A stretch of DNA of 36,338 nucleotides from Clostridia bacterium. GTDB taxonomy: Bacteria > Bacillota > Clostridia > Oscillospirales > CAG-272. The number at the start of each line of letters is the position of its first letter. The stretch's first letter is position 1. The translations under genes and the position numbers were made by a program. The stretch lies in the NCBI GenBank assembly GCA_017453305.1, contig JAFTKJ010000002.1, positions 1 to 36,338 on the forward strand, in the 5' to 3' direction. A model generated the notes under the pieces. It made no database searches, was not told where the DNA came from, and was given only the letters and a program-made list of their open reading frames with translations. Positions 1-36,338 of this stretch are shown here, piece after piece.

Positions 1-15
1 GAAAGGTGGTAAAAT

Positions 16-435
16 ATGGACTTTAAGATTCTCATTCGAAGATTTTTCGCATTTGTAATTGACTGGAATATTATGTTCGGTGTTGCCATGGTGCTTATGT
101 TCTACGGCCCCGGAAGCAACCCTGAATACCTACTTTATCCAAGTATCAAGATGTTAAGCTCTGCGGGATTCCTTATGGGGCTTGCATGGTTACCTCTATA
201 TTGTTTATTCAAGGATTGCTTGTTTGGACGAAGAAGTCTGGGTAAACTTATCTTTGGACTGACAATTCAAAATTCCGAAACCGGAGAAAAAGCAGCTTTT
301 GGCAGTTTGATATTGCGAAACGTTACATATGTAATCGTGCAGATTGAAGGCATTGTGGTTTTAGTTAACAAAGGCAAACGCTTAGGTGATTCCATCGCTA
401 AAACACAGGTTGTAAGAAAAACAAAAAATACATAG
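16..435 (+). CDS. RDD-family membrane protein (first visible cassette gene)
   Basis: A 139-residue membrane protein of the RDD family. The typical pattern is visible: an N-terminal RRFFAFVIDW helix start, a second hydrophobic stretch around residues 45-65, the GRRSLGKLIFGL loop near residues 71-82, and RLGDSIAKT near the C-terminus. RDD proteins are small multi-pass proteins of mostly unknown function; some have been linked to ion transport. The ATG follows GAAAGGTGG with good spacing, so the gene is complete, but its promoter lies left of the window. Its stop codon TAG is also the last base triplet of the ACATAG motif that opens the first spacer repeat, so the spacer abuts or slightly overlaps the gene. 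AT-rich like the rest of the array. A cargo gene by position; its role is not evident. Confidence 0.8.
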   Translation: MDFKILIRRFFAFVIDWNIMFGVAMVLMFYGPGSNPEYLLYPSIKMLSSAGFLMGLAWLPLYCLFKDCLFGRRSLGKLIFGLTIQNSETGEKAAFGSLILRNVTYVIVQIEGIVVLVNKGKRLGDSIAKTQVVRKTKNT

Positions 436-573
436 GCTTCGTTTGCAAGCATGGCGTTGCGCCCCGAGAGATCGCATTGGGTGCAACGCCTTTTTTATTT
501 TTCACGATTTTTTGGTCTGCAGACAGATTCGAACCGGCGAAATGTTGAAATGTTTACAAAGTTGTGGTATAAT
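430..573 (+). repeat. Cassette spacer repeat R1 (terminator + palindrome + promoter)
   Basis: First of six near-identical spacers. Parts in order: ACATAG at 430-435; a 12-bp stem hairpin (GGCGTTGCGCCC / GGGTGCAACGCC, one G-U pair) at 453-490 followed by TTTTTTATTTTT, a Rho-independent terminator; the palindrome GTCTGCAGAC at 515-524; then GATTCGAACCGG; then a sigma-A promoter with -35 TTGAAA (545-550), 17-bp spacer and extended -10 TGGTATAAT (-10 at 568-573). It ends the RDD gene and starts the next gene. Loop subtype CGAGAG. Confidence 0.92.
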
Positions 574-604
574 ATCACTAATGATATGAAAGGAGGGATT
601 TTCT

Positions 605-1243
605 TTGTTTTATTGTTTATCAAGTCATCCATCAAATCGTTATAAATATGTACTTATGGATTATAGTTTTTTCAGAATCAATACTTGCCAATGTAAAACC
701 TGCGGTCGAGAAGTTAAACAATGCCAACTGGAATATTGGCCCCCAAAAATGATTTTGGAGGGTGGGAAAAGATATCCCGATTGTTTATCTGTTTCGATTC
801 CTTTTGATGACAAGTGTGGCTTGATTGTAAGCGAAAAAGTACTTGAAGCATTCAAAACGGAAAACATCTCCGGATATATAGCCGAACCGATAGAGATCAA
901 CGATGATAAAGTAAATGATGAAGTTGCAGCCGAAAAACCTCAATATTACTATCTGTATGTGAATGGAATCATTTCCTTGGATTATGGTGCTATGCATTAC
1001 AAGAAAAAGAATTATTGCTCCGATTGCGGCTCATATAACTGGAGCCGTCAGAAAATTGGAGAATCCGTTCTTGACCATTCATCTTGGAATCAATGTGATA
1101 TTTGCAAATTGATTGATTATCCGAATAGATTTATCTGTACCCAAAAAGTGATAGATGTGATAAAGAAACACAACTTAAAGGGCTTTGTAAAAGGCAAAGA
1201 GTCAGATGTTTTTTTACCATTAAAAGCAGAAAAAGTATGTTAA
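605..1243 (+). CDS. Cysteine-pair (zinc-ribbon-like) protein, immunity-protein-like
   Basis: A 212-residue soluble protein with CxxC pairs at residues 30/33, 138/141 and 164/167, probably metal-binding. The middle part (around residues 70-97, GLIVSEKVLEAFKTENISGY) resembles immunity proteins of the double-CXXCG (SitI6-like) and Imm11-like groups, where a ligand-type phrase 'l.vSekv..al....i.G' is common; this is recognition from memory, not a search. The chosen start is TTG at 605, seven bases after a strong GGAGGG site; an ATG at 656 is possible but has no site in front. Transcribed from the R1 promoter. Function as an immunity protein is an inference supported by the neighbouring Imm26-like and DMP19-like genes. 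Confidence 0.6.
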   Translation: MFYCLSSHPSNRYKYVLMDYSFFRINTCQCKTCGREVKQCQLEYWPPKMILEGGKRYPDCLSVSIPFDDKCGLIVSEKVLEAFKTENISGYIAEPIEINDDKVNDEVAAEKPQYYYLYVNGIISLDYGAMHYKKKNYCSDCGSYNWSRQKIGESVLDHSSWNQCDICKLIDYPNRFICTQKVIDVIKKHNLKGFVKGKESDVFLPLKAEKVC

Positions 1244-1264
1244 TTATGTAACCCGGTCAACTTT

Positions 1265-1409
1265 ACATAGGACTCGTTTGCAAGCATGGCGTTGCGCCCC
1301 GAGAGATCGCATTGGGTGCAACGCCTTTTTTATTTTTCACGATTTTTTGGTCTGTAGACAGATTCGAACCGGCGAAACGGTTGAAATGTTTACAAATTTG
1401 TGATATAAT
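1265..1409 (+). repeat. Cassette spacer repeat R2
   Basis: Same structure as R1. ACATAG at 1265-1270, terminator hairpin 1288-1325 with a T-rich tail, palindrome in a variant form (GTCTGTAGAC, one base changed), the GATTCGAACCGG block, -35 TTGAAA at 1381-1386, 17-bp spacing, -10 TATAAT at 1404-1409. The conserved sequence carries on past the -10 into the 5' leader and ribosome binding site (AGAGAAAGAGAAAGGCGGTG), which it shares only with R3. Confidence 0.92.
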
Positions 1410-1434
1410 AGAGAAAGAGAAAGGCGGTGATCAC

Positions 1435-2451
1435 ATGATAATAAAGTTACCCAAACGCCCCGATTCTATTTTTAATAATGAACATCTTTTTAACTATCTT
1501 TTAGATTTGGAAAGAAAACAGAAACTGGACATTCTTCCTGCGAATCTAATGGTTTATTATGTTTTCAGCACATTTGTAAATGAGGTTTTAAACGGCGGTT
1601 TGGTGCAATATTTTACAAACTCAAGCAAGCTGACATATATTCATTTGCGGCAGAGCGCTGCCCTCTTAAACCACGAGGCTTTCACGCCGTATGTTTTGGG
1701 AGTTTGTGATTATGTTGATTCAATTCTTCCTCTTGATTTTGACAACGAAATTGATCAAGCAATCGTTGAACAATTAGATGTACTTGATAACCAATTCTAT
1801 GAGCTTGATGAAAAGTTCGATGCATTAAAGATTACCGAGAAATTCTACAAGAGCAATTATAGCATAGAAAAAATTGATATTCCGAAAATCAAGGAGATCG
1901 AAAGCAGTTCATGCAAATATTTTATTGCTCCAAAAGATCTGATCTGCAGAGATATCAAAGAATCAATCGAGAGCTTTTTAAAAGTCCTTGCCGATTTTTC
2001 CGAACAACGCTGGACTATCGAATTGTGGAATTTTTTTGACACCTATCGCATAACTGCTTCTACATACGGTAAGGCGATTGATTTAGAAACTGTTATGTTA
2101 CATTGGGCTGATTCAACCTATTCGTTTTCGAATAGCTCAAACGACGGATATAATGATCGAATAAAATTGTCATCCACTTTTGAGAAAATTAGTATTATGA
2201 GTGGTACAGACGGCATATCAGAATACGCCGTGCGAATTTCCTCGAGTGGATTCGAGAAAAACGAATTCAAAATGAAGCATCAATTTGTTATGGCAGGCAG
2301 AGCATACGACCAAGAAATTAGTACAATTTCGGTCGGCGATATGTCACATAAAAAAGATCCCGAAAAGTATTACATTATAAAAAATTATTTGGAATCTCAC
2401 TACAAAGAATACAAAAATATAGAAACAGTATTTGAGTCTGGCGAATATTGA
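1435..2451 (+). CDS. DMP19/DUF4375-type protein with an extra C-terminal domain
   Basis: A 338-residue soluble protein. The N-terminal half carries the hallmark of the DMP19 (DUF4375) family: a helix ending in FVNEVLNGGLVQYFTNSS, followed by a helical segment on loss or ageing of residues typical of this fold (residues about 30-130). DMP19 is known as a DNA-mimic protein in Neisseria, and family members recur in immunity gene clusters. The C-terminal half (about residues 155-338) is not recognised. The ATG at 1435 follows AAAGGCGGTGA; the longer frame upstream runs through the R2 terminator and promoter and cannot be the real start. Driven by the R2 promoter. A role as immunity or regulatory protein is inferred. 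Confidence 0.68.
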   Translation: MIIKLPKRPDSIFNNEHLFNYLLDLERKQKLDILPANLMVYYVFSTFVNEVLNGGLVQYFTNSSKLTYIHLRQSAALLNHEAFTPYVLGVCDYVDSILPLDFDNEIDQAIVEQLDVLDNQFYELDEKFDALKITEKFYKSNYSIEKIDIPKIKEIESSSCKYFIAPKDLICRDIKESIESFLKVLADFSEQRWTIELWNFFDTYRITASTYGKAIDLETVMLHWADSTYSFSNSSNDGYNDRIKLSSTFEKISIMSGTDGISEYAVRISSSGFEKNEFKMKHQFVMAGRAYDQEISTISVGDMSHKKDPEKYYIIKNYLESHYKEYKNIETVFESGEY

Positions 2452-2456
2452 TTTTT

Positions 2457-2600
2457 ACATAGGACTCGTTACAAGTATGGCGTTGCGCCCCGAGAGATCG
2501 CATTGGGTGCAACGCCTTTTTTATTTTTCACGATTTTTTGGTCTGCAGACAGATTCGAACCGGCGAAACGGTTGAAATGTTTACAAAATTGTGGTATAAT
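2457..2600 (+). repeat. Cassette spacer repeat R3
   Basis: ACATAG at 2457-2462, terminator hairpin 2479-2516 with a T tail, palindrome GTCTGCAGAC, GATTCGAACCGG block, -35 TTGAAA 2572-2577, 17-bp spacing, extended -10 TATAAT 2595-2600. Continues into the same leader and ribosome binding site as R2, so these two units are the closest relatives. Confidence 0.92.
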
Positions 2601-2625
2601 AGAGAAAGAGAAAGGCGGTGTCACA

Positions 2626-3561
2626 ATGGAAAATTACAAAGTTAAAATTATCGATTTCATCGAGGGAAGAACTGCCCCTGAACCTTTTTACACATGGTTT
2701 GAATCTAATCCGCAGGTGTTGGATTGGTTACAGAGCATGATTCCTCAAGACAAAACCATTCAAGATGCAGTTGAAGTGAAAATTGATTATTTCTTGAAGG
2801 ATCTGCCAACATCAAAGCAAGAAGAAGTATATTCGACTTATCAAAGCTTGTGCGAAACTACCGATTTGGATCGTGCAAAAAAACTCGTGGATCTGCTGAC
2901 TGAATTGGATTCCCGTACAGTACAGTTTACCGATCTCATGAACCTTTTGCTAAACAATTACAAAACCGTATTGAATAACCCAAGCAAATATAAATCTTCG
3001 TATGTGAAAGAAATGTGTATAGCTGTTAAGAAGTTTTTTGAAGATAAGTTTACGACTGTTCAAGAAGTCCCATATGATGTCAAGACCGTTTATTCTCACA
3101 ATAAAACAAATAGTAAGCTGTGGACGTACGTTAATGTACAATCATGGCTATACCAACTTATGACAGAGCTTTGTCCTGATGATACTATTGAAAAAGATAA
3201 TACACTTTACGAAAAAGCATCGTTTATGATGGACGTTTGTCCCGAATATATCGAAGGTCACGAAATTGATGAGGCCGGCATCATTGAAGCAATCATCGAG
3301 CAAGTGCCTGAATCTCTGCCGAAAGCAAAAAGAAAAAAACAAATCAAAGAGCTTATCAAGAAAGAATTTCATATTGTTGGAACAAAATATCCTCGTTGGG
3401 TTCAAGGCGGAGAGTGGCCTGTTTCCAAAAGCGGCAAGCCCATGCGCTTCGTAGAGCAAAAACGAAAAAAAGGAAAAGAATATCAAGATATGCTTTATAC
3501 TATATATGTATTTGAAGATGTAGATACATTCGAAAAAAGGATTATTGAACAATTTACATAA
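2626..3561 (+). CDS. Uncharacterised soluble cassette protein
   Basis: A 311-residue protein that I do not recognise. It is mostly helical and charged, has no signal peptide or membrane segment, and is tryptophan-rich at the N-terminus (FYTWFESNP, VLDWLQSM). It ends in a basic, likely separate domain (KRKKQIKELIKKEF, then a WVQGGEWP loop at about residues 259-266). The ATG at 2626 follows AAAGGCGGTG; the upstream extension crosses the R3 terminator. Its setting between immunity-like genes, each with its own copy of the same promoter, makes an immunity or defence role plausible, but nothing in the protein itself proves it. Confidence 0.65.
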   Translation: MENYKVKIIDFIEGRTAPEPFYTWFESNPQVLDWLQSMIPQDKTIQDAVEVKIDYFLKDLPTSKQEEVYSTYQSLCETTDLDRAKKLVDLLTELDSRTVQFTDLMNLLLNNYKTVLNNPSKYKSSYVKEMCIAVKKFFEDKFTTVQEVPYDVKTVYSHNKTNSKLWTYVNVQSWLYQLMTELCPDDTIEKDNTLYEKASFMMDVCPEYIEGHEIDEAGIIEAIIEQVPESLPKAKRKKQIKELIKKEFHIVGTKYPRWVQGGEWPVSKSGKPMRFVEQKRKKGKEYQDMLYTIYVFEDVDTFEKRIIEQFT

Positions 3562-3562
3562 T

Positions 3563-3663
3563 ACATAGGACTCGTTTGCAAGCATGGCGTTGCGCCCCGA
3601 GAGATCGCATTGGGTGCAACGCCTTTTTTTATTTTTCACGATTTTTTGGTCTGCAGACAGATT
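3563..3663 (+). repeat. Cassette spacer repeat R4, terminator half only
   Basis: Contains ACATAG (3563-3568), the terminator hairpin (3586-3623, tail of seven T) and the palindrome GTCTGCAGAC (3649-3658). Identity to the other units stops at CAGATT (3663). The promoter half (GATTCGAACCGG onward) is missing and is replaced by the BlaI-regulated promoter. This shows that the spacer is built of two separable halves. Confidence 0.9.
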
Positions 3664-3689
3664 TACACCGACAAATTTTATAAAACCTA

Positions 3690-3735
3690 TTGACAAACGC
3701 AGACTATTGTGATAGTATATACTATAGCAATAGTC
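3690..3735 (+). promoter_or_regulatory. BlaI-type promoter with paired operator dyads
   Basis: -35 TTGACA at 3690-3695, 17-bp spacing, -10 TAGTAT at 3713-3718. Overlapping the -10 is a 34-bp near-perfect inverted repeat (3702-3735; half-sites GACTATTGTGATAGTAT and ATACTATAGCAATAGTC, two mismatched pairs). Each half is itself a dyad ACTAT-N4-ATAGT, so two repressor dimers could bind side by side. Placement over the -10 and start site suits autorepression by the BlaI-like protein encoded just downstream. Confidence 0.8.
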
Positions 3736-3749
3736 TGGAGGCGGCCGAT

Positions 3750-4103
3750 ATGCAAAAATTATTTGACAGCGAATTAAAGGTTATGGAGCTGATTTGGGCA
3801 AATGAACCCATCAGTGCGAAAGAGTTAAGTCTTCTTGCTGATAAGGAATTCGGATGGAATAAGAACACCACGTACACCGTTATTAAGAAAATTGAGGCAA
3901 AAGGTTACATCAAGCGTACCGATCCCGGTTTTATATGTGGTTCGCTGATTTCCAAAAAAGACGTTTGCGAAAGCGAAACACAGACCTTGATTGACAAGCT
4001 CTTTGGCGGTTCAAGAAAAGCACTTTTTTCGGCTTTGATAGAAGATGAAAAACTGACAAAGGATGAAATCGAAGAGCTTCGAAAGTTGATCAACAAGAGG
4101 TGA
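3750..4103 (+). CDS. BlaI/MecI-family transcriptional repressor
   Basis: A 117-residue winged-helix repressor of the BlaI/MecI (Penicillinase_R) family. Visible features are the N-terminal ELKVMELIWANEPISAKEL helix, the recognition region around NKNTTYTVIKKIEAKGYIKR (residues about 38-57), and an acidic C-terminal dimerisation helix. It should bind the dyads at 3702-3735 and be cleaved when the neighbouring M56 protease senses its signal. Start ATG 3750 follows GGAGG by eight bases; upstream in-frame codons lie inside the operator. Four bases separate it from the blaR1-like gene, so it is co-transcribed. It is the only cassette in this array with its own regulated promoter. Confidence 0.9.
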   Translation: MQKLFDSELKVMELIWANEPISAKELSLLADKEFGWNKNTTYTVIKKIEAKGYIKRTDPGFICGSLISKKDVCESETQTLIDKLFGGSRKALFSALIEDEKLTKDEIEELRKLINKR

Positions 4104-4107
4104 TAAC

Positions 4108-5022
4108 ATGCTTGGGGAAATCTTTTATTGGATATTCAATATGAGTATCGCCGCAACGATTTGTACGGTTCCCGTATTGCTTCTCCGATTATGCAAAAAA
4201 ATCCCGCGTCGAATTTTCATTTGGCTGTGGCTTGTACCATTTGTTCGAATGTGTGTTCCCGTTGGAATTTCAAGCAAATACGGCATTATGACTTTGATAT
4301 CCAGGTTTACAACCAAAACCGTTACCATCGTTCAAATCGACAATGATTCGGCGTTGACTATGATGAATTTCACCATGGGAGCAAACCGTTATTTCCCTAT
4401 CACTTATAAGGTCAATCTTCTTGAGGATCTTTTCAATGTTTCTTCCGTAATATGGCTTATCGTAGCCTTGGCAGGAATCCTCACTATGACGGTCATTTAT
4501 TTCGTAACGCTGAGCGAAGTAAGGGATGGGCAAAAATTAAGGGATAATATTTATATTTCAGATAAGATCAAAACACCTGCGGTTTATGGAATTATCAAAC
4601 CGAAAATCTTCCTTCCAAGCGAATACGATGCAAATAGATTGGATTTCATATTAATGCATGAAAAAGCCCACATAAAACGAAAAGATAATTTGATTCGTCT
4701 GTTTTCATTTATTGTTGTGTGTATTCATTGGTTCAATCCGTTTGCGTGGCTTTTGCTAAAAATGCTTTATTCGGATATTGAACTCGCTTGCGACGAAGTT
4801 GTACTGTCAAAATGCAACGAAGCGGAACGAAAAGAGTATGCATATACGCTACTCTCCACAGCAGAAAAAACAAACGTTTTTGCCGCATCCTTCGGGGGCT
4901 CAAAAATCAGAATCAGAATCGAAAATATCTTGTCTTTCAAAAAAATTTCCTTTTTCTCTGTTACTGCCTTCTCCGCGCTTATGATAGCAATCTGTTACGT
5001 TCTTCTCACCAATGCATCCTGA
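4108..5022 (+). CDS. BlaR1-like M56 membrane metallopeptidase (short form)
   Basis: A 304-residue membrane protein of peptidase family M56. The zinc motif HEKAH is at residues 184-188 and the third ligand region ELACDE near 223-228, between hydrophobic segments at the N-terminus, about 113-134, about 196-215 and the C-terminus (about 281-300). In BlaR1/MecR1 the protease cleaves BlaI after an extracellular sensor binds a beta-lactam. This protein ends soon after the last membrane segment and has no penicillin-binding sensor domain, so it must sense something else or use a partner. The neighbouring membrane protein is a candidate partner or target. ATG follows GAGGTGATAAC. Confidence 0.88.
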   Translation: MLGEIFYWIFNMSIAATICTVPVLLLRLCKKIPRRIFIWLWLVPFVRMCVPVGISSKYGIMTLISRFTTKTVTIVQIDNDSALTMMNFTMGANRYFPITYKVNLLEDLFNVSSVIWLIVALAGILTMTVIYFVTLSEVRDGQKLRDNIYISDKIKTPAVYGIIKPKIFLPSEYDANRLDFILMHEKAHIKRKDNLIRLFSFIVVCIHWFNPFAWLLLKMLYSDIELACDEVVLSKCNEAERKEYAYTLLSTAEKTNVFAASFGGSKIRIRIENILSFKKISFFSVTAFSALMIAICYVLLTNAS

Positions 5023-5034
5023 AAGGAGTACATT

Positions 5035-6000
5035 ATGGAAAACAAAAAGTTCAGAAATTATTATCTGTTATCACTCCTCGGCGTATTATTCGCATCCTGT
5101 TACCCAATTTATATGGGAATAACCGTCATTGTTGATATGATTCGGTACGGTACGGTATATGCTGAGAATTATCCGAAATATATCATTCCGTACACACCGA
5201 TCGCACTCGCTCTCCTGGTCGGTGTTGCACTGATACCCGTCGCACTCAAATACTTTAAGAAATACGCATTACTGTTTGGAACTGTGATTTCCACGGTATT
5301 ATTTTTTGCTTTTGAATTCACTTTGGAAAGGACTGTAACTGTCACTCGCACCGTAACCGGTATTTTCTCCACATTGGAAGATTGGCAGATGTATATGTGC
5401 TATATTCCGCCAAACAGCTTTGAAGAAAGAACTTGGACAGAAGTTGATGTTTTGATGGGAGAATACAGCCCTGCGTTCAAGCTTCATTTTTACATAATTT
5501 CTATTGTCCTCATTATATCAATTTTGAATTGCTTTTACGGATTTGCAAAGATGATACATACAGGTGATAAAAGCCGCTGCAAATCTCTTGCCATTCAATC
5601 AATCGCAAGTGGCGCTTTTCTTGGAATGTGCATTTGGGCTTGTTTTACAGCCTTTTATAGAAACGGTGACATTAAGGTTTCTGCCCTTTCCGCAATATTG
5701 ATGAGCGTATTTTTTGTTTTGTTCGGTGTAACGGTTGGTATATACGTTGCTTCCTTTACGCTAAACAAGAAGCCACTGCTGTCCGTGTGGTTACCGAGTA
5801 TATCTGCGGTGATTGTTACTTTGGTTATGTACATTGGCGAAATGATCTTACTGAGCGGACATCTTTATCGCTTTGGCAATGGGTTTTTTTTCGCAGGAAT
5901 CCCCGGGATTATACTTGCGCCGGTGGATATTATTATCATCATTGCTTCAGGAGTTGTTGCGGCAATTATCGCAAATACAGTCCGCAATAGGAACACATAA
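5035..6000 (+). CDS. Multi-pass membrane protein of the BlaI/BlaR operon
   Basis: A 321-residue integral membrane protein with about eight hydrophobic segments. An extracellular-looking loop lies between segments three and four (around residues 115-145). No family is recognised. It starts 13 bases after the M56 gene behind GAAAGGAGT and has no promoter of its own, so it is part of the BlaI-controlled operon and is probably the output of that sensor: a resistance, immunity or transport function in response to a cell-envelope signal. This is inferred from context only. The operon ends in spacer R5. Confidence 0.7.
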   Translation: MENKKFRNYYLLSLLGVLFASCYPIYMGITVIVDMIRYGTVYAENYPKYIIPYTPIALALLVGVALIPVALKYFKKYALLFGTVISTVLFFAFEFTLERTVTVTRTVTGIFSTLEDWQMYMCYIPPNSFEERTWTEVDVLMGEYSPAFKLHFYIISIVLIISILNCFYGFAKMIHTGDKSRCKSLAIQSIASGAFLGMCIWACFTAFYRNGDIKVSALSAILMSVFFVLFGVTVGIYVASFTLNKKPLLSVWLPSISAVIVTLVMYIGEMILLSGHLYRFGNGFFFAGIPGIILAPVDIIIIIASGVVAAIIANTVRNRNT

Positions 6001-6137
6001 ATTCATTTCCAACCATGGCGTTGCGCCCCGGAAGATCGCATTGGGTGCAACGCCTTTTTATTTTTCACGATTTTTTGGTCTGCAGACAGATTCGAACCGG
6101 CGAAAAGGTTGAAATGTTTACAAAGTTGTGGTATAAT
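5995..6137 (+). repeat. Cassette spacer repeat R5
   Basis: Begins with ACATAA (5995-6000, coinciding with the stop codon of the gene before). Terminator hairpin 6017-6054, palindrome GTCTGCAGAC, GATTCGAACCGG block, -35 TTGAAA 6109-6114, 17-bp spacing, extended -10 TATAAT 6132-6137. Belongs to the loop subtype CGGAAG and has GCGAAAAGG before the -35, both shared with R6 but not with R1-R4. Confidence 0.92.
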
Positions 6138-6175
6138 GAAGGCGCAATAAAAAACACTTTCAAAGGAGGGTAGCA

Positions 6176-6685
6176 ATGAACAACATTTTATATGAGGCAA
6201 CTTCAAAATTTGATTTTACAATTCTCGATATACCGACAATTATAATAATTTTTATGTTGATCTTTCCGTTGATTATAAAAAAATCTTATGAAGGTAAAGA
6301 TGTAAAATTGAATATAAAATTTGTCAAACTCTTTTGCCTTGCCGGTATTTTATTTGTAGCCTTTTGCTCTACGGTCGTTTTAATTGCCCAGTTTAACATG
6401 TATAATAAAACTGTTGGTGCATATAGTCGCGGCGAATATCAAATAGTCGAAGGTTACGTTGAAAATTTCGACCCAATGCCTTATGAGGGACACGCAAATG
6501 AAACTTTTGAAATTAACGGCGTCAAATTCTCTTACTCTGACTACAATATTCACCCCGGATATAATAACACTAAATCACATGGTGGTGTAATAAAAGAAAA
6601 TGGTCAACACTTAAAAATCGGATATGTTTACTTGAACGAAACATACGGAAATATTATCGTTTACATAGAACAGCTACCAGAATGA
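6176..6685 (+). CDS. Small membrane-anchored cassette protein
   Basis: A 169-residue protein, not assigned to a family. Two hydrophobic segments (about residues 19-36 and 52-74) are followed by a C-terminal domain of about 90 residues rich in glycine and aromatic residues (EGYVENFDPMPYEGH, then FSYSDY and NNTKSHGGVI), probably a small beta-domain outside the membrane. ATG 6176 follows AAAGGAGGG. Transcribed alone from the R5 promoter. A membrane-tethered immunity protein would fit the array, but this is inference. Confidence 0.65.
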   Translation: MNNILYEATSKFDFTILDIPTIIIIFMLIFPLIIKKSYEGKDVKLNIKFVKLFCLAGILFVAFCSTVVLIAQFNMYNKTVGAYSRGEYQIVEGYVENFDPMPYEGHANETFEINGVKFSYSDYNIHPGYNNTKSHGGVIKENGQHLKIGYVYLNETYGNIIVYIEQLPE

Positions 6686-6688
6686 ATT

Positions 6689-6831
6689 ACATAGACTTCG
6701 TTACAAGCATGGCGTTGCGCCCCGGAAGATCGCATTGGGTGCAACGCCTTTTTATTTTTCACGATTTTTTGGTCTGCAGACAGATTCGAACCGGCGAAAA
6801 GGTTGAAATGTTTACAAAGCTATGGTATAAT
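6689..6831 (+). repeat. Cassette spacer repeat R6
   Basis: ACATAG at 6689-6694, terminator hairpin 6711-6748, palindrome GTCTGCAGAC, GATTCGAACCGG block, -35 TTGAAA 6803-6808, 17-bp spacing, -10 TATAAT 6826-6831 preceded by TATGG. Same subtype as R5. Confidence 0.92.
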
Positions 6832-6864
6832 ATGGATAGTATAAAATGTGAAAGGAGCGAAGAT

Positions 6865-7980
6865 ATGTTTGAACTTACAAATGAGCAAAGAAAGTGCTTC
6901 GCACTTCCGCCCGTTCTCAATAGTTGGAGGAAAGTTGAAGTTAAAAAAAGTCCACATGATGATTTCTTCACATACGCATATTTAGATGGAAAAAAGATAG
7001 TTAAAGTTATAATGGTGTCCGATATTCCGGGGCACGATAGATACCGTGAATTTGGTGTGGACCAAATTCTTTCAGACGATGGCACAAAAATTCTTCCTAA
7101 GACCAACAAAGGAACCCCACAAAATTTCACATCCTCAAATCTTATAGCGAAAACGTCTATCGGTATGGCGCTTTTATTTGACTCCGGTTATGTTGATGTG
7201 GTTAATATGACCGCCGAGCAAAGTTTTTATCGCTCTTGTTACAACTCTGAGAAGCTTGAAACGCTTAACGATTTTTCAAAATGGGTAGACGACTGGTGCT
7301 ACAACACAGGCGAAAAAGAGCTTTCAGAGATTATTGATTTTTCAAAACGCACAAAAATCCATCAAAAATTTAAGGAAGGTGACTTTTTTAAATTCCGCAT
7401 AAATCGTAGCTTGTTTGGATATGGACGAATCCTTGTTGACTATGCGAAAATGAGAAAAGAAGGGATTCCCTTTTGGGATGGCTTTATGGGAAAGCCTCTT
7501 TGCGTAGCGGTCTATCATTTAGTTACCGAAGATGCAAACGTAAATCCTGCGTTTCTTGTTAATCTTAAAATGATACCGTCACAAATGATTATGGACAATA
7601 TCTTCTATTATGGTGAATGTGTGATTATAGGTAATATTCCAATTTCTCCCGATGAAGATAATTTTACAATTCATTACGGAAGAAGCATGGATGCCCGCAC
7701 AGCAAATTATCTTTATTATCAGTGTGGAAAAACCCATGTTGCCCTTGAGGGCGAAAAAGAATTGTATTTACATGAAGATAAAATATTTGGCGGTTTCAGA
7801 TATAAAGACATTGGATGGAGTTTGAATATTCAACTTCCTATTTTGCTTGAATGCATCAAGAAGGATTCAAATGAACCGTATTGGGATATGATACCTGCTT
7901 GGAGAGCAAATCGAGACTTGAGAAATCCAAAATTCAAGGAAGAACTAAAGCAAATCAAGAAGCAAATGGGCGTTCAATAA
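6865..7980 (+). CDS. Imm26-like immunity protein with an N-terminal extension
   Basis: A 371-residue soluble protein. Residues about 168-290 match the Imm26 pattern as I know it: KEGDFFKFRI, then FGYGRILVDY, then a long hydrophobic strand pair ending in a 'W/Y-G-x-x-x-x-I-G-N-I-P' phrase (YGECVIIGNIPI). Imm26 proteins neutralise polymorphic toxins delivered by competitors. The first 165 residues and the last 80 are not recognised. Start ATG 6865 follows AAAGGAGCG; the in-frame extension upstream would run through the R6 terminator and promoter and is rejected. This is the last gene of the first array: after its stop comes a lone ACATAG (7985-7990) and then unrelated sequence. Confidence 0.68.
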   Translation: MFELTNEQRKCFALPPVLNSWRKVEVKKSPHDDFFTYAYLDGKKIVKVIMVSDIPGHDRYREFGVDQILSDDGTKILPKTNKGTPQNFTSSNLIAKTSIGMALLFDSGYVDVVNMTAEQSFYRSCYNSEKLETLNDFSKWVDDWCYNTGEKELSEIIDFSKRTKIHQKFKEGDFFKFRINRSLFGYGRILVDYAKMRKEGIPFWDGFMGKPLCVAVYHLVTEDANVNPAFLVNLKMIPSQMIMDNIFYYGECVIIGNIPISPDEDNFTIHYGRSMDARTANYLYYQCGKTHVALEGEKELYLHEDKIFGGFRYKDIGWSLNIQLPILLECIKKDSNEPYWDMIPAWRANRDLRNPKFKEELKQIKKQMGVQ

Positions 7981-7984
7981 AATT

Positions 7985-7990
7985 ACATAG
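7985..7990 (+). other. Lone ACATAG: right boundary of the first array
   Basis: The hexamer that opens the spacer repeats (ACATAG in five units, ACATAA in R5) occurs here after the last cassette gene but is not followed by terminator, palindrome or promoter. It marks the edge between AT-rich cassettes and GC-richer chromosome. The 230 bases from here to the next gene hold only the weak extended -10 promoter TGGTATAAT (-10 at 8121-8126) with no convincing -35. Confidence 0.5.
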
Positions 7991-8220
7991 CCTCTTCCCC
8001 CTCATCATTTTCCCCGTCGCCTGCGCGGCGTCTGTCGGTTGTGCTCCTGCGGTATCGGGAAGTAAAGATTTTTTTACCAAAAAGCAAAACATGTTTCTAT
8101 CTTTTTGGCATAAAAAGTGGTATAATGAGAGCAAGGAGCTGCCGCCGGCCGAGAAAACACGTTGTGCGGCTTCGGCTCGGGTGTGTTGACTTCCCGAGAT
8201 TCTACAAGTTGGAGGTACGT

Positions 8221-9456
8221 ATGAACGATAAGCAAGTACTGCGCGATCTGGCGAGCCGCGTAATGGAAATTGCCAACAGCCCCGATATGCAGGAAAAAAG
8301 GCGGCTATGGCGACTTCAAAACAGCTTCAAATGCCCACAACCCCTGATCTATTTGCGCGCGTACGCCTTTGACGAGGCGTTTGATCCCTCGGTGCTGAAA
8401 TGCAGTGACCCCATGCTGCGCAGATATGAAAAGACCCTGCACGAATCCATCTATCGCAGTACCCTTGGTGACGATTTTGTCATTGAGCCTTGGGTAACGC
8501 TTTCTGCCAATTACCGCATGGTCAACAACCAACGGTGGGGCGTTGCTCTTGGAATGAGCGCCAAAACGCGCGTGGGTGGTGCGGCGGCGTTTGCTCCCAT
8601 TCTCAAGGAGGACGAGGAGGATTTTTCCTGCCTCAAGCCCTCGCCTTATGAGATCGACGAGGAAAAGACCGCGCAAAACTACGAAAAGCTGACCGATGCC
8701 TTTGGCGACACCATGCCCGTTTACCTCTCCAAGGAGGGGCCGTTTGGCATGTGGAACGGTGATATTTCCACCGACATTGCCAAGATCTGCGGTTTGGAGC
8801 GCCTGATGTGGGACGTTTACGACAGACCCGAGTGGCTCCACAGCTTGTTGGCGTTTATGCGTGACACCATTTTGGAAAACCACCGCCAAGCAGAAGCTGC
8901 GGGGGGATTTTCGCTTGCCGATCATCAAAACCAGTGCATTCCCTACGCCGAGGAGCTGGACGATCCCAACCCCGGCGTAACGGGTGTCCCCCGCAAAAAG
9001 CTTTGGCGCTTTTTGGCGGCGCAGGAGTTTACCTCCTTTAGTCCCTCGATGTTCTGGGAATTCATTCTGCAATACCAAAAACCGATCATGGAGGAGTTTG
9101 GCATGTGCGCTTACGGGTGCTGTGAAAACCTGACTGACGTGATCCCCTATTTACGCCGCATCAAAAACCTCCGCCGCATTGCCGTATCCCCCTTTGCCGA
9201 CGCGCGCAAATGCGCCGAGCAGATTGGCAAGGATTATATTCTCTCCTTCCGTCCCAACCCCTCGCTGATGGTGGCAAACGGGCTGGACGAGGATTTGGTT
9301 CGCAGGTACATGCGTGAGCACTTTGACATTTTCAAGGAAAACGGCAACTATTTTGACATTACGCTCAAGGACGTAGAAACGGTCAGCAACCACCCCGAAA
9401 ATATCAAGCGATGGACAGAGATCGTACGCGAGGAGATCGTACGCGCGTTTGGATAA
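8221..9456 (+). CDS. Uroporphyrinogen decarboxylase-like (URO-D fold) protein
   Basis: A 411-residue soluble protein of the broad URO-D/methyltransferase superfamily. The C-terminal barrel shows the familiar phrases YGCCENLTD (about residue 300) and a following strand AVSPFAD. Members of this divergent branch are frequent in gut Clostridia and often sit by sugar-degradation genes; they are unlikely to be true HemE and may act on corrinoid or methyl substrates, but the reaction is unknown. ATG 8221 follows TTGGAGGT. It is the first GC-rich gene right of the cassette array and may be co-transcribed with the DUF1963 gene 79 bases downstream. Confidence 0.7.
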   Translation: MNDKQVLRDLASRVMEIANSPDMQEKRRLWRLQNSFKCPQPLIYLRAYAFDEAFDPSVLKCSDPMLRRYEKTLHESIYRSTLGDDFVIEPWVTLSANYRMVNNQRWGVALGMSAKTRVGGAAAFAPILKEDEEDFSCLKPSPYEIDEEKTAQNYEKLTDAFGDTMPVYLSKEGPFGMWNGDISTDIAKICGLERLMWDVYDRPEWLHSLLAFMRDTILENHRQAEAAGGFSLADHQNQCIPYAEELDDPNPGVTGVPRKKLWRFLAAQEFTSFSPSMFWEFILQYQKPIMEEFGMCAYGCCENLTDVIPYLRRIKNLRRIAVSPFADARKCAEQIGKDYILSFRPNPSLMVANGLDEDLVRRYMREHFDIFKENGNYFDITLKDVETVSNHPENIKRWTEIVREEIVRAFG

Positions 9457-9535
9457 GTTCTGTCTGCACCGCCGCTTCTTCCTCCCCAAAAACGTATATC
9501 CAAATAATTATTACCATACAAAAGGAGATCAGACG

Positions 9536-10420
9536 ATGTTTGGTTTTTTGAAAAATTTGAAAAAGAAGCCCTCCGTCGACTTTGACGCCGTGCTGGAATC
9601 TGTCCTGCGGAACGAGATATCCGTGGTTGCATGCCCCGCCTCCGCAAACGGCTCCCCCTGCCGCAGTAAATTCGGCGGCAAGCCCGCGCTCCCCGCAGGC
9701 TTTGAGTGGCCCAGATACGAGGCAGCGGACGAAGAAGGCGAAACAGCGGCAAGACCGCTCTCCTTCCTCTGTCAGATCAATCTGAGAGAGGTCAGCGCCT
9801 ACGATACGGAGGATCTGCTCCCCAAAACCGGCTTGCTCCTTTTCTTTTACGAGCAGGAGTCAGGCTGTTGGGGCTTTGATCCCGAGGACGACGGTTGCTC
9901 TCGCGTGTTCTACTTTGAGGACGTTGACAAGCTTTCCGCAACGGCACTCCCCTTGGATCTGAAGGAGGAATACGTTGTCAAGGAATATGATCTGGCATTC
10001 TCGTCAAAACCCTCCTATCCGAGCTACGAGGAGTTGGAATATCACTCGGACGCAATTTGCGATTGGGACGATTACGACGAAGCGGTGGAAAACAAGGGCT
10101 ACGAAATCAACAACGAGCGCCACAAGTTGCTTGGATATGCGGATCCCATACAGAGCGAAATGCTGACCGAGTGCGAAAGAACCATGCGCGGCTTGTACTG
10201 CGGTAATGCGGAAAGCTATCGCAAAACCTCCAAGGAGGAAGCCCGCGAGATCGAAGAAGCGGCACGCGATTGGACACTGCTGTTTCAGATGGCTTCGATT
10301 GAGGACGAGGACTTTGAATTGATGTTTGGCGACCTTGGTGACCTTTACTTTTATATCCGCAAGCAGGATCTCAAGGAGCGCCGCTTTGATAAGGCGTGGC
10401 TCGTTTTGCAGTGCGGATAA
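9536..10420 (+). CDS. DUF1963 (YwqG-like) protein
   Basis: A 294-residue soluble, acidic protein of the DUF1963/YwqG family. The family pattern is visible: SKFGGKPALPAGFEWP near residues 45-60, then PLSFLCQINL, then a long region ending in a D-x-G-x-x-YFYI strand (GDLGDLYFYI) near the C-terminus. Family function is not established. Start ATG 9536 follows AAAAGGAGATC. It ends at a strong convergent terminator (10465-10515). Close behind the UroD-like gene, so possibly the same transcript. Confidence 0.82.
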   Translation: MFGFLKNLKKKPSVDFDAVLESVLRNEISVVACPASANGSPCRSKFGGKPALPAGFEWPRYEAADEEGETAARPLSFLCQINLREVSAYDTEDLLPKTGLLLFFYEQESGCWGFDPEDDGCSRVFYFEDVDKLSATALPLDLKEEYVVKEYDLAFSSKPSYPSYEELEYHSDAICDWDDYDEAVENKGYEINNERHKLLGYADPIQSEMLTECERTMRGLYCGNAESYRKTSKEEAREIEEAARDWTLLFQMASIEDEDFELMFGDLGDLYFYIRKQDLKERRFDKAWLVLQCG

Positions 10421-10464
10421 TGCCAAACTGTTCTTCTATAGCTGTAGTATAAATAAAAAAATTG

Positions 10465-10515
10465 AAAGAGACAGTCTCAAATGCGTTTTGCACTTGAGAC
10501 TGTCTCTTTTTAGAC
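10465..10515. terminator. Convergent bidirectional terminator
   Basis: A 16-bp perfect stem (AAAGAGACAGTCTCAA and its complement, 10465-10509) with three further pairs and a short T-rich loop. A-rich sequence lies on the left and TTTTTAG on the right, so it works in both directions between the DUF1963 gene and the minus-strand lipoprotein gene. Confidence 0.88.
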
Positions 10516-10525
10516 TTTGATTCCA

Positions 10526-12325
10526 TTACGGAATATTTACGGTGCAGATCTTATAGACGTTGGTGGAACGGATTCCCTCGGAGCTTGCTACGTACATCAC
10601 CAGCTGAAATTCGCCCGTCACGCCCTCGGGAAGCGTCAAAGTCACGTTGCCGCAGTTCAGCACAAACGCCTCACTCGCAAAGGTGACCGTGGGTGTTTGA
10701 ATTCCATCAAAGTGGATCAAGCCCGATGCGTCCTGCAGGGCAAATGCCAGATGATACGCCTCGTCTGCTTCAAACAACTGCAGATCGTTCACCCGGGCGG
10801 TGGCGGCGGTGATACTCACGCTGCCCTCCCCGATCTGATGAGCAACCACAACGTCGGCAAGATCTCCAAACGAGATCAGCGGTGTTTCCTGTTCATCAGG
10901 CCTTACGCTTGGATCGCGTTCAATGGCAGGAGCGCTTGCCCATTCATCGATCTTCACCATCAGATTTTGGAAGTTCTCTCCCTCAATGGCAACGGCTTTG
11001 TAGCAATCCTCATTGGTGCGTACGCCGTAACCGTTCCAGCGGAAGCCTTCGTTGACCGCTTCGGCAATCTGCTTGGCGGAAATCAAGTTTTCCTTGATCA
11101 CATCCAAAGGCTCCACGCATTCCAATTTCCAATCCTGAACGGTCTTCAGAAGTGCCTGAATTGCCTCTTCCTCACTTTGTGCCTGAACCGAAAGAAACAG
11201 ATCTGCCTCGGTACCGACAACCGACTCCCATGTGTGAACGTCTCGCAGCGTAACGCCGTTGGCATCGGTCTCGCTATGCTTTACAACAGTTCCGTCCGCA
11301 AGGATCAGAGCCGCCGCCTCGCCCGTTTTGATGCCGCGATAGTTGGAAAATGCGCCCAGCGTAAGAACAAAGGCGTATTCGGTGCTTTCCTCGGCGTTGA
11401 TGGTGATGTTCAAAATATCTGCCGTGTGCGCACGGTCGGAAATGGAAACTCCGCTGATGCCGCGCACGTCCTCGATGTTCTGCGTAGCGCCCATGCAAAG
11501 TGCATCGGTCACCACAACGAACCAAATATCAAACGGATAACCGAGCGCCTCGTTTTCCACGTTGTAGCGAAGCTCGGCGCACTCCCATCGCCCGTTGTTA
11601 TTGATGGCACTGAAGCCGCGGTAGGACTGCTTACTTGCGTCCGTTCCGCTCGGCATTTGATACATATACTCGTAGCGCTTGTTCTTGACGTAGACGGCGC
11701 GTGTTTGATAACCGTCGTGATTCTTTCGCAGGATCTCGTACTGCTCCTCGCCGTCCTCCGTGCGCGTGCGATAGCACACAAAGGTGAAAACGTCCTCACG
11801 CGCAATGAGCAGGTCACTGTTCTCCTCCACGTGGAGCAGCAGATCGCCGCCCGTGCTGGTAACATCCTTTGCCCAAGTATCGACCACGCGAACGGACTCC
11901 TTCATGTATTGAATATATTCGGCACATCTTTCGGCAGTCTCTACCGATTGACGCACGGTTTCATCAAATTGCGTAAAGTGTCTCGACCAGGTTTGGATAT
12001 CATCCTCGGTGTAGGTAACGTCGGATAGCGGCACGGTGGCGGAAAGTGCTTGCAGGATTGATCTGCCATCGGCAGCCATTGCCTTCATGTCCTCCTCGGC
12101 ACCTGCAAAAATGCCGTCATTGCCATCGATCAACCGATCCGCCATGCGCTCGTTTGCCAGGGCAAGCTTGGCACCTGCCAAGCCCGTGACGGCGTTTGCG
12201 GCGTTCGGGTTGCTCGGGGCATTTGGATTGCTCGGGTCATTTGGATTGTTCGGGTCTGCGCATCCGACCAAACATACGGAAAGCAACAGGACAACGGCCA
12301 GAATCCATACGATTGTTTTTTTCAT
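10526..12325 (-). CDS. Large uncharacterised lipoprotein
   Basis: A 599-residue secreted lipoprotein. The N-terminus has KKT, a hydrophobic helix and the lipobox LVGC (cysteine at about residue 22). A low-complexity tether of Pro-Asn-Ser/Ala repeats follows (about residues 23-43), coded by an imperfect 18-bp tandem repeat. The mature part is acidic and shows no recognised domain; a helical region (about 60-160) precedes beta-rich sequence. Start ATG follows AGGAGAAAAGCT. It lies 50 bases after gtrA on the same strand, so it is probably at the end of the flavin reductase-cysS-gtrA run. Ends at the convergent terminator. Role unknown; extracytoplasmic binding or surface function is likely. Confidence 0.8.
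   Translation of the reverse strand: MKKTIVWILAVVLLLSVCLVGCADPNNPNDPSNPNAPSNPNAANAVTGLAGAKLALANERMADRLIDGNDGIFAGAEEDMKAMAADGRSILQALSATVPLSDVTYTEDDIQTWSRHFTQFDETVRQSVETAERCAEYIQYMKESVRVVDTWAKDVTSTGGDLLLHVEENSDLLIAREDVFTFVCYRTRTEDGEEQYEILRKNHDGYQTRAVYVKNKRYEYMYQMPSGTDASKQSYRGFSAINNNGRWECAELRYNVENEALGYPFDIWFVVVTDALCMGATQNIEDVRGISGVSISDRAHTADILNITINAEESTEYAFVLTLGAFSNYRGIKTGEAAALILADGTVVKHSETDANGVTLRDVHTWESVVGTEADLFLSVQAQSEEEAIQALLKTVQDWKLECVEPLDVIKENLISAKQIAEAVNEGFRWNGYGVRTNEDCYKAVAIEGENFQNLMVKIDEWASAPAIERDPSVRPDEQETPLISFGDLADVVVAHQIGEGSVSITAATARVNDLQLFEADEAYHLAFALQDASGLIHFDGIQTPTVTFASEAFVLNCGNVTLTLPEGVTGEFQLVMYVASSEGIRSTNVYKICTVNIP
12204..12257 (-). repeat. 18-bp tandem repeat coding the lipoprotein tether
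   Basis: About three imperfect copies of an 18-bp unit (plus-strand form TTGGATTGCTCGGGTCAT) in frame within the lipoprotein gene. Each adds the peptide D/A-P-S-N-P-N. Copy number could vary by slippage and change tether length without a frameshift. Confidence 0.7.
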
Positions 12326-12374
12326 AGCTTTTCTCCTTTTTGTTTTTTAAGCTGGGGGAAAAGATTCCAATTCT

Positions 12375-12893
12375 TTATTGGTTTTCTTTTTTGAAAACGA
12401 ACAGCTTACTGATGATATAATTGCAAACGATGACAACGACTGCCGCCACAAGCTTGGAAAGGATCTCGCACAAATTCAAGGTTCTGCCAAGAACCTCGGT
12501 GGCAGTCCAGGTGGGCAGGAGCACGCCAAGCCCCAAGGTTAAACCAAAGGTAATGACGTAATCCAAGCCGAGGGTGACCACACGTCCGCCCGCGAAGGTG
12601 ACCAGCTGCTTTGACATGCGGGTGGAACGGTCTGCCTCGGTAAAGACCCATGCGCGATTGGTGAAAAACGCAAACAGCACCGCACAGACCCATTGGATGA
12701 TCTGCGCCGCCGTATAGAGCACGACGTAACGCGTGCCCGTAACCTCGTCGACAGGGATCTCAAAGATCGCACGACCACCAAGCAACACGGCGTAATAGAC
12801 GCCCCAGCCGACAAAGGTGGTCAAAACGCCGAACACAAGGTACAACAGCACCTCACGGTGCTTGGAAAGCAATTCCCTTATCCGAGCGATCAT
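12375..12893 (-). CDS. GtrA-like membrane protein
   Basis: A 172-residue protein of the GtrA family with four membrane segments (about residues 15-37, 58-82, 100-125, 140-165). Typical phrases are YLVFGVLTTFVGWGVYY at the N-terminus, FFTNRAWVF in the middle and CNYIISKLFVF at the end. GtrA proteins are thought to move lipid-linked sugars across the membrane for cell-surface glycosylation. Its ATG overlaps the cysS stop codon (ATGA), so translation is coupled to cysS. That is an unusual pairing, with no glycosyltransferase next to it here. Confidence 0.9.
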   Translation of the reverse strand: MIARIRELLSKHREVLLYLVFGVLTTFVGWGVYYAVLLGGRAIFEIPVDEVTGTRYVVLYTAAQIIQWVCAVLFAFFTNRAWVFTEADRSTRMSKQLVTFAGGRVVTLGLDYVITFGLTLGLGVLLPTWTATEVLGRTLNLCEILSKLVAAVVVIVCNYIISKLFVFKKENQ

Positions 12894-14332
12894 TCCTTGC
12901 CCTCAATGCGGAAGGTGGTGCCCTCCTTGGAATCGATCAGCGTCACGCCCTTTTCCAGGAGGTATGCGCGGATACGGTCTGCCTCGGCGTAGTTCTTTGC
13001 CGCCTTGGCTTGCTTGCGTTCCTCGATCAGCTTTTCGATCTCGGCGACGAAGGGATCGTCCGAGACGGGCGCTTTTGCCGCCTCGACGTTCTTTTCCTCA
13101 TTCAGCTTTGCGGCATGCTCCAAAAGTCCCAGGCAGAGCACGCGGTCAAAGTCGGCAAGAAGTGCGCGCTTGGTGGCATCGTTGGTCTTTGCCTTGAGCA
13201 CGTCGTAAATTGCCGTAACAGCCAGGGAGGTGTTCAGGTCGTTATCCAAGGACTTGACAAAGCCTGCCTTTTGCTCCTCGAATACAGTGGGATCGATCTC
13301 GCCCTCCTCCTTGAGGGAGGCAATGCGTGCGATCAGCTTGTTGTACGCCACCTTTGCGTTCTCCATGTTCTCCCAGGAGAACACGAGCGACTTACGGTAG
13401 TGCGATTGCAGGCAGAAGAAGCGGTAGACCATGGGATCAAAGCCCTTTTCGGTCAAAAGGGACACGGTGAGGAACTCGCCCTTGGACTTACTCATCTTGC
13501 CCGAATTGGTATTCAGGTGCAGAACGTGGAACCAATAGTTGCACCACTTGTGTCCAAGGAGCGCCTCGGATTGCGCGATCTCGTTGGTGTGGTGGGGAAA
13601 GGCGTTATCAATACCACCGCAGTGAATGTCCAAGCGCTCGCCCAGGTGCTTCATGCTGATGCAGGAGCACTCGATATGCCAGCCGGGGTAACCGATGCCC
13701 CAGGGGCTGTTCCACTTCAATTCCTGATCGTCAAACTTGGACTTGGTGAACCACAAAACGAAATCCGCCTTGTTGCGCTTGTTGCCGTCAGCCTCTACGC
13801 CCTCGCGCACGCCGACCTCCAGGTCCTCCTCCTCAAAGTTGTGGAATACGTAGTACTGCTTCAGCTTGGAGGTGTCAAAATAAATATTTCCGCCTGCCTC
13901 GTACGCGTATCCCTTTTCGAGCAAGGACTCAATGACCTTGATAAACTCGTCAATGCAGGAGGTTGCAGGCTCCACCACCTCGGGGCGGCGGATGTTGAGC
14001 GCGTTGCAATCCTCAAAGAATTTTTCGGTGTAGAATTGCGCGATCTCCATAACGGTCTTCTTTTCGCGCTTGGCGCCCTTGAGCATTTTGTCCTCGCCCG
14101 TGTCGGCATCAGAGGTCAGATGTCCTACGTCAGTGATATTCATCACGCGCGTAACGTCATATCCCAGATAGCGCAGATAGCGGTCGAGAATATCCTCCAT
14201 GATATAGGTGCGCAAATTTCCAATATGTGCAAAGTGGTAGACCGTAGGACCGCAGGTGTACATGCTGACCTTGCCCGCCTCGTTGGGAATAAACTCTTCT
14301 TTGGTTCTGCTGAGTGAATTGTAAAGTTGCAT
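12890..14332 (-). CDS. cysS: Cysteine-tRNA ligase
   Basis: A full-length (480-residue) class I cysteinyl-tRNA synthetase, which charges tRNA-Cys in the cytoplasm. Visible signatures: zinc ligand Cys27 in YTCGPTVY, the HIGH-like HIGN at residues 36-39, the second zinc/catalytic region GWHIECSCISMKHLG, the HCGGIDNAFPHHTNE block, and KMSKS at 279-283, followed by the DALR and C-terminal domains. Start ATG follows AAAAGGAGATACACG. It is 53 bases downstream of the flavin reductase gene and overlaps gtrA. No T-box leader can be seen in that short gap, so control must come from further upstream. Confidence 0.97.
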   Translation of the reverse strand: MQLYNSLSRTKEEFIPNEAGKVSMYTCGPTVYHFAHIGNLRTYIMEDILDRYLRYLGYDVTRVMNITDVGHLTSDADTGEDKMLKGAKREKKTVMEIAQFYTEKFFEDCNALNIRRPEVVEPATSCIDEFIKVIESLLEKGYAYEAGGNIYFDTSKLKQYYVFHNFEEEDLEVGVREGVEADGNKRNKADFVLWFTKSKFDDQELKWNSPWGIGYPGWHIECSCISMKHLGERLDIHCGGIDNAFPHHTNEIAQSEALLGHKWCNYWFHVLHLNTNSGKMSKSKGEFLTVSLLTEKGFDPMVYRFFCLQSHYRKSLVFSWENMENAKVAYNKLIARIASLKEEGEIDPTVFEEQKAGFVKSLDNDLNTSLAVTAIYDVLKAKTNDATKRALLADFDRVLCLGLLEHAAKLNEEKNVEAAKAPVSDDPFVAEIEKLIEERKQAKAAKNYAEADRIRAYLLEKGVTLIDSKEGTTFRIEGKE

Positions 14333-14385
14333 CGTGTATCTCCTTTTGGCGTGAGAGCATTCGCACGCCGATGTGATTGATTCTT

Positions 14386-14973
14386 TTATTTCTTTTTACC
14401 CTGCGGCTTCTTTTTCTTTTTCGCAACCGAAAATCCAAAGCCGCCTATGCGCTTGCCAAGCTCAAAATAGTCGCCGTGCGCGTACGCAACAAGTCCTGCC
14501 CGATCCAGACGGAGCTTGCCGTCGCTGCCGATCAGCGCTTCGTCCACGTCAATGGCAACGATATCGGCAAGGAACATATCGTGCGAGCCGAGCGGAAGAA
14601 CGTCGGTCACCCGACACTCCAACACCAGCGGCGAGTCGGCAAGAACGGGACAGTCGATCTCGGTCGCACGTTCCCTTTCCAGGTGACATCGCTCAAATTT
14701 GTCGATCTTGGCGCCCGTGTGCACACCGCAAAAATCTGCCGCGCGCACCAATGAGGTCGTGGTGAGATTGATGGCAAAAACACCGCTTTTTTTGATGATC
14801 TCGTAGGAATGGCGCGAGGGACGCACCGAAATGTAGGTCTTTGGCGGAATGGTGTTGGTAATTCCCGTCCACGCCACGGTGAACACGTTCTCCTGCCCTT
14901 CGTGGGCACAGGTCACCATTGTGGGCGGCACCGGCGAGAGCAACGCCCCACCCTTCCATTTTACTTTTGCCAT
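14386..14973 (-). CDS. Flavin reductase-like FMN-binding protein
   Basis: A 195-residue protein of the flavin reductase/flavoredoxin family (split beta-barrel FMN-binding fold). Family phrases are visible: PVPPTMVTC near the N-terminus, FTVAWTGITNTIPPKTYISVRPSRHSY with the strand-turn that binds flavin phosphate, then FAINL and DFCGVHTGAKIDKF. The last 12 residues are mostly lysine (KKKKKPQGKKK), an unusual basic tail. Start ATG 14973 is spaced seven bases from GGGGGAG; the in-frame GTG six bases upstream is too close to that site. A canonical promoter lies at 15018-15046. First gene of the minus-strand run leading to cysS. Confidence 0.88.
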   Translation of the reverse strand: MAKVKWKGGALLSPVPPTMVTCAHEGQENVFTVAWTGITNTIPPKTYISVRPSRHSYEIIKKSGVFAINLTTTSLVRAADFCGVHTGAKIDKFERCHLERERATEIDCPVLADSPLVLECRVTDVLPLGSHDMFLADIVAIDVDEALIGSDGKLRLDRAGLVAYAHGDYFELGKRIGGFGFSVAKKKKKPQGKKK

Positions 14974-15017
14974 GGGCACACTCCCCCTTTCCCCAAAGCG
15001 CCTTGATTGGTAATAGC

Positions 15018-15046
15018 ATTATACCACATCCCGCGCCCCTTGTCAA
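15018..15046 (-). promoter_or_regulatory. Promoter of the flavin reductase-cysS run
   Basis: On the minus strand, -35 TTGACA (15041-15046), 17-bp spacing and -10 TATAAT (15018-15023) with the TGG extension. The only strong promoter seen upstream of this run of four genes. Confidence 0.85.
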
Positions 15047-15166
15047 GTTGAATATGATGAAGAGATTTGTTTTTTTCTGCGTGCCAACTCCAAGCTGCGT
15101 GCAAAAAAACGCTTTGGACGCACAAAGTCCGACGCCTGTGCAAGAGGATTGTATACACCTGCATCG

Positions 15167-15212
15167 AAAAAGCACCCCATCCCCGATAAATTTGGGAATG
15201 CGAGTGCTTTTC
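15167..15212 (-). terminator. Terminator of the MFS-GH2 gene
   Basis: Minus-strand hairpin AAAAGCAC ... GTGCTTTTT with an inner GC-rich stem (CATTCCC with GGGGATG). It starts five bases after the stop of the fusion gene and ends in a T run. Confidence 0.8.
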
Positions 15213-15216
15213 TTGG

Positions 15217-18210
15217 TTATTCGGTCTCCTGAAAAGCCTTACTCAGCGCACGAGCAATTGCCTGCATACGGTCGGGATCGACCTTCAGGACACGGCGGTC
15301 ATAGGTTAAAAGCCCGTTGGTTTCGTCCTCGACGTCGCTGACCTGTGTCAGGATGGCGGCACAAAGTCCGTTTTGGATCGCGGGGACGATCTCCTCCGAG
15401 TACAACTTCTCTAAAGCATCCGAAAGGGCGTCCGTGTCCTTGAAAAAGCGGTAACCGTAGGTCTTATCCAAATTAAAGGAATGCCCCTCTGTTTTGCAGG
15501 AGTAGCCGCCGAACTCCGAGAGCACCAAGGGCTTTTGGCTTGCCGTCAGCGAGATCGGCTTGAAATAAACGTGCTCGCTTTGCACGTCGCTCTCCACGTC
15601 CGAGAACCACCCGGACGCCGTGTCGTACACGCGCGTGGGATCGAGTGATTTTAATTCCCCGTAAATACGGGAGGCATCCTTGTACTGTCCCCAGCCCTCA
15701 TTGAAAATTGTGTAATAACATACGCACGGGTGGTTGTAAAGCAGGCGGATCGTTTGCTTGGCGCTCTGCTCAAAGTCGGCACGGCGGCGTGCGCTTGCGC
15801 GATGGGTGATCCCCTTTTTCAGCCCGGCTGTGGGGAGCGCGGTATCGATCAAAAAGCTGTACTTTCCATTGTTGACCATGTCCTGAAAGACGATCATGCC
15901 CTGTCGGTCGCACTCGTAATAAAAGACGTCCGGCTCGATCTTGATGTGCTTGCGGAGCACGTTGAAGCCGCAAGCCTTCATTTGCGCCACGTCAAAGCGG
16001 TAGCCGTCGGGCGTGGCGGGAAGATAGATGCCGTCGCTGTAGTAGCCTTGGTCAAGCAAGCCGTGGAAGAAATAGGGCTTGCCGTTGAGAGCGATGCACG
16101 GTCTTTCTCCCGTCGTTTGCACCTCGATCGAGCGCAGAGCAAAATAGGACTCGATAACGTCAGCGCCGCTTTGTAGCGTAAAGAAATACAGATACGGATC
16201 CTCGGGTGACCACAGCCGCGGATCCTCTATCTCCAAAAGGAAGCGATCCCCCGTGTAGGTGTAGATGCGCGTGCCCGTTTCGGTGCGGAGTGTCAAGGTC
16301 TTTTCCTCCTCGCCGCCCTCGGTTTCTACCGTGACGCTGTGCAACGTGGGCGTCAGGCGAAGCGAGGAAAGATGCTTTGTGGGAACGTTCTCCAACCAAA
16401 CGGGCTGCCAGATGCCGCTGATGGGCGTGTACCACATACCGCCGCGCTTGTAGCGCTGTTTACCGTAGCAAAGCTCCGGATCCAATTGGTCGATGACCGT
16501 GACCGTCAAGCGGTTCTCGCCCATGCGCGCCGCCGCCGTAACGTCGGCTTCGAAGGGGAGGTATCCTCCCGTGTGGCGGCAGACCGTAACGCCGTTGAGC
16601 GTTACCTCCGCAATCTGATCTACCGCTCCAAAATGCAAAAGAAGCGTGTCATTCCAAAATTCGGACGTCAGGGTAAAGGTCTTTTCGTAGCGGTAACGCT
16701 CTCCCTTTCGGAGGGCTCTGCCAATGCCCGAAAGCTCCGATTCGGGTACAAAGGGCACACGGATCTCGCCAAGCGATTCGCTCCGCTTTCCTTTTTCCAC
16801 GTACAGCTCCCACGCTCCGCAAAGAGACTGATAGGATGCGCGCTTCATTTGGGGACGGGGATATTCCTCCGCCCATTCGTTTCCCGTGGTGCTCTCCTCA
16901 AAGGGAGTGGACAGACGCACGGTGCGCGGACGCTTGGTCATGCGCGATACAAGCAGCAACAAAACCAGCACAGCAGATGCGATCAGGGCTGCCAGAAAAA
17001 TGTTTTCGTTGGGTAAAAACGAGGTGGTACCGTCGTTGTTTAAAATCGTTTCGGCATTGGCAAGCACGGCACTGCCGATGGCAGGACCAACCACACCCGG
17101 AATGAGCACCTGCGCGCAGATGCGTACGCCCTGCAGCATGCCGGATTTTCCCTCGGGTGTCAGGTCGCGGATCTTTGCGCCAAACACCGCCATTCCCGAC
17201 AGATAGCCGCACATCATCAGCAGCGAGCCAACAAACACAAGCACGGTGCTCTTGCAGAAAAACAAGACCACGTAGCCCGACATCAACGATGCAAGGCTGA
17301 CGGCAGAGGAAAAGCCAAAGCCCTTTTTATCGTACACCTTGCCCCAAAAAGCTGTCGCCACCGACGCCAGCACGATGGCGGGCGCCATGATAAAAACGTA
17401 ATCGGTCATGGCGAGCGACTTTTCGTAGTAGATGATAAGGTATGGCATGAAGATCTGAATAGAGATATTGAACAGGATAAATGCCAACAGATAGAAATAA
17501 AGCGAGAGATTCCCCTTGAGCGTGGAGGGGCGGAAGCCGTACACCACGTTTTGCCAATATCCCGTTTGGGAACGGACACACCGCGCGGGCTCGTCGATCA
17601 AAAAGATGCCCAGAACGCCCACCGCGATCACCACGCCGCCGATGATGGCAAAAATCCACACCCAGCTTTCGGGAAGGGTGAGATCAAAGAACATAAATCC
17701 GCCAAAGACTGCCAGGATCGCAACCAGCGGCATCATGGCGTTGATCCCCTCCGCCGCGCCGCGATTGCTGTGATCGGTGCTGTCGGTCAGCCACGCGTTA
17801 AAGGCGGCGTCATTTGCCGAGGAGCCGAAAAAGGTCATGACGCAATCCAATATAATGACCAGCGAGATCGCCACCGCCGAGGCGTTGGTAGCAAACCATA
17901 CGGTAGGATCGACGGCGTCAACACGGATCAGGCAAAAGCCGAGAATGGAGACGCCCCACAAAATATAACCACCGCAAATAAAGAGCTTGCGCTTGCCGAT
18001 GCGGTCGGAGAGTGCGCCGATGAGTACGGTGGTCAGTGCCGCCGATACGGCACTTGCCGCCACCATGGTGGAAATATCGGACGCGCTTGCGCGGAACATG
18101 TTGTAAATAAACACGTTGAGGTACATGTTCTCCACCACCCACGCCACCTGTCCGATGAGTCCGAACAGCGTCAGCGCGCACCAAAAGCGAGGGGAAAGCT
18201 TTGTTTTCAT
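15217..18210 (-). CDS. MFS sugar transporter fused to a GH2-type glycosidase
   Basis: One uninterrupted 997-residue frame. Residues 1-422 are a 12-segment major facilitator transporter, with the loop 2-3 motif DRIGKRK at 69-75. A hydrophilic linker of about 30 residues follows. Residues about 455-997 are a complete glycoside hydrolase family 2 unit: jelly-roll sugar-binding domain, immunoglobulin-like domain, and a TIM barrel with general acid/base Glu838 (TIFNEGWG) and nucleophile Glu899 (VLSEFGG). An even number of membrane segments puts the hydrolase in the cytoplasm, where it could split a glycoside as it enters. ATG 18210 follows GGAGG; longer N-terminal extension has no site. The internal ATG at 16848 has GGAGG 17 bases away, too far for good initiation. 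Substrate (galactoside, glucuronide, mannoside) cannot be told. Confidence 0.9.
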   Translation of the reverse strand: MKTKLSPRFWCALTLFGLIGQVAWVVENMYLNVFIYNMFRASASDISTMVAASAVSAALTTVLIGALSDRIGKRKLFICGGYILWGVSILGFCLIRVDAVDPTVWFATNASAVAISLVIILDCVMTFFGSSANDAAFNAWLTDSTDHSNRGAAEGINAMMPLVAILAVFGGFMFFDLTLPESWVWIFAIIGGVVIAVGVLGIFLIDEPARCVRSQTGYWQNVVYGFRPSTLKGNLSLYFYLLAFILFNISIQIFMPYLIIYYEKSLAMTDYVFIMAPAIVLASVATAFWGKVYDKKGFGFSSAVSLASLMSGYVVLFFCKSTVLVFVGSLLMMCGYLSGMAVFGAKIRDLTPEGKSGMLQGVRICAQVLIPGVVGPAIGSAVLANAETILNNDGTTSFLPNENIFLAALIASAVLVLLLLVSRMTKRPRTVRLSTPFEESTTGNEWAEEYPRPQMKRASYQSLCGAWELYVEKGKRSESLGEIRVPFVPESELSGIGRALRKGERYRYEKTFTLTSEFWNDTLLLHFGAVDQIAEVTLNGVTVCRHTGGYLPFEADVTAAARMGENRLTVTVIDQLDPELCYGKQRYKRGGMWYTPISGIWQPVWLENVPTKHLSSLRLTPTLHSVTVETEGGEEEKTLTLRTETGTRIYTYTGDRFLLEIEDPRLWSPEDPYLYFFTLQSGADVIESYFALRSIEVQTTGERPCIALNGKPYFFHGLLDQGYYSDGIYLPATPDGYRFDVAQMKACGFNVLRKHIKIEPDVFYYECDRQGMIVFQDMVNNGKYSFLIDTALPTAGLKKGITHRASARRRADFEQSAKQTIRLLYNHPCVCYYTIFNEGWGQYKDASRIYGELKSLDPTRVYDTASGWFSDVESDVQSEHVYFKPISLTASQKPLVLSEFGGYSCKTEGHSFNLDKTYGYRFFKDTDALSDALEKLYSEEIVPAIQNGLCAAILTQVSDVEDETNGLLTYDRRVLKVDPDRMQAIARALSKAFQETE

Positions 18211-18241
18211 ATCAAACCTCCGTTTTGCAATGCTTTTTTTC

Positions 18242-18270
18242 ATTATACCATGTTCGTGCGCGTTTTGCAA
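18242..18270 (-). promoter_or_regulatory. Promoter of the MFS-GH2 gene
   Basis: Minus strand: -35 TTGCAA (18265-18270), 17-bp spacing, -10 TATAAT (18242-18247) with TGG extension. Divergent from the ceramidase-like gene promoter 34 bases away, so both genes may share control. Confidence 0.82.
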
Positions 18271-18303
18271 GCAAAAAAGTTTTTGCCGATCATAAAAAAT
18301 GGC

Positions 18304-18332
18304 TTGACATCTCTTCACTCTCTTGCTATAAT
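18304..18332 (+). promoter_or_regulatory. Promoter of the ceramidase-like/SGNH operon
   Basis: -35 TTGACA (18304-18309), 17-bp spacing, -10 TATAAT (18327-18332) with TGC extension, 48 bases before the start codon. Confidence 0.87.
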
Positions 18333-18379
18333 GGTCGTAAGATTGAAATTCTGTTTTTCATTGCAAAAAGGAGGTTCAC

Positions 18380-19687
18380 ATGAGATTTGGTACCGCAAAG
18401 GTGATCACCACCCCACCCTTCAAAATGAAGCTTTCCTGCTCCGGAAAAATGGACGTGGACTATGAGGATATTTACGACGACGTATACGCACGCTGTCTGG
18501 TATTTGAAAACAGTGACCGCCGTTTTGTGCTGATGTCGTTTGACCTTTTGTTTCATGACCGATCCCTGAACAACACGATTGCGGAATACGCAAATGAAAA
18601 ATACGGAATTGCAAAGGAAGCAGTGTGCGTCTGCTATACTCATGCGCATACCACTCCCGCCTCCAAGGGCTACCACCCCCTTCACCACGACGATCGCTAC
18701 GAGGAATTGCTGATCGAGCGTGGGAAGGAATGTCTTGACCACGCCATGGAAGCCTTGTTTGAGGGATACTATGAATACGGCTCCATGGAAATTGAAATGA
18801 ACGACAGCCGACGCGCCTGCATTGACGGTCACTATCAGAACCGTCCCGATCCCAACAAGCCCCACGATAAGGAGCTGTTTGTGATCACGGTGCGCGACAC
18901 CAACGACAAGATCCGCTCGGTGCTGGTCAACTACGCCTGCCACCCCGTGTTCTATCCTGCCCCGCTGACGCTTTGCGGCGAGTTCCCCGCGCGTCTTTGC
19001 CGCGAGCTGGACGCAAAATATGAGGGCTGTGTTTCGCTCTTTGCTCAATCCGCAGGCGGCGACGTACGCCCACGCCCCGTTGCCGTACCGCTGGAGGACG
19101 GCACCTGGAAATGGCGTGCAGGTACGTTTGAGGAAATGGAAAAATTCGGCACGGATCTCGCTCTTCTCGCGCAAGCCCTGATCAACAGTGGCAACATGAA
19201 GCGCGGCGCGGCAATCTTTTCGGCGGTACAGTTTGAGATTCCTCTGGAAATGCACGGACGCTCACTTGCAGACTTTGAAAAGCTTTGGGAGCGTTGGAAG
19301 GACGATCGCTACGGTCCCAACCGTACCAACGCCTACCTCATTTCGCACGGAGGATATGAAAAGCTCTCCGACGTTTTGATGCTCTCATGCCAGATCTTTT
19401 GTGTGAACAAGCAGTTTTACATTGCAACCATGGGCGGCGAGCCCTGCTACAACGTCAAGCAGATCGTACGCGAGGTCTTTGGCGACAGGACGCTCTGTTT
19501 TGTGGGCTACACCGATGCGTGCGCCTACATCGTTGACGACGTGATGATCGACGAGGGCGGCTACGAGCCGACCAGCTCGCTGGAGTATGGACTGAAGGGC
19601 AATTTCAAGCGCGGCATCAGCCAAAGCATTCGCCAAGGCTTTACCGATGCGCTGGCTACACTGTTAAACAAGCAGAAAGGGGAATGA
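18380..19687 (+). CDS. Neutral/alkaline ceramidase-like hydrolase
   Basis: A 435-residue protein resembling the N-terminal catalytic domain of neutral/alkaline non-lysosomal ceramidases, which are zinc amidases. Visible: the start GTAKVITTPP, the zinc-type motif THAHTTPASKGYH (about residues 91-103), and VNYACHPVF followed by an AGGDVRPR loop. It lacks a signal peptide, so it acts in the cytoplasm and is unlikely to hydrolyse extracellular ceramide. Short relatives of this kind in gut Firmicutes sit among sugar-degradation genes and their substrate is unknown. Start ATG follows AAAAGGAGGTTCAC. The stop overlaps the SGNH gene start (ATGA), so the two are co-translated, and the pair is divergent from the MFS-GH2 gene. 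Confidence 0.8.
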   Translation: MRFGTAKVITTPPFKMKLSCSGKMDVDYEDIYDDVYARCLVFENSDRRFVLMSFDLLFHDRSLNNTIAEYANEKYGIAKEAVCVCYTHAHTTPASKGYHPLHHDDRYEELLIERGKECLDHAMEALFEGYYEYGSMEIEMNDSRRACIDGHYQNRPDPNKPHDKELFVITVRDTNDKIRSVLVNYACHPVFYPAPLTLCGEFPARLCRELDAKYEGCVSLFAQSAGGDVRPRPVAVPLEDGTWKWRAGTFEEMEKFGTDLALLAQALINSGNMKRGAAIFSAVQFEIPLEMHGRSLADFEKLWERWKDDRYGPNRTNAYLISHGGYEKLSDVLMLSCQIFCVNKQFYIATMGGEPCYNVKQIVREVFGDRTLCFVGYTDACAYIVDDVMIDEGGYEPTSSLEYGLKGNFKRGISQSIRQGFTDALATLLNKQKGE

Positions 19688-20322
19688 ACATGACAAAAAT
19701 CACTTGTATTGGAGATTCCATTCGCATTCAATACACCCCTCGCGTCCGCGAGATGCTGGGAGAGGGCTTTGAGGTCTATGCGCCCACAGAAAACTGCAGA
19801 TATTCCAAATTCACCCTACGCGGCTTGTACGATTGGAAAGCGGATATGTCAGGCAGCCGCATCGTGCATTGGAACAACGGTCTTTGGGACGTATGTGAGC
19901 TGTTTGGCGACGGTCCCTTTGCCACCGTGGAGGAATATGTAACGAATATGCTCCGCGTTGCCGACATTTTGCTCTCGCGTCACGAGGCGGTCATTTTTGC
20001 AACCACCACGCCCGTCAGCCCTCTCAATCCGCACACCAAAAACGAGGAGGTCAAGCGCTACAACGATGCTCTCGTGCCTCGCTTGATCGAGCGCGGTGTC
20101 ATCATCAACGATCTGCATTCCCTCGTCGTTGCCGATCTCGGTCGCTACATCAGCAGTGACAAAACGCACCTGACTCCCGAGGGCATTGAAATGTGCGCGC
20201 GCGCAACCACCGACGCCATTCTTGCGGCATACAAATCCCTCCCTGCCACAAAAGCAGAAAACACCCCCGACCACTTTGACGATACCGGCGTACCGATTGA
20301 ATTTACCGACGGGAAGAAATAA
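19684..20322 (+). CDS. SGNH/GDSL-family hydrolase
   Basis: A 212-residue cytoplasmic hydrolase of the SGNH fold (esterase, deacetylase or lipase type). Block I is GDSI (catalytic Ser at residue 12), the block II/III region HWNNGLWD holds a likely oxyanion residue, and block V is the DKTHLTPEG motif (DxxH catalytic pair) at about residue 159. It has no signal peptide. Coupled by ATGA overlap to the ceramidase-like gene. A second in-frame ATG at 19690 is an alternative start. With the neighbouring amidase-like protein it may strip acyl groups from an imported glycoside, which is an inference. Ends immediately at a strong terminator. Confidence 0.87.
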   Translation: MNMTKITCIGDSIRIQYTPRVREMLGEGFEVYAPTENCRYSKFTLRGLYDWKADMSGSRIVHWNNGLWDVCELFGDGPFATVEEYVTNMLRVADILLSRHEAVIFATTTPVSPLNPHTKNEEVKRYNDALVPRLIERGVIINDLHSLVVADLGRYISSDKTHLTPEGIEMCARATTDAILAAYKSLPATKAENTPDHFDDTGVPIEFTDGKK

Positions 20323-20370
20323 ATCTGAACGGGCTGTTTCAAACCTTATTTGAAACAGCCCGTTCAGATT
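20322..20370. terminator. Convergent bidirectional terminator
   Basis: A 22-bp perfect stem (arms 20322-20343 and 20349-20370) with a five-base loop CCTTA. It separates the plus-strand SGNH gene, whose stop it touches, from the minus-strand MATE gene. Confidence 0.9.
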
Positions 20371-20374
20371 TTCG

Positions 20375-21730
20375 CTATGAATGCGTTAAATTCTTCATCC
20401 AATCAAAGCGGTTGATCTTGACCACCGCCACAAAGCATTTGAGGATCTGGTCGCACTTGAGGCAGGCAAACACCACCCAAGCAGGTGCACCGAGATACGT
20501 GGCAAGGATCGCCGAGGGCAACACCACCAAAAAGACGAAGACCGTATCGTTTTTGAACACAAAGCCAACGTCGCCGCCCGCCTTGACAAGTCCTGCAAGG
20601 CATGCCGCCTGATAGCAGGTGCCCACAATGGTGACCGCTAAGACCGCGATCAGCTCCATGGAAACTCGCGTTGCCTCCGCGCTGATGCCGCCGTACAACC
20701 CCACAAAGGGGGTGCGCAGCAAAAACACCGCTCCGCCCGTCAACAACCCCAGACCCAAAAACAGGACCTGCACCGTGCGCGCGTATTCCTTGACCAATTC
20801 GGTCTTGCCGGCTCCCACCGTCTTGCCCGTGATCACGCCCACCGCCGTTGACATGCCGTTCATGGTGACGTACGCCAAGGAATTCATCGTGTTTGCAACG
20901 CTCACCGCCGTGGTCACGCTCTCCGAAAATCGTCCGAGAATGGCGGAGCTTGCCATCATATTGACGCTCCAGACGACGTTGCCGCCAATGATGGGAAGTC
21001 CGTTGCGGATAAAATCCCTGCGCAACATACGGTCGCTGACAAAAATATCCTTTGGGCGCAAGCGGAGCGTACGGTCAATTTTTATCACGTAAAAAATCAT
21101 CACCAGCATCTCGATCATGCGCGATGCCACCGTTGCGATCGCCGCGCCGCGAATGCCGAGTACCGGAAATCCCAGCTTGCCGAAAATGAGCAGATAGTTC
21201 AGCCCTACGTTGCAAAACAGCGAGATCAGCGAAACAACCATTCCCACGCGCGCGACCTCAATACTTCGCATTGCCGCGATGAGTGCTTGTGTCACGCAAA
21301 AAAAGACGTAAGAAAAGCAGACGATGCGCAAATACTCCGCCCCCGCCGCAACAACGCTTTCGGTGGTGGAAAACAGACGCATCAATTCCGTCGGGAACAG
21401 CGCACACGTAAGCGTCAGAAGTACTCCGAACAGCAAAGAAAACTGCAATCCCACCGCAACGATGCGCTTGATGCTGTCGGTATCTCTCTTTCCCCAATAC
21501 TGCGCCGCAAGGATCAGGATCGCGCCCTCGACGCCGCCCGACAGCATTTGCAGAAAGGTTTGCATCTGGTTGCCCATAAACACACCCGATACTGCCGCAT
21601 CTCCAAGAGACCCGATCATCAAATTATCTGCAAAATTGACCGAGAAGGTGATCAGATTCTGCAACGCCACCGGAATGGCAAGCAGGATCAGCGATCGGTA
21701 AAAGGTCTTGTCCCGTGTCAGCAAGCGCAT
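20375..21730 (-). CDS. MATE-family efflux transporter
   Basis: A 451-residue, 12-segment membrane antiporter of the MATE family (drug or metabolite export driven by Na+ or H+). Two MatE repeats are recognisable: the first starts at LILLAIPVALQNLITFSVNFADNLMIG, the second at FIRNGLPIIGGNVVWSVN (about residue 240). The length is typical. ATG follows GGAGGGGGAAACAGCC. Transcribed on its own from the minus-strand promoter at 21778-21806, divergent from the VOC gene. Substrate unknown. Confidence 0.93.
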   Translation of the reverse strand: MRLLTRDKTFYRSLILLAIPVALQNLITFSVNFADNLMIGSLGDAAVSGVFMGNQMQTFLQMLSGGVEGAILILAAQYWGKRDTDSIKRIVAVGLQFSLLFGVLLTLTCALFPTELMRLFSTTESVVAAGAEYLRIVCFSYVFFCVTQALIAAMRSIEVARVGMVVSLISLFCNVGLNYLLIFGKLGFPVLGIRGAAIATVASRMIEMLVMIFYVIKIDRTLRLRPKDIFVSDRMLRRDFIRNGLPIIGGNVVWSVNMMASSAILGRFSESVTTAVSVANTMNSLAYVTMNGMSTAVGVITGKTVGAGKTELVKEYARTVQVLFLGLGLLTGGAVFLLRTPFVGLYGGISAEATRVSMELIAVLAVTIVGTCYQAACLAGLVKAGGDVGFVFKNDTVFVFLVVLPSAILATYLGAPAWVVFACLKCDQILKCFVAVVKINRFDWMKNLTHS

Positions 21731-21777
21731 GGCTGTTTCCCCCTCCTTTTTTGTTTTCCGATTGAGAACTTATCTCC

Positions 21778-21806
21778 ATTATAGCACAGAAAATGCGCTT
21801 TGTCTA
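21778..21806 (-). promoter_or_regulatory. Promoter of the MATE gene
   Basis: Minus strand: -35 TAGACA (21801-21806), 17-bp spacing, -10 TATAAT (21778-21783) with TGC extension. Its -35 directly abuts the -35 of the divergent VOC promoter. Confidence 0.75.
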
Positions 21807-21835
21807 TTGATATTTCTCAAAAAGTGTGCTAAAAT
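21807..21835 (+). promoter_or_regulatory. Promoter of the VOC-YmdB operon
   Basis: -35 TTGATA (21807-21812), 17-bp spacing, -10 TAAAAT (21830-21835) with TGC extension. Confidence 0.75.
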
Positions 21836-21902
21836 AGTTAGGAAAAGACACCGTTTTCTTTAAAACGTCAAGCGGTTGAAACAACCAAACGGAGGATTTA
21901 CC

Positions 21903-22310
21903 ATGAAGCGTATCACAAAAGGCATTCACCACATTGCCCTCAAGTGCATCAGCGAGGAGCATTTTAAGGAGACCGTGCACTTTTACCACGATCTGTACGG
22001 TATGGAGATCGTCAGAACCTGGACCACCGGCGGCGAGGCAAAATACCCTTGCGTGATGCTGGATACGGGTGCCGGCGTTCTGGAGATCTGTGCCAACGGC
22101 AAGGACGTGCTCTCCCAGGGCGCGCTCCGTCACATTGCGCTTGAGGTGGACAGCGTGGACGAGTGTATTGAGATCGCTCGCAAGGCAGGCTACAAGATCA
22201 CCATTGAGCCCACCGACATCTGCTTCAACTCAGACCCTCCCTTCCCCGCTCGCATGGGCTTTTGCATCGGTCCTGTCGGTGAAGAGGTCGAGTTCTTTGA
22301 ATTGAGATAA
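21903..22310 (+). CDS. VOC/glyoxalase-family protein
   Basis: A 135-residue protein of the vicinal-oxygen-chelate superfamily with two beta-alpha-beta-beta-beta modules. Likely metal ligands are the His of GIHHIALK (residue 8 or 9), Glu of GVLEICANG, His of LRHIALEV and Glu of EVEFFEL near the C-terminus. The set suits a glyoxalase I-like lyase or dioxygenase; the substrate is not evident. ATG 21903 follows GGAGGATTTACC. It is 23 bases before the phosphoesterase gene, so the two form an operon. Confidence 0.87.
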   Translation: MKRITKGIHHIALKCISEEHFKETVHFYHDLYGMEIVRTWTTGGEAKYPCVMLDTGAGVLEICANGKDVLSQGALRHIALEVDSVDECIEIARKAGYKITIEPTDICFNSDPPFPARMGFCIGPVGEEVEFFELR

Positions 22311-22333
22311 TTTTTTCATAGAAAGGCTACCGT

Positions 22334-23107
22334 ATGCGTATTCTCGCCCTGGGCGACGTTGTAGGAAGCAACACCGCCGATTATTTAAAAGCAAAGCTTT
22401 GGAGCTTGCGAAGCAAGGAACACATTGATTTTACCGTGGCGAACGGCGAAAACGCCACCAACATTCACGGCTTGAGCACCGCCGACGCCGAGGCACTCCT
22501 TGATTCTGGAATCGATCTGATCACACTTGGAAACCATGCGTTTGGCGTCAAGGATATCTACTCCTATCTTGACGCGCACGAGCAGAGCATCATTCGCCCT
22601 GCCAACTATCCCCCCGAAGCACCGGGCGTGGGATACACCGTGCGTGACGTGTGCGGGTGGCGCCTGCTTTGCATCAACGTCAGCGGAAGAGTTTATCTCG
22701 ATCCGCTTGCCTCCCCGTTTGATACGGTGGATCGCATCTTAGAGCGTGAAAGCGGCACTTATGATCTTGCGCTGATGGATATCCACGCCGAGGCAACCAG
22801 CGAAAAGCTGGCACTCGCGCGCTATTTTGACGGTCGCGTGCAGGTGATGTTCGGCACGCACACGCACGTTCCCACCGCCGACGAGCAGGTGCTTTCGGGC
22901 GGCTCGGGCTATATCACCGACCTTGGCATGTGCGGTCCCGTGAACGGCATTCTCGGCACCGACGCCGAGGCGGTCGTCTACCGCTTTCGCACCATGATGC
23001 CCACGCGCTTTTCCGTTGCAGACGGCTCTATCCGTGCGCAGGGGGCGATCTTCGATTTGGACGAAAGCTCCAAACGGGTGCGGAGCGTGACACGAATTAC
23101 ATTTTGA
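22334..23107 (+). CDS. YmdB-like metallophosphoesterase
   Basis: A 257-residue calcineurin-like phosphoesterase of the YmdB (TIGR00282) type. In Bacillus YmdB is a 2',3'-cyclic nucleotide phosphodiesterase affecting biofilm and motility. Metal-binding motifs are in order: GDVVG (residues 7-11), NGENA (about 37-41), GNHAF (about 68-72), DIHAEAT (about 147-153) and the final GTHTHVPTAD (about 172-181). No membrane segment, so cytoplasmic. ATG follows AAAGGCTACCGT. Second gene of the VOC operon. Confidence 0.92.
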   Translation: MRILALGDVVGSNTADYLKAKLWSLRSKEHIDFTVANGENATNIHGLSTADAEALLDSGIDLITLGNHAFGVKDIYSYLDAHEQSIIRPANYPPEAPGVGYTVRDVCGWRLLCINVSGRVYLDPLASPFDTVDRILERESGTYDLALMDIHAEATSEKLALARYFDGRVQVMFGTHTHVPTADEQVLSGGSGYITDLGMCGPVNGILGTDAEAVVYRFRTMMPTRFSVADGSIRAQGAIFDLDESSKRVRSVTRITF

Positions 23108-23122
23108 CTCGACAATGATCTC

Positions 23123-23146
23123 GGGGGAGCTTGCAAAAAGCCCCCC
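23123..23146 (+). terminator. Possible weak terminator after the YmdB-like gene
   Basis: GC-rich hairpin GGGGG-A-GCTT ... AAGCCCCC with one bulged A, 15 bases after the stop. The tail (ATCTCTTAT) is not a clean T run, so its strength is doubtful. Confidence 0.4.
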
Positions 23147-23297
23147 ATCTCTTATACAATATTCCCGTCAACAGACGCCTTGCATAAAAAGGAGCGGTCT
23201 TAAAAGCATGCGTTGCAGGAGCGCCCCCATCGCTGACCGCCTTCAAAAGCTTTATTCACCTAAGCAATATTGTGCTAAACAAAAGCAATCACGTCTC

Positions 23298-23326
23298 TTG
23301 CAAACATCTCGCAACGGGTGTATAAT
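23298..23326 (+). promoter_or_regulatory. Promoter of the amidohydrolase gene
   Basis: -35 TTGCAA (23298-23303), 17-bp spacing, -10 TATAAT (23321-23326). The palindrome at 23342-23353 lies just after the expected start site. Confidence 0.83.
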
Positions 23327-23341
23327 AATCATGATTCACCG

Positions 23342-23353
23342 TGTTCGCGCGAA
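23342..23353. promoter_or_regulatory. Candidate operator palindrome GTTCGCGCGAAC
   Basis: A perfect 12-bp palindrome beginning about 16 bases after the -10 of the amidohydrolase promoter, inside the untranslated leader. The position suits a repressor site. The rest of the 281-base gap before the gene holds nothing else recognisable. Confidence 0.45.
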
Positions 23354-23388
23354 CGCGCACGGCATATAGCAGAAAGGAACTTACCAAA

Positions 23389-24267
23389 ATGATCATTGAT
23401 GCGCACAACCATCCCGATTGGCATAAGCACGATTTTGATGCCTTTATCAAAAACATGGATACCTACCACATTGACAAGACCTGGCTGCTCTCCTGGGAGA
23501 CGCCGTGGGGCGATTATTCTCCCGATTCCGTCTACGCACTCTCGGGACCCATTCTTGGCGGAGAGAACAGCGTACCGATCCCCTTTTCTCGCTGTCTGGA
23601 GTACAAGCAACGCGCGCCCGAGCGGTTCATTCTCGGCTACGGTCCCAATCCGCATCGCCCCGATGCCATTGATGCCCTGCGCTCTGCCGTCGATCTTTAC
23701 GACGTGCGCGTGTGCGGTGAGATCAAATACCGTATGCTGTACGACGATCCCGACGCCGTTGATCTGTTCCGCTTTTGCGGTGAGGCACATCTGCCCGTCA
23801 CCCTCCACTTTGACTATCCGGAGGCGACACGCTCCCCCAAGAACTACCCCAGACGCAACTGGTGGTACGGAGGCAGCATCGATCACCTGGACAACCTCCT
23901 CTCCCTTTGCAAGGACACCGCCATCCTCGGTCACGCGCCCGGCTTTTGGGCACACATCTCGGGGGATGATCAAGCCGCCACCATCGGGTATCCAAGCGGT
24001 CCCGTGATCCCCGGCGGCATGGTGGAACAGCTGCTCACCAAGCACAAAAATCTCTACTGTGATATCTCGGCGGGCTCGGGATGCCGTGCGCTCTCGCGTG
24101 ATCTTGATTACACCTATCGCCTGATCTGCCGCTTCCCGGACCGTTTTCTCTACGCAAGAGATTATTTTGATAACGTACATCAGGAGCTGATTGAAAAGCT
24201 CTCCCTTCCCCACGACGTCCTGGAGCTTTTGATGCACGGAAACGCCGAGCGTCTCACGCAAAGATGA
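23389..24267 (+). CDS. Amidohydrolase-2-like metal-dependent hydrolase
   Basis: A 292-residue TIM-barrel protein of the amidohydrolase-related family. The strand-1 metal motif HNH is at residues 5-7 (IIDAHNHPDW), a histidine sits in VTLHFDYPEA (about 143), another in ILGHAPGFW (about 184), and the strand-8 aspartate in LYARDYFD (about 260). This is the usual ligand set of such hydrolases and decarboxylases. It could act on a lactone, aromatic acid or sugar-derived substrate. ATG 23389 follows AGAAAGGAAC. Monocistronic, with a strong terminator after it. Confidence 0.83.
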   Translation: MIIDAHNHPDWHKHDFDAFIKNMDTYHIDKTWLLSWETPWGDYSPDSVYALSGPILGGENSVPIPFSRCLEYKQRAPERFILGYGPNPHRPDAIDALRSAVDLYDVRVCGEIKYRMLYDDPDAVDLFRFCGEAHLPVTLHFDYPEATRSPKNYPRRNWWYGGSIDHLDNLLSLCKDTAILGHAPGFWAHISGDDQAATIGYPSGPVIPGGMVEQLLTKHKNLYCDISAGSGCRALSRDLDYTYRLICRFPDRFLYARDYFDNVHQELIEKLSLPHDVLELLMHGNAERLTQR

Positions 24268-24313
24268 CGTGCCCATTTACACGATATCAAAAGAATAGAA
24301 AATGATAAAAAAT

Positions 24314-24365
24314 AAGAGCGAAGGAATTGTGTCCTTAGGAGCACGATCCCTTCGCTCTTGTTTTC
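24314..24365 (+). terminator. Terminator of the amidohydrolase gene
   Basis: Stem with AAGAGCGAAGG and its complement (24314-24324 and 24349-24359), further inner pairing GTG/CAC, then TTGTTTTCTGTTTT. An A-rich stretch on the left may let it serve the minus strand as well, ending the glycosidase-like gene. Confidence 0.82.
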
Positions 24366-24437
24366 TGTTTTATTCTTTCAATTTTTTGAGGGTTACGTCG
24401 GTAGTAGGCACGCAAGGCGCACCGAAGCAAAGGAAAA

Positions 24438-26144
24438 TCAGATCCCGTTTCCGACACCCTTCATATTCTCAAGCGTATCAAAAGGATCGCCGCCGTTGAC
24501 AGGGGGATGCGTCCAGCGATTTTCACCGTTGTAGTCCACACAGTGATAAAGCGCGCAAAGCTCCCAAAACATCTGTTGCACCTCGACATCATCCTTAAGC
24601 AAAATCCCGTATCGGGTTCTCAGCATTACCAGATCTCTTTGTCCGTGCATGTTATTTGCAAAATAGTAGCCGTATCGCTTGGCGTCGATCTGCGCGCGCA
24701 GATACAAAATACGCCAACGCCATGCATGTTTCCCTCTTTCGGGCAGCTTTTCGTTGATCTCATCCGCAATTCGCTTTGCCTCCAGGGCAGGCTCTAACGC
24801 AGGCTCACGATTAAATGCCACGAGCAAATAGTTTTCCTCAATCAGCTCCATCATACGGATCACGTCGTCCACCCACGCACCCGCATCCATCTCGTACGCA
24901 ATATATTCCGCGAGGATCTCGTCGTATCTCTTTTCGGGATTCCAATAATAGCCCGCAAACAGGACCTTATTCATATCCTCGTAAATCCCCTCCGAATACG
25001 GCATGCCGCCCTGCAGAACGTGACGGGAGCTATCCCAGATCTGTTGAAAGTGCTTGCACAGTGGGTTTGCGCCAAGCCCTCCCCAGGGGTGGTGGCCGAA
25101 CATACTGATTTCGGGGAAGTTGACCACGGGCTTGATGACCTCATGCGTGATAGGATACGCAGGATAAGGCTTCTCTCCGTGTCCGTCCACCATGATGTAA
25201 TCCACCCAGCTCAAATCGGTTCGCAAGCGCTCGTAAAAGCCTTCGTATTCTCCCTGCACGCCGTAAATGCCCGTGTCAAAGAGCCACGTGGAAACGATAA
25301 CCTGAATGTTTGGATAAAGCTTTTTGACAACCTCGTTCAGCTCCGTGCAGAGATCGGCATACTTCTTAGCCCCCCACGGACGGCAATCGGGGCAGGAGCA
25401 TCCACCCTCGTCGTAGGGCCATGCAATGAGATAGTCCAATCCAACGTCTACAAAATCCGCAAAAACATGCTTCCATATATCGCGCAGGTACTCGACCCCG
25501 TTCGGCTTAGAGGGACAAACGAGGCGGAACTTGGTGGGAGAGCGCCACAGCTCGTAGCTTGCTCCCAGCTCGGCGGGTGCCGTTTTCAATCCCTGATTGA
25601 CCGTAGATATGATACCGCTCTTCATACCGAATTTTTTTGCAAGGGAAAATACACGCTTCAGCTTGTTCACCGATCTTGCGTACAGCTCATCCTCAAAGGA
25701 GGAAAGATTGACCACGGGCAATACGGCAATGATGGTGCTATATCCCCACAAGAGCATATTTTCCACGTACTCCTCCAATTCCTCGGTAGGAGCCTGCTGA
25801 TACCAATTGTAAAAATGAATGGCAAAGTAGGTAGCGCGAAAGCTGCAAGCAGGTGTAACAACACCTGCGGGAGGATTTGGCACAAAGTCTGTCTCGCTCC
25901 ATTTCGCGGAGTGCAAAAGCTTTCCGATCCCATAGTACAGCCCCAAAACGTCACTGCCCACAATTTCGTATCCCTTTTCAATAGGAGAAATCCGATAACT
26001 TTCGGCAGACCCGATAGAAGCATCGATTCGAAGCTCAATCAGCAAGCCTCCGCATCCCACCTCTGCGGGAATGCGCTTTTTGATATGTCGCTCCAAAAGG
26101 GCTGCATGAGCCTCGTATCCGTTTGATTTTATGGTAAGTCTCAT
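24438..26144 (-). CDS. Putative glycoside hydrolase (GH20/GH67-like layout)
   Basis: A 568-residue cytoplasmic protein. Residues about 1-95 look like the small alpha/beta domain preceding the barrel in GH20 and GH67-type enzymes (GYEIVGSDVLGLYYGIGKLL). A TIM barrel follows with ATYFAIHFYNWY, a strand ending WPYDEGGCSCPDC (adjacent Asp-Glu as possible catalytic pair, with a CxCxxC cluster), VSTWLFD, and a helical C-terminal domain rich in Glu and Trp. The exact family is not certain. ATG 26144 follows GGAGGTGCAC. Divergent from the GlcNAc-kinase/murQ operon, which suggests a GlcNAc-type or muramyl glycan substrate, an inference from position. Confidence 0.65.
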   Translation of the reverse strand: MRLTIKSNGYEAHAALLERHIKKRIPAEVGCGGLLIELRIDASIGSAESYRISPIEKGYEIVGSDVLGLYYGIGKLLHSAKWSETDFVPNPPAGVVTPACSFRATYFAIHFYNWYQQAPTEELEEYVENMLLWGYSTIIAVLPVVNLSSFEDELYARSVNKLKRVFSLAKKFGMKSGIISTVNQGLKTAPAELGASYELWRSPTKFRLVCPSKPNGVEYLRDIWKHVFADFVDVGLDYLIAWPYDEGGCSCPDCRPWGAKKYADLCTELNEVVKKLYPNIQVIVSTWLFDTGIYGVQGEYEGFYERLRTDLSWVDYIMVDGHGEKPYPAYPITHEVIKPVVNFPEISMFGHHPWGGLGANPLCKHFQQIWDSSRHVLQGGMPYSEGIYEDMNKVLFAGYYWNPEKRYDEILAEYIAYEMDAGAWVDDVIRMMELIEENYLLVAFNREPALEPALEAKRIADEINEKLPERGKHAWRWRILYLRAQIDAKRYGYYFANNMHGQRDLVMLRTRYGILLKDDVEVQQMFWELCALYHCVDYNGENRWTHPPVNGGDPFDTLENMKGVGNGI

Positions 26145-26210
26145 TGTGCACCTCCAAAATGCGTTTTTGCAAATCGTCCGCCTGTAAAACGGGCAAAAGA
26201 AAGCAATACC

Positions 26211-26239
26211 ATTATACACCCACAGTATAAAATAGTCAA
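26211..26239 (-). promoter_or_regulatory. Promoter of the glycosidase-like gene
   Basis: Minus strand: -35 TTGACT (26234-26239), 17-bp spacing, -10 TATAAT (26211-26216). It lies 145 bases from the divergent kinase promoter at 26385-26413. Confidence 0.83.
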
Positions 26240-26384
26240 GTGCTTTTCGTTCAATCTTTGAAGCGTTGCGTTTATCTTTTCGTCAGGGGTATCAGAGATC
26301 CGCAATTCTGTATATCAATGGGCGCTCTCTCCAAAAAAGCTCCACTATCTGTAGAGTTTTTTCTTTTATTCTCCAAAAAAGAGG

Positions 26385-26413
26385 TTGTAAGACTCTCCGA
26401 ATTGTGGTATAAT
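26385..26413 (+). promoter_or_regulatory. Promoter of the HTH-kinase/murQ/DUF4838 operon
   Basis: -35 TTGTAA (26385-26390), 17-bp spacing, extended -10 TGGTATAAT (-10 at 26408-26413). Upstream, CTCCAAAAAAG occurs twice (26328-26338 and 26371-26381) around a small hairpin CTC...GAG flanked by A and T runs. This is a possible regulator site for the HTH domain of the kinase. Confidence 0.82.
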
Positions 26414-26440
26414 CAAGAAAAAAGCAACGCGGAGGGAGAA

Positions 26441-27553
26441 ATGGAACATCTTTTGGATATGGTTGCAAAAAACATCCGCAAGCATCGCCTGGCGCTTGGC
26501 TTGACCCAGTGCGCGTTGGGGGAGCGGTTGAATTATTCCGAAAAGTCGGTGAGCAAGTGGGAGATGGGGCAAGCATTGCCTCCCACGTCGGTCCTGCCGC
26601 AGCTGGCGCGCTGTCTGCACGTCAGCATAGACGAGCTGATGACGGCATCCTCGTCCATTCAATATTATCTTGGCATTGACGGTGGCGGAACGAAGACCGA
26701 GTTTGTGCTGAGCGATCGCAACGGCAGGATCCTGGAGCAGGTGATCCTCGGCGGCAGCAATCCCACCGACGTTGGCATGCAGACCACGCGCGAGGTGCTG
26801 GACAGTGGGATCCACCGCATCTGCAACGGCATTCCCATGCATCAGATCTCGGTGTTTGCAGGTCTTGCGGGGGGCATCAGCGGCAACAACCGCGAGCAGA
26901 TCCGCGCCATTCTGGAAGCGCACGCTTTTGGCGCCGTCAACAACGGAAGCGACGGAGAAAACGCCGTGGCAACCGCTCTGCAGGGGCGCGACGGTATCGT
27001 TGCCATTCTCGGCACGGGCGTGATCGCCTTCTCCCAGCAAAACGGAGTACCTGAGCGCTTTGGTGGATACGGACACTTCTTTTTGGAGCACGGAAGCGGC
27101 TTCTCCATTGGCAGTGACGGCGTTCTGGCAGCACTGCAGGAGGAGGACGGAAGCGGGACCCCTACACTTTTGACCTCCCTTGTGCGCCAAAAGTGTGGCT
27201 GCGACTCGGTTTTGAAGTGCCTGCCGCATTTTTATCAAAACGGAAAAAAGACCCTGGCATCCTATGCGCCCTCGGTCTTTGAAGCCTACACCGCAGGGGA
27301 CGCGGTAGCAAGTGAGATCTTGCACCGCCACGCAAAGGGAGTTGCAAGCATGCTGTATCACACGGGCAAGCGCTTTTCGGGGGGCGGCAGCATCCCCGTG
27401 GTGCTTTGCGGTGGACTGACAGCATACGGTGACGTATGGCTCTCGCTCCTGCGGGAATATATGGAGGATCCGCGCTTTGAGGTACGGATCTGCCGTGACA
27501 GCATGGTGCGCGGAGCACTCTACCGCGCAGGTTTGGAGGCAGAAATATGTTGA
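26441..27553 (+). CDS. XRE-type HTH fused to a BadF-family N-acetylglucosamine kinase
   Basis: A 370-residue two-domain protein. Residues about 8-65 are an XRE/Cro helix-turn-helix (IRKHRLALGLTQCALGERL, then SVSKWEMGQALP). Residues about 72-370 are a BadF/BadG/BcrA/BcrD-type ATPase like N-acetylglucosamine kinase: phosphate-1 loop DGGGTKTE, ILGTGV, and VVLCGGLT near the end. Such kinases phosphorylate GlcNAc or MurNAc. Linking one to a DNA-binding domain suggests that sugar binding or phosphorylation controls transcription directly, much as ROK repressors do with another fold. ATG 26441 follows GGAGGGAG. The upstream in-frame extension covers the promoter. It overlaps murQ by seven bases. Confidence 0.88.
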   Translation: MEHLLDMVAKNIRKHRLALGLTQCALGERLNYSEKSVSKWEMGQALPPTSVLPQLARCLHVSIDELMTASSSIQYYLGIDGGGTKTEFVLSDRNGRILEQVILGGSNPTDVGMQTTREVLDSGIHRICNGIPMHQISVFAGLAGGISGNNREQIRAILEAHAFGAVNNGSDGENAVATALQGRDGIVAILGTGVIAFSQQNGVPERFGGYGHFFLEHGSGFSIGSDGVLAALQEEDGSGTPTLLTSLVRQKCGCDSVLKCLPHFYQNGKKTLASYAPSVFEAYTAGDAVASEILHRHAKGVASMLYHTGKRFSGGGSIPVVLCGGLTAYGDVWLSLLREYMEDPRFEVRICRDSMVRGALYRAGLEAEIC

Positions 27554-28371
27554 AAACAGAGGAACGAAATACGGCAACGATACACATCGACCGCGCGTCA
27601 AGTGCAGAGATGCTTGTTTTGATCCAGAATGAAAATCGCCGTGCCGTGGACGCGATCGATGCGGAACTTGAACACATCGCCCGGGCGGTGGACGGCATTG
27701 TGGAACGCATGCGTCAAGGCGGCAGACTCTTTTACGTTGGTTGCGGCACGTCCGGACGTCTTGGCGTGCTGGATGCTTCGGAATGTCCCCCGACGTTCGG
27801 CGTCTCCCCCGATCTGGTCGTGGGCATCATCGCAGGCGGTGACGGTGCACTTCGCCATGCAGTGGAGGGTGCAGAGGACTCCGACACGGACGGAGCACGC
27901 GATCTGTCCGCCTATTCGTTGACCGAGCTTGACAGCGTGGTGGGCATTTCGGTAGCGGGCGGCGCGTCCTACGTGCTGGGTGCCCTCCGCTACGCCAAGG
28001 AGATGGGCGCATTTTGCGTCGCACTCTCCTGCAACAAGGGCTGTCCCATTGAAGAGATCGCCGACGTTGGCATTCATCCCGATACAGGTGCAGAGGTCAT
28101 TGCGGGCTCCACACGCATGAAGGCAGGGAGCGCGCACAAGATGATTTTGAACATGATCTCCACCTCGGTGATGATCCAATTGGGGCACGTATATGAAAAT
28201 TTGATGATCAATCTGCGCCCCACCAATCGCAAGCTGCGCGCAAGAATGATCCGCATTGTCGGCGACATCTGCGGTGTGACTGAGGCACGCGCAGAGGTGC
28301 TTTTGGAGGAGAACGGCTTTGAGATCCGCCGCGCCGTGGAAGCAGAGAAGAAAGCGAGGAATGCAACGTGA
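27547..28371 (+). CDS. murQ: N-acetylmuramic acid 6-phosphate etherase
   Basis: A 274-residue SIS-fold lyase that splits MurNAc-6-P into GlcNAc-6-P and D-lactate in cell-wall recycling. The signature GCGTSGRLGVLDASECPPTFG is complete at residues 65-85 (catalytic Glu79 region), and EVIAGSTRMKAGSAHKMILNM is also intact. It is slightly shorter than usual at the C-terminus. The start overlaps the kinase stop. Since the kinase is cytoplasmic and just upstream, the pair can turn free MurNAc or anhydro-MurNAc into GlcNAc-6-P. No PTS transporter for MurNAc is in the window. Confidence 0.95.
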   Translation: MLKTEERNTATIHIDRASSAEMLVLIQNENRRAVDAIDAELEHIARAVDGIVERMRQGGRLFYVGCGTSGRLGVLDASECPPTFGVSPDLVVGIIAGGDGALRHAVEGAEDSDTDGARDLSAYSLTELDSVVGISVAGGASYVLGALRYAKEMGAFCVALSCNKGCPIEEIADVGIHPDTGAEVIAGSTRMKAGSAHKMILNMISTSVMIQLGHVYENLMINLRPTNRKLRARMIRIVGDICGVTEARAEVLLEENGFEIRRAVEAEKKARNAT

Positions 28372-30113
28372 CGGAGCATCGCATGATTACAAACGGCATA
28401 TGCCACTATAGCATCATTGGCGCAAATCTTTCCACCTCTTGCGAGAGATACGCCGCATCACAACTACAGCACTATATTTACGAAGCAACGGGCACGTTTA
28501 TCCCATACGTTTCGGATCGCTGTCCCGTCCGCTCGCCCGAAATTTGGATCGGCGCATCCACCAGAGACGGCATGAAATGGGTGAGCGAGGAGGAGCTGGC
28601 AGCGCTTGGCGAGGAGGGATTTCTGATCCGCTCGGCAGGGGAAAATCTGCTTATCACGGGCAACACGCCACGCGGCACGCTGTACGGTGTGTATGAGCTT
28701 TTGCGGCGTTTTCTCGGATTTCGCGCCTTTACCAAGGGCGTTGAACGTATCGATCACGTAGAGGAGCTTGTGATCCCAACGATCGACCTGCGCCAAACAC
28801 CCGATTTTGAATACCGCGATACGTATTTCCGCTTTGCCTTTGACGGTGCGTTTTGCGCCAAGAATCGCCTCAATACCACACTGGGTGACCTCTCTGCCGA
28901 AAAGGGTGGCAACATGAAATTTTTCAACTGCCATCACTCCTTTGACGACCTCGTACCGCCGCGCCTTTATTTTGAGGAGCACCCCGAGTATTTTGCCCTT
29001 TGGAAGGGTGAGCGCTCACCGCTGCAGCCCTGCCTTTCGCACCCACGCGTGCAAGAGATCGCACTCCGTCAAGTGAAAGAATGGATCCGCGAGCACCCCG
29101 AGTGCCGCGTATTCTCGGTAGCGCAAAATGACAAGATCGCATGGTGTCAATGCCCCGAATGCCGTCGCATCGACGAGGAAGAGGGCTCTCCCTCGGGTAG
29201 CATCATCCGTTTTGTCAACCGCATTGCCGAGGAGATCGAGCGCGAGCATCCCCAAATCCTGATCCATACCTTTGCCTATCAGTACTCCCGCGTAGCGCCT
29301 CGCTACGCAAAGCCACGCGACAACGTGATCGTCCGCTTGTGTGATATTGAGTGCGAATGGGGCGATCCCATGGAGGTACTTGCGTCCCGTGATCCAAACG
29401 GAGCGTGCGCCGAGTTTTTGAACAACGTACGGGAGTGGTCGCGCATCTGCAAGCGCTTGTACGTTTGGGATTACGCCGTGAACTTTCACAACTATCTGCA
29501 GCCGTTCCCCAATTTTTACACCGTGGCGGAAAATATCCGCTGGTACAAGCGTCACGGCGTCAAGGGAATGCTGCAGCAAGGAAACTTTTCCTACGGCGGA
29601 GGGGCGTCGATGGATGACCTCAAGGTCTATCTCATCTCGCATCTGTTGTGGGACGTGAATGCGGACGTGGACACTTTGATTTGCGAATTTACCGACGGTG
29701 TATACGGAAACGGCGCACCGTATATCCGGGAATATCTGCACCTGATGACCGAAGCAGTCAAAGGAAAACGCATGACGTTGTACGATCATCCCGACGCACA
29801 GTACCTCTCGGACGGGCTGATCCTGCGTTGTGACGAGCTCTTTTCACGTGCCGAGGAAGCGGCAGAGAATGATCAGGTTCGTGCCCGCATCGCACGGGAG
29901 CATCTGGCGATCCGCTATCTGATGGCGGTGCGCACCGAGGACGACGCCGAGCGCGCCGAAAAAACGGATGCCCTCGCCCGTGATATCCGCGCCACGCGCT
30001 TGACCGAGATCATGGAACGCACAGATCTTGAGGTCTCCTTTGAGTATATGAAACGCTCGCGCTACGCCAAGGAACGTCCCGACCGCTATTTGATGTATTA
30101 CATTATGAGATAG
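28368..30113 (+). CDS. DUF4838-type glycosidase-like protein
   Basis: A 581-residue protein of the DUF4838 group found in glycan-degradation loci. An N-terminal alpha/beta domain (to about residue 120, ending in TLYGVYELLRRFLGFR, typical of GH67-like N-domains) is followed by a barrel with RDTYFRFAFDGAFC, VAQNDKIAWCQCPEC and VWDYAVNFHNYLQPFPN, then a helical C-terminal domain. No signal peptide, so cytoplasmic. The start is GTG 28368 (GAGGA seven bases upstream, overlapping the murQ stop) or ATG 28383. The CQCPEC cluster matches the CSCPDC cluster of the divergent glycosidase-like gene at 24438. Activity unknown; a role on amino-sugar glycans is inferred from murQ. Confidence 0.8.
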   Translation: MTEHRMITNGICHYSIIGANLSTSCERYAASQLQHYIYEATGTFIPYVSDRCPVRSPEIWIGASTRDGMKWVSEEELAALGEEGFLIRSAGENLLITGNTPRGTLYGVYELLRRFLGFRAFTKGVERIDHVEELVIPTIDLRQTPDFEYRDTYFRFAFDGAFCAKNRLNTTLGDLSAEKGGNMKFFNCHHSFDDLVPPRLYFEEHPEYFALWKGERSPLQPCLSHPRVQEIALRQVKEWIREHPECRVFSVAQNDKIAWCQCPECRRIDEEEGSPSGSIIRFVNRIAEEIEREHPQILIHTFAYQYSRVAPRYAKPRDNVIVRLCDIECEWGDPMEVLASRDPNGACAEFLNNVREWSRICKRLYVWDYAVNFHNYLQPFPNFYTVAENIRWYKRHGVKGMLQQGNFSYGGGASMDDLKVYLISHLLWDVNADVDTLICEFTDGVYGNGAPYIREYLHLMTEAVKGKRMTLYDHPDAQYLSDGLILRCDELFSRAEEAAENDQVRARIAREHLAIRYLMAVRTEDDAERAEKTDALARDIRATRLTEIMERTDLEVSFEYMKRSRYAKERPDRYLMYYIMR

Positions 30114-30159
30114 CATCAACTCGGAAAAGCACTCTTGCGTAAAACTCTTGAAATAACGG

Positions 30160-30199
30160 TACGGAGGAAGCCTCTTTTCAGAAGCTTCCTCCGTATTTT
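30160..30199. terminator. Convergent bidirectional terminator
   Basis: A 12-bp perfect stem (TACGGAGGAAGC, 30160-30171, with 30184-30195) followed by TTTTGG. Between the DUF4838 gene and the minus-strand iron-sulfur gene. Confidence 0.85.
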
Positions 30200-30202
30200 G
30201 GA

Positions 30203-31324
30203 TCAATCCTCGGTCTTTTCGTACTCGTTCTCCCGAATGCCGGGGTATTTTTCGTCCAGGAAAGCCTCGCGGTAGGGGTTGACACCCTTGGAGACCTCGG
30301 TGGGCTGATTAGGCAAAAGCCAGCTCTTTTTGTAGTAGAAGGGATTGTGGAACTTGTTTTCAATGCGGTTGGTCTTTTCCAAAGCGTTCATACACGCGCG
30401 AATGCAGCCGCGTGCACCGCAAATGGCAAAATAACCCGTGTGCGTCAGAATATAGTCGTAATAACCGATGACGTTGTTGCTGTCGGGCTTGCGTCCCCAC
30501 TTACCGCCGGCGACGATGTAAGAGAGAATGTAAGCCTCCTCCTCGGTCATTTCGCTGTTGCGCACGTCAAACGCCATGTTGGGAAATTCCTTTTTGAGGA
30601 AGGGCGAACACTCGTTGTTCATACCGTGGTGAGAAAGCGTGCAACGGCCCATGCGAACGTCGCCGTACCACACCTTCTTTTCGCCGTAGTCGATCTCAAG
30701 CCGCTTTTTCTCGTCCTTCACAGGCGGAATGGCATCTCCGGGGCACTCGCGCACACAAGCGCCGCAGTGAATACAGATGTCCCCCGTATCAAGGATCGGA
30801 TCGGGCTCCAGCTCGCAATCGGTAAAAATCAAGCCGATGCGCACGCGAGGACCGAACTTTTTGGTCAGAAAGACCTTGGAGTATCCAATCTCGCCAAGTC
30901 CACAGCCTGCCGCAATCACACGAGCCGAGCAGATAACGTCGGGCGGAACCTTGCCCTCGGCAACCGGCTCCTGCATGGTTCCGTTCCCCTCGGGAACGGC
31001 GGGATAATGCAACACCGCCTCCCAGCCGTGATCCTCGATAAAGCATGCCAGCTCGTAGGAGAGTCTGGGACGGAAATAAGAATTGAGCTTGTTGTAGGAG
31101 TAGAACGTATAGTTGTGCCAATGCGTTCCCTCTTCAATACCGCGATACGTGCCGCGCGGAATGCGCATAGCAACCGCGATTACGGATTTTGTTTCCGGAA
31201 AATAGGTGGTGGGTGACATCAGCTTGGGAGCACCCGCAAAGCGTTCGACGTTGCCAATGGCAATACAATCGATCCCCAGCTCCGCCGCCTTTTCCTTGAT
31301 CATTTGCGACGTCAGCTTCATCAT
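30203..31324 (-). CDS. QueG-like/reductive-dehalogenase-type 4Fe-4S protein A
   Basis: A 373-residue cytoplasmic protein related to epoxyqueuosine reductase and reductive dehalogenases. One ferredoxin-type cluster motif is clear: Cys184, 187, 190, 194 in CIHCGACVRECP. A second, incomplete-looking set (CGARGCIRACM, about residues 303-313) replaces the normal second CxxCxxCxxxCP. Upstream are the cobalamin-region-like phrases AAGCGLGEIGYSK and TKKFGPRVRIGLIFTDC. It is probably a redox enzyme of the wider family and not QueG itself, given its lengthened C-terminus and missing second cluster. Its ATG overlaps the stop of the neighbouring paralogue (ATGA). Confidence 0.78.
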   Translation of the reverse strand: MMKLTSQMIKEKAAELGIDCIAIGNVERFAGAPKLMSPTTYFPETKSVIAVAMRIPRGTYRGIEEGTHWHNYTFYSYNKLNSYFRPRLSYELACFIEDHGWEAVLHYPAVPEGNGTMQEPVAEGKVPPDVICSARVIAAGCGLGEIGYSKVFLTKKFGPRVRIGLIFTDCELEPDPILDTGDICIHCGACVRECPGDAIPPVKDEKKRLEIDYGEKKVWYGDVRMGRCTLSHHGMNNECSPFLKKEFPNMAFDVRNSEMTEEEAYILSYIVAGGKWGRKPDSNNVIGYYDYILTHTGYFAICGARGCIRACMNALEKTNRIENKFHNPFYYKKSWLLPNQPTEVSKGVNPYREAFLDEKYPGIRENEYEKTED

Positions 31325-32232
31325 TTGGAGGCTCCTTTGCTGTACTGACCGCCAAGGACGTTGTTGCTTTCGATATCGCGTTCGTACTTTGCACCGCGAT
31401 CTCCGATCGCCCAGGCGTCACGCTTGCGGAACACCTCGTGGAAGTTGTTCTCCAATGCACCGCTCTCCTCCAGATGGCACAGGCACGTGCGGTTGCAAAG
31501 CGCGGCAACACGGTCGGGCTTTGCGTAGGGAGCCAGGCGGTTGGGGCATGCACCGTTTTTACAGGTGCGGCACTTGTCATAGTCGATTTTGGCAACCTCC
31601 ATCTTCTTGCCGCAGATATCGATCACCTCAACGTTGTTCTCGTCGATCGCACCCAAGGGGCACGCCTGCGCGCACTTGCCGCAACGGTCGCACACCGTCT
31701 TTTCCAGGAGCGGCGACTCGGGCAGGGGCGCATCGGTAATGATCATGTGGAAGCGTTGACGGGAGCCGTATTTGGGTGTGAGGAGCAGACCTCCAAAGCC
31801 GATCTCGCCAATGCCGCAAGCAACCGCCGCGTAGGTAAAATCGGGGAATACGTTCGGCTCGGGACGCCCCTCCGCTACCGATACACCCGTGGGCTTGATC
31901 TCTGCAGGGTTCGGGAACACGGGAACCGCCTCCCAGCCCTCGTCCTCCAGCACGCGCACCAGATTGTAGCAGGCAAGGGACAAGAATTCGTCCTCCAGCC
32001 AATTTTGACCGAAGAGCTTGTAATCACCAAAGTTGGTTCCCTCCTCCACGCCGCGCAAGGAACCGCGGCAAATACGCTTACCAAGCATGATCACCGTTTT
32101 TCCCTCGGGGAAGATGGAAAAAGGATTGTGTTGCGCATCCACCGTGGCAAAGCGCTCACGGGAGGCAAAGCCGATCAGGTCGATGCCCTCTTTTTTCATA
32201 GATTCGCGGATCAGTTGATCAAGATTCTGCAT
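31321..32232 (-). CDS. QueG-like/reductive-dehalogenase-type 4Fe-4S protein B
   Basis: A 303-residue paralogue of the protein next to it. It has AVACGIGEIGFGGLLLTPKYG, then a ferredoxin motif Cys181, 184, 187, 191 (CDRCGKCAQACP), and a second cysteine group (CRTCKNGACP and CNRTCLCH) in unusual spacing. ATG 32232 follows AGGAG; longer frames upstream include the promoter. First gene of a two-gene operon driven by the promoter at 32287-32315. The pair may form a heteromeric reductase; this is inferred from the overlap. Confidence 0.78.
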   Translation of the reverse strand: MQNLDQLIRESMKKEGIDLIGFASRERFATVDAQHNPFSIFPEGKTVIMLGKRICRGSLRGVEEGTNFGDYKLFGQNWLEDEFLSLACYNLVRVLEDEGWEAVPVFPNPAEIKPTGVSVAEGRPEPNVFPDFTYAAVACGIGEIGFGGLLLTPKYGSRQRFHMIITDAPLPESPLLEKTVCDRCGKCAQACPLGAIDENNVEVIDICGKKMEVAKIDYDKCRTCKNGACPNRLAPYAKPDRVAALCNRTCLCHLEESGALENNFHEVFRKRDAWAIGDRGAKYERDIESNNVLGGQYSKGASK

Positions 32233-32286
32233 AAAGATCTCTCCTGTTTTTAAAAATATGATTTGAAAATGAGATTTGACAGATTG

Positions 32287-32315
32287 ATTATAGCACAACT
32301 TAACCTTCTTTACAA
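32287..32315 (-). promoter_or_regulatory. Promoter of the iron-sulfur protein operon
   Basis: Minus strand: -35 TTGTAA (32310-32315), 17-bp spacing, -10 TATAAT (32287-32292) with TGC extension. Divergent from the duplicated AraC promoter 43 bases away. Confidence 0.8.
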
Positions 32316-32327
32316 TAACAAAAACAA

Positions 32328-32492
32328 ACAAATTTTCACTTTTCGAAACAAAGGTGCTTGAAAAAATCAAAAATAAGTGCTATCATATAAAAAAGACCGA
32401 TTACAAGCAGGAGGCGCAAATCATGTCGAACAGCATACCGATTTTAACGCAAGTTGAATTTTTTTCGTGCATCCTATCAACCAAGCAGAGCA
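32328..32492 (+). repeat. Duplicated AraC promoter and 5' end, left copy
   Basis: Left copy of the AraC upstream and start region at 34467-34630. The first 38 bases (32328-32365) are identical to 34467-34504. The middle (leader, start, codons 2-12) is diverged but alignable. The last block (32456-32492) is identical to 34595-34630 except for one extra T. The promoter -35 TTGAAA (32358-32363), 17 bp, -10 TATCAT (32381-32386) is retained. Confidence 0.85.
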
Positions 32493-32497
32493 GATGA
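32423..32497 (+). pseudogene. Frameshifted 5' fragment of an AraC-family gene
   Basis: ATG 32423 begins MSNSIPILTQVEFF, matching MPSEIPILIQVEFF of the intact AraC gene at 34562. A T7 run where the intact gene has T6 shifts the frame and brings a stop at 32495-32497. The shifted frame continues the AraC-like peptide FRASYQPSRA and then joins unrelated cassette sequence. A relic of the duplication, or possibly a short leader peptide. Confidence 0.7.
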
Positions 32498-32924
32498 TGA
32501 GTACCCATATTCTTTCGAATACGAAGATGATGTTCTTGTGAGCTGGAACGGTCATCGGCACTTCGGTTATAGACTCTTTTATTACTCATATACCATAGAT
32601 AATCCATTATTCATATATGACCGCCATGAGGTGTATTTTCGTGAGGATTATAATTATTTAGAGGATGTATTTGAGATTGCAAACACATTGGATGAGATCG
32701 TGTGGCAAGATATGTTTGGTCCCGAACAACCCAAAATTAATTTTGTGAATCCGACTAAAATCATCGTATCTTCAAAATTGCACCCTCGAATTAAAACATA
32801 CCTTGTGTTGGAATGTGTTGACAACCAGTGGTATATGTCGTTACCACATTACCCCTACTCAGTTTATACGCCATCAGATGAATTTCTGAAAATATTATTT
32901 GATAATAGGATTATTTATCCTTAA
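32454..32924 (+). CDS. Hybrid cassette ORF lacking its own start
   Basis: A 156-residue frame. The first 13 residues (TTG start, NFFRASYQPSRA) come from the AraC 5' end. From about residue 14 it is an unrelated AT-rich, aromatic-rich soluble protein (tyrosine and phenylalanine throughout; LVLECVDNQWYMSLP near residue 120). No ATG or GTG with a ribosome site lies in the unrelated part, so the original 5' end seems to have been lost or replaced when the array was joined to the AraC copy. Whether it is translated from TTG 32454, or by slippage on the T run, cannot be told. Family not recognised. Confidence 0.5.
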   Translation: MNFFRASYQPSRADDEYPYSFEYEDDVLVSWNGHRHFGYRLFYYSYTIDNPLFIYDRHEVYFREDYNYLEDVFEIANTLDEIVWQDMFGPEQPKINFVNPTKIIVSSKLHPRIKTYLVLECVDNQWYMSLPHYPYSVYTPSDEFLKILFDNRIIYP

Positions 32925-32931
32925 ACTTATG

Positions 32932-33001
32932 TTCAGCCGCACTTTCGGGTGCGGCTGTTTTCATCTAAGTACTTGCAAATTCCACCAAAGTATGCTATAC
33001 T
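32932..33001 (+). repeat. Second-array spacer U1 (terminator + promoter)
   Basis: Hairpin AGCCGCAC-TTTCGG-GTGCGGCT at 32935-32956 with tail GTTTTC, then AAGTACTTGCAAATTC and a promoter: -35 TTGCAA (32973-32978), 17-bp spacing, extended -10 TGCTATACT (-10 at 32996-33001). Unrelated in sequence to R1-R6 but the same design. Confidence 0.88.
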
Positions 33002-33076
33002 TATTATGATTTGTCTGCACTTATTGGTGCTTTGGGAACCGGTGCAGCATTAGGAGCACCTGCGTATAATACGTAA
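33002..33076 (+). pseudogene. Possible C-terminal gene remnant after U1
   Basis: A frame without a start codon or ribosome site that reads DLSALIGALGTGAALGAPAYNT and stops at TAA 33074-33076. It fills the space between the U1 promoter and the next gene. It looks like the tail of a deleted cassette gene, or is chance. Confidence 0.3.
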
Positions 33077-33091
33077 CGAAAGGATTAACTT

Positions 33092-33622
33092 ATGCTATCT
33101 AAAAAAATTTCACCGCTATTATTAGGATTGATTGTTGCGTTTTTACTCATCGAAGGATTTATAGTATGTATGCTGGATATTTCTTCTCCCGAGGAATACT
33201 TTATTTTTCAAACTATTGATGAATGCGAACAATTAATCCCAGCCGATCAGACCGATTTGATGATTGAACGATACGCTTCCCCTGAAAAAGATAAACATCT
33301 TAAGGATTTATCGTTTGAATCATTTTTTGGAATGAAATTTCATTCGAATGAATTGGAATATGAGATTTTTGCTTACGAATTTGCAGACTCAGATTCTGCG
33401 TTAAAATATTACATTAGTGTAACGGGGAAAAACCTTTATGAAAAAGATCTTCCGTTGAGTGAAGATGCGGAAAATAAGCTTTGGAGTTCTTCTGCAGGAA
33501 TGTTCTCATATAGACAGATTGTTGTGTATCAAAATAAAGCATATGTGATAGATGCGCCTACACAATATAGAACAGCTATAGATAAAGTGTTGGCTACTGT
33601 ATTTTCTTTCCAATTATCATGA
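33092..33622 (+). CDS. Single-pass membrane-anchored cassette protein
   Basis: A 176-residue protein with an N-terminal signal-anchor (KKISPLLLGLIVAFLLIEGFIVCML, residues about 4-28) and an outer domain of about 145 acidic, aromatic residues. No family recognised. ATG 33092 follows GAAAGGATTAACTT. Likely transcribed from the U1 promoter. Membrane-anchored small proteins like this often serve as immunity or accessory proteins, but no motif proves it here. Confidence 0.65.
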   Translation: MLSKKISPLLLGLIVAFLLIEGFIVCMLDISSPEEYFIFQTIDECEQLIPADQTDLMIERYASPEKDKHLKDLSFESFFGMKFHSNELEYEIFAYEFADSDSALKYYISVTGKNLYEKDLPLSEDAENKLWSSSAGMFSYRQIVVYQNKAYVIDAPTQYRTAIDKVLATVFSFQLS

Positions 33623-33643
33623 GTCACACTTATCGTTGATTTT

Positions 33644-33715
33644 TTCAGCCGCACTTTCGGGTGCGGCTGTTTTTCATGTTAAGTACTTGCAAATTCGACC
33701 AAAATGTGTTATACT
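33644..33715 (+). repeat. Second-array spacer U2 (terminator + promoter)
   Basis: The same hairpin (33647-33668) with tail GTTTTTC, the shared AAGTACTTGCAAATTC block, -35 TTGCAA (33687-33692), 17-bp spacing, -10 TATACT (33710-33715). Differs from U1 at a few positions only. Confidence 0.88.
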
Positions 33716-33726
33716 TATGTAAAAGG

Positions 33727-33853
33727 CGATGGGTATTTATATGACAAAACTTCAATAAATCTTCCCGAGGTTATATTAAGCATGCTTGCCATATCATATG
33801 TTCCGCAATTGATCCCGGCTATTCCTGCTTATATTAAAGCGTTTGCTCGTTAA
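33727..33853 (+). pseudogene. Possible C-terminal gene remnant after U2
   Basis: A start-less frame of about 42 codons (GDGYLYDKTSINLPEV, then ILSMLAISYVPQLIPAIPAY) ending at TAA 33851-33853. It starts about 12 bases after the U2 -10. The composition is protein-like (amphipathic then hydrophobic), suggesting the tail of a deleted cassette gene. The whole 259-base gap before the next gene holds only U2 and this fragment. Confidence 0.4.
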
Positions 33854-33881
33854 AAATATTTAAACATGGGGGGTGAACAAG

Positions 33882-34427
33882 TTGACAGTTCGTTGGGATG
33901 TAATAGTTCCAATTCTGGGAGTGATTTTAATGTGCATTTTTTTTAGGTACATTTATATTTCTTTTCAGTATTCAAAATTGGTGAAAGAATACAATAGTGG
34001 AAAATATGAAAATGTAATTAAAAAAGCAGAAAAAATGAGGGAACAATGCCTTGTAGCTTCTGCTTTAGCACGCACATCTCAAATAATAACAAAAATTGAT
34101 AGTTTGAATTTAATGATTGCTGTTTCTTATCTCTCAAAAGAGAATCATGATAAATTTTTAGAAAACATACAAGCAATTAAAAAGATGGAAAAAGAAAAGC
34201 AATTTTGGCTTGTATTACATAATCTTTTAACGGATAATATAAATCAGGCACAAATTCATCATGCACTTTATCTAAACTTAAGTAAGAAAGATGATTGGGG
34301 TAATGCTTACTTAAAGGGTATGTTTTTATTTAAACAGGGGCAAACAATAGAAGCTTTTCAATTTTTTGAAATTGTTCAACCAAAAGTTCTTCATCCACTA
34401 TTAAAAAAATACCTATCAAATATGTAG
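33882..34427 (+). CDS. Membrane-anchored helical-repeat-like cassette protein
   Basis: A 181-residue protein. One N-terminal membrane segment (VIVPILGVILMCIFFRYIYI, residues about 6-25) is followed by a cytoplasmic or outer domain of paired helices that resembles tetratricopeptide-like repeats (YNSGKYENVIKKAEKM; KGMFLFKQGQTIEAFQFF). No family is assigned. I choose TTG 33882 because GGGGTGA lies five bases upstream; the in-frame GTG at 33873 has no site in front. Transcribed from U2. Ends at spacer U3. Confidence 0.65.
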   Translation: MTVRWDVIVPILGVILMCIFFRYIYISFQYSKLVKEYNSGKYENVIKKAEKMREQCLVASALARTSQIITKIDSLNLMIAVSYLSKENHDKFLENIQAIKKMEKEKQFWLVLHNLLTDNINQAQIHHALYLNLSKKDDWGNAYLKGMFLFKQGQTIEAFQFFEIVQPKVLHPLLKKYLSNM

Positions 34428-34435
34428 TTGTTTTC

Positions 34436-34465
34436 AGCCGCACTTTCGGGTGCGGCTATTTTTTC
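34436..34465 (+). terminator. Second-array spacer U3, terminator half only
   Basis: The same hairpin as in U1 and U2 (34436-34457) with tail ATTTTTTC. The usual promoter half is absent; the sequence joins straight into the AraC upstream region at 34467. This is the same modular break seen in R4 of the first array. Confidence 0.88.
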
Positions 34466-34466
34466 T

Positions 34467-34630
34467 ACAAATTTTCACTTTTCGAAACAAAGGTGCTTGA
34501 AAAACCGAGAAAAATGTGCTATGATATAACAAAGACCGAATGCAACTGAGAGGAACACGTAATGCCAAGCGAGATACCGATTTTGATACAGGTGGAATTT
34601 TTTCGTGCATCCTATCAACCAAGCAGAGCA
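34467..34630 (+). repeat. AraC promoter and 5' end, right (intact) copy
   Basis: Right copy of the duplicated segment described at 32328-32492. It carries promoter -35 TTGAAA (34497-34502), 17-bp spacing, extended -10 TGCTATGAT (-10 at 34520-34525), and the start of the intact AraC gene. Confidence 0.85.
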
Positions 34631-35314
34631 AAAGTTCCGCCGCGCAATTTTTCTTCCCTGACCTATCGCAAAAGCGGAGAAGTTTCAATTTTCACAACAA
34701 ATACCACCATTGTGTCCAAGCCACACACCATCACCTTTTTGCCGGCAGGCTGCGCTTACGAAACGCAGATCACACAGCCGGGAGAGATGCTGATCCTGCA
34801 TTACCGTAACACCGAGGATTCAAAAAACTTTGGAACCGTTCCCATGACGGTCATGCCGCAGCAGACCGACGCCTTGCTTCATCTGTTTGAGCGTGGGATC
34901 CGTCACTACCAGGGGGAAAGCACCTATGCCTGCATGGCGGATGCGTATCGGCTGTTGTCCGAGGCGGAGCCTCTCTTCTTCCCCACGACCCCCAAGCCCT
35001 ACCGACGCATGGCGGAATGCAAACAATATCTTGACGAGCACGTTTGCGACGTTGACCTGCGCATCTGTGATCTCGCTGCCCGATTTGGCACGAGTGAGGT
35101 CTACTTCCGTAAGGAATTCAAAAAATTCTATCGTCTCTCCCCTATCGAATACGTCAAAAAGCAACGCATGGAGCTTGCCTGCCAGCTTTTGCGCACCAAG
35201 CTGTACTCTGTTACCGAGGTGGCAATGCGCGTCGGCTTTGATAGCGTCAGCTATTTTTCCTCGGAATTCCATCGTAGTATTGGAGCCTCGCCGAGAGAGT
35301 ACCGCGATCTTTGA
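34562..35314 (+). CDS. AraC-family transcriptional regulator
   Basis: A 250-residue regulator. Residues about 20-140 form a cupin-like effector domain (PHTITFLPAGCAYETQI, typical of sugar-responsive AraC proteins). Residues about 150-250 are the double helix-turn-helix DNA-binding domain (RICDLAARFGTSEVYFRKEFKK and VTEVAMRVGFDSVSYFSSEFHR, ending GASPREYR). GC-richer than the cassettes before it, so it is native chromosome. ATG 34562 follows GAGAGGAACACG. It probably controls a glycan-use operon, possibly its own promoter. Its first 23 codons and promoter are duplicated on the other side of the second array. Confidence 0.93.
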   Translation: MPSEIPILIQVEFFRASYQPSRAKVPPRNFSSLTYRKSGEVSIFTTNTTIVSKPHTITFLPAGCAYETQITQPGEMLILHYRNTEDSKNFGTVPMTVMPQQTDALLHLFERGIRHYQGESTYACMADAYRLLSEAEPLFFPTTPKPYRRMAECKQYLDEHVCDVDLRICDLAARFGTSEVYFRKEFKKFYRLSPIEYVKKQRMELACQLLRTKLYSVTEVAMRVGFDSVSYFSSEFHRSIGASPREYRDL

Positions 35315-35335
35315 TCCGCCTGCAAACAAAAAAAG

Positions 35336-35372
35336 AGGATGCTCCACCGAAAAGCAGAGCATCCTTTTTTTG
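35336..35372. terminator. Convergent bidirectional terminator
   Basis: Stem AGGATGCTC with GAGCATCCT (35336-35344, 35357-35365), A run on the left and T7 on the right, between the AraC gene and the minus-strand DUF308 gene. Confidence 0.85.
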
Positions 35373-35373
35373 A

Positions 35374-35835
35374 TTACTTCTTCACTGCGTTGAGCAGACC
35401 GAGAATACCGTCAACCATCAGCAATATGCCAACAATCAAAATCATAATGTCAAGTCCGTTACCAAACGCCAGCATGACGCCAACGATAATGGTCAACACG
35501 GGGAACAAAACGTCCAGCAGGGTCGTCTTGTGCTTTTTCAGAGCATCCAGCAAAGCAAGCACACCCTTGATCGCAATCAGGATACCGAGCACCAGCAGAA
35601 CGATCTGCGCCGCCAACCAACCAAGCACCAGAATTGCAATACCGATGATCAGACTGACAGCACCGCCGACCATGTTCTTTTTGACGATATCAAGAACGCC
35701 TGCGACCACAAATACCACACCGGCAATGGTCATAGCCCAACCGAGCGTTTGCGTGCGGAAAATAACCAACAAAAGACCGATTACCAAATACAGCACAGCG
35801 GAAAACAATTCCGCATTCGTTTTTTTCGTAGCCAT
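35374..35835 (-). CDS. DUF308/HdeD-like membrane protein
   Basis: A 153-residue integral membrane protein with about six short hydrophobic segments arranged as internal repeats, each with a G-x-x-x-x-x-G-x-x-x-L/D pattern (VIGLLLVIF, VVFVVAGVLDI, LIIGIAILVLGW, LGILIAIKGVLALLDA, IIVGVMLAFG, ILLMVDGILGLLNA). This is the DUF308/HdeD layout; HdeD is linked to acid tolerance in E. coli, while the Gram-positive forms are uncharacterised. ATG 35835 follows AAAGGAGTAGAAAG. Monocistronic from the promoter at 35867-35895. Confidence 0.87.
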   Translation of the reverse strand: MATKKTNAELFSAVLYLVIGLLLVIFRTQTLGWAMTIAGVVFVVAGVLDIVKKNMVGGAVSLIIGIAILVLGWLAAQIVLLVLGILIAIKGVLALLDALKKHKTTLLDVLFPVLTIIVGVMLAFGNGLDIMILIVGILLMVDGILGLLNAVKK

Positions 35836-35866
35836 CTTTCTACTCCTTTCGTTTGATTTCGACATC

Positions 35867-35895
35867 ATTATACCACTCGTCGACACCAATTTCAA
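35867..35895 (-). promoter_or_regulatory. Promoter of the DUF308 gene
   Basis: Minus strand: -35 TTGAAA (35890-35895), 17-bp spacing, extended -10 TGGTATAAT (-10 at 35867-35872). Confidence 0.83.
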
Positions 35896-36000
35896 TACTT
35901 TTTTCAAAAAAGCACAAAAATCGGAAAATCCAAAGCGACCATACATTAACCGCACAACTTCCAAGGCATAAAAAAACAGCATCGAAAAATCCCAAACCCC

Positions 36001-36029
36001 TTGACAACGCAAAACAATTGTGGTACAAT
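36001..36029 (+). promoter_or_regulatory. Strong promoter of a candidate small RNA
   Basis: -35 TTGACA (36001-36006), 17-bp spacing, extended -10 TGGTACAAT (-10 at 36024-36029). No protein gene follows in the remaining window. The 105 bases between this and the divergent DUF308 promoter show nothing recognisable. Confidence 0.82.
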
Positions 36030-36035
36030 AAAACA

Positions 36036-36110
36036 GTCTTGAAATTTCAGCCAGCCGCGCGATGATGCAAGACGGCGACCTCCGAAAGAGGTTCAAAACA
36101 CGCCGTTTTT
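36036..36110 (+). ncRNA. Candidate 75-nt structured RNA
   Basis: Begins at the expected start site of the promoter at 36001-36029. Domain 1: GTCTTG (36036-36041) pairs with CAAGAC (36068-36073). Domain 2: an outer stem ACGGCG/CGCCGT (36072-36077 with 36101-36106) encloses ACCTC-CGAAA-GAGGT (36078-36092), and the outer stem runs into TTTTT (36106-36110), a Rho-independent terminator. The last two pairs of domain 1 overlap domain 2, so the two helices compete slightly. No known RNA family is recognised. It could also be a transcribed leader ahead of the tRNA 81 bases on. Confidence 0.5.
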
Positions 36111-36190
36111 CAGACGGTAAAATATCTGCCTCAAATGATCTCTATCGAGAATTCTAAAGGCAAGAAAAAACACAATTAAATAGCAAACAC

Positions 36191-36235
36191 GGAGGGTTAT
36201 CGAAGCGGTCATAACGAGGCGGTCTTGAAAACTTC
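36191..36235 (+). tRNA. tRNA-Ser(UGA), 5' part only
   Basis: The sequence starts GGAGGGTTATCGAAGCGG, a typical clostridial tRNA-Ser acceptor and D-arm. It goes on to the anticodon loop CTTGAAA (36224-36230; anticodon TGA at 36226-36228) with 5' stem GCGGT (36219-36223). The expected 3' stem ACCGC is replaced by ACTTC, and no variable arm, T-arm or matching acceptor end (ACCCTCC) occurs in the 103 bases left. The gene is cut at or just after the anticodon loop, a classic crossover position for integrases using tRNA-Ser genes. Confidence 0.72.
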
Positions 36236-36259
36236 CTTCGTCTGTTTATGTAATCCCTT

Positions 36260-36286
36260 AAAAACCCTTGATTTTATTGGGTTTTT
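36260..36286. terminator. Bidirectional terminator at the tRNA junction
   Basis: AAAAACCC (36260-36267) pairs with GGGTTTTT (36279-36286). It could end a minus-strand gene lying to the right, such as an integrase, or transcription through the tRNA remnant. Confidence 0.7.
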
Positions 36287-36303
36287 CGCATCTTTTGATG
36301 CAC

Positions 36304-36338
36304 TTTGCGAGAAGCCTTTCTCGCAGTTTTCTCGCAAA
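36304..36338. repeat. TTCTCGCA motifs in inverted and direct orientation
   Basis: TTTGCGAGAA (36304-36313) is the exact complement of TTCTCGCAAA (36329-36338), and a further TTCTCGCA lies between them (36318-36325). This is a cluster of three short sites close to the broken tRNA, as expected of recombinase arm-type binding sites, or simply a hairpin. The window ends here. Confidence 0.5.

Follow-up and report, generated by a model that had tools for sequence, protein, structure and literature searches.

Layout of the cassette array

The window analysed here is a stretch of 36,338 nucleotides that begins at a contig end. Between positions 16 and 7980 its plus strand carries seven unrelated, AT-rich units with six intervening copies of one spacer, bearing out a preliminary description of this DNA. 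GC content is 37.6% over positions 1-7990 versus 53.9% over positions 8200-32300. The features are as follows:

16..435, +: cassette gene 1, RDD-family membrane protein (PF06271, 2e-9)
428..573, +: spacer 1, with the 5' part of an element A, terminator hairpin, segment C1 and predicted promoter TTGAAA (545)-17-TATAAT (568)
605..1243, +: cassette gene 2, Zn-ribbon-like protein (Gmx_para_CXXCG/DUF2310 below cut-off)
1263..1409, +: spacer 2, predicted promoter at 1381/1404
1435..2451, +: cassette gene 3, DMP19-like (5e-8)
2455..2600, +: spacer 3, predicted promoter at 2572/2595
2626..3561, +: cassette gene 4, no assigned family (weak Imm6 below cut-off)
3561..3663, +: spacer 4, terminator part and C1, no promoter
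3750..6000, +: cassette 5, BlaI/MecI repressor, M56 (BlaR1-type) peptidase and membrane protein
5995..6137, +: spacer 5, predicted promoter at 6109/6132
6176..6685, +: cassette gene 6, membrane protein without a family
6687..6831, +: spacer 6, predicted promoter at 6803/6826
6865..7980, +: cassette gene 7, Imm26-domain protein (1e-16)
7983..7990, +: bare TTACATAG, opening bases of an element A, at which the array ends on the right; non-array DNA follows

The six spacers are 92-99% identical to one another (pairwise, aligned letters), and each begins at the preceding stop codon or at most a few tens of nucleotides from it; in copy 1, the TAG within TACATAG is the stop of gene 1. The terminator hairpin (GGCGTTGCGCCC...GGGTGCAACGCC, with a T run behind it) has a predicted energy of -26.2 kcal/mol (z -3.48; none of 200 shuffles folded as well) in the one spacer copy folded (window 1262-1340). 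The arrangement TTGAAA-17-TATAAT was recognized by eye in five of the six copies. The proposal that every spacer combines a terminator with a promoter therefore holds for the terminator (6/6) and fails for the promoter (5/6), because copy 4 lacks one; the BlaI/M56 operon behind that copy appears, by eye, to have its own promoter upstream of 3750. As had been suggested, each module would seem to terminate the gene before it and drive the one after, provided that the predicted terminators and promoters are active.

Because the window begins at the contig end, the left side of the array is out of sight; neither a tRNA nor the module D discussed below is in view, and there is no leader copy. The array represents an abbreviated version of a more widespread system, whose tRNA anchor and longer full spacer (element A, module D, and leader copy) were missed by the preliminary description because they lie outside the window. 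Segment C1 occurs in 6/6 window spacers, in 14 of 18 stretches behind tRNA-Gln and in 1 of 17 behind tRNA-Trp, and the array may be located behind the tRNA-Gln of contig C37. The gene to its right is present in one other of 35 genomes of the genus.

Element A and the distribution of single cassettes

Element A (approximately 93 nt, placed after gene stops) was found in 82 of 246 sampled genomes of the family and in 29 of 394 sampled across the order. The loci with A number 63; a later set of 20 loci has 14 from other families. Comparison of the copies shows a conserved predicted fold with compensatory base changes: 12 of 16 pairs are changed on both sides and 90.9% of cells are paired, with none of 500 shuffles equalling A on any of five measures and slid controls 32-51% paired. 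Of 128 copies of A, 96 have their start within -7 to +20 nt of a stop codon; the remaining 32 lie outside that range of a same-strand ORF stop, as judged from a crude ORF list. No Rfam family matched A in the loci searched, and Gut-1 RNA (RF01706), which scores over its gathering threshold, fits the palindromic filler of some leaders and spacers, not A itself.

These Gut-1 matches and the many short palindromes in the spacers would suit a dispersed intergenic repeat (MITE/REP-like) that stands between genes by chance. Such an origin of A and the spacer is extremely improbable, however: in the loci read, A occupies a single strand within each array, mostly directly after stops and behind two tRNAs, and the listed genomes hold at most 10 matches each.

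For five of the seven window units, other genomes hold matches with a DNA identity of 79-98% (90-98% for four of the five), compared with 72-77% for the core gene cysS. Gene 1 (window 1-458) is 96.1% identical to locus L156, gene 2 (500-1310) 95.9% to L144, gene 3 (1349-2501) 90.2% to L180, gene 6 98.0% to L148 (6101-6733) and 94.4% to L041 (6077-6716), and gene 7 (6802-7990) 78.9% to L040; for cassette gene 4 there was no relative among the matches listed. The window genes are nearest to five different genomes, and the comparison shows cassettes transferred singly between genomes. In line with the exchange postulated earlier, the spacers delimit cassettes that occur individually elsewhere; cassette content varies between genomes instead of being the same in relatives, and the element is found after gene stops, not dispersed. 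Array cargo elsewhere includes sigma factors, regulators, and restriction-modification, Gabija, and glycosidase genes, and several arrays contain opposite-strand ORFs (the window genes are all on the plus strand).

The homology of common cassettes stops in the C segment or promoter on one side and within A on the other. In the Imm26 cassettes of L040 and L045 (95.4% identical) the stem type of A changes right after GGCGTT, and in L152 and L154 related genes retain the same A with a different D behind it. All of this, like the mutual identity of the window spacers, would be expected if no dedicated enzyme were involved and arrays grew by tandem duplication, their content being changed by homologous recombination at conserved spacers (C/promoter and A). 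We regard this as a serious though rather unlikely account of the whole; it leaves unexplained why arrays start behind two tRNA species, why so many leader copies run from the tRNA 3' end, and why the class of D matches the tRNA.

tRNA genes, module D, and leader copies

The nearest upstream tRNA on the same strand is tRNA-Gln (25) or tRNA-Trp (19) in 44 of the 44 arrays with one in view (35/35 in the first set; 9/9 in the later set, seven of those nine from other families). Seven arrays uncut by a contig end (L108, L148, L151, L156, L160, L167, and L237) had no upstream tRNA in the fetched stretch. Module D follows A, and its class tracks the tRNA in 22 of 22 typed Gln arrays and 17 of 18 typed Trp arrays (first set, Gln 15/15 and Trp 16/17, Fisher 5.7e-8; later set, Gln 7/7 and Trp 1/1); L163 is a Trp array with a Gln-class D. 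These and the other counts given here overstate independent events because the loci share ancestry and were hand-picked from longer lists. Comparison across the loci shows a probable anchoring of the arrays to tRNA genes and a match between D class and tRNA. A likeness of D to a degenerate tRNA 3' end, seen by eye, was rejected, D being no closer to that end than shuffled D (p 0.23 for Gln, 0.45 for Trp), so that identity at most junctions amounts to just CA to TGCCA.

Many spacers duplicate the stretch behind the tRNA (the leader), typically from the tRNA 3' end onward. Matches to some tRNA leader were found in 88 of 128 spacers, and the best-matching leader was that of the spacer's own locus in nine. 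In 59 spacers a leader match has its start within the interval -25 to +19 relative to the tRNA end, 55 of them at -5 to +3; for 42 of the 59 the distance from the start of A to the match is 150-162 nt, and the other 29 of the 88 match only deeper inside the leader. By best match alone, 42 spacers start at -5 to +3 and 44 beyond +19. This comparison shows leader copies that tend to begin at the tRNA end. Direct 20-nt copies of the tRNA 3' end occur downstream in 9 of 65 regions versus none of the 65 when a single shuffled end was used for each, and in L163 and L165 such a copy lies beyond the last D.

Leader copies beginning at the tRNA end are also what an RNA-mediated route would predict, in which a read-through transcript is cleaved at the 3' end of the tRNA and the gene with its folded A is copied into DNA and re-enters behind the tRNA; the conserved fold of A and its 3' UTR-like placement would agree with this. 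That route is nevertheless very unlikely, since the tRNA terminator is part of the units, which often also carry their own promoter, opposite-strand ORFs are present in several arrays, and reverse-transcriptase families do not figure in the 25 entries that each of three family listings gives.

Proposed gene capture and comparison with known systems

Comparison of 264 array ORFs with three tyrosine recombinase queries and one serine recombinase query gave a match in L151 only; by similarity to the three tyrosine queries, none of the 264 is a tyrosine recombinase. Recombinase genes are present in 1 of 58 protein-scanned loci, the same L151, which encodes one complete serine recombinase, plus two ORFs that have a recombinase domain and lack a resolvase domain. 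A tyrosine recombinase of approximately 334 residues in array genomes was set aside as a presumed housekeeping Xer; in two genomes it adjoins a gene recognized by eye as apolipoprotein N-acyltransferase-like. At genus loci mostly lacking A, no integrase was seen 3' of tRNA-Gln or tRNA-Trp in the 25 families listed of 90 (65 of 74 ORFs). One A+D stretch had no match in plasmid or phage collections, and three IMG/VR contigs matched by an 18-base pattern look like chance. No description of such arrays was found in the open-licence PMC literature, searched partly with broad terms.

The best explanation, to which we assign a probability of roughly 0.57, is an integron-like, tRNA-anchored capture by a recombinase acting in trans, combined with homologous swapping of genes. 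A typical full unit would consist of the leader (tRNA terminator hairpin and palindromic filler), the C segment with its promoter, one or more genes, A, and D. Units would be inserted at tRNA-Gln or tRNA-Trp 3' ends by site-specific recombination of the tRNA end with the end of D, possibly through circular or single-stranded intermediates, and the class of D would determine which tRNA is used. With the leader repeated at each entry, the tRNA would retain its terminator and the genes would gain a terminator and promoter of their own. Growth might take place at the tRNA end, a direction that decay of A does not support because the first A is not closer to the consensus than the last (closer in 12 of 19, p 0.36). 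The second process would be homologous recombination between shared C/promoter and A segments, by which genes are swapped while D and the leader stay behind. The window array looks to have been shaped mainly by such swapping, since it has no D and no leader copy, its spacers are nearly identical, and its genes are nearest to five genomes.

More tentatively, and with odds somewhat short of even, the arrays may represent a gene-capture platform apart from integrons, in which cassettes with their own promoters and folded tails are inserted at the CCA end of one of the two tRNAs (Gln or Trp), an interchangeable D picks the tRNA, and a recombinase in trans serves many arrays in several uncultured families of Clostridia, moving immunity, regulatory, and phage-defence genes.

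Integrons are the textbook route by which bacteria stockpile and shuffle single genes. Uncultured gut Clostridia appear to stockpile them with other parts, namely a tRNA anchor and a promoter before many cassettes. With A in about one-third of the sampled genomes of the family, contigs that often break at or in arrays, and cargo that is mostly unannotated, these arrays would amount to a largely overlooked reservoir of genes open to exchange, including genes for immunity and defence. Both the enzyme and the cargo could be sought directly through A and D, and the match between D and tRNA is a testable prediction.

The R boxes of integron attC sites follow the order RYYYAAC...GTTRRRY. Tandem, co-oriented short genes, conserved spacers, and immunity-like cargo (Imm26, DMP19) could suggest a known class, either integrons and CALINs or Bacteroidales rAID arrays moved to Clostridia. 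We consider this highly improbable. Although the cassette genes are followed by a folded element of conserved structure, as in integrons, membership among integrons or CALINs was rejected: IntI (TIGR02249) was over cut-off in 0 of 24 array-bearing genomes and likewise in 0 of 14 control genomes, which thus provide no positive control, and the exact attC order (exact consensus only) occurs in 0 of 128 A+D stretches. That none of the 264 array ORFs resembled the three tyrosine recombinase queries also stands against a known class.

Integrons and CALINs have tandem cassettes mostly without known function, each gene being closely followed by a folded element; the head of the array is a fixed anchor, cassettes are common to several taxa, and the recombinase may be locally absent (PMC8618304). 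To that extent the present arrays resemble them, with tandem cassettes, a folded element after the stop, a probable head anchor, cross-taxon cassettes, and a recombinase that may be missing locally. They differ in that the anchor is a tRNA gene rather than attI, that a promoter of conserved form precedes 50 of 96 genes tested, and that a separate module D tracks the tRNA.

The rAID arrays of Bacteroidales, whose definition rests in part on a tyrosine recombinase, have co-oriented short genes, immunity-type cargo, and conserved intergenic motifs (PMC12247911). The arrays reported here likewise have co-oriented short genes and immunity-type cargo, and their own intergenic element A is conserved. 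Membership among rAID arrays, to which the resemblance noted earlier pointed, is not supported: no such recombinase was found in the 264 array ORFs by similarity to the three queries, the phylum is another, the anchor is a tRNA, and the cargo extends well past immunity genes.

tRNA-integrated genomic islands and ICEs insert at tRNA 3' ends. The direct copies of the tRNA 3' end (9/65 regions) may be a likeness to these elements. In contrast to them, the units described here mostly comprise a single gene or a handful of genes and lack an integrase (the serine recombinase genes of L151 being the exception), use two tRNAs with matching end modules, and form arrays rather than one island.

The spacers of the window array

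The seven plus-strand transcription units of the preliminary description were confirmed, with one spacer recurring between them in six copies.

Spacer copies in the window array (start, strand)
428, plus
1263, plus
2455, plus
3561, plus
5995, plus
6687, plus

One spacer copy, when folded, formed a hairpin followed by a T run with a stability far above that of shuffles. The promoter claimed for every spacer (TTGAAA-17-TATAAT) is present in five of the six copies and missing from the fourth. The array is AT-rich (37.6% GC, versus 53.9% further right), and its units include Pfam matches over cut-off to RDD, DMP19, BlaI, M56 and Imm26; no family reaches cut-off in three of the seven. The window begins at the end of its contig and spans the first 36 kb, in an assembly of 119 contigs (80% complete, 5.4% contaminated). 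The spacer was sought in relatives, as the preliminary description had proposed: across 35 genomes of the genus the full-length spacer occurs in the window's genome only, and parts of it match in 12 of the 35, the window's included.

An unrelated second mini-array lies at 32328-34603 of the window, its ORFs split by copies of a different terminator-promoter spacer (CAGCCGCACTTTCGGGTGCGGCTG plus TTGCAAATT..TATACTT). It is flanked by two 137-nt copies (78% identity) of the 5' end of an AraC-type regulator gene and is AT-rich (33.9% GC for 32300-34460).

A folded element in arrays behind tRNA-Gln and tRNA-Trp

Matching loci in the genus genomes show that the window spacer begins with ~50 nt that correspond to the 5' portion of a longer folded element (A, ~93 nt) located behind gene stops, with the layout TACATAGG..TCGTTTGCAAGCATGGCGTT, stem, CCGG.AGA..CGG, second stem arm, CCCATCATCGCCAAGGGG and a small hairpin. 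A covariance model built from 24 copies detected A in 13 of the 35 genus genomes, in 82 of 246 genomes of a family-level sample (38 of 71 genera) and in 29 of 394 of an order-level sample (seven families); the loci searched gave no Rfam match to A. Across 110 copies, 12 of 16 pairs changed on both sides and none of 500 shuffles reached any of five measures, in an alignment fitted to the model and thus biased towards structure; slid structures were only 32-51% paired.

The collection comprised 128 copies in 63 loci including the window, 40 of them hand-picked from family-level matches. By a crude ORF list, A starts -7 to +20 nt from the end of a same-strand ORF in 96 of the 128 copies, at 21-100 nt in 15 and further away in 11, with no same-strand ORF for 6. 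TTGAAA-16..18-TATAAT (one mismatch permitted in the second part) lies upstream of 50 of the 96 genes coupled to A, and of none after one shuffle per stretch.

The nearest same-strand upstream tRNA, in view in 35 loci, was tRNA-Gln in 18 and tRNA-Trp in 17. A later set of 20 hand-picked loci, 14 from six other families, was fetched after this rule had been set; nine have a same-strand upstream tRNA (7 Gln, 2 Trp). No tRNA was in view in 28 first-set and 11 later loci, all of which start at a contig end except seven (L108, L148, L151, L156, L160, L167 and L237).

Behind A, ~95-160 nt from its start, sits a module (D) of two classes, GCATCTAAATCGGACACAC or GGATCGATTTTG.A, each often doubled. Its class matches the tRNA in all 15 typed Gln arrays (three more are untyped) and in 16 of 17 typed Trp arrays, and in the later set in 7 of 7 and 1 of 1 (one Trp array untyped). 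Counted by spacer in the first set, Gln arrays carry 28 D of class G and none of class W, and Trp arrays 25 W and 1 G, with 11 untyped. A resemblance of D to the tRNA 3' end, suggested by eye, was unsupported by test. A candidate third class, GGGCATCTAAATTGTATTTACATATAAAATTT, occurs at L242 (980) and L247 (1225), with the tRNA out of view.

The window's C1 segment, the spacer part before the promoter, recurs in 14 of 18 stretches behind tRNA-Gln versus 1 of 17 behind tRNA-Trp, so the window probably holds the tRNA-Gln array of this genome. Elsewhere in its genome, contig C37 ends 187 nt behind tRNA-Gln, C27 ends 215 nt behind tRNA-Trp, and C36, which carries a second array, begins inside a tRNA-Trp. 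Contig ends within a few hundred nt behind these tRNAs, or inside arrays, were seen in these three contigs and the window's own (C6), and in other genomes (G006 C37, G020 C76, G024 C40, G025 C160); array content is therefore probably under-counted in short-read genomes.

Shared genes and cargo

Window stretches with relatives at loci of other genomes (all but the last row among the matches listed)
1-458, L156, 96.1% identity
500-1310, L144, 95.9% identity
1349-2501, L180, 90.2% identity
6101-6733, L148, 98.0% identity
6077-6716, L041, 94.4% identity
6802-7990, L040, 78.9% identity

Two of the seven units (2626-3561 and 3750-6000) have no relative among the matches listed. Identity of the core gene cysS to that of the window genome is 72% for the source of L156 (G245), 77% for that of L180 (G258) and 76% for that of L148 (G050); no match was obtained for cysS of G220, the source of L144. 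A positions are identical in L041 and in contig C12 of G440, a genome of another family. Among the matches listed, homology begins at the C segment, at the promoter or just 5' of the gene, and ends inside A. L040 and L045 carry related genes ahead of unlike A stem types, and L152 and L154 carry related genes ahead of unlike D, so a gene with its A can separate from D and the leader, the DNA behind the tRNA.

The cargo scan drew on 58 loci, with 82 proteins in a first set and 98 in a second (180 in all). Two near-duplicates of L145 were excluded, window starts were adjusted, and the crude ORF list takes in some flanking genes. Among the families listed (25 of 48 and 25 of 67), helix-turn-helix regulators are commonest (HTH_3, 12), followed by sigma-70 region 2 (9), the 23S rRNA intervening-sequence protein (8) and Imm26 (3, first set); most of those listed have a single member. 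PADLOC returned methyltransferases and many weak regulator matches, together with a Gabija-type GajA (3e-240) beside a GajB-like partial protein at L160 1127-4467, 5' of an A copy.

Leader copies, recombinases and known systems

Behind D, 88 of 128 spacers match a leader downstream of tRNA-Gln or tRNA-Trp. The match starts at -25 to +19 of the tRNA 3' end in 59 spacers, 55 of them at -5 to +3, and lies only further inside the leader in 29. When each spacer is judged by its best match, the start falls at -5 to +3 in 42, at +4 to +19 in 2 and beyond in 44. The same-locus leader is the best match in 9 of the 59 (L176 adds a tenth same-locus match, an outlier at -20), and for L045 the best leader lies on a different contig of its MAG. 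These cases argue for repeated local events as the origin of the copies.

Downstream, 9 of 65 regions hold direct copies of the terminal 20 nt of the tRNA 3' end, versus 0 of 65 with one shuffled end each; in L163 and L165 one such copy is found beyond the last D, positioned as for an outer att site. Stretches of ~140-250 nt behind tRNA or D are flanked by such direct copies in L163, L165, L170, L173, L155, L243 and L246, as though the tRNA were also an insertion point for a small non-coding unit. In L062 (at 33 nt) and L218 (at 35, 205 and 376), the tRNA is followed by inverted copies of its 3' end. Rfam Gut-1 RNA (RF01706) scores over gathering inside leaders or spacers of L010 (78-154), L064, L059 and L060, and may thus be spacer filler and no independent RNA gene.

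Three tyrosine and one serine recombinase queries against 264 array ORFs matched only in L151, where one full serine recombinase and two recombinase-domain ORFs lacking the resolvase domain stand in a row upstream of the first A (9460-12976). Two of the L151 spacers have a leader copy that begins at A+81, ahead of any D.

The observations fit a two-step system. Units would first enter site-specifically at the tRNA 3' end, at a site matched by D, with the leader repeated; genes would then be swapped by homologous recombination between the conserved C/promoter and A segments. With near-identical spacers and neither D nor leader copies, the window array would show mainly the second step.

A literature search of a limited collection found no description of such tRNA-anchored arrays. 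Comparison was made with accounts of the Bacteroidales defence-gene arrays (rAIDs; PMC12247911) and of integrons and CALINs, attC clusters without IntI (PMC8618304). Identity with rAID arrays was rejected by the tests made. A search for IntI in 24 array genomes, run with no positive control, gave nothing over cut-off, and none of the 128 A+D stretches has the exact attC R-box order; integron identity was rejected by these tests. The arrays would work like integrons, with tRNA genes as the anchors.
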